47,023 nt of DNA from Chthonomonadaceae bacterium (lineage in GTDB: Bacteria > Armatimonadota > Chthonomonadetes > Chthonomonadales > Chthonomonadaceae). How positions within the stretch are numbered: the first letter of the stretch is position 1; the number at the start of each line of letters is the position of its first letter. Positions 1 through 47,023 of this stretch are shown here, piece after piece. A program made the position numbers and the translations under genes. The DNA lies in contig JANXSG010000186.1 of NCBI GenBank assembly GCA_025352825.1, positions 1-47,023 of the forward strand, given 5' to 3'. The notes under the pieces are model-generated. The model saw only the letters and a program-made list of their open reading frames with translations. It made no database searches and was not told the origin of the DNA.

Positions 1-2
1 CA

Positions 3-101
3 GAATCACCTCCGCTGCATATAGCCCTGAATAAAGCCTATTGGCGCAAACAGGGTCTCGTCCCACTCAAGGAACGCTATCTAGCGAAGCGTAAAGCATG
101 A
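3..101 (+). CDS. C-terminal fragment of group II intron maturase / reverse transcriptase (partial)
   Basis: The window opens inside a reading frame that stays open from base 3 to a TGA at 99-101 and encodes about 32 residues ending in ERYLAKRKA, including KAYWRKQGL. The fragment alone is too short to identify. The call rests on position: it ends two bases before a sequence that looks like domains V and VI of a bacterial group II intron, which is where the intron-encoded maturase ends. The rest of the gene lies to the left of the window. If right, this is the tail of the protein that splices the intron RNA and reverse-transcribes it during retrohoming. Confidence 0.5.
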   Translation, partial: ESPPLHIALNKAYWRKQGLVPLKERYLAKRKA

Positions 102-102
102 T

Positions 103-170
103 GAACCGCCGTATGCGGACCCGCATGTACGGTGTGTGAGAGGCGGGGTGAACAGCCCTGCCTACTCGAT
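103..170 (+). mobile_element. 3' end of a bacterial group II intron (domains V and VI)
   Basis: Bases 103-136 fit the domain V pattern: GAACCGCCGTATGCGG, a short ACC loop, then CGCATGTACGGTGTG on the other side. Bases 139-165 form a GC-rich hairpin (domain VI: AGGCGGGG against CCCTGCC) followed by CTACTCGAT, the usual 3' terminus of bacterial group II introns. The A at 164 lies seven bases before the predicted 3' splice site and could be the branch-point adenosine. The 5' part of the intron is outside the window. DNA to the right of 170 would be the target (3' exon), here intergenic sequence. Confidence 0.8.
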
Positions 171-211
171 TGAGGGTGAACCTTATTTAAATATCAAAAC
201 CGATGCCAAAG

Positions 212-255
212 TCTCCCCCTCTCCTGTTTTTGGGAGAGAGGGAGAGGGATGAGGG
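212..255. repeat. Dispersed C-rich/G-rich palindromic repeat, copy 1
   Basis: An intergenic palindrome: CTCCCCCTCTCC, a TGTTTTTG loop, then GGGAGAGAGGGAGAGGG and GATGAGGG. It is the first of about ten related copies in the window (6401-6443, 6727-6810, 24486-24542, 24607-24668, 26098-26177, 28894-28955, 33173-33198, 33809-33852, 33944-33988). It sits just past the 3' end of the minus-strand gene ending at 256, so it may also act as a transcript end. Confidence 0.7.
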
Positions 256-2352
256 CTACCGGGCATGATAATCAATAGTAAAGCCGTTTACTGAAAGTTG
301 ATGTTTATGTATGGTGGCTCGCCCGCCAGATGGTACCAGCACCGTCACCAAAGAGTTATCTGCCGGCAGGATTATTGAAGCCATATTCACCGCTTCCTTC
401 TGTAAATATCGATGGGATATTATGTCGTAGATATCCACTTTTTTGACACCGATGGGGAAAGTAACGTGCCGAGGATATTTAAAGGGATTATATAGGAGAT
501 AGGTGGGGTATGCTGGCGCATGGAACCAGTCTGTGGCCAGCAGATCGAATCGTGGGATCATCTTATCACTGGTTGTTTTTACGATCGCACCTAAATAGCC
601 GACATGGGAGCCGCCGTAGAGGCAGAGATTTGATGGGCCACCCCATCCATGCGCATCACCTGTACCGTACGGGGAGAGGGACGAATCGAGTGAGCGAACA
701 CGAATTTGATCGACCTCCAGTGTCTGATGGCCACTGCCTTCGATTGAAACAGCCTTAAGATAGATCGATGATCCGCCTTCAATGTTCGGTAGAGGCCCGC
801 TGTGCCAGGTGATTTGATCGGTCTCTGTGATATCGAACAGCGGATGATATGGCCCTGCCAGATTCTGTCCCCAAAGATAGTGGAAGCCATGCGGAGTGTT
901 GGGCTTGAATACACATCGTGAATATATTTCAAGATCATGGTCTCCCGCAAACGGAACGGGAATGCGCCAGATGTGCTCCAGGTGTTCGTGCCCACCAACA
1001 GAAGTAGTCACCAGATTTTGAGTAACGTTATCCAGGCGTGCAGTATCCTTTGTGGAACCGGATTCGATATGCCCTAAAGTGTGGGAGGCGTCTTCTGCCA
1101 TGCTTGCAAACCGAAGCGCCTGTCCGCGAAGTCCTTCATAAGGTATGGAGGATGCCGGATCGTACCCCGCAGACCAATCGTAATTATCCTGATTATGCCT
1201 GGGAAGAAAAGCAGGGTAGAATAGACGAGCGGAATTTACGAGGCTATGCATCCACTTCCCGATACTTCTGGCGAATCTCGGATCGTATCGGGCTACCGGA
1301 GTCAACGCTCCTGCCCAGTCGAACGTGTTCATTGCAAAGGCATAGCCTTTTGTATCCAGCATTGTACCTACAAGTCCGCTGCAATCGACTTTCCCAAACC
1401 GATCTGCAATCACTCCCCATCCGGGACGTGCCGCGCGCTGATCGCCTGCATCAAAGCACCAGTTGATAAGTTTTTGCAGATCATAATCGCGCCCCATTTC
1501 CGCATTCATGCGGGCAGCGGTGAGAGCGCCGAATGGGAGCAGCACTTCGTATAGAGGATTCTTCTCGGGTGGATGGAGCTGAAGCGCCTTTAATCCCCAT
1601 TCTGCAGCTGTGAGATAGCGGGGGTCATTTTGAACTGAGTACGCCATGTACTCAAGCCATGCAATTCCTGCAGCGGAATCGGGCTCAATCCAGTGGCCGT
1701 TATCTGTCGGTTTCATTTCCTCGAAACTGAAACCGGTATGATCGAAGTTGGGTACAATAAATGGCTCTGATTTACCACCCATCGCGGCGCTTGCACGGTA
1801 CCACTGATCAGCCACACCCAGGAGATGTGAACCACCTTTTTTGCGATATCTATCCGCTAGCTGATACTCCAGAATATTGGGGTAGATATCGTACCAGAAA
1901 GAGCCGGATACCCGGCTGTTGATATTATTTATATAGACTCCATCCTGTTTGCTAAAGAATTCATGGCTCATCTCAACCCAGTTAAATCCTTTATACTTCG
2001 TCATGTCGTGGCCAGAGAGCATACCGGTCACTACAGCAGCGATGCAGTTGACTCCTTCTGCACCTGGGCGGCCAAGGTAACTTGGGAGCGAGAAAGTCTT
2101 TTTAGTTCCTTCGTGGACACTAACAAAAGGCAGAAACTCACCTTTACGATCGAAATCGAAAATTAACTTTACATAGTCGTCTGTAGTTTTTTTCCAATCT
2201 CGGACTAGATATGGCGATGGAAAAGAAGGCATATTTTCAGCCTTAAATATCGTCTGCCTCAGCGATTCGGCTCCTAAAGAAGAAATCGGTTGAAGACTTA
2301 AAATGGTGAATATAGCGAGCGCGAATGGAGAAGGTGCTGTCGACTTAGACAT
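256..2352 (-). CDS. Secreted protein of unknown function, alpha/alpha-toroid-like (698 aa)
   Basis: The N-terminus has a cleavable signal peptide (short polar start, hydrophobic PFALAIFTILSLQPISSLGA), so the product is probably exported. The middle (about residues 160-450) is rich in Trp, Tyr and helical segments such as WIEPDSAAGIAWLEYMAYS and GWGVIADRFGKVDCSGLVGTMLD, the look of six-hairpin toroid glycosidases or lyases; the last third looks beta-rich. I recognise no catalytic motif. The start ATG follows GGAG with a 10-base spacer. A secreted glycosidase-like gene (4204-6375) and a prepilin-like gene lie nearby, which suggests work on polysaccharide at the cell surface. The fold is a guess from composition; the coding call is firm. 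Confidence 0.75.
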   Translation of the reverse strand: MSKSTAPSPFALAIFTILSLQPISSLGAESLRQTIFKAENMPSFPSPYLVRDWKKTTDDYVKLIFDFDRKGEFLPFVSVHEGTKKTFSLPSYLGRPGAEGVNCIAAVVTGMLSGHDMTKYKGFNWVEMSHEFFSKQDGVYINNINSRVSGSFWYDIYPNILEYQLADRYRKKGGSHLLGVADQWYRASAAMGGKSEPFIVPNFDHTGFSFEEMKPTDNGHWIEPDSAAGIAWLEYMAYSVQNDPRYLTAAEWGLKALQLHPPEKNPLYEVLLPFGALTAARMNAEMGRDYDLQKLINWCFDAGDQRAARPGWGVIADRFGKVDCSGLVGTMLDTKGYAFAMNTFDWAGALTPVARYDPRFARSIGKWMHSLVNSARLFYPAFLPRHNQDNYDWSAGYDPASSIPYEGLRGQALRFASMAEDASHTLGHIESGSTKDTARLDNVTQNLVTTSVGGHEHLEHIWRIPVPFAGDHDLEIYSRCVFKPNTPHGFHYLWGQNLAGPYHPLFDITETDQITWHSGPLPNIEGGSSIYLKAVSIEGSGHQTLEVDQIRVRSLDSSLSPYGTGDAHGWGGPSNLCLYGGSHVGYLGAIVKTTSDKMIPRFDLLATDWFHAPAYPTYLLYNPFKYPRHVTFPIGVKKVDIYDIISHRYLQKEAVNMASIILPADNSLVTVLVPSGGRATIHKHQLSVNGFTIDYHAR

Positions 2353-2669
2353 AGATTATATACTCCGGAAAATAATTGAATTGTAGACGTAATTGCAAAG
2401 TATGCGACGAAATGAATTTCTTCTCTTGTGACGTTCCGCCGTAAGTGCTTCGCACAAAAAATCCAAGCTCATTAGAGATAGCTGATCTAGTGTCCGAAGA
2501 TACCTGATCTAGTCGTCGAAGATACCTGATCTAGTGTCCGAAGGACACATAGCCGCAGACTACCGAGCAAAGAAATTCATTTTGCCGTATATTTTTTACA
2601 ATTAACACTGACCATATTCCAATTTATTCAATTATACATCATTCTGAGCATATAGGTTCGGTCAGCAGC
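2353..2669. other. Intergenic region with a short tandem repeat
   Basis: This stretch separates two minus-strand genes. It holds a copy of the GACGTAATTGCAAAG motif at 2386-2400 (related to the inverted repeats at 4081-4138), a three-unit tandem repeat at 2477-2542, and an adjoining small hairpin GTGTCC-GAA-GGACAC at 2534-2548. I see no gene in it. Confidence 0.6.
2477..2542. repeat. Three tandem copies of a 22-bp unit
   Basis: Units at 2477-2498, 2499-2520 and 2521-2542 share the core GATACCTGATCTAGTGTCCG; each of the first two differs from the third at a few bases. The last unit runs into an inverted GGACAC, giving a small hairpin at 2534-2548. The function is unknown; tandem unequal duplication explains the pattern. 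Confidence 0.85.
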
Positions 2670-2706
2670 AAAAAATCCTCCTGCTAACTGCACAGGAGGA
2701 TTTTTT
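2670..2706 (-). terminator. Bidirectional intrinsic terminator
   Basis: A perfect 14-bp stem, AAAAAATCCTCCTG against CAGGAGGATTTTTT, with a 9-base loop and T-runs on both strands. It lies 27 bases past the stop of the small membrane-protein gene ending at 2733 and is expected to end that minus-strand transcript. Confidence 0.85.
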
Positions 2707-2732
2707 CTTTAGATACTTTACGCCGGCCAGAG

Positions 2733-2987
2733 CTATTTTTTAGCAGCCTGCGTGTAGTCGGTACTAGAATTAATCTCTATATAGTTTCCTGGTCCTGCTC
2801 TGTCCGCCATCTCTGCTGGGTCAGTGATTGAATTTTCACTTTGAGACACCGCAGAAACTTGAAAGAATGATCGATAAATAATCACACCATTCACTATGAG
2901 TATCATAATCGCAAGAATCACTGAGATAGTTAGTTTATTAGTTTTCAATTTGATTGCATCATCTCCGAACGTACTTACTCTGCCCAT
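2733..2987 (-). CDS. Small single-pass membrane protein (84 aa)
   Basis: The chosen ATG at 2987 overlaps the last 13 bases of the upstream prepilin-like gene in a different frame, so the two are translationally coupled. The protein has a polar head (MGRVSTFGDDAIKLKT), one hydrophobic segment of about 22 residues (ISVILAIMILIVNGVIIYRSFF) and a short polar tail with no cysteine. A longer frame starting at 3038 exists but would overlap the upstream gene by 64 bases, so the shorter start is preferred. I do not recognise the family. Its position suggests a partner of the prepilin-like protein. It is followed directly by a strong terminator. Confidence 0.6.
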   Translation of the reverse strand: MGRVSTFGDDAIKLKTNKLTISVILAIMILIVNGVIIYRSFFQVSAVSQSENSITDPAEMADRAGPGNYIEINSSTDYTQAAKK

Positions 2988-3760
2988 GGAGTCCACTCTG
3001 GATAGTACCGCTCTACACAGCTTGCAATTTGTGAACAAGCTTTATATTGCGCTGTGTACGGCATTTGATCAAGCAAGCCGCGCATTCGAAATAGTTTGGC
3101 ATGTCCATCGTAGTAGACGGATGGCAATTTTCCGTGTTTTAAAGTACATTTATCCTGGTCAAGATCATGATTTAGCTTTGGCCCCCGGAAGCACCAAAGC
3201 GCCACGGAATCGTTGCCATTGCTTCCTTCAGTTACTAATATTCGTTCAGAAGGATTGGGTATCTCAGAAAGAGATGGCCCCGGCCCCCACACACTCGAAC
3301 TGAGATGCCCACCCATATATATGTACGAGTAGATATTTAAGCCGTAGCTAATGAGAACTTTATTAGAACCTTTTGAAGCTTGTGAAGTTTGATCTACCGG
3401 GCAGGCAAATATGCGCGCATTCTTACAGTACGGCAAAATCATATCCGCCCATCTCGGCTGACAGCTTTTCGGGCGTCCACAATAGAATGAGTCGTATTTA
3501 GATGTTCGCTGAAAAGTGTTGTACGCAAGAAAGGGCAGTCTGTCATCAAAATCTTGATTGTACATCTGCATAGCATTCCCGATCTGGCGGCTATTACTCA
3601 TACAGACAACTATCTTCGACTGCTGTCTTGCCTGAGCTATTACCGGGAAGAGTATAGCTGTCATAATTCCAAGAATTGTGATGACTACCATTAATTCGAT
3701 TAGTGTGAATGCACTGAATAGTGAACGTCTAAAATAGGAACCAGGTAATACAACGTACAT
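2975..3760 (-). CDS. Prepilin-like protein, DUF1559 type (261 aa)
   Basis: Residues 15-40 are a class III prepilin signal and hydrophobic helix: SAFTLIELMVVITILG followed by AILFPVIAQAR. The conserved region continues with CMSNSRQIGNAMQMYNQDFDDRLP, and the C-terminal part has H-x8-DG (HGKLPSVYYDG), close to the H-X9-DG signature of prepilin-type processing-associated proteins. Such proteins are processed by a prepilin peptidase and assembled or exposed at the surface; their substrate or role is not known. ATG 3760 follows AGGGAG with a 10-base spacer. A small membrane-protein gene overlaps its 3' end. These DUF1559 proteins are greatly expanded in Armatimonadota, Planctomycetes and Verrucomicrobia, which helps place the organism. 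Confidence 0.9.
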   Translation of the reverse strand: MYVVLPGSYFRRSLFSAFTLIELMVVITILGIMTAILFPVIAQARQQSKIVVCMSNSRQIGNAMQMYNQDFDDRLPFLAYNTFQRTSKYDSFYCGRPKSCQPRWADMILPYCKNARIFACPVDQTSQASKGSNKVLISYGLNIYSYIYMGGHLSSSVWGPGPSLSEIPNPSERILVTEGSNGNDSVALWCFRGPKLNHDLDQDKCTLKHGKLPSVYYDGHAKLFRMRGLLDQMPYTAQYKACSQIASCVERYYPEWTPWAE

Positions 3761-4203
3761 TTTTTTATTACTCCCTAACTGTTAAAATAAACACCGGAGA
3801 CACATTTACACTCAGTTTCCGCAGTCTATCTTCCAGAATAGGATTACAACAACTCAAAAATTACACCTAATAGGCAACCCAATATTGAAAACCATACGAT
3901 CAAGTAGATGACATTTGTCGGAGATGCCATCGCACATGCAATTCCATAACATATAGTCGATTATCGGCAGGCTATCCTGTATTCATTAACAGGTTGCTTA
4001 GTATTTTAACCAGTAATTTTGGAACAGAACCAACCGCTTCAGAGTAATATATAATAGCAATCCGAAACTTTGAAACCATAGAGGTAATCGCAAAAGTATG
4101 TCCAATTTTGTGAGAGTAACGACTTTTGCAATTACCTCCACATATTGATTGAGAATTTTCGCTAAACAGTTATATCTATAACAAATAGGAGAATTGATAA
4201 GAG
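3761..4203. other. Divergent intergenic region with an inverted-repeat element
   Basis: This stretch separates the minus-strand prepilin-like gene from the plus-strand glycosidase gene and must hold both promoters; I see no convincing consensus promoter. It contains the 58-bp inverted-repeat element at 4081-4138. The only open frames here are unsupported. AGGAG at 4188-4192 lies 11 bases before the ATG of the glycosidase gene. Confidence 0.5.
4081..4138. repeat. Short inverted-repeat element with GAGGTAATNGCAAAAGT arms
   Basis: The left arm GAGGTAATCGCAAAAGT (4081-4097) and the right arm ACTTTTGCAATTACCTC (4122-4138) are complementary at 16 of 17 positions around a 24-base centre. The same arm recurs at 33768-33784 and, inverted, at 34016-34032, and in shortened form at 2386-2400. 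It could be a miniature transposable element or a hairpin binding site. Confidence 0.75.
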
Positions 4204-6375
4204 ATGATATATAAGTGTAGAAGTACAGCTCTCGGAGCGGTGATTTTAACTGGACTATTTCATTCACCGGTTTGTGCAATAGGTGTGCAATCACCCGAGG
4301 GAACACTGCAGCGATATACAGATACGGAGAATTTAACGCGGCTGCCGTGGGGTTCGAGAAGCCATTGGATTCAGCCATGGCGAGCCTACATGGATACCTG
4401 GCCATCCTCACGAATAGAAAATTCAGTGGGCATTAACTACCAGAACAATGCTGATCCCGCCAGTGTGGACGCTATATTTAAACATCTGGCAAAAAATGGG
4501 TTTAAATTTGTGCGCATTGAATTTGGCTGGAACAATATCAGTTACGACGATCCTTCCAAACTTACCCGGCAAGATACATTTGATAATTTGATTTCTGCGT
4601 GCAAAAACTCCGGCCTCCGGCCACTGATTCTACTCAATTCGAATCACGGTATACCCTGCCCAATGAAGCAGTATGTGGTGAAACTTACTCAGCCAGCTGC
4701 TAAAGGGGATACTCAGGTGCACATCGATCCGAGCACGCTCAAACTTGCGGTGGTAGATCGGTCTGGACTGAGTAATCTCTCGAGCAGAGGCTGGGGAGCG
4801 GAAAATCTATTTACGCAAATTATGCCAGACGGCACCTGTAGTCTCTCTAAGGCACTGACGAAGGATTTGTCTGCTGGACCTGCTCCAGCGATGACTCTTA
4901 AGTATCTTCCGTTCTATCCTTCCAAAGATAAGGCAACTGGTCTGGAACCTCCCCAATTTCAGGAAACGATAGCCGGATGGCAGCTTTATATTAAAACAAT
5001 CGCCTCGAATATGAAGCGTGTGCTTGGCACGGAAAATGCAGCCGATGCAGGATTCGATTTCGAAGTGTGGAACGAAATGACCTTCGGCTCTAACTTCCTT
5101 GATATTAATAAGTACTACGACAAACCTATAGTGCAGGGAGAATATTCTCCAGCCGCGATTGCTAAATACACCGTGGACTTTGTGCGAGACCCAAAAAATC
5201 ATATGCCCAATGTTGGGATTACGGATGGCTTTGAGGCACAGAGACCCTGGGCCAGTGGATCGACGTTGCCTGCCGGCCTAACCGCTATGAGCAAGCATCC
5301 TTACCGTGGCATGACAATCTATCCTTACACAAAAGGCGTGCTTGCAGGTCAGCCGCTTGATGCGCTGGGCGGTGTTGCCGGGCAAAAAGCGAAGGGCCAA
5401 TGGGTTGATAATTTCTCCCCGGTGTATGCAGCATTCTTCCCTGAGTACTTTTTATCTGGAAACCAGACTGAGACACTAATCCGCGACCTAGCTCCCTTTA
5501 ACTCCAATGTGGGTAACTTCCCGCATGGCAGGGATACACACGCTGTATTTGAAAATGGAAATGATGCTCCACCACCTGGTATGTGGGTGACAGAAGTAAA
5601 TATAGATGCACGCGGCGCAGACCCTGGCTTTCTTCTGGAATACAGATTTGGAGGGCTATCAAAAGTTGACTCTACGATGACGACAGCAGATGTTGACCGG
5701 TTGAAAGCGAAAGCCGCTCTCAGATATCTCACCAGTTATGTCAACAAAGGAGTATCCCGAATCTACTTCTTCGAAGCGGTAGATAGGGAGCCGGCTGGTC
5801 TTGGCATGATGAGCAGCGATTTTTTACCGGCAGTTAAAACGAACAATAATGCGATCCCCAGCGATGATTCCGCCATTACTTCATTTGCGATGCTGTCCAT
5901 TCGTCGTCTCATAGCTGCGATGAAAGGTGATGATACGATCGTTAAGGCGAGGCAAATTTCACTTCAGAAAATAGTGGAGCCGGAGAGCAGGGTACAGTTT
6001 GCTGGAAACCCAGCGACGACAAACAGCAGCCCCAACCCATTCCCACCGCTCTATAATCGAGAAGTACTGGCATTTTTCCCGTTTCAGGCAACCAAGCATA
6101 AGTTTGTAATCCCTGTATACGTTATGACTAGAAATATGGTGCAGCGGTACAAAGCTGATGCACCAAATAGTGATATTACTCGTTTCGACATGCCTGAAGA
6201 AACATTTCGACTTGACATTGGAAATATTATGGGAACGGATGCGAAAGTTTCACTATACGACCCACTTACTGGAATGCAGGCCAAGGTGACCGTCTTGAGG
6301 TCGGGAACGAAAAATATCGAGATCGAAGCTGCGCTAACTGATAGTCCTCGAGTTTTAGTGATAGAAGAAAATTAG
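4204..6375 (+). CDS. Secreted clan GH-A-type glycoside hydrolase (723 aa)
   Basis: A signal peptide (GAVILTGLFHSPVCA) indicates export. The region after about residue 75 looks like a (beta/alpha)8 hydrolase barrel of the GH5/GH39/GH42 clan: FVRIEFGWNNISYDD early, RPLILLNSNHG, then EVWNEM with Glu about residue 291 as candidate acid/base, and MWVTEVNID with Glu about residue 464 as candidate nucleophile. A beta-rich C-terminal domain follows. The two-Glu spacing suggests a retaining enzyme acting on a beta-linked polysaccharide; the substrate cannot be told. The gene is monocistronic. The start ATG has AGGAG 11 bases upstream. Confidence 0.8.
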   Translation: MIYKCRSTALGAVILTGLFHSPVCAIGVQSPEGTLQRYTDTENLTRLPWGSRSHWIQPWRAYMDTWPSSRIENSVGINYQNNADPASVDAIFKHLAKNGFKFVRIEFGWNNISYDDPSKLTRQDTFDNLISACKNSGLRPLILLNSNHGIPCPMKQYVVKLTQPAAKGDTQVHIDPSTLKLAVVDRSGLSNLSSRGWGAENLFTQIMPDGTCSLSKALTKDLSAGPAPAMTLKYLPFYPSKDKATGLEPPQFQETIAGWQLYIKTIASNMKRVLGTENAADAGFDFEVWNEMTFGSNFLDINKYYDKPIVQGEYSPAAIAKYTVDFVRDPKNHMPNVGITDGFEAQRPWASGSTLPAGLTAMSKHPYRGMTIYPYTKGVLAGQPLDALGGVAGQKAKGQWVDNFSPVYAAFFPEYFLSGNQTETLIRDLAPFNSNVGNFPHGRDTHAVFENGNDAPPPGMWVTEVNIDARGADPGFLLEYRFGGLSKVDSTMTTADVDRLKAKAALRYLTSYVNKGVSRIYFFEAVDREPAGLGMMSSDFLPAVKTNNNAIPSDDSAITSFAMLSIRRLIAAMKGDDTIVKARQISLQKIVEPESRVQFAGNPATTNSSPNPFPPLYNREVLAFFPFQATKHKFVIPVYVMTRNMVQRYKADAPNSDITRFDMPEETFRLDIGNIMGTDAKVSLYDPLTGMQAKVTVLRSGTKNIEIEAALTDSPRVLVIEEN

Positions 6376-6400
6376 AACTCAAATTACCCTTTAGCTTTCA

Positions 6401-6443
6401 CTCCTTATCCCACTCCCAAAAAATCGCAGGGGTGGGATGAGGG
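6401..6443. repeat. Dispersed palindromic repeat, degenerate copy
   Basis: TTATCCCACTCCC, an A-rich loop, then GGGGTGGGATGAGGG. It lies 25 bases past the stop of the glycosidase gene and may serve as part of its transcript end. It ends with GATGAGGG like the copy at 212-255. Confidence 0.55.
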
Positions 6444-6510
6444 CAGAATTATTTGGATCATTAACTGATGTTAGACAGGCGAGTAGTTCATCCAGAGCAG
6501 TTTGGTTTTC

Positions 6511-6717
6511 GCGACGGGCTAAAGGGGTTGTGAAAGTAATCCAAAATAGTTCATCTCGCATTGCCAGGCACTGAAGTACCTTTTTTGGAGGTCTGCGACC
6601 AGCCGTCCTCCGGACGGAATCGCGTCTGAAAGACGCCTGTTTTTTGTTGCCGGGAGTTTTCAAATCCCAGAAATAGTCGAATATGGGATTACTTTCACAT
6701 CCCCTTTAGCCCGTCGC
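6511..6717. repeat. Fold-back element with 32-bp inverted ends (MITE-like)
   Basis: The arms at 6511-6542 and 6686-6717 are complementary at 31 of 32 positions and begin GCGACGGGCTAAAGGGG. The 143-base interior holds two further small hairpins: CCGTCC-TCC-GGACGG about 6603-6617 and GCGTCT-GAA-AGACGC at 6622-6636. There is no open frame of note. The size, long terminal inverted repeats and lack of genes fit a miniature inverted-repeat transposable element; a structured RNA is the alternative. Confidence 0.8.
6622..6645 (+). terminator. Intrinsic terminator inside the fold-back element
   Basis: A 6-bp stem GCGTCT-GAA-AGACGC is followed by CTG and six T. It would end transcripts running rightwards from the glycosidase gene 250 bases upstream. 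It lies inside the MITE-like element, so it may be carried by it. Confidence 0.6.
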
Positions 6718-6726
6718 AGAAACCCT

Positions 6727-6810
6727 TAACTTAACCCCTATTCTCCCGGCCCCCGCTGCAAGGCTGCTCGATAGCTCGCAAGGGAGAGGGGGACGGAGGG
6801 TAAGGTTAAA
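6727..6810. repeat. Dispersed palindromic repeat, long-loop copy
   Basis: The outer arms AACTTAACC and GGTTAAAG flank CCCGGCCCCC, a loop with GCTCGATAGCTCGCA, and GGGAGAGGGGGACGGAGGG. A 26-base segment (6765-6790) is identical, inverted, to 28899-28924 in front of pheT, so the two copies are recent relatives. Confidence 0.7.
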
Positions 6811-6941
6811 GGCCATTACTTATGCAAACCTTGATACACAATGCTGAACAGTTACCGTTTAAGAATTATTACGCACTCGGTATAAAACTGAGACGTTGGA
6901 AACCTATCGCGAGCCCCTCTGCGGACTTGGGCTACCGTTCT

Positions 6942-7715
6942 CTACTCCTTGTCCGTTCGCTGAGCAAGAAAGATTACTGCTCCACAGAGAAATAGAAGCA
7001 GGGTAAACATTACTCCCTGGCCGCCGATATGGGATCCGAAATCGTTAACAAGGAAGTCTAATCGATCAATAAGTAAGGCTATTCTGGCCATCATAGTCGA
7101 ACCGAAAATTGCGCCAAATGTGAACATCATCATCCAGCGTCCAGCCTGGGCGCTGCGTTTCAGAACTCTATTGTTCTGTTCTATCGAGAAGAAGAAATAG
7201 CTCATAACACAGACCAGAATAGTCATAAAAATAAGATTGTTTATGGCATCCGGAACGCTGAGGGCCTTTGATACGAGAAGCCCCGTTTTGTCGTAAATGG
7301 CTTGATGAGGCCAGAGCGGCTTAAACGATGTAGGAATCTGAGGCCAGTAGTCATTGACGAAACCTTGGAATGCCAGGCCAGAAGAGGCCCCGAGGATAAA
7401 TCCGATCGACAACCGTGCAATCCAGCTCACCTTCTTGAAGAATATAAGATAGTAGAAAAGGCCGAATATAAGTACTCCTGCTTGCCACCACTCTCCCTTG
7501 TCCCATAGAGGAATCCACCATTTCGGGCGAAGGGTGTCAGTCCAGACATTACCCATGAGGTAACCCATTGAGATACCTAGAAACAGATGCTCAAAAAAAC
7601 GATACAGCTTGTTCTCTCGGTAGAGTATACTGAACAGGCCGAGAGTACAGAACGTCCCCAGCCAAATACTCATCACTTTTAAGTGTTCAGCAAGCCAGGG
7701 CGAAAATTCCGTCAA
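6942..7715 (-). CDS. Polytopic membrane protein, unknown (257 aa), last gene of six-gene operon
   Basis: About seven hydrophobic segments are visible: SIWLGTFCTLGLFSIL, FFEHLFLGISMGYLMG, WWQAGVLIFGLFYYLIF, ARLSIGFILGASSGLAF, INNLIFMTILVCVMSYFFF, RWMMMFTFGAIFGSTMMA and GVMFTLLLFLCGAVIFLA. I do not recognise the family and see no catalytic motif. The start overlaps the stop of the upstream gene by ATGA (7712-7715), so the two are translationally coupled. It is the 3'-most gene of the operon transcribed leftwards from 11068. A role as membrane partner of the neighbouring extracytoplasmic-domain protein is likely but inferred only from context. Confidence 0.8.
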   Translation of the reverse strand: MTEFSPWLAEHLKVMSIWLGTFCTLGLFSILYRENKLYRFFEHLFLGISMGYLMGNVWTDTLRPKWWIPLWDKGEWWQAGVLIFGLFYYLIFFKKVSWIARLSIGFILGASSGLAFQGFVNDYWPQIPTSFKPLWPHQAIYDKTGLLVSKALSVPDAINNLIFMTILVCVMSYFFFSIEQNNRVLKRSAQAGRWMMMFTFGAIFGSTMMARIALLIDRLDFLVNDFGSHIGGQGVMFTLLLFLCGAVIFLAQRTDKE

Positions 7716-8560
7716 TTTCTCCCCCTTACTGAAGAACTCATCCGCTTTTCAATCAACGTATAGATGTTACCCAGCAGAATCAACGCAATTATCAGCAGAT
7801 GTGCAACGGATGCAGATACACTCGCCGCACTAGCTTTGCCAATATACCCCAGCTTCTGCTCATACTCGATTGCTCCCTGCAGGCCAGGCATCATCCCCAC
7901 CAGCTGTCCGCTGTCCAGGCGATTGATCATTTCGGGAATCATAACCGAAGTAACTGCCGCCACCATCTTGAGATTATAGGAACCCTGCAGGTAATCAATA
8001 TAGGTTTCGGTGGTGGTAGAGCCGGAAACGTTGATTAGCATAGTTATGTCGTGAGCAGTATGAATACCGCGCATTACCGGGAGATCCTGAACGCGTTTGC
8101 CATTTATATCCATGCTGAGGGTAGTGGGAATGTCAGGTCCGAATCCCTTAAGAAAGTTCACCTGGTCCGTACGATATCCGAAATTTGCCCAGTCTACACC
8201 ATCAGTATAACCATACTCTTTTTGCATCCCTGTGACCATCTCCTGCATCAGCGTTTTAGCCTGCGGGTCGAAACAGAGGATTATAAAGTGTATTTTTTTT
8301 CGCATAAGATGAATCAGCAGAGCTTTACTCTGAGCGCGGTTTTCTCCACGTGTACTGGCGCTCCAATCTGCTCCAAATAGAACAAAACTATTCTGTGGAA
8401 GGGCTTCTACAACCTTATAGAGCTGTTCGGTCTGGCGGGAGATCGGGACACGAATCTGAATCGTAAAGAAAAAGGGAATAGTGATAGCAATGATCAGGAG
8501 CGTGTAGAGCACGCGCCTATCTATCCTATTCAGATATCTTATTACATTCCTAGTCTGCAA
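7712..8560 (-). CDS. Membrane-anchored extracytoplasmic protein, unknown (282 aa)
   Basis: An N-terminal hydrophobic segment (residues about 17-33, LYTLLIIAITIPFFF) and a C-terminal one (SVAHLLIIALILLGNIYTLI) flank a soluble domain of about 200 residues, which therefore probably faces outside. The domain alternates strands and helices in a Rossmann-like way: NSFVLFGADWSAS, ALLIHLMRKKIHFIILCFD, HDITMLINVSG and YNLKMVAAVTSVMIPEM. There is a conserved-looking GADWSASTRGE turn but no familiar catalytic motif. It overlaps the next gene by 4 bases and lies 32 bases after the previous one. Function unknown; possibly a ligand-sensing or substrate-binding part of a membrane complex. Confidence 0.75.
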   Translation of the reverse strand: MQTRNVIRYLNRIDRRVLYTLLIIAITIPFFFTIQIRVPISRQTEQLYKVVEALPQNSFVLFGADWSASTRGENRAQSKALLIHLMRKKIHFIILCFDPQAKTLMQEMVTGMQKEYGYTDGVDWANFGYRTDQVNFLKGFGPDIPTTLSMDINGKRVQDLPVMRGIHTAHDITMLINVSGSTTTETYIDYLQGSYNLKMVAAVTSVMIPEMINRLDSGQLVGMMPGLQGAIEYEQKLGYIGKASAASVSASVAHLLIIALILLGNIYTLIEKRMSSSVRGRN

Positions 8561-8592
8561 TCTCTACTCTCCAGGTTCCGAAGAAATAAATG

Positions 8593-9411
8593 TTAGCTGT
8601 CGAAAAATGCTCCACGTTCGAGCCCGAGCCAAACTCGGAGCGCTACTGCAAGATTTCCTATCCCTATCCCAAAAGCGATCGCACGAACAGATGCTGAACT
8701 AGCCTTGGTCAGAATCCAGTCTCTAATAATCTCAACCCGGAAGTTATGCCAGAATCCATGATCAGGCAGGTGGATAGTTAACTGCTGGCCGAGTGCGATC
8801 TGCCCGAGCATCACTACCATCGCGATTACCATCAGCAGAGTCGCCTCCCCAGTCCGTACACGGAATGCCCTGTACGATGCTGACACGAGGAAGAACGCGA
8901 CCAATGCAAACATAGTCGAGTCGAGCGCCTGATACAACCCTTCGAAAAGAAGCATGTACAAATTTTTATTAATCAAATTAGGGTGCGCCTGCTTCAGAAC
9001 CGCGAGCGTGAACATCGCTATCATCGCAATGAAAAAAACTAAACTATTTAGTTTTCCTTCTTTTGCGTGAAGCAGCCGTTTACCATGTATCTGGCAGAGA
9101 TTGATAGTACCCAGGCCGATAGTCCAGCCCGCAATTACGGAGAGCATATTCGCGGCGGGTGAAATAAACGGTGTTAGAAAGTTGCCCATGTGCTTTGGGC
9201 TTCCGGGAATTGGCATGGAATGGGTAGGCCAAAAATACTCCACCGCGTAGTATAGGCCGCCGAGAAACGTTACAATTCGTATAAGAGGTCGGCGTAGTGC
9301 GTGGGGCAGAGACTGAAGTATCGCAATGAGAATTCCGGCAAGGGCAAAACAGCCCAGTATTGCAATATACCAGGAACTGCCATGTAGAGGATGAAAGAGA
9401 TTTGAGAACAA
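8593..9411 (-). CDS. Polytopic membrane protein, unknown (272 aa)
   Basis: About seven hydrophobic segments are visible, among them SWYIAILGCFALAGILIAIL, NMLSVIAGWTIGLGTINLC, LVFFIAMIAMFTLAVL, STMFALVAFFLVSASYRAF, LLMVIAMVVMLGQIAL and VRAIAFGIGIGNLAVALRV. No known transporter motif is seen. It lies 12 bases after the DUF6754-like gene and 32 bases before the next gene. Together with the 257-residue protein it makes two dissimilar polytopic subunits in one operon, as expected for a heteromeric membrane complex. Confidence 0.75.
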   Translation of the reverse strand: MFSNLFHPLHGSSWYIAILGCFALAGILIAILQSLPHALRRPLIRIVTFLGGLYYAVEYFWPTHSMPIPGSPKHMGNFLTPFISPAANMLSVIAGWTIGLGTINLCQIHGKRLLHAKEGKLNSLVFFIAMIAMFTLAVLKQAHPNLINKNLYMLLFEGLYQALDSTMFALVAFFLVSASYRAFRVRTGEATLLMVIAMVVMLGQIALGQQLTIHLPDHGFWHNFRVEIIRDWILTKASSASVRAIAFGIGIGNLAVALRVWLGLERGAFFDS

Positions 9412-9423
9412 GTTGACTGCTCG

Positions 9424-10212
9424 CTAGCTAAAGAGATCTAAAATCGTCTTCCCCAGTGAAGAACCTGCCATCTGTGAGAAAGTTATAGCTGCAGATCCTA
9501 AAATTACTATAATTAGGAGCAGCCCCTTCGCGATATCCTGGCCCACGAGGCTTCCAAGCGCGGTCGGCTCTTTCGAGAGATATGCGCTGGCCGCATAGAA
9601 CTCATCCCCAATGATAACGTAGTCGCATGTGGCAATGAAGAAAGGTATCTGCATGGTGGCCGGTGTTCCTGCTATCTGGATAGCACCCACCTGATTTCCA
9701 GATTCTGCAATGATAAGCGACTCGGCGTAGTAGTTGCCGAACATGAAAGTTGCGCCAGCCTTTTCACGCCATATCAGTCCGGCAACAGCTGCCGCATATG
9801 AGAATTGGTTGTTGGTTAGAAAACGGATATCCTCGGTGTTGTAGAGATCTGGCCGGCCTTCCAGATTATATGCCTCTCGCACTGCTTCCTGTGTTACAGG
9901 AAGCATCTGAGGATCAAACACCGGTAGTACAGCCTTTGTTGCGAATTTAGCTGAAGAACGAACTATATAGGTGATAATTGAGAGAGCTTGCAGCGTTACG
10001 ATCTCTATTCCTGCCCGAGCCGTACCAAGTCCGGTTGTACAGACCATGGGCCTCCCCATCTCCGTAGCTCTGCCAATAGCCTCTTCGATTGCTGTCAGTC
10101 CATGGATTCGCCGGATTTTAATCTGTTTCCAACGTGCTGTTTGTATCATCACCACGATGCAGGTACTGAAAAGTGGAACCATGATCCGAACTAATGGGCT
10201 TGCGTGTTCCAT
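9424..10212 (-). CDS. Membrane protein resembling DUF6754 (262 aa)
   Basis: The N-terminal hydrophobic segment (PLFSTCIVVMIQTAR) and the C-terminal one (GLLLIIVILGSAAITF) flank a conserved-looking soluble core. The core has PMVCTTGLGTARAGIEIVT, ITYIVRSSAKFATKAVLPV, NQFSYAAAVAGLIWREKAG, FMFGNYYAESLIIAESGNQ and CDYVIIGDEFYAASAYLS. From memory this matches the family called DUF6754, found in scattered bacteria with no known function; I cannot verify it here. Its stop abuts the next start (10212/10213). The strongly patterned core suggests an enzyme or ligand-binding function at the membrane face. It is the most recognisable member of the operon and the best query for finding related loci. Confidence 0.8.
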   Translation of the reverse strand: MEHASPLVRIMVPLFSTCIVVMIQTARWKQIKIRRIHGLTAIEEAIGRATEMGRPMVCTTGLGTARAGIEIVTLQALSIITYIVRSSAKFATKAVLPVFDPQMLPVTQEAVREAYNLEGRPDLYNTEDIRFLTNNQFSYAAAVAGLIWREKAGATFMFGNYYAESLIIAESGNQVGAIQIAGTPATMQIPFFIATCDYVIIGDEFYAASAYLSKEPTALGSLVGQDIAKGLLLIIVILGSAAITFSQMAGSSLGKTILDLFS

Positions 10213-10518
10213 CTACAGCCTGCCTTCCATGATCTTGGGATTAGGCTGTTCTAATCTGGATATCAGCATCTCGATACCCTCTCTGGATTCGAGGAGTTTC
10301 GCAGCCTGCTGCACTCGTTCAGCTCCGAATAGTGGGACCAGTAATCCGGATGCTGCCACCAGTCCTGAACCTATTAGGAAATGGAATGGCCGATGCATCT
10401 CCAGAAGAAGTATGGCGGGAGTCTGCAGGCCATGTTTATGGACAGCTTGTGCAAAACTATCCAGCAAAGCATCTCGCTCGGTATCTGTGATATCTGCGTC
10501 CCAATCAAAGAGCTGCAT
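10213..10518 (-). CDS. Small protein, unknown (101 aa), in the membrane operon
   Basis: The charged N-terminus (DWDADITDTERDALLDSFAQAV) is followed by one moderately hydrophobic stretch, FHFLIGSGLVAASGLLVPLFG, and a helical C-terminus. I do not recognise it. It overlaps the 3' end of the upstream gene by 14 bases and directly abuts the DUF6754-like gene, so it is part of the same transcript. It may be an accessory or assembly subunit. Confidence 0.7.
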   Translation of the reverse strand: MQLFDWDADITDTERDALLDSFAQAVHKHGLQTPAILLLEMHRPFHFLIGSGLVAASGLLVPLFGAERVQQAAKLLESREGIEMLISRLEQPNPKIMEGRL

Positions 10519-11032
10519 GAATATTACTCCTATTTGAACTGCACTCTAGTTCGGGAAGATACTCTCTCAATAGGCAGCAGACATCTTTGCGACTGGGTCC
10601 ATTTCCTCGTGGGTTCGTCAAAAGTGTAACAGTATCGGATAGATAGTGCGAACCATTCCTTTTAACTGCTGCTCCATCCTTATACTCTTTCCAGCTGGAT
10701 ATGTGACTCCAATCCCATTTTGTATGAGAGATTAGCGATTTGACTGTCAATCCGTTTCTATCTATTCTGTACTCTTGCGGCAGCAGATACTCATTTCCAG
10801 AAAAGAGTAGAATGAGGGCGGCAGAGAGGGCGGGAAGCGCCTGATGAAAAATACCATAACCACAGGTTGCACCAAGTAACAGTACGGCGCAAAACAGGGG
10901 AATTCTCTGCGGATGCAGTTTGGCAGGATGAACGCACCAAGTTAGAGTAGGCCTATTTGCTAGCTCTAGATGCATTAATTCTGTTTCGGCAGCATCGGTA
11001 GATTTACCAGGTTTTGCGTATGTGTCGCTCAT
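10505..11032 (-). CDS. Membrane protein with bacterial PH-like domain (175 aa), first gene of operon
   Basis: The start is set at ATG 11032. A longer frame beginning at TTG 11068 is rejected because that TTG is the -35 box of a perfect promoter. Two hydrophobic segments (PLFCAVLLLGATCGYGIF and ALPALSAALILLFSG) are followed by a short beta domain (YRIDRNGLTVKSLISHTKWDWSHISSWKEY) that looks like the YcxB/PH-like fold of small bacterial membrane proteins. There is only 7 bp between the -10 box and the ATG, so the mRNA is predicted to be leaderless. It leads the six-gene operon. Confidence 0.75.
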   Translation of the reverse strand: MSDTYAKPGKSTDAAETELMHLELANRPTLTWCVHPAKLHPQRIPLFCAVLLLGATCGYGIFHQALPALSAALILLFSGNEYLLPQEYRIDRNGLTVKSLISHTKWDWSHISSWKEYKDGAAVKRNGSHYLSDTVTLLTNPRGNGPSRKDVCCLLREYLPELECSSNRSNIHAAL

Positions 11033-11039
11033 ATTAAGT

Positions 11040-11068
11040 ATTATAGAAGTTTGAGGGCAGGCTGTCAA
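11040..11068 (-). promoter_or_regulatory. Perfect sigma70-type promoter of the six-gene operon
   Basis: On the minus strand TTGACA (11068-11063), a 17-bp spacer and TATAAT (11045-11040) match the consensus at 12 of 12 positions. The ATG of the first gene begins only 7 bases after the -10 box, where the transcript would start, so translation is probably leaderless. Confidence 0.85.
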
Positions 11069-11100
11069 GCATTACTATAACACACTCCTTGCCCACTCCT

Positions 11101-11143
11101 AATTTATCACTCAGCCGGATATATAATTACTGAGCGATAAATT
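11101..11143. promoter_or_regulatory. Inverted repeat between two divergent promoters (possible operator)
   Basis: AATTTATCACTCAG (11101-11114) and CTGAGCGATAAATT (11130-11143) are complementary at 13 of 14 positions around a 15-base centre. The repeat lies between the divergent promoters of the membrane operon and the lacI-type gene. A second palindrome, TGCAAA-ATA-TTTGCA (11164-11178), lies 17 bases upstream of the lacI-type -35 box. Either could be an operator. Confidence 0.5.
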
Positions 11144-11195
11144 GCAACACATTTCATCACAATTGCAAAATATTTGCATGTATTAAAAAAAACGG

Positions 11196-11224
11196 TTGAC
11201 AACTTAGAAAAATAGGTTTATAAT
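11196..11224 (+). promoter_or_regulatory. Perfect sigma70-type promoter of the LacI-family gene
   Basis: TTGACA (11196-11201), a 17-bp spacer and TATAAT (11219-11224). The predicted start is near 11231, leaving about 40 bases of leader before the ATG at 11272. No clear Shine-Dalgarno sequence is seen in the leader. Confidence 0.85.
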
Positions 11225-11271
11225 AAATCAATACTGTAATTTTGCGAAGAATGGAAACATAGCTGTAAAGT

Positions 11272-12330
11272 ATGCGAGCTTCTCTCCGCCAAATAGCCGA
11301 GCGCGCTGGAGTTTCTACTCAGACCGTCTCGAACGTACTCAACAACCGAGAGAGGCGAACGTCGGAAGAGACGCGAGAGCGTGTACTTTGCGCCGTTAAG
11401 GATCTGAAATATATTCCCATTCCGCGTCCGGCCATGCAGAACCGCCATGTAGAAACAAAAGCTATTGGCATAGTCTTTCTGGACGAAATGAAGTTTTTGC
11501 AAGATCTGCGCGAACGGCTGGGTTGGCACACGTTCGCAGGGATGCGTGACAGGGCTCGCCACTACCAGTATGACCTGTTGCTGCTATTCCGCTCCCGAAA
11601 AGACTGGCTGGAACCAGGTGCAGAAACGCAGTTCCTAGATCATCGTTACGATGGCATCATTTTTCTCGGGCAGTGCAAGCATGAACTTGCCGAAACATTG
11701 GTTCAGCATGGCCTGCCAACCGTGGTTTGTTACAGTGCGGACACGCCTCCGGGCGTTGTCAGCGTGATGGCAGACAACCACCGTGCGATGGAACTCGCCG
11801 TGGAGCACTTGATATCCAACGGTCATGAACGTATCGCACATCTGGGTGGCCCACTCTGGAGCATGGAGGCGACCCAACGCCGAGACGAATACAGCGCAGC
11901 GCTCAGAGCGCGCGGACGAATGGAATGTGCAGGACGTATCGTCCAAGGATCGACCTGGGGAGGCGATCTACCGGAAACCCGTCCACTCGCTGAGGAGATA
12001 CTAGCTATGGATGTGACCGGCGTCGTCTGTGGCAACGACTTTCTGGCTCTCGATCTTTGGCAAATTGCTGAAGAACAGGGTCGGAAGATTCCGGAATCCC
12101 TCTCCCTGACAGGTATGGACGATTTGGATGAGGGCGCAGCAAAAGGGCTGACAAGTATTGTTAATCCGTTTTATGAGATCGGCGCTCAGGCGATTGACTC
12201 ACTAATAACTTTGATACGAGGAGGTGATTACAAAGAAGCATGTACACTTGTTCCTGTTGAACTGATTTTGCGTGATTCCGTTCGTCCGCCACGGAACACC
12301 TTTTCGGCAGCGCACCAGCCTCTCCCTTAA
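11272..12330 (+). CDS. LacI-family transcriptional regulator (352 aa)
   Basis: Residues 3-50 are a LacI helix-turn-helix and hinge (LRQIAERAGVSTQTVSNVLN, then ERVLCAVKDLKYIP). The rest is a periplasmic-binding-protein-like sensor domain: GIVFLDEMKFLQ, YDGIIFLGQ, VVSVMADNHRAMELAVEHL, HERIAHLGG, VTGVVCGNDFLALDLW and SLTGMDDLDEGAAKGLTSI. Such proteins repress or activate sugar-utilisation genes and respond to a small ligand. The gene lies upstream of the prepilin/TPR/ASPIC genes and divergent from the membrane operon, so either could be a target. Its own promoter is a perfect consensus, which implies control by operators close by. Confidence 0.93.
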   Translation: MRASLRQIAERAGVSTQTVSNVLNNRERRTSEETRERVLCAVKDLKYIPIPRPAMQNRHVETKAIGIVFLDEMKFLQDLRERLGWHTFAGMRDRARHYQYDLLLLFRSRKDWLEPGAETQFLDHRYDGIIFLGQCKHELAETLVQHGLPTVVCYSADTPPGVVSVMADNHRAMELAVEHLISNGHERIAHLGGPLWSMEATQRRDEYSAALRARGRMECAGRIVQGSTWGGDLPETRPLAEEILAMDVTGVVCGNDFLALDLWQIAEEQGRKIPESLSLTGMDDLDEGAAKGLTSIVNPFYEIGAQAIDSLITLIRGGDYKEACTLVPVELILRDSVRPPRNTFSAAHQPLP

Positions 12331-12415
12331 GAGGCCAGAGAGCGACACTTAGAGTATTTGAATATCGTGGACTATATATATCATGTGATAACTACTTTTG
12401 AAAGGTACATTAAAG

Positions 12416-13330
12416 ATGATACACCAATCGACAAAGCCAGTAACCCATAAGAGTGGATTTACCCTGATTGAACTACTCGTGGTGATCGCGATTATTGCGA
12501 TCCTAGCCGCCATTCTCTTCCCAGTCTTTGCCCAGGCTCGTGAAAAAGCCCGTGCGATCTCCTGCCTCTCCAATGTGAAACAGCTTGGCCTGGGCCTTGT
12601 TATGTACGTCCAGGATTACGATGAAACAATGCCAACAATGTTTCCGAAAATTCCAGGATTTGCGTCTCCCGTCCTGCCATTCGAACTGCAGATAGCGCCT
12701 TATATCAAAAGCAAGGCTTTGTGGCACTGCCCGAGCGACGGGCACAACGGAAATGCCGGTAACAATGGTTTCTGGTCGAAAGAAGACGACCCGAATAACG
12801 GTGGTAAATTGAGTGGCCGTTCCTATGGCGTCGTCGGAGAGATCAATACGCAAGAGGCCTTTGATCTAGGTAAGGGCGCAAGCGCAGGTCAGCCTGCTCT
12901 GGATCCGAACACCGGCTTATGTTATGGTGACTGGGGTTCCGGTGATGGATCTGGTTCCAGGGGGCGATCACTCGGCGCCATCGATCAGCCATCCGATACA
13001 GTAGCGATGGTGGAAGACTGGGCCGTCACTGACGGAGATAACCAAAATGGATGGAGCTACGGTCAGCCCTGGGGTTCCGTTTTCCAGCAGGATGACCCGT
13101 GGAAACTGGCCGGCCGCAAAGCAGGTCAAGACGCCCAGTTTATTCTAAATGCCGATGGAACGGTGTCGAATAACGCACTGAATGTAAACGCACCTCCAGT
13201 AAAGGGGCACACGGATCGAAGTAACTACGTATTTACAGACGGACATGCCAAATCGCTCACATGGGGTGCGGTGAGACAAAAAGATTTCGATCTGTTCAAA
13301 ATGCAAAAGACTGGCTACTTCCGGCCATAG
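12416..13330 (+). CDS. Prepilin-like protein with H-X9-DG motif, DUF1559 type (304 aa)
   Basis: The N-terminus is a type IV prepilin-like signal: [20 protein letters not shown], then [15 protein letters not shown]. The start ATG 12416 follows GAAAGG with a 10-base spacer. The conserved [25 protein letters not shown] follows. The C-terminal part has the exact H-X9-DG signature ([12 protein letters not shown], then HAKSLTW). Between them is a Gly/Asn/Asp-rich region typical of the family. It is followed by a small lipoprotein and large TPR and ASPIC proteins on the same strand, so it may belong to an envelope or surface system controlled by the upstream LacI-type regulator. Confidence 0.9.
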
Positions 13331-13395
13331 TCTGGCTTGTTACCCCGACGGTTTACTGCCAGCTAGGATGCCAGGCAGTGAACGAATGCTGGTTC

Positions 13396-13437
13396 GCCAT
13401 CATGACTGGTAAGAAAATCCTTTCCAGCCATGATGGC
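13396..13437 (+). other. Intercistronic hairpin after the prepilin-like gene
   Basis: GCCATCATGACTGG and CCAGCCATGATGGC pair at 13 of 14 positions around a 14-base loop. No T-run follows, so it is not a typical terminator. It could stabilise the upstream prepilin-like mRNA end or lower expression of the downstream genes. Confidence 0.6.
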
Positions 13438-13470
13438 AACCATGAAATTTTCTACCATAAGGATACTAGA

Positions 13471-13710
13471 ATGAGAATGGCACGTAATCTGCAAATTAAG
13501 GGTTTTATGGCGACCTTGGCAGCCTCACTAGTTGGATGCTCCAGCCAGACCGCAGCCCCGCCTGCTCCTCCTACTGCCGCAGCCACTGAGTCTGCCCAAA
13601 ATAATCCTGCTATTAATCAAATTTTGAAGGATCCGAAGACGACTTCTGCTTCCGCCGATTACATTAAGACGCACATGCCGCCCTCTAGCGGCCAGGGGAA
13701 TGGAAGATAG
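13471..13710 (+). CDS. Small lipoprotein (79 aa)
   Basis: The ATG at 13471 follows AAGGA with a 7-base spacer, which is better than the upstream start that would extend into the hairpin region. The lipobox is LVGC (MATLAASLVGC), so the mature protein begins at Cys near residue 22. The mature part is short and Ala/Pro/Thr-rich (TAAPPAPPTAAATES), then AINQILKDPKTTSASADYIKTHMPPSSG. No known family is recognised. It lies between a prepilin-like and a TPR gene, 8 bases before the latter. Confidence 0.7.
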   Translation: MRMARNLQIKGFMATLAASLVGCSSQTAAPPAPPTAAATESAQNNPAINQILKDPKTTSASADYIKTHMPPSSGQGNGR

Positions 13711-13718
13711 AGAGTTCC

Positions 13719-15416
13719 ATGCCGACAGATTTACTTCTAAAACCAGCTTCTGGCGGAGCCAAGCGCGCTGTTTCATCGAGCGTACGAACCAGGCGGTTTG
13801 GAGCATCCCTGTTTGTGGCAGCCATCGTGTTTGCTGCTATGATAGTTAAGCAGGCTTGGGAGCATACAGTTCAGCGTGAAGCCTACCTGTCTGATCTGGA
13901 AGTTATGGCGCAACACGACAAATATAATGGCTCCCTACTAGCGCTGCTGGCAGGGAGGGAGGCGCAGTCGGGCCAATTCGCTATTGCGGCCGCGAACCTG
14001 AAGCAAGCGATAGCTGCGGGTGATAGTCAAGCAGATGTCTGGAAGACCTGGGCTGGCGCATCAGCAGCTGCAGGAAATCAAGCCGAAGGGGTTGCTATTC
14101 TCCGTCTGGGGTTGAAATCTCTTCGCGCCCAGAATGATCGTGCCGATGTGCAGGGAGCGCTGGATCGTGCAATGAGTTTAGGAAGTGATTCAAGCCCGCC
14201 TCAATTGGCTCATGCAATCAGTCCCGAAGGCCTCGATCCCATGGTCGCACGGCGAACTCAGGGTAGTTTTTTGAATAGAATCGCGCTATGGTGGGGCACG
14301 CGTCATATGGCACAGAGCGGTTACGCCACCCGCGAAGAGCTGGCTAAACAGCGCCCGAACGATGCGGAAGTACAGCGCTGGTGGGGACTTGCTTTGGTTA
14401 GGAACCATCGTATGCAACTGGCGGAGGCTACCCTGCGGCGGGCTGTCGAGCTTGCTCCAAATGATTCTGAATCCCATTTTGCTCTCGCGGGTCTATTGCA
14501 GGAGATCGGTGCATCTAGTAAGGCTGGGCTTGAGTACGAAACATGCCTTCGATTGCGGCACGATTGGTTGCCAGCTCTGATTGGCCTCGGTGATGTGGCT
14601 CTGAATAAATCGCTGATCGCGCTCTCTGTTTCAGTTTTTCAGAAGGCTACAACCGTTGCCCCCACTTCCGCTGACGCCTGGATCGGGATGGGCCGCGCCT
14701 ACTACAGCACCCATATCCAGCTCGGTCAGGCGGTCTCTGCGTTTGAGCAGGCTGTGCGTCTCGCTCCCACCCGCACCGATTTCTTCTCCGACTACTACCG
14801 CACCCTGCGCATGACCTATAAATACGAGCTGGCGGAAACGGTGATCCGGCAGCGGCTGCGCGCTGCTCCCGAGGAGTCGCAGAGCCATTTTCTGCTTGCC
14901 CTTCTGCTCCGGGACTATCAGCCGACACCTGCCCGCCTCGCAGAATCCGAACAGGAACTGCGTACATCATTACGATTGACTCCACATGCGGAAGCAACTG
15001 AAGTGGAATTAGCTCAGCAGCAGATGCAGCATGGACGGCCCGAGGAGGCTGTCACGCTGTTGAACGATGCTCTTAGCCAGAATGAACTCAATGTCAAGGC
15101 CATCCGAATGCTGGAACGCGCCTACAGGCAGGCCGGAACCCCGGCGCTCGCCGACAAATTTCAGAAGGATGCCAGCGGACAAATACAGTTGGCTCAGCAG
15201 TTGGGAGACCTGGAGGATTTGGAACATAGAAACCCTGGCGATGAGAAGGTACATGCCCAGCTTGCCACACTTTATACTCGAATAGGGCGACATATCGAAG
15301 CAGCACAGGAAGTACAATTCGCCGCTTATCTTCGTGCCCACCCGGATGCGGCCCGACACGCCATCAAAACACTTGATGCAGCGACGACAATCAGCCATCC
15401 ATCTGCAGTTCCATAG
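13719..15416 (+). CDS. TPR-repeat protein with N-terminal membrane anchor (565 aa)
   Basis: One hydrophobic segment near residues 26-45 (FGASLFVAAIVFAAMIV) anchors the protein. It is followed by many tetratricopeptide repeats, for example VQRWWGLALVRNHRMQLAEATLRRAVELAPND, AWIGMGRAYYSTHIQLGQAVSAFEQAV and AVTLLNDALSQNELNVKA. TPR arrays bind partner proteins; there is no catalytic motif. The gene is 36 bases from the ASPIC/UnbV gene, a pairing common in Acidobacteria and Planctomycetes, and 8 bases from the lipoprotein gene, so the four are probably cotranscribed. Confidence 0.85.
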   Translation: MPTDLLLKPASGGAKRAVSSSVRTRRFGASLFVAAIVFAAMIVKQAWEHTVQREAYLSDLEVMAQHDKYNGSLLALLAGREAQSGQFAIAAANLKQAIAAGDSQADVWKTWAGASAAAGNQAEGVAILRLGLKSLRAQNDRADVQGALDRAMSLGSDSSPPQLAHAISPEGLDPMVARRTQGSFLNRIALWWGTRHMAQSGYATREELAKQRPNDAEVQRWWGLALVRNHRMQLAEATLRRAVELAPNDSESHFALAGLLQEIGASSKAGLEYETCLRLRHDWLPALIGLGDVALNKSLIALSVSVFQKATTVAPTSADAWIGMGRAYYSTHIQLGQAVSAFEQAVRLAPTRTDFFSDYYRTLRMTYKYELAETVIRQRLRAAPEESQSHFLLALLLRDYQPTPARLAESEQELRTSLRLTPHAEATEVELAQQQMQHGRPEEAVTLLNDALSQNELNVKAIRMLERAYRQAGTPALADKFQKDASGQIQLAQQLGDLEDLEHRNPGDEKVHAQLATLYTRIGRHIEAAQEVQFAAYLRAHPDAARHAIKTLDAATTISHPSAVP

Positions 15417-15451
15417 TTACATTCATCAGGATAGGTAACAGAGCAAAAATC

Positions 15452-17242
15452 ATGTGTCAGCCACCCTTTCTCATCTTGCTCAACGCTTTCTTTATTCTCA
15501 ATCGAGTCCGACTACTCCTGATGACAATCCTCTTATTTGCTCATGGTTGTAACCGACCGAACTATAGTGCGATGTCCACCCCAATTCCCAAGATTACTAC
15601 AGCTGTCACACCCTTGCCTCCGGCTCATTTCGAAGATGTTGACGCCAACGCAGGCTTGAGATATCTTTGGCAAATCAAGGAGAAACGCCCGCTCAACATC
15701 TTGCAGACTATTGGGAACGGCTGTGCCTTCCTCGATTGCGACCAGGATGGCAATCTCGACATCCTCTTCGTCGGGAAACAACTCGCCCTCTATCGCGGCG
15801 ATGGGCACGGTCATTTCACTGATGTCACAAAACAAGCGGGGCTTGACCGCCTTCATGGGCATTTTCTCGGGTGCGCGGTCGGCGATTACGATAACGATGG
15901 CTACCCCGATATCTATCTCTCCGGGTATCAGACTGGGCTACTGCTGCACAATAGAGGGAGTAAGGGGAAAACGAGCGCAACTGCGTCCCCCCACCAAATA
16001 CCTTACTTCGAGGATGTGACTCAGGCGGCCGGACTGAAGACGCAGCCCTGGGGAACGAGCGCTGCCTGGGTCGAAACTGTTCCTGGATCTGGGAGGCTCG
16101 ACCTGTTCGTCGCAAACTACGCGCGTTTCGGCCCACAGCATGATATCCCACAACTCTGCCTTTTCAACAACATCCAGAGTTCGTGCGGCCCACGCTACTA
16201 CCATCCGCTGAAGGGCGTATTGTATCGCAATCAGGGAAACGGACATTTCACCGATGTCAGCAAGATAAGTGGCATCGATACGACCAGCGGACGCGGACTG
16301 GGTGTGGCGTTTGCCGACCTGGACGGGAGGGGGCTCCCCGCCCTTGCTCTCGCTAACGATGAGATGCCGGGTGATCTGATGATTCCGAAGAGCACAAAAC
16401 CGCCTCTGCGTTACAGCAACGCGGGAGCTTCCTCTGGGTTGGCATATGATCGTGATGGCAACAAGCATGGCGGGATGGGGTTGGACTGGGGCGATTACGA
16501 CAACGACGGCAGGCTCGATCTCCTGGTCACCACGTTCCAGAGCGAGCCGAAATCGCTATACCACAATGACATGGGCAATCAGTTTAGCGATTTCTCTTTC
16601 AACTCGGGTCTGGGAACAGCGATGGCGCCCAATGTGTCGTTCGGCTGCAAGTTCTTCGATTACGACAACGACGGCTGGCTTGATTTAATTATCGCCAGTG
16701 GCCATGTGCAGGACAACATCGAGCAGATTGACACCAGCGCCCATTACCGCCAGCCCACACGCATTTTTCATAATCAAGGGGTTGGTGGTGCGCCACAGTT
16801 TGTGGAGGTGAGTACCAAAGCCGGTACGGCCTCACAACTTCCGATCGTCGGGCGGGGACTCGCCATCGGTGACTACGATAACGACGGTCGGATGGACGCA
16901 CTTGTAGTGGATAGTGAGGGTAAGCCGCTCCTGTTGCACAACCTCACGGAGCCGACCGGCCACTGGTTCGGCATTCGGCTGATAGGGTCAAAGAGCAACC
17001 GCGATGGGTATGGGGCGCGGCTGACGGCGCAGCTCGGCGGACGCACGCTGCTTCGTCATTGCCACGCCGACGGATCCTACCTCTCATCCTCCGATCCGCG
17101 TGTTCACTTTGGACTGGGGACGGCGACACAGGTGGACACTCTTACTATTCGCTGGCCGGATGGCCATCAAGATATTCTGCGGAACCTGCCCGCTGATCGA
17201 TACGTCACCTTCCGAGAAGGAGATAGTGCTGCTCATACGTGA
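15452..17242 (+). CDS. FG-GAP/VCBS repeat lipoprotein with ASPIC/UnbV domain (596 aa)
   Basis: A lipobox is visible at LFAHGC (about residue 33), so the protein is probably a lipoprotein; the start at 15452 could instead be ATG 15521. The body is a beta-propeller of FG-GAP/VCBS blades with Ca-binding DxDxDG loops: DCDQDGNLDILF, VGDYDNDGYPDIYLSG, WGDYDNDGRLDLLVT, FFDYDNDGWLDLIIASG and IGDYDNDGRMDALV. The C-terminal ASPIC/UnbV domain shows GYGARLTAQ, HADGSYLSSSDPRVHFGLG and IRWPDGHQ. This architecture is the CRTAC1 family, extracellular proteins of unclear function often next to TPR genes. Confidence 0.92.
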   Translation: MCQPPFLILLNAFFILNRVRLLLMTILLFAHGCNRPNYSAMSTPIPKITTAVTPLPPAHFEDVDANAGLRYLWQIKEKRPLNILQTIGNGCAFLDCDQDGNLDILFVGKQLALYRGDGHGHFTDVTKQAGLDRLHGHFLGCAVGDYDNDGYPDIYLSGYQTGLLLHNRGSKGKTSATASPHQIPYFEDVTQAAGLKTQPWGTSAAWVETVPGSGRLDLFVANYARFGPQHDIPQLCLFNNIQSSCGPRYYHPLKGVLYRNQGNGHFTDVSKISGIDTTSGRGLGVAFADLDGRGLPALALANDEMPGDLMIPKSTKPPLRYSNAGASSGLAYDRDGNKHGGMGLDWGDYDNDGRLDLLVTTFQSEPKSLYHNDMGNQFSDFSFNSGLGTAMAPNVSFGCKFFDYDNDGWLDLIIASGHVQDNIEQIDTSAHYRQPTRIFHNQGVGGAPQFVEVSTKAGTASQLPIVGRGLAIGDYDNDGRMDALVVDSEGKPLLLHNLTEPTGHWFGIRLIGSKSNRDGYGARLTAQLGGRTLLRHCHADGSYLSSSDPRVHFGLGTATQVDTLTIRWPDGHQDILRNLPADRYVTFREGDSAAHT

Positions 17243-17860
17243 CCTAACAACCTACATACAATTATCACATTGATATTAGTAGGTTTCGAGTGCTCACTGT
17301 TGAACATTTGCACTTACCGTTGCCGCTCGCGCATTTTTTTCCAACTCCGTGTGCCAGTAAGCCATCTGCTCATCACCAGTCAGCGTGCTCAGCCTATCCT
17401 GAATCTCTCCTTGTATTACCTCGGCATCTTCACACAATCAAAAGTCCTCGTCTTCATTTTTAATTACCCCCAGCAAAGAATAAATGGCGACTTTGCCATA
17501 TCCCTCCACGGAATTAACCACATTATAGAATGGGATTTTGCGAAAATTAACAATATCGCGGAAGTTCCTCCTGACGACCAAGGTACATGGCTGACCGCGG
17601 CCCCTGCGACAAGAAGCGCATCAATATATGATTTTCCAAGAACAATTCCAGCAGGAATTCGAACAGATTCTACCGAATCTTTATGTACTATGTACCTATT
17701 ATATCTCTATCTCGTACTACTATTTCCCAGCTACACATCCCTAAGATGCGTGATCGGGCGGAGCATAAAATCGTGAGTTTCTCGGCGCTTTCATTACTAT
17801 CATCTTCTTGCTAATTCATGGGACATTTTGGATATTCCCACCATTCTCGAAACTACCATT
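17243..17860. other. Intergenic region with decayed genes
   Basis: A gap of about 620 bases with lower GC than its neighbours. On the minus strand it holds a broken antitoxin-like gene (17294-17457) and above it a short open stretch (about 17480-17650) that encodes no recognised protein. A plus-strand frame (17270-17776) is present but has no family features. The region looks like the scar of an accessory insertion. Confidence 0.5.
17294..17457 (-). pseudogene. Frameshifted small antitoxin-like gene
   Basis: From ATG 17457 the minus strand encodes MKTRTFDCVKMPR and then stops. In the adjacent frame the sequence continues VIQGEIQDRLSTLTGDEQMA, YWHTELEKNARAATV and ends at 17294. Joined by one frameshift, the product resembles the short proteins beginning K-T-x-T-F-D-C-V-x-M that occur with toxins or in plasmid-like clusters of cyanobacteria and Chloroflexi. 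The frame break near 17416 suggests decay. The family assignment rests on pattern memory. Confidence 0.4.
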
Positions 17861-19516
17861 ATGAATACACTCTACTATGGCGATAATCTCGAAATCCTGC
17901 GCAAGTATATCAAAGACGAAACAATAGATCTTTGCTATATCGATCCACCCTTCAACTCAAAGCGCAACTATAACCAGATTTATAACAATATAGGCGGAGA
18001 GGACAGTGCGCAAGCCCAGGCATTTACTGATACCTGGGAATGGGATGAACAGGCCAATATCGGATATTCGGAAATTCTCGCAAATCACGATGGACGTTTC
18101 GCAGCTCAAACGGTTGATCTTCTAAAGGGGCTTAAGCCTGTCCTGAAACAAGGCAGTTTACTTGCTTACCTAGTTAGTATGACCCTGCGCATGAATGAAA
18201 TTCATCGCACACTTAAACCTACAGGCTCATTCTATCTGCATTGTGACCCGACAGCCAGCCACTACCTTAAGCTTATTCTCGATGCGATATTTGTTGCAAA
18301 AGGTGGACACTTCCTGAACGAAATAGTTTGGTCAAGAACCAATGCTCACAATGTTGCTTCAAAATACTTCCATCGAGTTCAAGACACAATTTTCTTCTAT
18401 ACCAAATCTAAGAATTATACTTGGAATACCCCTTATACAGATTATTCTCCACAACAGTTAAAACGCTACTCTCCTGACCCCGATACCGGTCGTATGGTTA
18501 CAGGGCAGGATTTAACTATGACAGGAAATAAACATCGCAACTTTGCTTGGCGTGGATCTACTCCGCCACCGAATAGGGGTTGGGGGCTTTCGGAAGAGCA
18601 GCTTGAAGCATTATGGGAACAAAGACTGATTTTGACGAAACAAGATGGAACTCCTCGCCTTGACGGACGCAAAGTGTTTCTCGATGAGAAACAGGGCAAG
18701 CCTATCGGTACAATATGGTCAGATATCGAGAGAATTGGAAATACCTCGTCTGAGCGTCTTGGGTATCCTACACAAAAGCCTGAAGCTCTCCTCGAAAGAA
18801 TTATCGCTGCTTCAAGTAATGAGGGTGACACTGTACTGGATGCCTATTGCGGATGTGGCACAACTGTAGCTGTCGCGGAACGCCTTAATCGTAAATGGAT
18901 TGGAATCGACATTACCTATCAGAGTATTGCTCTCATTCTGCGTCGTCTAGAAGCGCAGTATGGCAAAGGAATTCTCGAAACCCTCGCTTTGAACGGCGTG
19001 CCCAAAGATATGGAAGCTGCGGTTGCACTCGCGCTCAAAAAAGATGATCGAGTACGTAAAGAATTCGAGAAATGGGCAGTTCTTACTTATTCTTATAACC
19101 GTGCAGTCGTAAACGACAAAAAGGGAGGCGATGGAGGTATTGATGGAACTGCCTACTTCCTCACTAGCCAAGACACTAATGCGAAAGTCGTATTTCAAGT
19201 CAAAAGCGGAAACGTAGGGCGAGGTGATATCGCTAAACTCAACTCTGATCGACTCCGAGAAGAAGCCGAACTAGCAGTATTACTCACCTTGAAAGAGCCA
19301 ACGAGAGGCATGAGGGAAGAGGCGAGTGGTATAGGAACTTATACACATCCTAATATGCATAAAAATTATCCACGACTACAGATTGTTACCATTGCTGAGA
19401 TGATTGAACTAGGCGCACGACTCGATATTCCACTTCCTCTTGAGGTTCTAAAGACGGCAAGAACCCTTACGGAAAAAGTTCCTCACCCCGAACTCTTCGG
19501 CAAGGATGATGCATGA
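17861..19516 (+). CDS. Fused DNA methyltransferase / Mrr-like nuclease (551 aa)
   Basis: The N-terminal part is a beta-class amino-methyltransferase: motif IV DPPF (YIDPPFNSKRNY, about residues 26-37) comes first, then a long target-recognition region, then the SAM-binding motif DAYCGCGTTVAVA (about residue 326) and RKWIGIDIT. After residue 400 a second domain carries GGDGGIDG (about 422) and VFQVKSGNVG (about 443), the D-(E/Q)xK pattern of Mrr-type nucleases. The single chain probably methylates and cuts DNA, with no separate partner gene near. ATG 17861 gives the conserved start; a TTG 11 codons upstream exists but no Shine-Dalgarno sequence is seen for either. Base use is AT-richer than its neighbours, suggesting transfer. 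Confidence 0.87.
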   Translation: MNTLYYGDNLEILRKYIKDETIDLCYIDPPFNSKRNYNQIYNNIGGEDSAQAQAFTDTWEWDEQANIGYSEILANHDGRFAAQTVDLLKGLKPVLKQGSLLAYLVSMTLRMNEIHRTLKPTGSFYLHCDPTASHYLKLILDAIFVAKGGHFLNEIVWSRTNAHNVASKYFHRVQDTIFFYTKSKNYTWNTPYTDYSPQQLKRYSPDPDTGRMVTGQDLTMTGNKHRNFAWRGSTPPPNRGWGLSEEQLEALWEQRLILTKQDGTPRLDGRKVFLDEKQGKPIGTIWSDIERIGNTSSERLGYPTQKPEALLERIIAASSNEGDTVLDAYCGCGTTVAVAERLNRKWIGIDITYQSIALILRRLEAQYGKGILETLALNGVPKDMEAAVALALKKDDRVRKEFEKWAVLTYSYNRAVVNDKKGGDGGIDGTAYFLTSQDTNAKVVFQVKSGNVGRGDIAKLNSDRLREEAELAVLLTLKEPTRGMREEASGIGTYTHPNMHKNYPRLQIVTIAEMIELGARLDIPLPLEVLKTARTLTEKVPHPELFGKDDA

Positions 19517-19592
19517 TTCTATGTTGTTAATCTCATAATTTGCAGATAATAAAGCCTTAAAATCCTAATTATATATAGCATTAAATAAATAT

Positions 19593-19625
19593 CGACCGCT
19601 CTTTTAAATTGAGAAAGAGCGGTCG
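19593..19625. terminator. Bidirectional hairpin between convergent genes
   Basis: CGACCGCTCTTT and AAAGAGCGGTCG pair perfectly (12 bp) around a 9-base loop, between the stop of the methyltransferase gene and the stop of the minus-strand VCBS-type gene. The flanks are AT-rich with modest T-runs. It is the likely shared terminator. Confidence 0.75.
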
Positions 19626-19655
19626 AAAATGTTAGGCTTGAATTGTCGAACTATT

Positions 19656-21566
19656 CTATCCACCGCACGAAAACTGAACCTTTCCGAAATTCCAGACATT
19701 GACGCCGCTGCTGTCTTCGACGGCATGGACTATCCCAGTCTGTCGCGTGCCGAAATAATCACCGGGTATCCATAGGCCGTTAGGCGTCGCGTACCCAGAC
19801 CATGGCTGAAAGGGTGTTACTTCGAAAGTGCCATCGCCCTTGGAAATCCAGATATTTGCGTTATCTTCTCCATCCACTGCATGAAGTATGTCAGTTTTTC
19901 CATCTCGATTCCAATCACCTGCAATCCATGTCCCATTTGGGATTGCATATCCGGGCCACGGGCTGAATGTGCGTACATCGAATGTTCCGTCTCCGTTCGA
20001 AAGCCATACATGTACTCTATCCGAATTATCTACTGGGTGGAATATATCCGCTTTCCCGTCACCGTTAAAATCACCTATCAGCCAGTCGCCATTCGGCACG
20101 ATATAGCCCGGCCATGGATTAAAGTTTTTTACGTTGAAGGTGCCGTCACCATTCGAGAGCCATACGTTAACGCCATCAGTGCCATCGACCGCATGCACTA
20201 TATCCGCTTTGAAATCGCCGTTAAAATCTCCGATGTACCATTTACCGTTCGGAACAGCATATCCACCCCACGGGCTGAATGGTTTCACATTGTAGGTTCC
20301 ATCGCCGTTAGAAAGCCAGACATTTACACCGTCGCTGTTATCCACCACATGGAGGATATCAGATTTTGCATCCCCCGTGAAATCGCCTGCCAGCCACTGC
20401 CCATTAGTAACTATATAGCCTTGCCACGGGCTGAATGGCTTTACATCGTAAGTTCCATCACCTCGCGAGAACCACGAATTTACACCTTCGCTGTGATCTA
20501 CAGCGTGAACCACATCACTAGCTCTGTCTCCATTATAGTCACCGACTATCCACTGGCCATTAATTACTTTATAGCCAGACCAGGGTGAAAACGACCGCAC
20601 ATCAAAAGTGCCATCTCCGCGCGAAAACCATGTATTTACACCTTCGCTATCAGATACAACATGCAGAATATCGGTATGGCCATCTCTATTGAAATCACCA
20701 GGCAGCCATAGTCCGTTTGTGACCGCATACCCCTGCCATGGGCTGAAGCTGTTTACATTGAAGAAGTTTCGATATGTCCATAATGAGCAGTTTCGTTTGA
20801 TATTGTCCGCGTAGTATTGCACCGTGCCAAATCCCAGATTATCGTCTTTCCAGGCACAGAGATCGCCCCCTTCATCAGATGGCATTCCCGGAACCGTCCA
20901 TCCTGTGCCTGGGAAGGGATCCGTGAACGCCTCCATAATCTCATGCGAAGTAATTGATCCCCATCCGTCCATCCCTGACCCGCACACTCCTCCCTCAGGA
21001 GGCATGGGGCACAAAGCCCAGAACTCATTCGTACCAAACGCGCTATGTTTACCGCACCAGCCACCTTTTACCCTCTGGTTATATTTATCAAAATCTATTC
21101 CTTTAGTAAAAATTAAAAATAGTCTGTTAGCACTAAACTGTGGCAGCTGCCCAATCAGCTGTAAGCCTACTATCTTCCGTTTGAGCTGTTCGTCATCAAT
21201 AAAAGCAGGCGGATTGATCTCTAAATGTACTGCGCTGAGATGAGCGCAGCCGCAGTTGTATTGCCAGATAGTGGGGATTTGGCCTAAAGGAGCGCCTGCA
21301 CCGGAAAGATATGCGGCAAGGCTGCCGAGATAGCCCTGCATGGCATCGATATCGCTCTGAGTAAAGTTTCCCCAGTAGAAGGACACAAGTTCCGCATTTA
21401 CCAGCAGACTGCCGTTTTTATAGGTGAGGGCGGTAAAAGGATCCATCCCTGCATCCAGTCCCACAGGGATATCTGCGAGTTTAATGCCGATGGAACCAGG
21501 GTTTGCGCTTGGTGCGGCTTTCAGTCGAGCAATAATATCTCTCAAGTCCTGTCTATTCGATTCCAT
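19656..21566 (-). CDS. Protein with metallopeptidase-like domain and seven VCBS/FG-GAP repeats (636 aa)
   Basis: The start ATG 21566 follows AAGGAG with a 7-9-base spacer. There is no signal peptide. The N-terminal 280 residues contain SHEIMEAFTDP, a motif of a zincin-like family with a SHE..EA.TDP core, plus many Cys (QYNCGCAHLSAVHLEI, GGWCGKHSAFG, GDLCAWKDD). Then seven repeats of about 51 residues follow, each with FSPWxGY, NGxWxxGDFNGD and VNxWxSxGDGT; the sixth keeps the DxNxDG calcium loop and the last is degenerate. The repeats come from recent tandem duplication, visible as a 153-bp period in DNA. Extracellular action without a signal suggests export by a signal-independent system. 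Confidence 0.82.
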   Translation of the reverse strand: MESNRQDLRDIIARLKAAPSANPGSIGIKLADIPVGLDAGMDPFTALTYKNGSLLVNAELVSFYWGNFTQSDIDAMQGYLGSLAAYLSGAGAPLGQIPTIWQYNCGCAHLSAVHLEINPPAFIDDEQLKRKIVGLQLIGQLPQFSANRLFLIFTKGIDFDKYNQRVKGGWCGKHSAFGTNEFWALCPMPPEGGVCGSGMDGWGSITSHEIMEAFTDPFPGTGWTVPGMPSDEGGDLCAWKDDNLGFGTVQYYADNIKRNCSLWTYRNFFNVNSFSPWQGYAVTNGLWLPGDFNRDGHTDILHVVSDSEGVNTWFSRGDGTFDVRSFSPWSGYKVINGQWIVGDYNGDRASDVVHAVDHSEGVNSWFSRGDGTYDVKPFSPWQGYIVTNGQWLAGDFTGDAKSDILHVVDNSDGVNVWLSNGDGTYNVKPFSPWGGYAVPNGKWYIGDFNGDFKADIVHAVDGTDGVNVWLSNGDGTFNVKNFNPWPGYIVPNGDWLIGDFNGDGKADIFHPVDNSDRVHVWLSNGDGTFDVRTFSPWPGYAIPNGTWIAGDWNRDGKTDILHAVDGEDNANIWISKGDGTFEVTPFQPWSGYATPNGLWIPGDYFGTRQTGIVHAVEDSSGVNVWNFGKVQFSCGG

Positions 21567-21885
21567 TCGTATCTCTCCTTGCACTCGGGTAGGTGAAGTT
21601 CGCAATACTATAGTGAAAAATCAAAACATTATTAGGAATATTACTGGGAAGTCGTCTGAATAATTAGTATATCCTACATTGGGATGCAATAAGTGTGCGA
21701 TTGGTCACGCACATCATGTGTATTAACTCACTATCCTCACGCACGCGCTATCGTTTACACCTCCGAATAGGCTGGATGATCCTATTATAAATAAAGCCCA
21801 TTCATTCCGATCTATACCTCTCGTATCATTTAATGGAGAAGTCTAAAACGAAAAGAATGGGCTTAAGAAGCAATGCGTGAAGAAA
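21567..21885. other. Intergenic region with long-loop inverted repeat
   Basis: AAGCCCATTC (21794-21803) and GAATGGGCTT (21855-21864) are perfect complements separated by 51 bases, just past the stop of the Met-rich peptide gene. They may form part of its transcript end. I see no gene or recognisable promoter in the rest of this stretch. Confidence 0.5.
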
Positions 21886-22161
21886 CTACATCTTGCCTTT
21901 TTCACCAGACATCTTATCGTGCATCATCTTATCGTGCATCATTTTGCCATGCACCATCTTCCCATGTTTCATTTTACCGTGCATTTTTTTGCCGTGCATC
22001 ATTTTTCCGTGCATCATTTTTCCTGATGCCATTTTGTGGGTAGCCATCTTGTCTTTGCCCATTTTATCGGAGTCCATCTTGTCCTGTGCAAACGCAGGCA
22101 TCAGAGTAGCCGAAGTTAAGAGAAGCGCTGTGCAGGCAATCGCGAGCTTGTGACGTAACAT
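21886..22161 (-). CDS. Exported Met/Lys/His-rich pentapeptide (MxKDx-type) repeat protein (91 aa)
   Basis: ATG 22161 follows GAGGAG with a 7-base spacer; the longer frame from 22191 lacks this. Residues 1-25 are a signal peptide (LAIACTALLLTSATLMPAFA). The mature part of about 66 residues is made of 5-residue repeats of the type HGKMM/HGKMK/HDKMM and holds 17 Met, about one in four. Such proteins are known as pentapeptide MXKDX repeat proteins, of unknown role. Its position 71 bases downstream of a YedY/MsrP-like enzyme suggests a sacrificial methionine sink for oxidants, as with MrpX of Azospira. Metal binding through Met and His is an alternative. Confidence 0.85.
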   Translation of the reverse strand: MLRHKLAIACTALLLTSATLMPAFAQDKMDSDKMGKDKMATHKMASGKMMHGKMMHGKKMHGKMKHGKMVHGKMMHDKMMHDKMSGEKGKM

Positions 22162-22193
22162 TGTTATTCTCCTCAATGAAGTGTGATTCATTT

Positions 22194-22215
22194 AATGGCG
22201 ACTTTCCCCGCCATT
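22194..22215 (-). other. Small hairpin between the molybdoenzyme and Met-rich peptide genes
   Basis: AATGGCG and CGCCATT pair (7 bp) around an 8-base loop in the 71-base gap. There is no T-run, so it may be a processing or stabilising structure rather than a terminator. Confidence 0.5.
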
Positions 22216-22232
22216 GTAGGAAGTACGAGACA

Positions 22233-23030
22233 TTAGTGTCCCGAGTACCAGTCGTACCCTCGTTCCGCCCAGAAATCTGGCGGTCGTTGGTTTGTAAATC
22301 GAATAGTTCCGATTCGCTTTATATGCTTAATCCCATATTTTACAGGGATTACAAGCCGCAGCGGTGCACCATGATCCTCAGATAGTGGCTCACCATTCAT
22401 TTCATAACAGAGCAGAGTCTGCGGATGAAGTGCACTCGGCATGTCCAAACCCACGTAGTATTCATCACCTGGAGTCGCCATAGCCACATATTCGGCTAGA
22501 TCGTCCGGTTTTGACTGAATATCTGGCTGAGAGCCGCTGCGAGTCATGGGAAGATGTTTGGCAGCAAAATCAGAAAACTTAACCCCTCCCCAGTGAACTA
22601 TCTGGCTCCAACCCTCGATACATTTGAGTTCGGTCACCATCTCCGTATGAGGCAACTTCTTGATATCAGCCATGGTAAGTGTTATAGGTTCCACATGACC
22701 GTAAACACCCTCAACACTCAAGTTCCACCCATCCGCATCCAGCTCGGCATCTAAACCATCGTTTCCATTTGGTCTGGGTACACCCGCCATCGCTCTTGGG
22801 AACGTGGGGGCAAGCCTGCCGTTACTATAGTATTTACTTGCGAGTTTTTCATTAAACGCCAGGGCTCTTCGGAATGGCCACAGTGTACCATTGTTGTCCT
22901 CCTGAGCGATCAGCCACTGCCAGCCTAAAACCCCGCCAGTAACCACAACACCTGCCTGGATAAAGCTGCGGCGTGAAAGGATTCTGATCTGCTGTTCTGC
23001 ATCTAGTGATGACTTCTTTTTATCGCTCAT
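22233..23030 (-). CDS. YedY/MsrP-like molybdopterin oxidoreductase, Tat-exported (265 aa)
   Basis: A twin-arginine signal (LSRRSFIQAG, then VVVTGGVLGW) marks export with a folded cofactor. The SUOX-fold core carries the molybdenum-binding Cys in VTELKCIEGWSQIVHWGG, matching the RCVEAWSM site of YedY, and later EYYVGLDMPSALHPQTLL, MNGEPLSEDHGAPLRLV and KYGIKHIKRIGTIRF. It probably reduces methionine sulfoxide or another S/N-oxide in the periplasm. The gene overlaps the cytochrome b gene by ATGA (23027-23030), which supports electron supply from the membrane. The exact substrate is uncertain; a sulfite dehydrogenase role is the main alternative. Confidence 0.88.
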   Translation of the reverse strand: MSDKKKSSLDAEQQIRILSRRSFIQAGVVVTGGVLGWQWLIAQEDNNGTLWPFRRALAFNEKLASKYYSNGRLAPTFPRAMAGVPRPNGNDGLDAELDADGWNLSVEGVYGHVEPITLTMADIKKLPHTEMVTELKCIEGWSQIVHWGGVKFSDFAAKHLPMTRSGSQPDIQSKPDDLAEYVAMATPGDEYYVGLDMPSALHPQTLLCYEMNGEPLSEDHGAPLRLVIPVKYGIKHIKRIGTIRFTNQRPPDFWAERGYDWYSGH

Positions 23031-23824
23031 ACTTCCACCTCCGCGTTAGTAGTTCCCATCTGTAACGAGATTTCATGCGCTTCAGGTTCCGTATTAGTTT
23101 TTGCCGGTATTATCGGAACATCTTCCACTTCAATAGTTGTGTTCAGAATTAGAGGAGCTGTTATATCCTCAATACGAACTACTTCATATCCCGTGACCAT
23201 CGCCCGGAAGTTATTCCAGCCGGCTCGAACTACTTGAGTAATATGGATCACAAAGAACACACAGTAACCGATAGTGAGCCAGAAATGGATGAACCTCGCG
23301 ATCATATATCCGCCGAGCAGACTGGCAAGCCATGCGAACTGAACTGGTTTGTAGATGGCGAGCCCTGTAAGCAGAGAACCGGCTCCCATTAAGATAATAC
23401 TGGAATAGGCGATCTGCTGTGCGCCATTAAATTTACGCCTGGGAGGTTCCTTTATACTGAGACGCATGTCGTACAGAACTACCTGCATAGCCTCTCGAAT
23501 GGTATTTTTCCCTGGTACTAGATATCTCCACTCGCCAGATAGAGCAGTGTATATCACGTAGAGAATTCCATTGATTGCAAAGAACCACATGAATAGGAAG
23601 TGCCACGACATGCCTTCGGACAGCCTCTGTTTCATAGTGAACTTAGTGTAGAACCAGTCGGGAAATAGATGCAGCGGCCCCACATGATAGATATCGTTCG
23701 CCCAGTAGATCAGCAGTCCGCTCCAGATCATGATCATGAGCACAGGAAAATTTATCCAATGGAACCATCTTATCGCTAGTGGATGCTTCTTTTCAAGAGT
23801 TTTCATTTCAGTGCGCTGCTCCAT
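23027..23824 (-). CDS. Membrane cytochrome b (265 aa), partner of the molybdoenzyme
   Basis: The chosen ATG at 23824 shares one base with the stop of the redoxin gene (TGATG). The protein has four to five hydrophobic segments and His residues placed as heme ligands: KHPLAIRWFHWINFPVLM, SWHFLFMWFFAINGILYV, AQQIAYSSIILMGAGSL and ARFIHFWLTIGYCVFFVIHI. This is the bacterial di-heme cytochrome b561/hydrogenase-type b family. It would pass electrons from the quinone pool to the exported molybdoenzyme. The soluble, acidic C-terminal tail of about 50 residues is not part of the usual domain. Confidence 0.88.
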   Translation of the reverse strand: MEQRTEMKTLEKKHPLAIRWFHWINFPVLMIMIWSGLLIYWANDIYHVGPLHLFPDWFYTKFTMKQRLSEGMSWHFLFMWFFAINGILYVIYTALSGEWRYLVPGKNTIREAMQVVLYDMRLSIKEPPRRKFNGAQQIAYSSIILMGAGSLLTGLAIYKPVQFAWLASLLGGYMIARFIHFWLTIGYCVFFVIHITQVVRAGWNNFRAMVTGYEVVRIEDITAPLILNTTIEVEDVPIIPAKTNTEPEAHEISLQMGTTNAEVEV

Positions 23825-24414
23825 CAAGGTCTAACCTGCTCTTTGAGCAGCTCTTCTATCTTATTATATAATATATTTTCACCGCCGCCGTTATTCCACT
23901 CTAGTTCGCCTTCCCAATACTCCCGCACATGCCCGTTTTTATCAATGAGGTATACCGTGGGCCAGAACTGCTGTTTCCATCTATTCCAGTTTTTACCTGT
24001 CCTGTCTATCAAAACAGGATATGTAATTCCGATACGCTTTACTTCACGAAAAACGTTACTCGTAATTTTTTCTTCGTCTGTCTCAGGAGTGTGCACCCCT
24101 ATAATTTCTACACCTCGATGAGCGAATTTCTTCTGCCATCGAGTATATATGGGGAGGTTATGTTTACAGTTGATGCAGCCAAAAGTCCAGAAATGTACAA
24201 TAGTAACTTTTCCTTTTCGGCTGGATAACTTTATGGGAGACTTATCTGGGGTATTAATCCAGGATGTACCCACCAGTTCTGGTGCTGGAAGATCTAAAAT
24301 TACAGGATTGCTCTGTGCATTGACTCCTCCGCTGATGGCAAGGGCAGCGATACATAATCCCGCAACTATTCCATATTTCCCGAACAGACCATTCTTTTTT
24401 GAAAATCGGCTCAT
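23824..24414 (-). CDS. Exported TlpA/DipZ-like thioredoxin-fold protein (196 aa)
   Basis: A signal peptide (GIVAGLCIAALAISGGVNA) is followed by an AhpC/TSA-redoxin fold with the active site WTFGCINCKHN, a C-x-x-C pair at about residues 80-83, and the downstream WPTVYLIDKNGHV with the cis-Pro element. It probably reduces disulfides or feeds reducing power to a periplasmic partner. The next gene overlaps it by one base, so it is first of a three-gene operon redoxin, cytochrome b, molybdoenzyme. GGAG lies just before the ATG at 24414. Confidence 0.88.
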   Translation of the reverse strand: MSRFSKKNGLFGKYGIVAGLCIAALAISGGVNAQSNPVILDLPAPELVGTSWINTPDKSPIKLSSRKGKVTIVHFWTFGCINCKHNLPIYTRWQKKFAHRGVEIIGVHTPETDEEKITSNVFREVKRIGITYPVLIDRTGKNWNRWKQQFWPTVYLIDKNGHVREYWEGELEWNNGGGENILYNKIEELLKEQVRP

Positions 24415-24674
24415 TTACTCCGCCTCTCTGCATTCTTGTCAGTTTAAATGCAACGAACGGAGAATGAGTTCCAGGAAATTTGAAGGTTCACCCTCAATCC
24501 CGGCCCTTCTCCCTTCTTCACTCGTTCCTCGTTAGGGAGAAGGGAGCGAATATAGTCGTCATCACTTCGCAATAGAATAATCTAAATGCGAAGTGAAAAC
24601 ATAATCGCATTTGCTCCTCTCTCCCTCTGAGGCACGAGGGAATCAGGGAGAGATGCCGGGAGTGAGGGTACAAC
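24415..24674. repeat. Composite palindromic repeat region between the sigma operon and the redoxin operon
   Basis: Two dispersed-family palindromes (24486-24542 and 24607-24668) are arranged so that CACCCTCAATCCCGG at the left and CCGGGAGTGAGGGT at the right are inverted. Between them is a perfect 10-bp hairpin, TCACTTCGCA/TGCGAAGTGA (24562-24596). This may be one nested element about 180 bp long. It lies between the end of the anti-sigma gene and the redoxin operon promoter; I see no clear ECF promoter motif. Confidence 0.65.
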
Positions 24675-24926
24675 TTACTTAAGCTGCGCAGCGGCTAGCG
24701 CCTTGGTAACACGCTCTAGAAGAGAAGCAGGGAGATCGATTTTAGCAATTTTTTCGCGAACCGACCGAATTATTTGCGCTTCGAATTGATACTCCCCGGC
24801 GCACTCCTGACATGTTTTGAGATGTTCCTGAACTTTCACGATCTGCTCCGAAGTCAGTTCCCGATCAAGGTAGTCGTCTAAGAGGCTGAAAACATGTTCG
24901 CACATGTAGCGGCCGATCGATGTCAT
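24675..24926 (-). CDS. Zinc-finger anti-sigma factor (83 aa), downstream of the ECF gene
   Basis: A ZAS/zf-HC2 domain: MCEHVFSLLDDYLDRELTS with Cys at 9, then EHLKTCQECAGEYQFE giving H-x3-C-x2-C. This is the zinc-binding anti-sigma fold that holds the sigma factor inactive and often responds to oxidants through the Cys. The gene begins inside the stop of the sigma gene (ATGA, 24923-24926). There is no membrane segment, so it is a soluble anti-sigma factor, like RsrA. It is a paralogue of the protein upstream of the sigma gene. Confidence 0.88.
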   Translation of the reverse strand: MTSIGRYMCEHVFSLLDDYLDRELTSEQIVKVQEHLKTCQECAGEYQFEAQIIRSVREKIAKIDLPASLLERVTKALAAAQLK

Positions 24927-25528
24927 CGTAGTGCCCCGCTTTCTTCCTTAAGCGATTGCACGATGTTATTTTCAACTGCAAGATCCCAGAGTGATTTTTG
25001 AAGCAGCTTGCGCCCACGATGAAGCCTGGAGCGAACCGTTCCAACGGGAATATCAATAATATCAGCTATTTCCTGATACGATATCTCTTCCAGGAAATAG
25101 AGAGCACATACCAGCCGATAGTCAAATGGAAGCGATTCGATCGCCTGCTTTATCTGATCGATACTCATCCTATCCAGCACAAGTTCGGCGGGGTTATCAA
25201 ATTTTCGATGCAGTCCTTCTTTAGCCGTATGGGTATATAGATACAGGTCTTCGGCATCCTCCAGCGCGGTGACTTTAGGTTCTCGCTGCCGTTTTCTATG
25301 CAGACTATGGGCACAGTTCACAACTATTCGGAAGAACCAGGCCTTAAAATTGGTACCGAGTTGAAAACTGCCAAAACCACGAAAAGCAAGAAGTGCGGCT
25401 TCCTGAACCAGGTCCTCCGCCTCTTCTTTATTCCCCGACATGTGATATGCCATGGCATATGATTTAGCAAGCACAGGTTCCAGGAGGGCATTAAAAGTCT
25501 CAGCAGATCCTTTGGCTAGCATCTCCAT
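24923..25528 (-). CDS. ECF RNA polymerase sigma factor (201 aa)
   Basis: Region 2 is seen in LAKSYAMAYHMSGNKEEAED, LVQEAALLAFRGFGSF and NFKAWFFRIVVNCAHSLHRK; region 4 in LPFDYRLVCALYFLEEISYQ, EIADIIDIPVGTVRSRLHRG and RKLLQKSLW. It therefore directs transcription of its own regulon. ATG 25528 shares one base with the stop of the upstream anti-sigma gene (TAATG), and its stop overlaps the next anti-sigma gene. The presence of soluble zinc anti-sigma factors on both sides suggests redox control. The redoxin/cytochrome/molybdoenzyme operon and Met-rich peptide gene lie just downstream on the same strand and are candidate targets. Confidence 0.93.
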   Translation of the reverse strand: MEMLAKGSAETFNALLEPVLAKSYAMAYHMSGNKEEAEDLVQEAALLAFRGFGSFQLGTNFKAWFFRIVVNCAHSLHRKRQREPKVTALEDAEDLYLYTHTAKEGLHRKFDNPAELVLDRMSIDQIKQAIESLPFDYRLVCALYFLEEISYQEIADIIDIPVGTVRSRLHRGRKLLQKSLWDLAVENNIVQSLKEESGALR

Positions 25529-25788
25529 TAATGATTGTCCTTATTTCCTGACTCTAATTCGAGCAGTTGTTCAATTCGCTCGTAGATATCGATAGGTAAT
25601 ATGATCCTATTGAATTTTGCCCGTATACCATCAAGCGTCTCTTTTTCAAACTTAAATTTCTTTGAACAAGATTGGCACAGTTTGACATGCCTTTCAACGC
25701 GTACTAACTCGGTTGAAGAAAGCTCTCTGTCCAGATAATCATCCAGCCGTTTAATTGCGTCGTTACAAGAGTAAATAGTGAGCAGCAT
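25528..25788 (-). CDS. Zinc-finger anti-sigma-like protein (86 aa), upstream of the ECF gene
   Basis: Residues 8-41 follow the ZAS pattern: CNDAIKRLDDYLDRELSSTE, then RHVKLCQSCSKKF with H-x3-C-x2-C. The rest is a short helical tail, and no membrane helix is visible. It is about one third identical to the anti-sigma protein downstream of the sigma gene, especially DDYLDREL. Its stop overlaps the sigma start by one base. One sigma factor with two such proteins is unusual; they may sense different signals or form a heterodimer. Confidence 0.82.
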   Translation of the reverse strand: MLLTIYSCNDAIKRLDDYLDRELSSTELVRVERHVKLCQSCSKKFKFEKETLDGIRAKFNRIILPIDIYERIEQLLELESGNKDNH

Positions 25789-26097
25789 AAGCGTATAACC
25801 TCGAAACTTATTGTAGCAGGAATCATCTCTTCATGTATTAACATTCTATAATGCTCAATAATCTTAAGAAGTTCCTGCGTTCACCTAACCCCCGACCCTC
25901 ACAAGTGTCTTTTATCGAATACCTGACTCCAGATATTAAACCACAGAGACAGTAGAGTAGAGGAGGGTAAATTGATTGTGAGATCAAAACCATAGGGAAT
26001 TCTTAAAAAATGATCGGAGTAAACGATTCTGATAAGCATTTCTTAGCGAACTCTGTGTCTCTGCAGTTCAATAAACAAGTTTTGGGTATTAGCAGCC

Positions 26098-26177
26098 TTT
26101 ATCTAACGCTACTGCCCCCGGCCTCTTCCCTCCGAGAAACGAGGGGATCAGGGAAGGGGGTCAGGGAGTTAGATAAA
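26098..26177. repeat. Palindromic element with 10-bp perfect terminal repeats
   Basis: TTTATCTAAC (26098-26107) and GTTAGATAAA (26168-26177) are perfect complements flanking a dispersed-repeat core (TGCCCCCGGCCTCTTCCCTC, a loop, then GGGGATCAGGGAAGGGGGT). The loop GAGAAACGAGGGGATCAGGG resembles the copy at 24630-24650. This 80-bp unit shows clear boundaries and may define the mobile form of the family. Confidence 0.65.
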
Positions 26178-26226
26178 AAATTGAACAGATTAATTTGAGT
26201 TATGATGTAACCACATTAAATATTCA

Positions 26227-26255
26227 TTGACACAGGTTGAAAAATCTGGTACACT
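26227..26255 (+). promoter_or_regulatory. Promoter of the infC-rpmI-rplT-pheST genes
   Basis: TTGACA (26227-26232), a 17-bp spacer and TACACT (26250-26255, 4 of 6). The transcript would start near 26262, leaving about 80 bases before infC. Confidence 0.65.
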
Positions 26256-26342
26256 ACTGGCTGTCTGACGAGTAAGATTCTGTGTCGGAATCGTAGCCGT
26301 GAATCATTTACGCGTCTATGTGTTTTCGTCGGAGGGGCATCT

Positions 26343-26882
26343 ATCAACAAAGATTTTCGTGTAAACGAACAGATACTACGCGGCCCGCGCGAAACCAGAG
26401 TTCGCGACGTCCGTGTCATCGATGATGAAGGCCAGGCGTTAGGCATTTTGAATGCTCGCGATGCGCTGATTCTCGCTCAAGAAAAGGGATTGGATCTGAT
26501 TGAGGTAGCTCCTCAGGCCCAGCCGCCGGTTTGCCGAATCATGGATTACGGCAAGTATAAATATGAGCAGGGCAAGCGAGAGCGCGAACAGCACAAAAAG
26601 CAAAAGCAAGGTGAACTGAAAGATATTCGCATTGACCCTAGATATGGTATGATTGGCGACCATGATCTGCAGGTTAAAGTTAAAAATATCATTAAGTTTC
26701 TCGAAGATGGCGATAAGGTCAAAGTTGTTTTTCGGTTCTCCGGAAGGCAGATCACTCACCCAGAATTAGGGAAACAGAAGCTTGATGAAATCATAGGGAT
26801 GATTGCCAATGTTGGCCAGGTTGAAAGACCTCCGACCATGGAAGGCCGTCTTATGATTATGATTCTAAGCCCAAAAGCGTAG
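26343..26882 (+). CDS. infC: Translation initiation factor IF-3 (179 aa), ATC start codon
   Basis: The frame is homologous to IF-3 well upstream of the first ATG: INKDFRVNEQILRGPRETRV, RDVRVIDDEGQALGIL, then NARDALILAQEKGLDLIEVA and the C-terminal domain (KDIRIDPRYGMIGDHDLQVK, HPELGKQKLDEI). There is no in-frame ATG, GTG or TTG at this end. The codon ATC at 26343, seven bases after GGAGG, aligns with the start of Bacillus IF-3 (SKDFIINEQI). IF-3 binds the 30S subunit and rejects non-canonical start codons, so infC genes with AUU or AUC starts repress themselves. It is first of the infC-rpmI-rplT set. Confidence 0.92.
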   Translation: MNKDFRVNEQILRGPRETRVRDVRVIDDEGQALGILNARDALILAQEKGLDLIEVAPQAQPPVCRIMDYGKYKYEQGKREREQHKKQKQGELKDIRIDPRYGMIGDHDLQVKVKNIIKFLEDGDKVKVVFRFSGRQITHPELGKQKLDEIIGMIANVGQVERPPTMEGRLMIMILSPKA

Positions 26883-27017
26883 CATTGGGTGTGCAGATTA
26901 TGTGTTAACATTTTCTGATTCTTGAGTTCGTGTGGTTAAACGAAGCGACATGCATTTTCCGTTTTGTAAGTATGAGTCCGGCAGTGCCGGAATTTAAATT
27001 TGAGGTTTTGTTTTACA

Positions 27018-27224
27018 ATGAAAATAAAGATAAAGACCCGTAAATCCGTGGTCAAACGCTTTACGAAAAGCGGTACGGGCAAATTGATGCGCGGTAAATG
27101 TGGTATGAACCACTTGATGGCAAAAAAAGATCCGAACCGTAAGCGCAATCTTAATACTGATTCTGAACTCTTCCCCGGTGACAAAAAGCGGATCGTACGC
27201 ATGCTGGGTAAAGGTCTTGGCTAA
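27018..27224 (+). CDS. rpmI: 50S ribosomal protein L35 (68 aa)
   Basis: The start MKIKIKTRKSVVKRFTKSG is chosen over an ATG six codons upstream because L35 begins with the MxKxKTxK pattern. GAGG lies 12-15 bases upstream of it. The rest (GKCGMNHLMAKKDPNRKRNL, PGDKKRIVRMLG) is typical. Its order infC-rpmI-rplT is the classic bacterial operon. Confidence 0.95.
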   Translation: MKIKIKTRKSVVKRFTKSGTGKLMRGKCGMNHLMAKKDPNRKRNLNTDSELFPGDKKRIVRMLGKGLG

Positions 27225-27305
27225 TTTTACTCGCTTGATCTCAGGGTATATATTAATATCTGCCTTGTAATCGTATATTTTACTTCGTAGAAAGGAGCAT
27301 CTCCT

Positions 27306-27689
27306 ATGCCGCGCGTTAAACGTGGAACGATGACCCATAAGCGCCATAAGAAGGTGCTGGAAACAGCAAAGGGATATTGGGGCGGCAAACGCTCACTCTT
27401 CAAAACTGCGCACGAGCAGTACATGAAGTCGGGCAACTATGCCTATCGCGACCGCCGCAACAAGAAACGTGAGATCCGCAGTTTGTGGATTGTTCGAATC
27501 AACGCAGCATGCCGTGCAGAAGGTATGCAGTACTGCCGATTTATTGAAGGACTCACCAAAGCAGGAATTGGCCTAGATCGTAAGGTGCTGGCTGAAATGG
27601 CTGTGAGCGATCCTGCAACGTTTACGCAGCTCGTCGCCCAGGCGGCGAGCGCGCTGACAACTGCGGGAGAATCCCTGAGCGCTGCTTAG
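27306..27689 (+). CDS. rplT: 50S ribosomal protein L20 (127 aa)
   Basis: The start [19 protein letters not shown] and the conserved [53 protein letters not shown] and [11 protein letters not shown] identify L20, which binds 23S rRNA early in assembly and in many bacteria represses this operon. AGAAAGGAG precedes the ATG at 27306. The C-terminal extension of about ten residues ([12 protein letters not shown]) is mild. Confidence 0.96.
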
Positions 27690-27733
27690 TTCACGCAAAG
27701 CAGTCTGTTACTTAGTCCAGCGACTTATTCTAA

Positions 27734-27788
27734 GACGCTCCATCCTCTTTTCTCCCATAGTGATCCTGGAGAACTGTGGACGGAGCGT
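27734..27788 (+). other. Structured leader between rplT and pheS
   Basis: ACGCTCCATCC pairs with GGACGGAGCGT at 10 of 11 positions, enclosing an inner hairpin TTCTCC/GGAGAA. It precedes pheS by 25 bases. No T-box motif and no strong T-run are visible, so an attenuator is possible but not shown. Confidence 0.5.
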
Positions 27789-27812
27789 TTCTGTGTTTGG
27801 AGGAGATTGATT

Positions 27813-28796
27813 GTGTCCGATGCCATAAAGTCACTTGTCGACTCAGCAACTAGTGAGCTTCGTGCTGCCACTTCCACAGCTGACCTGGCAGCCGTCGAAA
27901 CAAAATATCTTGGGCGTAAAGGCAGCATCAACGAACTCCGTAAAATGATTGGTACTCTCAGTGCTGAGAAACGGCCTGTATTTGGCGCTCGAATTAACGA
28001 AGCTGCCGCGACTCTGAATCTGGTCATAGATTCTGTCAGCAGCACGCTTAAATCAGGTGAGCTCACCTCTCGTCTTGAAAGCGAGAGCATTGATGTTACT
28101 TTGTCGGGTAGACCTTTTCCGGAAGGTGGGCTGCATCCCCTCACACGTACCTCGGATAGAATAAAATCGGTACTTTCTGCAATGGGATTTGAGTTCGTGG
28201 ACGGGCCAGAATTGGAGGACTATGCCTTCAACTTTGCAGCGCTAAACTATCCTGAAGATCATCCTGCGATGGATGAGCAGAGTTCCTTTTTTGTATCCGA
28301 TTCAAAACTTCTGCGCACACAAACTACGGCGCTGCAAGGCAGAATGATGAAAGAACGGAGGCCTCCATTTCGATTTGCAACCATTGGGAGATGCTTTCGA
28401 TATGAAGCCGTCGATGCCACACATCATCACACTTTTCACCAGATCGATGTGTTCATGGTGGATGAGAAAATTAGTATGGCAGATCTGAAAGGAACATTAG
28501 CCGCATTTACACGGGCTATGTTTGGCTCCGAGACTCTCGTGCGGTTTCGGCCAGATTTCTTTCCGTTCGTAGAGCCCGGAGTAGACTACGCCATCCGCTG
28601 GAAAGGCCGCTGGCTCGAACTGGGCGGTGCAGGCCTTATTCATCCCAACATTCTTAGAGCACACGGAATAAATACAGACAAATACAGCGGATTTGCTTTT
28701 GGCCTGGGCGTCGAAAGAGCGCATATGATCGAAACTGGGGTGGACGATCTCCGTCTCTATCTCGAAAACGATATGCGGTTTTTGAAACAGTTCTAG
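27813..28796 (+). CDS. pheS: Phenylalanyl-tRNA synthetase alpha subunit (327 aa)
   Basis: The GTG at 27813 is chosen because GGAGGAG lies seven bases upstream; a TTG at 27807 is too close to it. An N-terminal coiled coil (residues 1-75) binds tRNA, with the class II core after it: motif 2 at GRCFRYEAVDATHHHTFHQI, RFRPDFFPFVEPGVDYAI, and motif 3 at YSGFAFGLGVERAHMI. Together with PheT it charges tRNA-Phe. It lies after rplT, a common order in bacteria. Confidence 0.96.
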   Translation: MSDAIKSLVDSATSELRAATSTADLAAVETKYLGRKGSINELRKMIGTLSAEKRPVFGARINEAAATLNLVIDSVSSTLKSGELTSRLESESIDVTLSGRPFPEGGLHPLTRTSDRIKSVLSAMGFEFVDGPELEDYAFNFAALNYPEDHPAMDEQSSFFVSDSKLLRTQTTALQGRMMKERRPPFRFATIGRCFRYEAVDATHHHTFHQIDVFMVDEKISMADLKGTLAAFTRAMFGSETLVRFRPDFFPFVEPGVDYAIRWKGRWLELGGAGLIHPNILRAHGINTDKYSGFAFGLGVERAHMIETGVDDLRLYLENDMRFLKQF

Positions 28797-28893
28797 TTAT
28801 CCGATTATGACTCGGCACTAAAGTACCGGTCTGGATTTGCAAAGCCCATCTTCGGTCGCAGGCTCCCTGCATGGGCTAAGATTCGTGGATTTG

Positions 28894-28955
28894 TCACCCC
28901 CTCTCCCTTGCGAGCTATCGAGCAACATGGGAGAGAGGGACGGGGGGGGTGAGGT
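28894..28955. repeat. Dispersed palindromic repeat that supplies the pheT ribosome-binding site
   Basis: TCACCCCCTCTCCC, the loop TTGCGAGCTATCGAGCAACA, then GGGAGAGAGGGACGGGG and GGGTGAGGT. The terminal GGTGAGGT ends seven bases before the pheT ATG, so the repeat provides the Shine-Dalgarno sequence. A 26-base segment (28899-28924) is inverted relative to 6765-6790. Confidence 0.75.
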
Positions 28956-28962
28956 AAATACA

Positions 28963-31053
28963 ATGCGTGTACCATTAGAGTGGTTAAAAACATTAGTCGC
29001 GGTGGAGGCATCGGCAGAAGAGGTCGCTACCCGAGTCACCATGGGCGGCCTCGAAGTGGAGGGTATTGAGGATTCTCCTACTGGCCCGGTGCTGGATGTC
29101 TACATCACTCCGAATAGAGGAGACTGTCTATCGATGCTGGGTGTCGCGCGCGAAGTAGCTGCGCTGTACGATCTTCCACTCAACATTCCTGTACCAACAG
29201 TATCTACACCTGGTGGCGAGATATTAAAATTTACATCGGTGGAAATTCAAGCACCGGATTTATGCCCGAGATATTCGGCACGGTTGGTCAGAAATATAAA
29301 AGTCGGTCCGTCGCCCTCCTGGATGCAGCAGAGGTTGGAAGCAGCCGGTCAGCGAGCGATTAATAACGTGGTAGATGTCACTAACTATGTAATGCTGGAA
29401 CTCGGGCAGCCACTGCATGCATTTGATCATGACAAGCTAGCTGGCGGTCGTATAGTAGTTCGGCGTGCAAGGCCAGATGAGACGATTAGAACTTTAGATG
29501 GAGAAGATCGCAAGCTTCATCCAGAAGTGTTGGTAATCGCTGATGCTGAAAACCCGGTGGCAGTAGCCGGGCTAATGGGTGGCGCTGATGCCGAGGTAAG
29601 CAGTACTACCACCCACATTTTGCTGGAGTCGGCTAACTTCAACCCTCTCTCTATTCGGCGCGGTTCCCGAACTCTCAATTTACGCACGGAAGCCTCGTAT
29701 CGGTATGAACGTGTAGTCGATCCAGAAATTGCTCATCGAGCAGTTGATAGAGCCTGCGAGCTTCTTCAATTGATGGGGCAGGCCGGAGTAGTCCCCGGAG
29801 TGATAGATATCTATCCTGGTAAGACATCTTCGCGCTCTATAGATGTTCGTGTATCTCGGGCGGGTGAGCTGTTAGGAATGGAAATAGATTTCGCAATTGC
29901 TTCCGATTGTTTGAGAAGGCTAGGATTCAAATACACCAATGATAGCGATTTGGTACACGTCGAAATCCCATCATTCCGAACCGATATCATTCTTGAAGAA
30001 GATCTGGTAGAGGAGATTGGGCGAATTCATGGATATGAAAATATTCCTGAGCGTCTTCCTCTTGGCGTTACTACGCGAGGTGGTGACAGCACAGATGGCC
30101 GTTTCATCACCGAACTAAAAAATATTCTAGCCGGAAGTGGACTGCAAGAGGTGGTGACGCACAGTTTAACTGGCCCATCGCTATACGATACTCCAAACGA
30201 TATTAAGATGAGAGTTCCAGTGAGAAATGCTCTTTCCAGTGAGATCAGCGGCCTTCGTCGTTCGCTTCTGCCTTCTCTGCTGAATGCAGCATCACATAAC
30301 GCTGCTCACGGGCAGCAAGCGCTAGCAATATTTGAGATTGGTCATGTTTGGCAGAGGGAGGAAAACTCTGCTCCAATGAGTGATATTGATCCTCAGGAGT
30401 TTACCGCTATCGGAGGACTTTTGTGCGGTTCCCTAGTATCTACGGCATGGGATAAAAGCAGTCGATCTCCCGCTGCAGATTTTAGCACGGCGCGAGGTCT
30501 GATCGAAAAACTTATGCATTCGCTTCATATTTCGAACTGCCGATTTGAACCCTTAGGCAAGTTGACGGAAGAGATGCCACATATGCATCCCGGACGTTCA
30601 GCTGTGATCAAGCTGGGTGAAGGAACAATCATTGGTGTGGTAGGCGAGCTCCACCCATCACTTGCAGATAGAGTGGGGCTAAAAGCTCGTATAATGCTAT
30701 TTGAGATGGATATGAGGGACATCCAGAAAAGTGCGTCGAAGCAAGTCAGCAGATTTATTCCAATTTCAAAGTTCCCGTCAGTTATGAGAGATGTTGCTCC
30801 GAGAGTGACTCTGAACATACCCTATGAGGATTTAAAATCGGCTGTACTATCCGCTCACGTAGAACTTCTGGAAGATATTAAATTGACGGATATATTTCAG
30901 GGTTCGCCTCTGCCGGAGGGAATGAAGAGCTGTACTCTTTCACTAACGTTTCGATCGTCCGATAGAACACTTACAGAGTCAGAAATCACCGAAGGAATGA
31001 ACAAAATTAGAACCGCGTTAACGGAATGCTGCAGCGCTGTATTTGCATCTTAG
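28963..31053 (+). CDS. pheT: Phenylalanyl-tRNA synthetase beta subunit, lacking the tRNA-binding OB domain (696 aa)
   Basis: The start MRVPLEWLKTLV is the normal PheT start, seven bases after GAGGT. After the B1 part (TMGGLEVEGIEDS) the chain passes directly to LDVYITPNRGDCLSMLGVAR. The EMAP-like OB domain of about 100 residues that usually sits between these in the 795-residue enzyme is missing. The B3/B4 editing domain (NNVVDVTNYVMLELGQPLHA), B5 and catalytic-like domain, and C-terminal anticodon-binding FDX-ACB domain (KFPSVMRDVAPRVTL to the end) are present. An upstream in-frame ATG (28837) lies in a repeat and is rejected. Confidence 0.94.
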   Translation: MRVPLEWLKTLVAVEASAEEVATRVTMGGLEVEGIEDSPTGPVLDVYITPNRGDCLSMLGVAREVAALYDLPLNIPVPTVSTPGGEILKFTSVEIQAPDLCPRYSARLVRNIKVGPSPSWMQQRLEAAGQRAINNVVDVTNYVMLELGQPLHAFDHDKLAGGRIVVRRARPDETIRTLDGEDRKLHPEVLVIADAENPVAVAGLMGGADAEVSSTTTHILLESANFNPLSIRRGSRTLNLRTEASYRYERVVDPEIAHRAVDRACELLQLMGQAGVVPGVIDIYPGKTSSRSIDVRVSRAGELLGMEIDFAIASDCLRRLGFKYTNDSDLVHVEIPSFRTDIILEEDLVEEIGRIHGYENIPERLPLGVTTRGGDSTDGRFITELKNILAGSGLQEVVTHSLTGPSLYDTPNDIKMRVPVRNALSSEISGLRRSLLPSLLNAASHNAAHGQQALAIFEIGHVWQREENSAPMSDIDPQEFTAIGGLLCGSLVSTAWDKSSRSPAADFSTARGLIEKLMHSLHISNCRFEPLGKLTEEMPHMHPGRSAVIKLGEGTIIGVVGELHPSLADRVGLKARIMLFEMDMRDIQKSASKQVSRFIPISKFPSVMRDVAPRVTLNIPYEDLKSAVLSAHVELLEDIKLTDIFQGSPLPEGMKSCTLSLTFRSSDRTLTESEITEGMNKIRTALTECCSAVFAS

Positions 31054-31092
31054 CATTTATTCGAATGAATTTAGAAAGGGGAAATAAAGAGA

Positions 31093-31803
31093 TTGCCCGG
31101 GCAAAAACCAATTCGAGTATTAGTGTGGGATGAAAAGCCATCACATGCACCTAAAAGCGTCTATCCTGAAAGCATTAATGGCGCCGTTGCCAAAGGTTTA
31201 AATGAACTTGGTGACGGACATATCAAAGCAGTCATGGCCAATATAGAGGAACTAGAGCAAGGAGTCAGCGAGCACACTCTTTCGCAGACAGACGTTTTAA
31301 TCTGGTGGGGTCATGCCAGGCATGGAGAAGTTCAGGAGAGCACAGCATCCCGAGTGTACCATGCCGTGCACGATAGAGGAATGGGTTTCATTGCTCTCCA
31401 CTCCGCACACTATTCCAAGCCATTTCAGTGGGTGGTAAAGTGTTCGGGTAATCTGGGCGGTTGGCGTGAAGCCACTCCTGCAGACACAGAAGAAATCACA
31501 GTGTGTGCCCCGCGACATCCCATTGCAAAAGGAGTGGAAGATTTTATGCTGGATCAGGAAGAGATGTACGCCGCACCATTCGATACTCCTGCTCCACACG
31601 CAGTGGTTTTCCAGTCGTTCTTCCCCATGGGTGGAGAGTATTTTCCAACGGGTATATGCTGGCAGTTAGGCGAGGGTAAACATCCCCATGCTGGCAGGGC
31701 GTTTTATTTTCGGCCTGGGCATGAAACATATCCCACCTATTTCGACCCGAATGTGAAGGTGATCCTTAAGAATGCAGTTCTGTGGTGTGCCAAGAGAGTA
31801 TAA
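31093..31803 (+). CDS. ThuA-like protein (236 aa)
   Basis: The product is a ThuA/glutamine amidotransferase-like fold: RVLVWDEKPSH at the start, then LIWWGHARHGEVQES, GFIALHSAHYSKPFQ, HPIAKGVEDF, QEEMYAAPFD and GRAFYFRPGHETYPTYFDP. ThuA proteins are associated with sugar utilisation in rhizobia; the reaction is unknown. There is no ATG near the conserved start; the TTG at 31093 has AAAGGGG about 12 bases upstream. The gene follows pheT by 39 bases and may be cotranscribed. Confidence 0.87.
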   Translation: MPGQKPIRVLVWDEKPSHAPKSVYPESINGAVAKGLNELGDGHIKAVMANIEELEQGVSEHTLSQTDVLIWWGHARHGEVQESTASRVYHAVHDRGMGFIALHSAHYSKPFQWVVKCSGNLGGWREATPADTEEITVCAPRHPIAKGVEDFMLDQEEMYAAPFDTPAPHAVVFQSFFPMGGEYFPTGICWQLGEGKHPHAGRAFYFRPGHETYPTYFDPNVKVILKNAVLWCAKRV

Positions 31804-31879
31804 AGAACTATTACTGCCTTGCTCAGCCTACATCATATGGATGGACTGGGTTGACTTAAATTGGTGAAAGGAGATAGAT

Positions 31880-32509
31880 ATGTCTCCTGTGCTCATTGTT
31901 ATCATTGAGAGACGAACCCTTTTTCGCCAGGGTATTGCAGCCATAGTTCGTTCTGAATCAGATTTTGAGCTGGCTGGAGAAGCAGCAGATGCTGATGAAG
32001 CACGTCGAATCTGCCTAAGAATTCAGCCAAATATTATTTTGCTGGACGCTGCCCTTCCCACAGAAATTGACCGGGATGGGCTTCACCTCATTGCCAGCCT
32101 GAAAGTATCCTCTCCACATTCGCACGTAGTAATCCTGGCGCGAGCTGGTGACGATAGGCCTGAATCTACTGCTCAAAGTGAGCGTGCTGAAGCTATTAAA
32201 AATGGCGCCGCTGCCTATATATCCCCCACCTTAGATCAGAAGGAATTCCTTTCCATTCTCCACCAGGCCGCACTGTATGGACATCCCCATCACAGCCATA
32301 CTCATAATACAGAAGCCTCTCTTACCGATCGAGAGAGAGAAGTGATCGCTTTAATTTCAGAAGGAATGTCAAATAAGGAAGTGGCGCACAGACTGGGAAT
32401 CAGCATCCAAACAGTTAAAAATCATGTGAGTCATCTGCTGGAAAAACTTGCATTGGCGGATCGTACACAGTTAGCAATTTACGCATATGAGAACCATCTT
32501 CACCTCTAA
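31880..32509 (+). CDS. NarL/FixJ-type response regulator with degenerate receiver (209 aa)
   Basis: The C-terminal LuxR/GerE helix-turn-helix is clear: LTDREREVIALISEGMSNKE, VAHRLGISIQTVKNHVSHLL. The receiver keeps the strand pattern and the phospho-acceptor position (Asp56 in ILLDAALP), but the acidic pair is E-R (VIIERRTLFRQG), the Thr after strand 4 is Ala (VVILARAGD), and the Lys after strand 5 is lost (AAAYISPTLD). It may be active without phosphorylation or sense a ligand. No kinase gene is near. AAAGGAG lies upstream of ATG 31880. Confidence 0.9.
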   Translation: MSPVLIVIIERRTLFRQGIAAIVRSESDFELAGEAADADEARRICLRIQPNIILLDAALPTEIDRDGLHLIASLKVSSPHSHVVILARAGDDRPESTAQSERAEAIKNGAAAYISPTLDQKEFLSILHQAALYGHPHHSHTHNTEASLTDREREVIALISEGMSNKEVAHRLGISIQTVKNHVSHLLEKLALADRTQLAIYAYENHLHL

Positions 32510-32579
32510 TTCGTAATAATCTTTAAATAGGTTCTGAACTGTGAATACATTTACACTTAACTTCTGAAAGGAACACGGC

Positions 32580-33152
32580 ATGAAATCCGCTCTTTGCGTA
32601 TTTGTAATTACTACTGCATTCGCTCTCACAACGGGCTGTGGACATCATCTAGACCTGGTACAGATAACCGCTAGACTGGCGCTATCACCAGACAGTAACT
32701 CGGAGAAATCTAAAACCCAAAAGAAGATTAAAATCGTGAAAGTGGTTCATTCGGATGCAGAGTGGCGCAAAATCCTATCACCTGAGCAGTACCATGTCAC
32801 TCGGGAATCAGGTACGGAGGCGGCATTCAGCGGTATATATTGGGAAAATCATGTCAAAGGGAAATATGTATGTGTAGGCTGTGGACTGGATCTGTTTGAT
32901 TCCAAGACGAAATTTGAATCAGGAACTGGCTGGCCGAGTTTTTGGAAGCCCGTCAGAAAAGATTTTGTGATAAACCGTGTCGACAGCAGCTTGGGATCGG
33001 AAAGAACAGAAGTACTCTGCGCCAGATGTGACGCCCATCTTGGGCATGTATTCGATGATGGACCTCAGCCTACAGGACTGCGATACTGCATGAACTCAGC
33101 CGCGCTGAAGTTCTTTCCAGCTAAACCGGAAGTCAATCCTAAGAAGAGATAA
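32580..33152 (+). CDS. msrB: Lipoprotein methionine-R-sulfoxide reductase (MsrB, 190 aa)
   Basis: The N-terminus is a lipoprotein signal ([15 protein letters not shown], lipobox LTTGC). The catalytic domain begins near [20 protein letters not shown]. It has the zinc Cys pairs CVGC and [35 protein letters not shown] and the catalytic Cys in [11 protein letters not shown]. It reduces methionine-R-sulfoxide in envelope proteins. ATG 32580 follows GAAAGG. It lies apart from the YedY-like operon but serves the same chemistry. Confidence 0.94.
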
Positions 33153-33172
33153 AGCGAATACCTCACTTCCAG

Positions 33173-33198
33173 CCCCTCTCCGAAAAACAGGAGAGGGG
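33173..33198. terminator. Dispersed palindrome acting as terminator between msrB and a small gene
   Basis: CCCCTCTCC and GGAGAGGGG are perfect complements (9 bp) around GAAAAACA, between convergent genes. This is a short member of the dispersed family; it could terminate both transcripts although T-runs are weak. Confidence 0.6.
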
Positions 33199-33232
33199 TC
33201 AGAAATTAAATGATGGGTTTCAGCTATTTACA

Positions 33233-33526
33233 TTAAGCCGCATCGGTATATTCGCCAAGTTTCTGAGCGCGAATCTCTTTGAGAAGAGAGTTCGCCGCCA
33301 GTAGATAACATACCACAGATGGCGCTAACTGAATTATAAAACTGAATATAGCCAATGGAAATGGGAGCTGTATCACTCCACATGTAAAGAGTATCAGCAG
33401 CCAGGTTCCCCATGCTGCATATTTAAGTGTATTTTTACCGTTTTTCCCGCGACACTTCCCTGCGCCTCGCCACATCACGCCACCAATTACCGCAGGAATT
33501 AGAACTGACATTAAGCCTTCAATCAT
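33233..33526 (-). CDS. Small membrane protein, unknown (97 aa)
   Basis: ATG 33526 is preceded by GGGAGGT with a 7-base spacer. Three hydrophobic segments are seen: MSVLIPAVIGGVMW, AWGTWLLILFTCGVIQL and LAIFSFIIQLAPSVVCYLLA, joined by a basic loop (RGAGKCRGKNGKNTLKY). I do not recognise it. It is monocistronic and convergent with msrB. Confidence 0.65.
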   Translation of the reverse strand: MIEGLMSVLIPAVIGGVMWRGAGKCRGKNGKNTLKYAAWGTWLLILFTCGVIQLPFPLAIFSFIIQLAPSVVCYLLAANSLLKEIRAQKLGEYTDAA

Positions 33527-34039
33527 TTTCGTACCTCCCGTATCATCTCAGGCACATCCACCCTTATATTCTACCAATACGTATTAGAAACTGTCAGGTT
33601 CCGTAGTTTTTATTTATTACCTGAAATCGATTTGAAATAGTCGCGAACGAGGGAGCGGTATTCTGGCGGATAACAAGATTCGATACTCACATTTCCCATT
33701 TGAGGTGAACCTTCCGGTGTGACCGCTTTTAGATCACAGGTATGGAGGCATGTATGCTTATCATGTAGAGGTAATGCGAAAAGTCAGTGCAAACTCATAT
33801 TTCAGCTCTCACCCCCCGACCCTCCTCTCCCAAAAACAGGAGAGGAGGTGACAATGGCATCGATTTTTCAATATATATAGGGTTTGGATCTTACTATAAG
33901 CGCATATCTCGCGAAATGGCAGACAGGATACCAACAATTTAAATCTCCCCCTCTCCAGTTTTTGGGAGAGGGAGTCGGGGGGTGAGGTCGAACAGAGTGT
34001 TTCAACTTTTTCGAGACTTTTGCAATTACCTCATAGCAA
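33527..34039. other. Intergenic region with a nested fold-back element
   Basis: Two dispersed repeats in opposite orientation (33809-33852 and 33944-33988) lie inside an outer inverted pair related to GAGGTAATNGCAAAAGT (33768-33784 against 34016-34032). The whole 33768-34032 stretch can fold into one long hairpin with an AT-rich centre. I see no gene in the rest; the frame at 33868-34071 overlaps the repeats and is not supported. Confidence 0.6.
33768..34032. repeat. Composite fold-back element (265 bp)
   Basis: The outer arms GAGGTAATGCGAAAAGT and ACTTTTGCAATTACCTC match at 14 of 17 positions when inverted. Inside them, CTCACCCCCCGACCCTCCTC (33809-) and its near inverse ending GGAGTCGGGGGGTGAGG (-33987) form inner arms. 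This is the largest of the fold-back elements and unites the two repeat families of the window. Confidence 0.6.
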
Positions 34040-35062
34040 TTAACTATTGGAAAGCATATGGAAGCTTTCAAATCTTCGAGCGGATATCTCCCCTCTCTCC
34101 ACAGCTGCCTTCAGACTACATCCAGGTTCCGCCTTATGCTTACAATCACGAAACCTACACGGTGTATCCAGCGCTTCTTCGAACTCAATAAAGCATTCGA
34201 GAAGTTCCTCTCGCGACATTTTTAAGAGTTCCAACTGCCTCAATCCCGGCGTATCGGCTACCCATCCACCAGTTATAAGTGGTATAAGTTCCCGGGCAGT
34301 AGTTGTATGTTTTCCTTTGAAGGTGACATCTCCAATATTTCCGGTAGCCAATTTTAGCCCTGGTTGGATGGAGTTCAAAAGGCTTGATTTCCCAACTCCA
34401 GATGGGCCAGTTACTGCACTAATCTTTCCGTGAAGTTCTGCGCGCAGTTCTTTAATACCAATACCTTTTTTCGAACTGACTGGCAGTACTCGATAGCCTA
34501 TCTTAATATACTCTGCAAAGGATTTTTCGAAATCTTTCTGCGCTACCAGATCAATTTTATTCGCAACTAGAAGCGATTCCAAACCGTGATACTCCGCCGA
34601 TGCCAGCCACCGGTCGATTCTCCAAAGATCAGGATTCGGTTCGGCACAGGCAAACACTATCACAAGCAGGTCAAGATTGGTTACGAGAGTCTGAATTTTT
34701 CCACGGAATCCAGATCGGGAAAAATTCGTCTTACGTGGGAGAATCTCTTCGATGATACCCTGAGAATCGCTAATGATGCTGAATCTTACACGATCACCCA
34801 CAGAGATGCTATCCGATATGAATGGGCGCTTTGCCTCGGTAACTCGTTTTGGGCGACTCTTGCTGGTCGAGTAGGTAAAGTTTTTCTTTAGGTTGCCTCG
34901 GAGAATACAGGGCACGACAACCTCAGCACAGGCCGTTTCTCCATCGGGCTGTACGAGGTACATCCCGCTGTTCGCCTTAAGTACTATCCCATGAAGACTC
35001 TCTTTGGGTACAGAGGATAGTAGCTCTTCATTTAATTCAACGGTTTCATTGGTTACGATGAT
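34040..35062 (-). CDS. rsgA: Small ribosomal subunit maturation GTPase RsgA (340 aa), apparent ATC start
   Basis: A circularly permuted GTPase: NLDLLVIVFACAEPNPDLW, ANKIDLV (G4), GPSGVGKSSLLNS (G1), DTPGLRQLE (G3) and a C-terminal zinc site (CRFRDCKHKAEPGC). The N-terminal OB fold needs ESLHGIVLKANSGMYLVQPD, and the part before MYLV lies upstream of the first ATG (34963). That extension is open to a TAG at 35074-35072 with no ATG, GTG or TTG in frame. The ATC at 35062 lies six bases after AGGAG and is the best start. A frameshift from ATG 35067 is the alternative. RsgA releases maturing 30S subunits. Confidence 0.9.
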   Translation of the reverse strand: MIVTNETVELNEELLSSVPKESLHGIVLKANSGMYLVQPDGETACAEVVVPCILRGNLKKNFTYSTSKSRPKRVTEAKRPFISDSISVGDRVRFSIISDSQGIIEEILPRKTNFSRSGFRGKIQTLVTNLDLLVIVFACAEPNPDLWRIDRWLASAEYHGLESLLVANKIDLVAQKDFEKSFAEYIKIGYRVLPVSSKKGIGIKELRAELHGKISAVTGPSGVGKSSLLNSIQPGLKLATGNIGDVTFKGKHTTTARELIPLITGGWVADTPGLRQLELLKMSREELLECFIEFEEALDTPCRFRDCKHKAEPGCSLKAAVERGEISARRFESFHMLSNS

Positions 35063-35076
35063 CGCATTCTCCTAAT

Positions 35077-35092
35077 AACAACACAAGTTGTT
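35077..35092. promoter_or_regulatory. Palindrome in front of rsgA
   Basis: AACAAC-ACAA-GTTGTT forms a perfect 6-bp inverted repeat just upstream of the rsgA Shine-Dalgarno sequence, in the divergent region with the phosphohexomutase gene. It could be an operator or a leader hairpin. Confidence 0.5.
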
Positions 35093-35271
35093 AAATAACA
35101 AGTCTATTTTGAGTATACCACTTTAAAGATATATAGTTTACAAGATCAATTTTGGTAAAGAGGAGATCAAAAAGACGTTCTCAGCTAGAGGAAAACCTGG
35201 TGAATCTGCCGAACATTAAACATATTTTGGTTAGAAGCACTCTCTTATTGAGATGCTGGGAGCAGCAATTT

Positions 35272-36681
35272 ATGACAGCGGTCAATCCAAAGGTTTTTCG
35301 TACTTATGATATACGTGCGCTCGTGCCGGAACTTGTGGACGAGAGCAGTGTCTATTTCGGGAAGGTCGGGGATGCTGATTCCTATCAAGCGCCCTTAACG
35401 CCTGAAGGAGTCGAAGAGATCGGAAGAGGCCTGGCAGATTTCTTCGGTGAGACGATGGTTGCTATCGGCTACGATGCACGAATCTCCAGCCCGGAGTGGT
35501 CGGCTGCGTTGGCACGTGGAATGAATCGGCAGGGAGTGGATGTTCTGGATATCGGTCTGGCTACCACCGACATGGTCTACTTTGCTTCAGGTAAATTCAA
35601 TCTGCCTGCGGTCGAGATCACGGCCTCGCACTGCACCAAAGAACTCAATGGTATGAAGATTGTCCGTGCGGGAGCCAATGTGGTGGGCCGCGGCTCCGGT
35701 ATGGAAGATCTAGCTGATCTGGTAATTTCTGGTAAGTTCAAGCAATCAAACAGCATAGGGAAGGTCATCAAACGGGATATTATGGATGAGTACATGGCTC
35801 ATCTGATGCAGTTTGTGGATGTCTCCAAGATCAAGCCGTTCAAAATTCTTGCAGATGCCGGTAACGGGGTGGGCGGGGCGCCGGCGCGAAAACTGTTTTC
35901 ACTGATACCACAGCTAAAAGTGACGGAGTTATATTTTGAGCCGGATGGGACTTTCCCAAACCACGAAGCCAACCCATTTGAACGTGAGAATATCGAGGAG
36001 ATAATCCATCGGATTCCGCTTGAAGGTGCAGATTTTGGTGTGGCATGGGATGGTGACGCTGATCGCTGCTTCTTCCTGGATGAAAAAGGTGAGCCTCTGC
36101 CAGGCGATTTTGTGACCACACTTGTTGCGCGCCACTTCCTTAAAATCACTCCCGGAGCCAGCATCGTCTACGATCTACGGGCATCTCGTGCAGTAAAAGA
36201 CTGGGTTGAAAAACTGGGCGGAACCGCTATCGCTGAGCGTGTTGGCCACTCTTATATCAAGCGAACCATGCGTGCACAAAATGCAGTTTTTGGCGGCGAG
36301 GTTTCCGGCCACTACTACTTTAGAGATCACTACTACGCGGATAACGGATATATACCTCTTCTTGCCATACTTCAGATTCTCTCCGAGGCAGATGTCAAAA
36401 TGAGCGAACTGGTTTCCAGCCTTGGTAACTACTATATCTCAGGCGAAATCAACTCCACCGTTCCAAGTACTGAAGCTGTAATGGACAGAATTAAAACGAA
36501 GTTTGCCGACGGTGCACAAGACTTTCGAGATGGAATATCGGTGGAGTATACGGACTGGCACTTCAACGTACGCCCATCAGCGAATGACCCTGTAGTCCGC
36601 CTCAATCTGGAAGCAAGTTCACAGTTGAATATGGAGCGCCGAAGAGATGAGATATTAGCGCTAATCCGCCAGGACAGTTAA
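35272..36681 (+). CDS. Phosphomannomutase/phosphoglucomutase family protein (469 aa)
   Basis: The start MTAVNPKVFRTYDIRALV is chosen because it matches the family start and GGGAG lies nine bases upstream; the frame is open for 40 more codons. Hallmarks are the active-site loop ITASHCTKELNGMK (about residue 125), the metal loop DGDADRCFF, and the sugar loop GGEVSGHYYFRD. It interconverts hexose-6- and hexose-1-phosphates for sugar-nucleotide and envelope synthesis. The active loop reads TASHCT where the family nearly always has TASHNP; Ser is kept, so it may still work with altered substrate. Confidence 0.93.
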   Translation: MTAVNPKVFRTYDIRALVPELVDESSVYFGKVGDADSYQAPLTPEGVEEIGRGLADFFGETMVAIGYDARISSPEWSAALARGMNRQGVDVLDIGLATTDMVYFASGKFNLPAVEITASHCTKELNGMKIVRAGANVVGRGSGMEDLADLVISGKFKQSNSIGKVIKRDIMDEYMAHLMQFVDVSKIKPFKILADAGNGVGGAPARKLFSLIPQLKVTELYFEPDGTFPNHEANPFERENIEEIIHRIPLEGADFGVAWDGDADRCFFLDEKGEPLPGDFVTTLVARHFLKITPGASIVYDLRASRAVKDWVEKLGGTAIAERVGHSYIKRTMRAQNAVFGGEVSGHYYFRDHYYADNGYIPLLAILQILSEADVKMSELVSSLGNYYISGEINSTVPSTEAVMDRIKTKFADGAQDFRDGISVEYTDWHFNVRPSANDPVVRLNLEASSQLNMERRRDEILALIRQDS

Positions 36682-36778
36682 ATATCGATCCTTTAAATCA
36701 GGTGTATAATAGACTAGTGTCAAGTAGATCGTAACTAACTGTCCCATATTATATTACAGGGAGGATAAGGAAAGACTC

Positions 36779-37000
36779 ATGATACTTATTCGCTTTCCAG
36801 ACGCAGAGTCGAAGCGACGTGCTTTGGGATTTCTGGCAGGTCGTTTCTCGTTCAAGAGCTGGTCGGATGGAGATATGGTCGTGTCAGCCTCCGCTTTGTC
36901 ACATTTGGCGACAGAGAATATTCCTTTTTCTGTAGAAGGACAGGCACCCTATGAGCGCCTCATTTCGGCGGTTCGAAATCCTTCTACCGCGAAGGTTTAA
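36779..37000 (+). CDS. Small protein, unknown (73 aa), first of a cluster
   Basis: ATG 36779 is preceded by AAGGAAAG. The product is soluble (LIRFPDAESKRRALGFLAGR, FSFKSWSDGDMVV, YERLISAV) and shows no known motif. It overlaps the next gene by 50 bases in another frame, so the two are coupled. It may act as a partner in a small accessory module. Confidence 0.6.
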   Translation: MILIRFPDAESKRRALGFLAGRFSFKSWSDGDMVVSASALSHLATENIPFSVEGQAPYERLISAVRNPSTAKV

Positions 37001-37272
37001 CGACGGACAGTCGGTCCCGGACGAGTTGATCTCGGATATTCTGCTCGAACTTGAGGAACGTTTTGGAGCTGTCTCGACCGAGACCCAAACCATTCGTGGA
37101 CTTTGGCGTCATGAGGATGAATTATACCGTGATGAACTTATTCGTTTGTTTGTAGACACTTTGGACATTCCTGAAAGTCGTCTATTATTTCATGGAATTC
37201 AAGGAACGATTGAAAGAACAGTTTCAACAAATTGATATTTGGATGACCACCTATCCTATAGATGTTCTATAA
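36951..37272 (+). pseudogene. Conserved small protein with a frameshift near its end
   Basis: The frame encodes RRFEILLPRRFNDGQSVPDE, LISDILLELEERFGAVSTET and QTIRGLWRHEDELYRDELIR, a family I recognise from cyanobacteria and others by its FEILLPxxFNDG start and IDIWMTTYP end. The first frame runs off into HGIQGTIERTVSTN and stops at 37235. One base later the correct ending MEFKERLKEQFQQIDIWMTT, YPIDVL appears and ends at 37272. One extra base near 37185 explains this. It may be a decayed gene, a sequencing error or a programmed shift. Confidence 0.65.
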
Positions 37273-37348
37273 GATGGAGAATCGTTCGGTCTGGTATTTT
37301 TGCCATGAATCTGTTAATAGGGTAGTATGCATATTTCAGGAGGTGAAA

Positions 37349-37624
37349 ATGATGGTTCATCAACCCCGATACAGCAAGGAAGATATTGGACGATTAGGAG
37401 ACGAAATCTATCACCGTGATATACGTCCATTAGTAATGCCTCAGGAAAAAGGTAAATTTCTGGTTCTTGACATCGAAACAGGGGACTACGAAGTGGACGA
37501 AGAGGATTTGAAAGCGGAGAAACGATTGCGTACTCATCGACCTTCTGGGATTTTCTATGGTGTCCGAATTGGTTACACTTCGGCTTACACTCTTTCTGGT
37601 AGGATGATTGAAGACCAAGCATGA
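37349..37624 (+). CDS. Small protein paired with a retropepsin-like gene (91 aa)
   Basis: ATG 37349 lies five bases after AGGAGG. The product has YSKEDIGRLGDEIYHRDIRP, KGKFLVLDIETGDYEVDEED and GIFYGVRIGYTSAYTLSGRM, a pattern I associate with small proteins encoded next to aspartic-protease-like genes in cyanobacteria. The function is unknown. The next gene starts inside its stop (ATGA, 37621-37624). Upstream in-frame starts lack ribosome-binding sites. Confidence 0.72.
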   Translation: MMVHQPRYSKEDIGRLGDEIYHRDIRPLVMPQEKGKFLVLDIETGDYEVDEEDLKAEKRLRTHRPSGIFYGVRIGYTSAYTLSGRMIEDQA

Positions 37625-37989
37625 TTTCAGGAATCGTGAACACTGTTTTAGAAGCAACCCTTCAACTAGAAATTTATGGTTCAAATAGTCAACAAAGTAT
37701 AGTCGCTGTAATTGACACAGGTTATAATGGATCGCTCACACTTCCGCGAGATGTCATATCTGCGCTCGGGCTACCGCCATTAGCTTCACGCTCAGTAACT
37801 CTTGGAGATGCCAGTCGTAAGGTTCTCGATTTCTATGAAGCTGATGTCCACTGGGATACAACAAGGAAAACTGTCGCGGTACTGTGCGTAGAAGGCGATC
37901 CATTAATCGGTACAGCCTTGTTGAATGGGTATAAAATAGAAGCAGTTTTTGTAGTTGGAGGCTCGGTGGAAATTACAGGTATTTCTTAA
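37621..37989 (+). CDS. Retropepsin-like clan AA aspartic protease (122 aa)
   Basis: The active-site motif IVAVIDTGYNGSLTLP (Asp about residue 32) and the second half-motif IGTALLNGYKIEAVF fit a single-domain retropepsin-like fold that would act as a homodimer. There is no signal peptide. Translation is coupled to the previous gene. In cyanobacteria this pair is common and looks like an accessory or toxin-antitoxin-like cassette; here it is 230 bases from a broken third small gene. Confidence 0.82.
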   Translation: MISGIVNTVLEATLQLEIYGSNSQQSIVAVIDTGYNGSLTLPRDVISALGLPPLASRSVTLGDASRKVLDFYEADVHWDTTRKTVAVLCVEGDPLIGTALLNGYKIEAVFVVGGSVEITGIS

Positions 37990-38011
37990 ATTCTATATAT
38001 GATTATATTAT

Positions 38012-38049
38012 CAAAATACCCCTCTTTCTTTTTGGAGAGGGGTATTTTG
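38012..38049. terminator. Bidirectional intrinsic terminator between the protease gene and metK
   Basis: CAAAATACCCCTCT and AGAGGGGTATTTTG are perfect complements (14 bp) around a 10-base T-rich loop, with AT-rich flanks. It separates two convergent genes. Confidence 0.85.
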
Positions 38050-38062
38050 ATTTATAGGTGAG

Positions 38063-39220
38063 TTAGTTCAGAGCATTTACTAAATCAGTGTTTTCCCATG
38101 GGAACGATGGATTTCCGAAGTGCCCGTTCTTGGCAGTATTCAGATATTTAATCTTGGAGGGATCGAGAAGTGACAGTCGTTCGATCATAGCACGAGGGCG
38201 CAGGTCGATGGCTTTGCGAACCCGCTTGACTATTTCAGATTCTGTGATTTTTCCGGTTCCAAATGTATCGACGAGTACGCTTACTGGTTCCGCAACTCCG
38301 ATGGCGTAGGCTAACTGTATCTCGGCGCGATCGGCGAGGCCTGCCGCTACGATGTTCTTCGCAACATATCTTCCTGTATAGGCAGCAGACCGGTCTACCT
38401 TGGATGGGTCTTTACCAGAGAATGCTCCCCCGCCATGCCGTGCGGCTCCACCATACGTATCGACGATGATCTTACGCCCTGTGACTCCCGTATCGCCCTG
38501 AGGTCCGCCAATAACAAATCGACCGGTTGGGTTGATATGATACTTGATATCGCTCTTCACGAACTTCTTATATTTAGCCAGAACTGGTTCGATCACATAT
38601 TTCTGAACATTTGCCTGCACAGCTTCGAGGCTCTGCGCTTCGTCGTGCTGGGTGGAGATAACAATGGTATCGATGTGATCTGCTTTGCCGTTTGCATCGT
38701 AGGCGATGGTGACTTGAGACTTCGCATCTGGCCGGAACCCGAGCTCCGGGTTTGCATGACGTACTTCGGTGAGCTGACGGGTAAGATCGTGCGCAATAGA
38801 GAGAGCAAGCGGCATGAGATTCTCAGTTTCGTTGATGGCGTAGCCGAACATGAGGCCTTGATCGCCAGCTCCCTGCTCGTCTGGATTGGCACGATCGACG
38901 CCCTGCGCAATATCCGGTGACTGCTGCTGAATGGCAAGCATAACGCCGCAGGTCTGCCCGTCGAAGCCGTAATCGGTCTTAGTGTAACCTACGTTGAGGA
39001 TGGTTTTCCGTACGACATCGGCAATCTCGACGTAAGCTTTGGTGGTGAGTTCGCCACCGACGACGCAGATTCCGCGTGTGACGAAGGTTTCGAGAGCTAC
39101 ACGGGAGTTCGGGTCACTTTTTAGCAGCTCATCCAGAATAGCATCGCTGATCTGATCGGCGAGTTTATCTGGATGGCCTTCACTGACGCTTTCTGATGTA
39201 AACAAGGAGAATTCAGACAT
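38063..39220 (-). CDS. metK: S-adenosylmethionine synthetase (385 aa)
   Basis: The start [19 protein letters not shown] (ATG 39220) matches the family; the frame is open further upstream but that part lies inside the riboswitch leader. Conserved blocks are [100 protein letters not shown] and [10 protein letters not shown]. It makes SAM from methionine and ATP. Expression is set by the SAM-I riboswitch in its 5' leader. Confidence 0.97.
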
Positions 39221-39285
39221 ATTACAATTCCTTTCGTCGCGCTTCGGGTTGTTTACCGCTTGGAAGCTGCGTGGTGGGTGGAGCA

Positions 39286-39321
39286 TAAAAAAACAAAACC
39301 TCTTCTGCAGCGCAGAAGAGG
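39286..39321 (-). terminator. metK: Rho-independent terminator of the metK riboswitch
   Basis: On the minus strand CCTCTTCTGC-GCT-GCAGAAGAGG (10-bp stem) is followed by TTTTGTTTTTTT. It is the expression platform of the SAM riboswitch: with SAM bound it forms and stops transcription ahead of metK. Confidence 0.9.
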
Positions 39322-39388
39322 GTGTGGTGACGAGGAGGTGGAAAAAGAGCTTGTGAGCTAGCCTTTTTTCGACGAGAACGCACTGAAC

Positions 39389-39515
39389 ACTCTTATCTGG
39401 CAGTTTGCAGAATACATTGCACACTGCCCGGAATTAGCACCTGCCCTCGCCTTGAAGCGCGGGTGGTTGTTGTGGCGTCGTCAGGCCGGATCCCTCGACC
39501 ACTCTTGATAAGAAG
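39389..39515 (-). ncRNA. SAM-I (S-box) riboswitch controlling metK
   Basis: The minus strand reads CTTCTTATCAAGAGTGGTCG, then AGGGATCCGGCCTGACGACG, the core GGTGCTAATTCCGGGCAG, TGTGCAATGTATTC and the closing CCAGATAAGAG. The P1 stem (CTTCTTATC with GATAAGAG), the TGACGA element, and the GCTAATTCC and the late TGCCA-GATAAGAG match the SAM-I consensus. It binds SAM and, through the terminator at 39286-39321, shuts off metK when SAM is plentiful. Confidence 0.93.
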
Positions 39516-39538
39516 CAACACTATATAGTTATTGGTAA

Positions 39539-39567
39539 AGTCTAGCATATTCCACAGAGGTTGTCAA
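39539..39567 (-). promoter_or_regulatory. metK: Promoter of the metK transcript
   Basis: TTGACA (39567-39562), a 17-bp spacer and TAGACT (39544-39539, 4 of 6). The predicted start near 39532 is about 17 bases before the riboswitch. The -35 box overlaps the stop region of the upstream MFS gene. Confidence 0.7.
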
Positions 39568-40865
39568 GCACTCGTCAGCACTATTTCGGGCAAATGCTCT
39601 CCATCACGCGAAGCAATCAGGGATTTTGGAATGGCAAGAAAAAGGGGAATCATGGGCAGCAAGGTCAGCATTGAGACGACCAATGCGAGCCCGAATCCGC
39701 CTCGTGCATACAACCACGATCCGACTATGTCCGAAGTATTCCAGCCAAATGCAACCGCGCACCCTGCCAATGACATCGTAACTCCTTCGGATGCTTTTGG
39801 GCAGGAGCGCATGAGCAGGTCCATAAATGCTGCTGCACCAATACCAACTGAAACGCCTGCCAGCGCAGCAACTACATACGCCTGCATGGGTGAATGAATA
39901 AACCAGTAGAGCGGAGCTCCTGCTAATCCCAATACCAATCCCACCCATAGCATCGTGCGCAGCGTAAATCGTTTGCAAAGTGCTCCATATATAAGTAAAA
40001 ACAAAACTGTAAACATGCTCTGAATAGATAATACAGTACCAAATGTCTCGCTGGATAGCTTTACATGTTCAGTTAGATAGAAAAAAAGTGGAGTCCCCCA
40101 CCCTGGGGCGAAGTTCCAAAGGAACAAAATCATTGCAGGTATGTAGAGCGGACGATGGCGAATTAATCTCCCCACGTCTACTTTCAAATCTTCGAATGTG
40201 TGGGACTTTTGTGAGAGTCCACTTATGCGAACGGAATGTGGCCTCCAAACAGAGAATAGCATCACTAATAAAATCAGCCCGGCGCATAACTGAAATACTA
40301 ATTGTGGACGCACATGCGCCGTGAGCCAACCACCTACATAATTACTGATAATTGGTGGCAAGAATACAGCGACACCAAAAACAGCAGAAAGCCTCCCTGG
40401 AAGTGCGTATCTCTGCGCTGTCGCCGCCATTAGCCCCTGCATCGCTGCAGATAGAAGCACCCCACAGAATCCACAGTACAGTATCACAACAAAAATGTTT
40501 CTATACGATAGAGGCTGTGTGGAGAGCCACAGAAATCCTGCTGCTGCGAGTGGTGGCAATACCAGCATGTAGGCGCGATCTCTGCCGCCTAACGGCTGCC
40601 AGCGGTCACGAAGCAGACCTAAAACTACTCCAATATAGATTGGAATCCCCATCAGAAACCCGAAGAGAGCAATTCTCTCTAGGCCTAACTTCAACTGATC
40701 TTTGAAAAAGAAGTTGATGGGGATGGCAGATAAACCACCAGGTAGGCCAAGGTTACTGATTAGTAGCAAAACCAGAAAATAGAGACCAATTTGCCATGTT
40801 GATACGTGCGGATGAGATGGCAGATCAATAGCTTCATCAGATGGGGGGCGAGATGTAGTTTCCAT
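39564..40865 (-). CDS. MFS-type transporter (433 aa)
   Basis: The start METTSRPPSDEAIDLP is chosen because the conserved region begins soon after; the frame is open 40 codons further. About twelve hydrophobic segments are visible (for example TWQIGLYFLVLLLISNLGLP, ALFGFLMGIPIYIGVVLGLL, IPAMILFLWNFAPGWGTPLF, TMLWVGLVLGLAGAPLYW and AYVVAALAGVSVGIGAAAF). The NLGLPGGLSAIPINFFFKDQ region resembles the BT1/folate-biopterin branch. The substrate is unknown. Its last codons overlap the -35 box of the metK promoter on the same strand. Confidence 0.82.
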   Translation of the reverse strand: METTSRPPSDEAIDLPSHPHVSTWQIGLYFLVLLLISNLGLPGGLSAIPINFFFKDQLKLGLERIALFGFLMGIPIYIGVVLGLLRDRWQPLGGRDRAYMLVLPPLAAAGFLWLSTQPLSYRNIFVVILYCGFCGVLLSAAMQGLMAATAQRYALPGRLSAVFGVAVFLPPIISNYVGGWLTAHVRPQLVFQLCAGLILLVMLFSVWRPHSVRISGLSQKSHTFEDLKVDVGRLIRHRPLYIPAMILFLWNFAPGWGTPLFFYLTEHVKLSSETFGTVLSIQSMFTVLFLLIYGALCKRFTLRTMLWVGLVLGLAGAPLYWFIHSPMQAYVVAALAGVSVGIGAAAFMDLLMRSCPKASEGVTMSLAGCAVAFGWNTSDIVGSWLYARGGFGLALVVSMLTLLPMIPLFLAIPKSLIASRDGEHLPEIVLTSA

Positions 40866-41086
40866 CAAAATATGATATCTCCTAAGATAAAGCAATCCGT
40901 AGTTAAAGGGTACTTGGATAACTGTTTCTAAATTAGGAATATAGGAGACTTGAATACGATTCCAGTGCTCGGTTACAATGGGCATGTAATTTCTTCTGGG
41001 TTATTCGCATGGTAACCAAATATTCTAGATGGAGCCGTATTCACCTTCTTTCCTTTACTTTTGCAAACTCCAACTGTCTCTACAAT

Positions 41087-44000
41087 TTATGGGAGTGTAA
41101 CAGCTCCACCTGTGGTGACAGTGTAGCCACCATCCACTCCTAAGGTCAGAGTGAGATTTGCGGGAGTTCCTGCTGTAAGTCGTGCATTAGTGAAAGTGAC
41201 GCTCTTCGTTGCCGATGTACCCGGTTCGAGAGCAGCCGCCACGACCTGTGTGGCAGGTGAGCTCTTCACAGTCAGAGAAGGTGACGAGAGCACAAGAGAT
41301 CCCAATGTCTGCTTCACGTTAGTAACACGTACAGTACCTGTATTTGTTACCGTATAGGTCACTTTTACCTGAGTGGTGGTGGTTCGGGTGATAATATAAC
41401 TAACAGACATACTCGGATTGGCGACGAGCAGCGTTAATATCCCAGAACTGCCTCCACCAGGCGTGGGATTGACCACTTGAATAGTGATGTTCCCACCAAT
41501 AGTGTCAGCACCGGTAACATTCACCTTTAATGTAGTACTGTTTGTGTATGTAACAGGTCGCGAGACGCCATTCCAGAGAACCTGAGACTCCGGCACAAAG
41601 CCAGTTCCAGAGAGAGACATAGTAAATGCAGTACTCGTTGCCGCAGTTGCAGGTACGATCTTCTTCAATAATGGTATCGGGAATTTCACTGCGAATATGA
41701 CCGGAGCAGATTCGATAGGATTTCCATTCACTATATTGACGGTCTGTACCGGGAACAGTCCTGCAAACTGCAGACTCGTCTTCGGAATACTTGCTTTCAG
41801 TTTCATGGCGGATACATAAGTGGTTGCTAGGATTGTCCCACCGAAACTCACCTTTGTGCCAGTCTGAAAACCGCTTCCGGTGACTACGATCGTCGTCGCT
41901 GCTGCCCCGCGCAGTACACCGTTCGGAGCGAGGCTCGTTATAGACGATGGCGCCAGAACGGACAGATTCAGGCTGTTAGATGTTCCGCCACCGGACCCGG
42001 GATTGCCTACAGTAATCGTGATAGTTCCGGGCGTGGTGATCAGGTCGTTCGTGATGAGTGCTTCCAATTTTCCGGAGGAGTCGAAATACGTTGGCAAATT
42101 CGCTCCGTTCCACTGGATAGCGGCGTCGGAGAAAAAGCCGCTGCCATTGACAATCAGGGTGAAGTCCCCGCTATTCGCGCCTACCACCGCTGGGGAGAGG
42201 CTCGTCAAAGTGGGAAGCGGCGCGACTGTGAAAATTCGCGGGTTGGAAATTACCCCCGTGCCGCTCTTAACAGTTATTGTATAGCTGCCAGGTGTGACGA
42301 GCAGTGATGCTGGAATCGAGGTGGTCAGGCGGATAGGCGAGACCCACGTTGTGGCGAGATCGGTCCCTTCCCATTGAATGACTGCACTGCTATCAAAGGT
42401 ATCACCATAAGCGGTCAGAGCAACGTCACCGCTCCCTGGAAGCGCGAAGTTTGGATCGGTGTAGCTGAGATACGGCTGGCCAGGAGTAACCTCGACGCCC
42501 GGTATATCTATGGGCGCAGGCGAAACAAAAGAGTCCACTGATTTTACCACTCCGTTCACCAGTGAGACAAGATTGAAGGTGACACTCTTAGTTTCACCAA
42601 CTGCCAGAGTATTCAGATATTTTGAGAGCGTTTCACCGTCTGCTAGTTTGCAGTTGACGAGCCGTGGGCCTTTTAGTTCCACACTCACCCCATTGAGAGA
42701 TATCGAGGTATTATTTGTGACATTGATGCCGAGCGTGAAGCCAGTGTTCTGGAAGACCGCCCCTGGGGTAACGAATGTCACATGCAGTTTTGGCTGGATG
42801 ACTTCCAGTATATCGCTGGTAAGGGCCGCGTTTAGATTGACCGGGCTTCTGCCAAGCATCAGACTGCCGACAGCGGTGCCCACAAGGCGATACCTTCCAG
42901 CCCGGTCACCGCGCACTACCCACGACGCCTGTTTCTGAGACATCGGTGCAATGGCTCCTAGTGAGATCATGGGTGATTGCGGTGCATAACTGCCTCCAAT
43001 GGTCAGGTCAGGAAGCGACAACCCTTCAGGCAGTTTCAGTGTTGCCGAAGTTGTATTTACATTGAAGCTCGTGTTATTTCGCAGGAAGACAGTAGCATCC
43101 CAGAACTGCTTCAGGATTCGGATATCGCCAGGGATAACTATCCACGTCTCGGTGTACTCCGTCGTGTTCTCGTAGACGCGCTGCACGGTTCCACTAACCG
43201 CTGTCCCACCACCACCCGTAAAGGGTACCGTGACTGTATAGCCGCTGGTAGGGACTTTCGGGATGATGATGTTAGGAACGGTCACTGTTCCAATCTCCAT
43301 AGCGATAGCGAAGTCGTAGACAAGGTAGTTCGCCGGGTCTGCGAGGTTTACCCCACGCCGTATAATCTCATCGGTGGTGAGCAGTGTCGTCTTAACCTCG
43401 GTGATTTCCAGAGGCTTGCCTTTATTGAGGCTTAGAGTGACAGACCCTGTTCCTGTAGTGCTGATACTCGCAGGGATATAACCAGGTGCATAGGCAAAAA
43501 CCGTGCGTGATCCCGAGGTAACCGCAAGCGAGGTGACAGCGCCGGTATCATTGAGAGGCTGACCGGTTACACCGGTGACCCACTGCTTCTCTGTGTTATC
43601 TAAGCCGACGATGGCTCCTGTGATCGGGCTTCCTGTACTATTATCACGGATGGTGACGTTCAGCGAGGAGATCGGATCCTGGAAAAGTTCAAGATTGAAA
43701 CTCTGAGTTGTGCCGTTGACAGCTGCCGTGAGCGGCCAAACGACCGGGCTGTCCGCCAAACCTCCAATGGCGTCTATTGGTACAATAACGCGGAAGGTGA
43801 GCTGTATCTCGTCTCCGGGGTTGAGTGGCTCTGCCGGAAGCGAATCTAGCGGCTGTACCCAGGCAAGTCCGGAAATAGATGCCGAACTGATATTCTGCGG
43901 CATGAAGCCGATATTCTTGACCAGGATGGAGAAGAGGCTGTCGTTTCCAACCCATGTGCGGAATGTGGAGGCAGTGACACTAAGTTTAAACGCCGGCGCG

Positions 44001-46267
44001 TTCACTAACAGGTCTGTAAAAGCCAGATTGTTGCCGGGCACATCGTCACCCGGAGTGACACTGATGATTTGAACTGAAGGACGAGTCTGTCCTTGCACAG
44101 CCGTAAACGGAGCTGAGGTGACGGTCTGCCCCGATGCTGCATGGGCAGGAACTGAAACGGCTGCGCGGCTAATTTCAGATCCTGCCCCATCAAAGAAGAC
44201 GGCCACACCGCTGAGAAGAACATCCGCATTGTTCTGAACTTTTGCCGACATGGTGAGCGAATCGCCAGCTACGGGAGCAGGATTACTGAACGTGATATCC
44301 GAAGGAGAGATGGAGAGATCTCGCTTTTTCCCAGTGTGCAAGCTGATCTCCCCGGATGTGGACTGGTTACCCGCCTCGTCCTGCGAGAGTATGCGAACGC
44401 GATAGTCGGTATTGGAAAGCAACGGCCCGATGCCCAAAGTATGACTTAACTGCAGTGAGCCATCTGCGATGCTTTCAGTGAAGTCCCCCGTTCCGCTTGT
44501 CCACTGTATAACAGTAGTGGCAGGCTCGCTGGTTGTCCAGAAGATTCGACCCGACTGGTAGGTGATGCTGTCTGCTCCGAGACCTGCCACGACAGGTGCG
44601 GTGTTGTTGATAGTAAAGGTGCGGGCATCTGGAGTAGGGTCAGTGTTTCCGGACTCGTCACGGGCTCTTACTGAAAAAGTATGGTTCCCGAGTGTGAGAC
44701 CGTTTAGTGTGACGGTAGTCGATGGCGAAGCAGTGGCTGGGGTCCACGCCCCATTATCCAGACGATATTGATAGAGCAGCGCTTCTGTTCGGGTCGCGTC
44801 GTCGGTTCCCGTCCATTGAAATACAATAGGGCCAGGGGCCGCACTGCCTCCAGCGCGTGGGCCAATTGTTATAGTCGTATCTGGAGCGACAATATCGGCT
44901 GCGGTTGTGAAAGTGGGAATGTTGGAATCGACTTCTCGACCATGGTTGTCCTTCGAGACAACCTCGACATCATATGGTGTTACAGGCTTGAGCCAGGAGA
45001 TACCCACCCGGCGAAGTTTGACGAGGATTCCATACTCAGGAGTAGTCTGCCATTGTGTTGTGCCTTGGATACGATATTTAACCTGTGATGTGGCGGACCG
45101 GTTAGTCTCCCAATAGAGAATAGCTGTCGAGGCAGTATAGCTTTCCACCTTGGCATTCGCTATGGTGAGAGGAGGCGAATCCACGGTCAGAAGCGCAGAT
45201 TGTGTCACGCCGTTCAAAGTAGCCGAGATAATTACCGTCTTCTCCGAGTCAACTGGACTAGTACTGATAGGAAAAGTGGCGTTTGTCTGTCCAGCGGGGA
45301 CTGTAACTGTGACAGGAACAGTTGCGGCGCTCGTATCTGAACTGGATACTGAAATGAGAGTATCTGTAGTTTGAACCACAGAGAGAGCAATTGCTCCGAT
45401 ACCAGCGTTGCCACCCAGGATTATATTTGGTGTTTGGATTTGTATTTTGATAGATGGCACAACATTTCGTTGGAAAGCCATGTGTCCATAACCAACCCCA
45501 TTGGAAGCAAAATCAGTTATTGTTCCATTTGTATCAATTTTTACGATGGTCGCATAAGTTGTTGACGCATAGAGTTGGCCCATATTGTCAAATGCTAGAT
45601 ATGCCAAGTGAGTTATTGAGCCGAATAAGCTCACGTTTCCAGTTGAAGTAACCTTGTAAATATTATGACTTCCAGAAACAAATAGATCTCCATTACTACT
45701 GAAGACTAAACCATTATTTACTGGTGGCGTGACTCCCTCTACATCCGGGGTGACTACATAAACTGAAATAGTGCCTAAAGGTGTAACTTTAAAAATCTGT
45801 TTAGTACCATAACATGCTGCAAACAGATTTCCCGTAGCATCAAAAGTTAAACCCAGAGGAAAGTAAGGTAGGGCAGCAAAATTGCTCACGACACCTAAAG
45901 GAGTCACTCGATAGATTATATACGTACTGTTTCCGTTAGCCACAGCACTCGGAACGTAGAGATTGTCCGCGTTATCTATGGCGATATCATATGGCCCCCC
46001 AAAGCCAGAAGCAAAAACAGTGACAGTTCCATCAGGAGTAATTTTGTTCACAGTGGATGGAGTGTAGTTGGCAACAAACAGATTGCCATGATGGTCGAAT
46101 ACTATTCCATCGGGATTATTAAACCCTCCATCAGCAAAGAGACTTTCTATTCCTGCTGGTGTTATTTTCTTAACTGAATTGCCTGAAGTTACAAACATAT
46201 CCTGTGCATTGGCAGGATATGACAGAGCAATCATGATGACTAAAAGGATTAGAATTATACGGTACAT
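41087..46267 (-). CDS. Giant secreted multidomain protein (1726 aa): NHL-like propeller, FN3, CARDB, IPT/TIG
   Basis: A signal peptide (IILILLVIMIALSYPANA) starts the protein. Residues about 22-270 are an NHL/SMP-30-like beta-propeller with repeats such as NNPDGIVFDHHGNLFVANYT and ITPDGTVTVFASGFGGP. Then follow Ig-like and fibronectin III-type domains (about 365-640: WLKPVTPYDVEVVSKDNHG, LLSNTDYRVRILSQDEAGNQ), CARDB-type domains (about 650-860), a carboxypeptidase-regulatory-like segment near 880-960, three or four IPT/TIG domains (about 1295-1640: ITSLAPNGVLRGAAATTIVV) and a C-terminal CARDB-like part. There is no membrane anchor or sorting motif. It is likely a surface or adhesive protein. 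The next gene is a divergent regulator. Confidence 0.86.
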   Translation of the reverse strand: MYRIILILLVIMIALSYPANAQDMFVTSGNSVKKITPAGIESLFADGGFNNPDGIVFDHHGNLFVANYTPSTVNKITPDGTVTVFASGFGGPYDIAIDNADNLYVPSAVANGNSTYIIYRVTPLGVVSNFAALPYFPLGLTFDATGNLFAACYGTKQIFKVTPLGTISVYVVTPDVEGVTPPVNNGLVFSSNGDLFVSGSHNIYKVTSTGNVSLFGSITHLAYLAFDNMGQLYASTTYATIVKIDTNGTITDFASNGVGYGHMAFQRNVVPSIKIQIQTPNIILGGNAGIGAIALSVVQTTDTLISVSSSDTSAATVPVTVTVPAGQTNATFPISTSPVDSEKTVIISATLNGVTQSALLTVDSPPLTIANAKVESYTASTAILYWETNRSATSQVKYRIQGTTQWQTTPEYGILVKLRRVGISWLKPVTPYDVEVVSKDNHGREVDSNIPTFTTAADIVAPDTTITIGPRAGGSAAPGPIVFQWTGTDDATRTEALLYQYRLDNGAWTPATASPSTTVTLNGLTLGNHTFSVRARDESGNTDPTPDARTFTINNTAPVVAGLGADSITYQSGRIFWTTSEPATTVIQWTSGTGDFTESIADGSLQLSHTLGIGPLLSNTDYRVRILSQDEAGNQSTSGEISLHTGKKRDLSISPSDITFSNPAPVAGDSLTMSAKVQNNADVLLSGVAVFFDGAGSEISRAAVSVPAHAASGQTVTSAPFTAVQGQTRPSVQIISVTPGDDVPGNNLAFTDLLVNAPAFKLSVTASTFRTWVGNDSLFSILVKNIGFMPQNISSASISGLAWVQPLDSLPAEPLNPGDEIQLTFRVIVPIDAIGGLADSPVVWPLTAAVNGTTQSFNLELFQDPISSLNVTIRDNSTGSPITGAIVGLDNTEKQWVTGVTGQPLNDTGAVTSLAVTSGSRTVFAYAPGYIPASISTTGTGSVTLSLNKGKPLEITEVKTTLLTTDEIIRRGVNLADPANYLVYDFAIAMEIGTVTVPNIIIPKVPTSGYTVTVPFTGGGGTAVSGTVQRVYENTTEYTETWIVIPGDIRILKQFWDATVFLRNNTSFNVNTTSATLKLPEGLSLPDLTIGGSYAPQSPMISLGAIAPMSQKQASWVVRGDRAGRYRLVGTAVGSLMLGRSPVNLNAALTSDILEVIQPKLHVTFVTPGAVFQNTGFTLGINVTNNTSISLNGVSVELKGPRLVNCKLADGETLSKYLNTLAVGETKSVTFNLVSLVNGVVKSVDSFVSPAPIDIPGVEVTPGQPYLSYTDPNFALPGSGDVALTAYGDTFDSSAVIQWEGTDLATTWVSPIRLTTSIPASLLVTPGSYTITVKSGTGVISNPRIFTVAPLPTLTSLSPAVVGANSGDFTLIVNGSGFFSDAAIQWNGANLPTYFDSSGKLEALITNDLITTPGTITITVGNPGSGGGTSNSLNLSVLAPSSITSLAPNGVLRGAAATTIVVTGSGFQTGTKVSFGGTILATTYVSAMKLKASIPKTSLQFAGLFPVQTVNIVNGNPIESAPVIFAVKFPIPLLKKIVPATAATSTAFTMSLSGTGFVPESQVLWNGVSRPVTYTNSTTLKVNVTGADTIGGNITIQVVNPTPGGGSSGILTLLVANPSMSVSYIITRTTTTQVKVTYTVTNTGTVRVTNVKQTLGSLVLSSPSLTVKSSPATQVVAAALEPGTSATKSVTFTNARLTAGTPANLTLTLGVDGGYTVTTGGAVTLP

Positions 46268-46393
46268 GTAGAAAAATCCCCTATCAATGGAATGTTCCCC
46301 AGTATATTCTTTCTATCGTGACTACACCGCGCCGAATCGATGTATTCAGCAAAATAGTTGGAATTATTTCGAAAAAAACTGGTATACCGAGAT

Positions 46394-47023
46394 ATGGATA
46401 AGTGGTCGATACAATTTCTAGGAGTGCCCTTCGCGGTTCGTGGTGATGAGGTGGCGCACCTTCGTTCGAAGGAGACGTGGGCTGTGCTGGCCTCGCTAAT
46501 CCTACCGACGATTGGGAACGGCCAACCGCGACCGGTATCCAGGGAAAAGCTGGCAGACCGATTCTGGAGTGATAGCGATGCCGAAGATCCTCGGGCAAAT
46601 CTGCGCCAGTGCCTTAGCTCGGTTCGCGCCGCCTTCGGGGAGGAGTGCATTATTGCGGATCGCCACGACGTTCGCATCGCGCAGGGCTGGTTCACCACTG
46701 ATATTGAGAAGGTGGCGACTGCTTACCAGAAGGCTCAGGCTGCCAGTACACAGGCTGAACGACTGGAGTGGCTCACTGAAGCGCAACAGTACATTAGTGG
46801 TGAATTCTTTGAGGGATGGACTCCGGAAGGGATGATCGGGGAGGAGTGGATGATCCACCAACGCGCTGAGTTGCGCTCCAGGCTCGCCCCCATTATGAAG
46901 GAGCTCGCCGATGCTCTGGAGCAGGCAGGCCAGCTAAACGCAGCGTTCGATGTCGCCCGGCGGTGCCTACATCTCCATCCCAGCGATCCCTATTTTCGTG
47001 CGCTTACAATGCGCCTGGCTGCG
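46394..47023 (+). CDS. BTAD/SARP-type transcriptional regulator, N-terminal part (at least 210 aa, partial)
   Basis: The frame from ATG 46394 has no stop to the right edge, so the gene is truncated by the window. Residues 1-105 resemble the winged-helix OmpR-like DNA-binding domain of SARP regulators (SIQFLGVPFAVRGDEVAHLR, REKLADRFWSDSDAEDPRAN and LRQCLSSVRAAFGEE). Residues 110-210 resemble the bacterial transcriptional activator domain (TTDIEKVATAYQKAQAA, QQYISGEFFEGWTPEGMIGE and EWMIHQRAELRSRL, ending in TPR-like AARRCLHLHPSDPYFR-like sequence). Such proteins are often fused to TPR or NTPase domains. It is divergent from the giant secreted protein and may control it. Confidence 0.85.
   Translation, partial: MDKWSIQFLGVPFAVRGDEVAHLRSKETWAVLASLILPTIGNGQPRPVSREKLADRFWSDSDAEDPRANLRQCLSSVRAAFGEECIIADRHDVRIAQGWFTTDIEKVATAYQKAQAASTQAERLEWLTEAQQYISGEFFEGWTPEGMIGEEWMIHQRAELRSRLAPIMKELADALEQAGQLNAAFDVARRCLHLHPSDPYFRALTMRLAA

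Follow-up and report, generated by a model that had tools for sequence, protein, structure and literature searches.

A probable oxidant-inducible module for methionine-sulfoxide cycling with soluble zinc anti-sigma factors in a Chthonomonadaceae bacterium

The window, here meaning the whole analysed stretch of 47,023 nucleotides, includes seven genes that probably form an oxidant-inducible, envelope-facing module for methionine-sulfoxide cycling, judged from sequence comparisons. Genomic evidence strongly favours the predicted role in methionine-sulfoxide repair, and HOCl is a plausible oxidant, one candidate among others. The core of the module (cytochrome b561, short YedY and MXKDX-like peptide) appears to match those of Brucella BcrXQP, UPEC c3566–c3568 and Azospira MrpX/YedY1. 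According to a literature search, the sacrificial Met-peptide system has been reported only from Proteobacteria. The operon core is now found in five further phyla, Armatimonadota, Abditibacteriota, Acidobacteriota, Planctomycetota and Bacteroidota, and the extension past Proteobacteria claimed in the original prediction is real. The module differs from the known core by having RsrA-like soluble zinc anti-sigma factors, two of them here, in place of the membrane NrsF, and by the presence of a redoxin; outside Proteobacteria the core is tied to a different sensor class and to a redoxin–MsrB route. A concrete candidate regulon and promoter are now available for testing, and the result bears on the large and functionally uncertain "molybdopterin-dependent oxidoreductase" gene group of environmental bacteria.

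Gene content and the predicted repair enzymes

All seven genes of the original prediction were found, with unchanged coordinates, on the minus strand (Table 1). They are likely to form two transcription units, ZAS1–ECF–ZAS2 and redoxin–cytochrome b–YedY–peptide, separated by a gap of about 260 bp. The search for inverted repeats in this gap gave zero pairs above the threshold. The sequences CCCTCAATCCCGGC and CCCTCACTCCCGGC are present at the two ends of the gap in opposite orientation. The genome also encodes MoeA, TatC and DsbD/CcdA-type genes.

Table 1. Features of the module and of the associated MsrB in the window.
Feature	Position	Strand	Evidence
Secreted Met-rich peptide, MHGKM repeats, MrpX-like	21886..22191	-	Composition; TIGR02953 MXKDX model 21.2 bits (cut-off 41)
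YedY-like molybdopterin oxidoreductase, twin-arginine leader SRRSF	22233..23030	-	PF00174 E 7e-29
Membrane cytochrome b (b561 / Ni_hydr_CYTB)	23027..23827	-	PF01292 E 2e-18
Exported redoxin, DipZ-C/TlpA-like, active site GCINC, 196 aa	23824..24414	-	AhpC-TSA/Redoxin match
Candidate ECF promoter of the redoxin–cytochrome b–YedY–peptide operon, GGAAC-N16-GCATT	24447..24472	-	33 bp ahead of redoxin start
ZAS2, second soluble zinc-finger anti-sigma factor, 83 aa	24675..24926	-	zf-HC2; RsrA model 48.7 bits; RsrA 5frf E 4e-4
ECF sigma factor, 201 aa	24923..25528	-	sigma70-ECF superfamily 97 bits (above cut-off); Sigma70_r2 + r4_2
ZAS1, soluble zinc-finger anti-sigma factor, 86 aa	25528..25788	-	PF13490 (zf-HC2) E 1.6e-9; RsrA model 33.7 bits; C-x25-H-x3-C-x2-C
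Candidate ECF promoter of the ZAS1–ECF–ZAS2 operon (autoregulation), GGAAC-N16-GCATT	25850..25875	-	62 bp ahead of ZAS1 start
Lipoprotein MsrB (SelR), outside the operon	32580..33152	+	PF01641 E 2e-50; lipobox LTTGC

The nearest solved structure to the YedY-like enzyme was E. coli MsrP/YedY, both by sequence and by fold, and Cys137, the presumed Mo-ligand, was invariant across 33 homologues. The window resembles E. coli MsrPQ in pairing a Tat-exported molybdoenzyme of the same fold with a membrane cytochrome, but E. coli MsrP is 31% identical to the window enzyme and has a longer C terminus, and the window cytochrome is of the b561 type instead of the flavocytochrome MsrQ. The enzyme remained under the cut-off of the MsrP equivalog model NF003767 (97.5 vs 207 bits; E. 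coli MsrP 504 bits), as did also the proteobacterial short YedYs (66–89 bits). Five MXKDX-linked proteobacterial short YedYs, the Azospira and Brucella proteins not among them, aligned with it from end to end at 32–34% identity, and the motifs CxEGWS and DM..(A/S)LHPQT as well as the C terminus GYxW(F/Y) are common to the window enzyme and its proteobacterial homologues. The tree, which is to be read with caution for long branches, placed E. coli MsrP apart from the window-type and proteobacterial short YedYs with support 100/100.

The cytochrome b probably passes quinol electrons to the YedY-like enzyme. Its His23, 76, 181 and 195 are conserved with the proteobacterial partners (identity 30–33%), and it matched PF01292 and the models of b-type hydrogenase and formate dehydrogenase cytochromes, not that of MsrQ. 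Strict membership in MsrPQ was rejected on two grounds, an MsrP score below the cut-off and a cytochrome of a type other than MsrQ. The Azospira-like reading originally proposed was right in its gene logic, the order of cytochrome b, short YedY and MXKDX peptide beside sigma pairs or two-component systems.

The mature peptide, 66 residues past an apparent cleavage site between AFA and Q, contains 17 Met, exactly as first counted, together with 17 Lys and 8 His. Its gene lies 41 bp downstream of YedY on the same strand, and the peptide was the sole match in the MXKDX family search of the genome. Strict membership in the pentapeptide MXKDX family TIGR02953 was rejected on the score of the peptide (Table 1); for comparison, Caballeronia and Rahnella scored 59.5 and 91.2 bits.

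The best PDB match of the redoxin was M. tuberculosis DipZ (E 2e-33). A lipoprotein MsrB had been noted outside the operon, and it proved to be a SelR-family protein with a lipobox (Table 1); it is likely to be the functional partner of the module. The redoxin and MsrB genes are separate in the window, about 8 kb apart. Four loci carry a redoxin–MsrB fusion (L057, L052, L049 and L072), and one has an MsrB homologue inside the module (L035). MsrA and MsrB genes cluster at the cytochrome–YedY pair, with 17 of the 18 matches at most 1.3 kb away. The fusions and the MsrA/B neighbours give independent genomic support for short YedY enzymes acting on methionine sulfoxide.

Sigma factor, zinc anti-sigma factors and the promoter-like element

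The single sigma gene is sandwiched by two zinc-finger anti-sigma genes, of which that of ZAS2 overlaps it by four bases. Both ZAS1 and ZAS2 are short zf-HC2 proteins carrying the HCCC zinc motif C-x25-H-x3-C-x2-C, so that the replacement of the known anti-sigma type by soluble zinc proteins, also part of the original prediction, holds; an ECF16-type sigma factor with an NrsF/DUF1109 membrane anti-sigma factor was not found at the locus. RsrA (5frf) was the best solved-structure match of ZAS2, and neither protein reached the RsrA equivalog cut-off of 62.5 bits (Table 1). The sigma factor scored 135 bits with the SigH_actino model, which is below the cut-off.

A promoter-like element, GGAAC-N16-GCATT, is common to the upstream regions of both operons of the window, and such sharing appeared in none of 5000 shuffles for GGAAC and in 0.18% for GGAA[CT]. 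The pattern was first noticed post hoc in the window, and the majority of its genome-wide matches were intragenic. The unprimed two-box motif search between both upstream regions produced about 19 pairs, surely mostly due to chance, so that the claim is confined to the GGAAC-primed element, which was followed up in other genomes. At other loci, the region ahead of the module contained five sites where 0.41 were expected (P 7e-5). The element was present ahead of the module in 4 of the 5 evaluable genomes with an orthologous ECF and in 0 of 9 without, and ahead of exported MsrB in 3 of 6 and 0 of 16, respectively, the MsrB homologues bearing it being those of G003, G015 and G009. It also precedes ECF orthologues, at the loci L151 and L152 and, by genome, in G003 and G012, and as a one-base variant in G015. 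No copy was found within 350 bp upstream of the window's own MsrB. Neither was the element found upstream of the ECF in the Acidobacteria loci L049 and L052, which means that it is not universal. The predicted regulatory link between the ECF sigma factor and the operon is supported by this common element.

Recurrence in other genomes and comparison with known systems

The search for the same arrangement elsewhere found the cytochrome–YedY pair in roughly 90 genomes from several phyla, and Met-rich peptides recur beside it in several phyla. For the enrichment test, 96 loci were selected on YedY alone, and the region within 2.5 kb of the pair was compared with more distant flanks. Beside the pair, ECF genes were enriched 9.4-fold (p 3e-8), Met-rich ORFs 14-fold (p 4e-6; same strand in 16 of 17), redoxins 7.8-fold (p 2e-4) and zinc anti-sigma factors 5.3-fold (p 1e-4), which places the association of these partners above chance. 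Tight ECF–ZAS–cytochrome b–YedY runs were present in L059, L035 and L052. Three relatives carry their nearest ECF orthologue (55–59%) at a distance from the module; in the genus g4 it has unrelated neighbours in two genomes and adjoining his-type genes in one. Also in the g4 genomes where the ECF and the operon are apart, both still share the promoter-like element.

In Proteobacteria, the trio of cytochrome b, short YedY and MXKDX peptide adjoins NrsF-type sigma pairs or two-component systems. The same order was found in Caballeronia, Rahnella and Burkholderia (the peptide unannotated in the last), and in Methylobacterium the same parts occur together with MsrB and MsrA. The anti-sigma factor of the Brucella ECF16 group is of the membrane NrsF/DUF1109 type. 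Brucella BcrXQP, induced by HOCl, has an MXKDX Met-rich peptide, a YedY-like enzyme and a membrane cytochrome in one operon under the neighbouring ECF/anti-sigma pair BcrS/AbcS (PMC8315932). This core and the pair alongside resemble the window, but the window has soluble zinc anti-sigma factors and a redoxin, and no redoxin has been described for Brucella. According to PMC4623255 and its ref. 30, the Azospira system SigF/NrsF–YedY1–MrpX includes a sigma-controlled YedY-type enzyme and a sacrificial Met-rich peptide, and responds to hypochlorite; the window differs from it in anti-sigma type, peptide repeat (MHGKM), the added redoxin and phylum. The UPEC operon c3566–c3567–c3568 (OrhK/OrhR) encodes a cytochrome B, a YedY-like enzyme and a Met-rich peptide in the same gene order as the window, but its control differs: a two-component system regulates it and H2O2 serves as inducer. 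The operon also confers protection from tert-butyl hydroperoxide (PMC8550376). In H. influenzae, RpoE2, an ECF sigma factor, and a 67-aa RsrA-related anti-sigma factor control envelope MsrAB in response to HOCl, and N. meningitidis SigE has been grouped with it as the same kind of control (PMC7907618). The combination of an ECF and a small RsrA-related anti-sigma factor over an Msr regulon is thus not unprecedented. However, no cytochrome b–YedY–peptide operon is described for these two, and the redoxin and MsrB, fused in relatives of the window, are separate in the window itself.

Proposed mechanism and alternative explanations

In the proposed mechanism, the RsrA-type cytoplasmic zinc anti-sigma factors, recognised by family and motif, would hold the ECF sigma factor until oxidation of Cys/Zn frees it, as in RsrA. 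The sigma factor is then predicted to drive transcription of its own operon and of the redoxin–cytochrome b–YedY–peptide operon from the GGAAC-N16-GCATT sites present ahead of them, and in relatives also of exported MsrB from sites of the same type. The secreted peptide, by its composition and by analogy to MrpX/BcrX, may serve as a sacrificial oxidant sink. Quinol electrons would pass by way of the cytochrome b561 to the Tat-exported molybdoenzyme, which, as in MsrPQ and BcrQP, would reduce the methionine sulfoxide of both the peptide and envelope proteins, and the natural redoxin–MsrB fusions suggest that the exported redoxin may reduce exported MsrB as a second, thiol-based route. Tentatively, and with slightly less confidence than doubt, we propose that outside Proteobacteria an MrpX-type sink and repair operon has come under the control of soluble zinc switches of the RsrA-like kind, here two anti-sigma factors around one sigma factor. 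Both chemical routes to the reduction of methionine sulfoxide, by a quinol-fed molybdoenzyme and by a redoxin-fed MsrB, would then stand under one GGAAC-N16-GCATT promoter type, connecting a cytoplasmic thiol signal to envelope methionine repair.

The trigger of such a repair and scavenging module may instead be peroxide, photo-oxidative or general disulfide stress, not reactive chlorine, and we regard the chances of this as evenly balanced. It opposes the hypochlorite claim of the original prediction, not the repair mechanism. The anti-sigma factors are cytoplasmic and RsrA-like, the latter being thiol/disulfide sensors, and the UPEC operon with its peroxide induction and protection (PMC8550376) points in the same direction. 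Against this, the Brucella version and that of Azospira answer hypochlorite (PMC8315932, PMC4623255), and the Msr genes of H. influenzae under an ECF and a small RsrA-related anti-sigma factor are HOCl-induced (PMC7907618).

The other alternatives are less probable. With 17 Met and 8 His, residues that typically bind Cu(I), the MHGKM peptide could be a copper(I) or silver buffer, with the cytochrome, molybdoenzyme and redoxin serving metal stress or cuproprotein maturation, and in Burkholderia L149 the pair has a TlpA/SCO/CcdA cluster in its vicinity. We consider this unlikely, as neither annotation nor inspection showed a copper transporter, chaperone or regulator close to the loci that were read, the proteobacterial and several other peptides lack the MHGKM pattern and have Ser, Asp or Lys between the Met, and the genes that recur at the pair are those of MsrA, MsrB and redoxin–MsrB. 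A role of the YedY-like enzyme as a sulfite dehydrogenase, or as a sulfoxide or N-oxide respiratory enzyme of another kind, with an incidental Met-rich peptide beside it, is also improbable: MsrP/YedY is the nearest structure and its model gave 97.5 bits against 57 and 49 for SorT and SorA, and the peptide, MsrA and MsrB recur beside the enzyme, even though the fold family is that of sulfite oxidase, the SorT and SorA models match weakly and a b561 cytochrome could take up electrons as well as donate them. That the ECF and anti-sigma factors are chance neighbours controlling something else is very improbable. The two separate transcription units and the position of the nearest ECF orthologue away from the module in g4 would fit this, but ECF genes occur 9.4 times as often near the pair as in the more distant flanks, the promoter-like element is common to the ECF and the operon both in the window and in the separated g4 genomes, and tight runs of the sigma, anti-sigma, cytochrome and YedY genes occur in three loci.

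Gene content of the window

All seven predicted genes were found in the window on the minus strand, forming two units about 260 bp apart. The YedY gene and the gene of the Met-rich peptide are separated by 41 bp. The peptide has a signal sequence and, as claimed, 17 Met among its 66 mature residues, together with 17 Lys and 8 His. At the threshold used, nothing else in the 4.87-Mb assembly, an Armatimonadota MAG, matched the MXKDX model (TIGR02953). Inspection showed no membrane segment in either of the zinc-finger anti-sigma factors ZAS1 and ZAS2, and both keep the zinc motif with the spacing C-x25-H-x3-C-x2-C, the spacing known from RsrA. Two ZAS genes around one sigma factor is an unusual arrangement. 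The inter-operon gap has CCCTCAATCCCGGC at one end and an inverted near-copy of it at the other, which suggests a small inserted MITE/REP-like mobile element immediately 5' of the redoxin promoter.

Positions of features and gene orders in the window and other loci
Locus	Feature	Position	Strand	Remark
Window	ZAS1-ECF-ZAS2	25788 to 24675	-	starts and stops overlap
Window	redoxin-cytB-YedY-peptide	24414 to 21886	-	4-base overlaps among first three genes
Window	inter-operon gap	24491-24668		
Window	DNA methyltransferase	17828-19516	+	
Window	repeat protein	19656-21605	-	
Contig C39	MsrA with signal peptide	25801-26520	-	
L057	redoxin-MsrB fusion	6013-7005		redoxin/MsrB-cytB-YedY-peptide, opposed to ZAS-ECF
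L052	redoxin-MsrB fusion	7194-8287		ECF-ZAS-cytB-YedY-redoxin/MsrB
L049	redoxin-MsrB fusion	8862-9965		
L072	redoxin-MsrB fusion	5795-6961		
L059	module			ECF-ZAS-cytB-YedY
L035	module			ECF-ZAS-MsrB-cytB-YedY-peptide
L102	module			ECF-ZAS-peptide-cytB-YedY

The domain scan assigned the YedY-like protein to the Oxidored_molyb family (PF00174), and E. coli MsrP/YedY came out as its nearest solved relative in the sequence comparison (1xdq, E 1e-20) as well as in that of predicted folds (1xdy; Foldseek E 9e-15, TM about 0.55; model pLDDT 85). Cys137, the presumed Mo ligand, and the surrounding E-G-W were invariant among 33 homologues. Strict MsrP identity was rejected with 97.5 bits against a cut-off of 207; the short proteobacterial YedYs of MXKDX loci likewise fell below it (66-89 bits), and E. 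coli MsrP scored 504 bits. Aligned over nearly the whole length, the window protein had 33-34% identity with four of the five proteobacterial enzymes in the comparison; like them it has a GYxW(F/Y) ending, which MsrP lacks. In the tree, E. coli MsrP stood outside both groups (full support), and the window group formed a clade of its own (92/90), the deeper order being unsure because of several long branches. The cytochrome is b561-type (PF01292) and has four His in common with its proteobacterial counterparts.

Recurrence of the module and methionine sulfoxide reductases

The scan of GTDB genomes with YedY as the only query gave 80 loci, from Armatimonadota, Abditibacteriota, Acidobacteriota, Planctomycetota, Bacteroidota (mostly Hymenobacter) and others, and further loci came from relatives; same-family records included Chthonomonadaceae and Chthonomonas (L059 from genome G009, L090 from G013). 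The cytB-YedY pair was nearly universal among these loci. A search for the window's arrangement in other genomes had been proposed; the partners were enriched beside the pair, with clear cases in L059, L035, L057, L052 and L102. In 96 non-duplicate loci, five of them from proteobacterial plasmids, counts within 2.5 kb of the pair against farther flanks were 28 and 5 for ECF genes (9.4-fold per base, p 3e-8), 17 and 2 for Met-rich ORFs (14-fold, p 4e-6; 16 of the 17 same-strand), 14 and 3 for redoxin (7.8-fold, p 2e-4) and 19 and 6 for zinc anti-sigma factors (5.3-fold, p 1e-4), these p-values being only guides, since related species do not give fully independent loci. In several Hymenobacter genomes (L081, L085, L109) an ECF gene begins directly downstream of yedY, which suggests a separate ECF type tied to the pair.

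MsrB or MsrA genes were present in 15 of the 96 loci, and 17 of the 18 matches lay at most 1.3 kb from the pair. In L057, L052, L049 and L072, from one unclassified bacterium and Acidobacteriota, a single ORF matched both the redoxin and MsrB profiles (4/4), and the domain scan confirmed the fusion in L057, L052 and L072. The window redoxin is stand-alone and DipZ/TlpA-like; the natural fusions point to it as a putative electron donor for an MsrB outside the cytoplasm, of which the exported lipoprotein at 32580 would be one. The genome that holds the window also encodes MoeA, TatC, a DsbD-type protein and two MsrA, one cytoplasmic (contig C214) and one apparently exported with a signal peptide. 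L050 and L072 show a compact divergent layout, the pair being preceded at about 30 to 105 bp by an MsrB or redoxin-MsrB gene of the opposite strand.

A promoter-like element

The sequence GGAAC-N16-GCATT stands upstream of each of the two window operons, with differing spacer sequences, 33 bp from the redoxin start codon and 62 bp from that of ZAS1. GGAAC is the usual -35 motif of ECF sigma factors. Given GGAAC, a 5-mer was shared at equal spacing in none of 5000 dinucleotide shuffles (0.18% with GGAA[CT]). Because the pattern was first found post hoc in the window, it was tested in other genomes: in loci other than the window, GGAAC-N16-GCNTW occurred five times 5' of the module against 0.41 expected (P 7e-5), and other spacer lengths 0-1 times each. 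The element also precedes the ECF orthologues of G003 and G012 (both GCATT) and of G015 (GCGTT), relatives in which the ECF gene is located away from the module, and cytB in G003 and G015. At the module, GGAAC-N16-G[CT]NTT was present in four of the five evaluable genomes with an orthologous ECF, the window counted, versus none of nine without (Fisher p 0.005), some of these nine being close relatives and G009, with contiguous ECF and cytB, being excluded. For the exported MsrB gene the element was present in 3 of the 6 ECF-bearing genomes versus 0 of 16 without the ECF. It was not found upstream of the window's own MsrB, nor, in the Acidobacteria loci checked, upstream of the ECF gene.

Known systems and proposed mechanism

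The operon core is that of three described systems: Brucella BcrXQP, which the ECF16 pair BcrS/AbcS controls and which is induced by HOCl and confers HOCl resistance (PMC8315932); UPEC c3566-c3568, with two-component control, peroxide protection and the gene order of the window's cytB-YedY-peptide (PMC8550376); and Azospira SigF/NrsF with yedYZ and mrpX, as outlined in PMC4623255. The sensor type resembles that of H. influenzae, where RpoE2 and a 67-residue anti-sigma factor govern MsrAB under HOCl (PMC7907618). The window module unites that operon core with this sensor type. In the open-licence literature no description was found of the module in Armatimonadota, Abditibacteriota, Acidobacteriota, Planctomycetota or Bacteroidota.

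The analysis demonstrates which genes are present and their families, the conserved sites, the association of the partners and the promoter-like elements. The original reading was largely right in architecture and gene logic, with hypochlorite as a putative inducer and methionine sulfoxide reduction as a predicted activity of the YedY-like enzyme. Thiol oxidation would free sigma from the RsrA-type factors, and the Met-rich peptide would be a sacrificial sink for oxidants. Quinol electrons may pass through cytochrome b561 to the molybdoenzyme for methionine sulfoxide reduction, and the redoxin may deliver electrons to MsrB.

Two further genes were observed in the window. The DNA methyltransferase has a C-terminal stretch like a restriction-associated domain (GGDGGIDG) and may be a modification or defence system made up of a single gene. 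The repeat protein carries about seven tandem VCBS/FG-GAP-like repeats (FSPW.GY...GDFNGD..ADI) after a domain of unknown kind.
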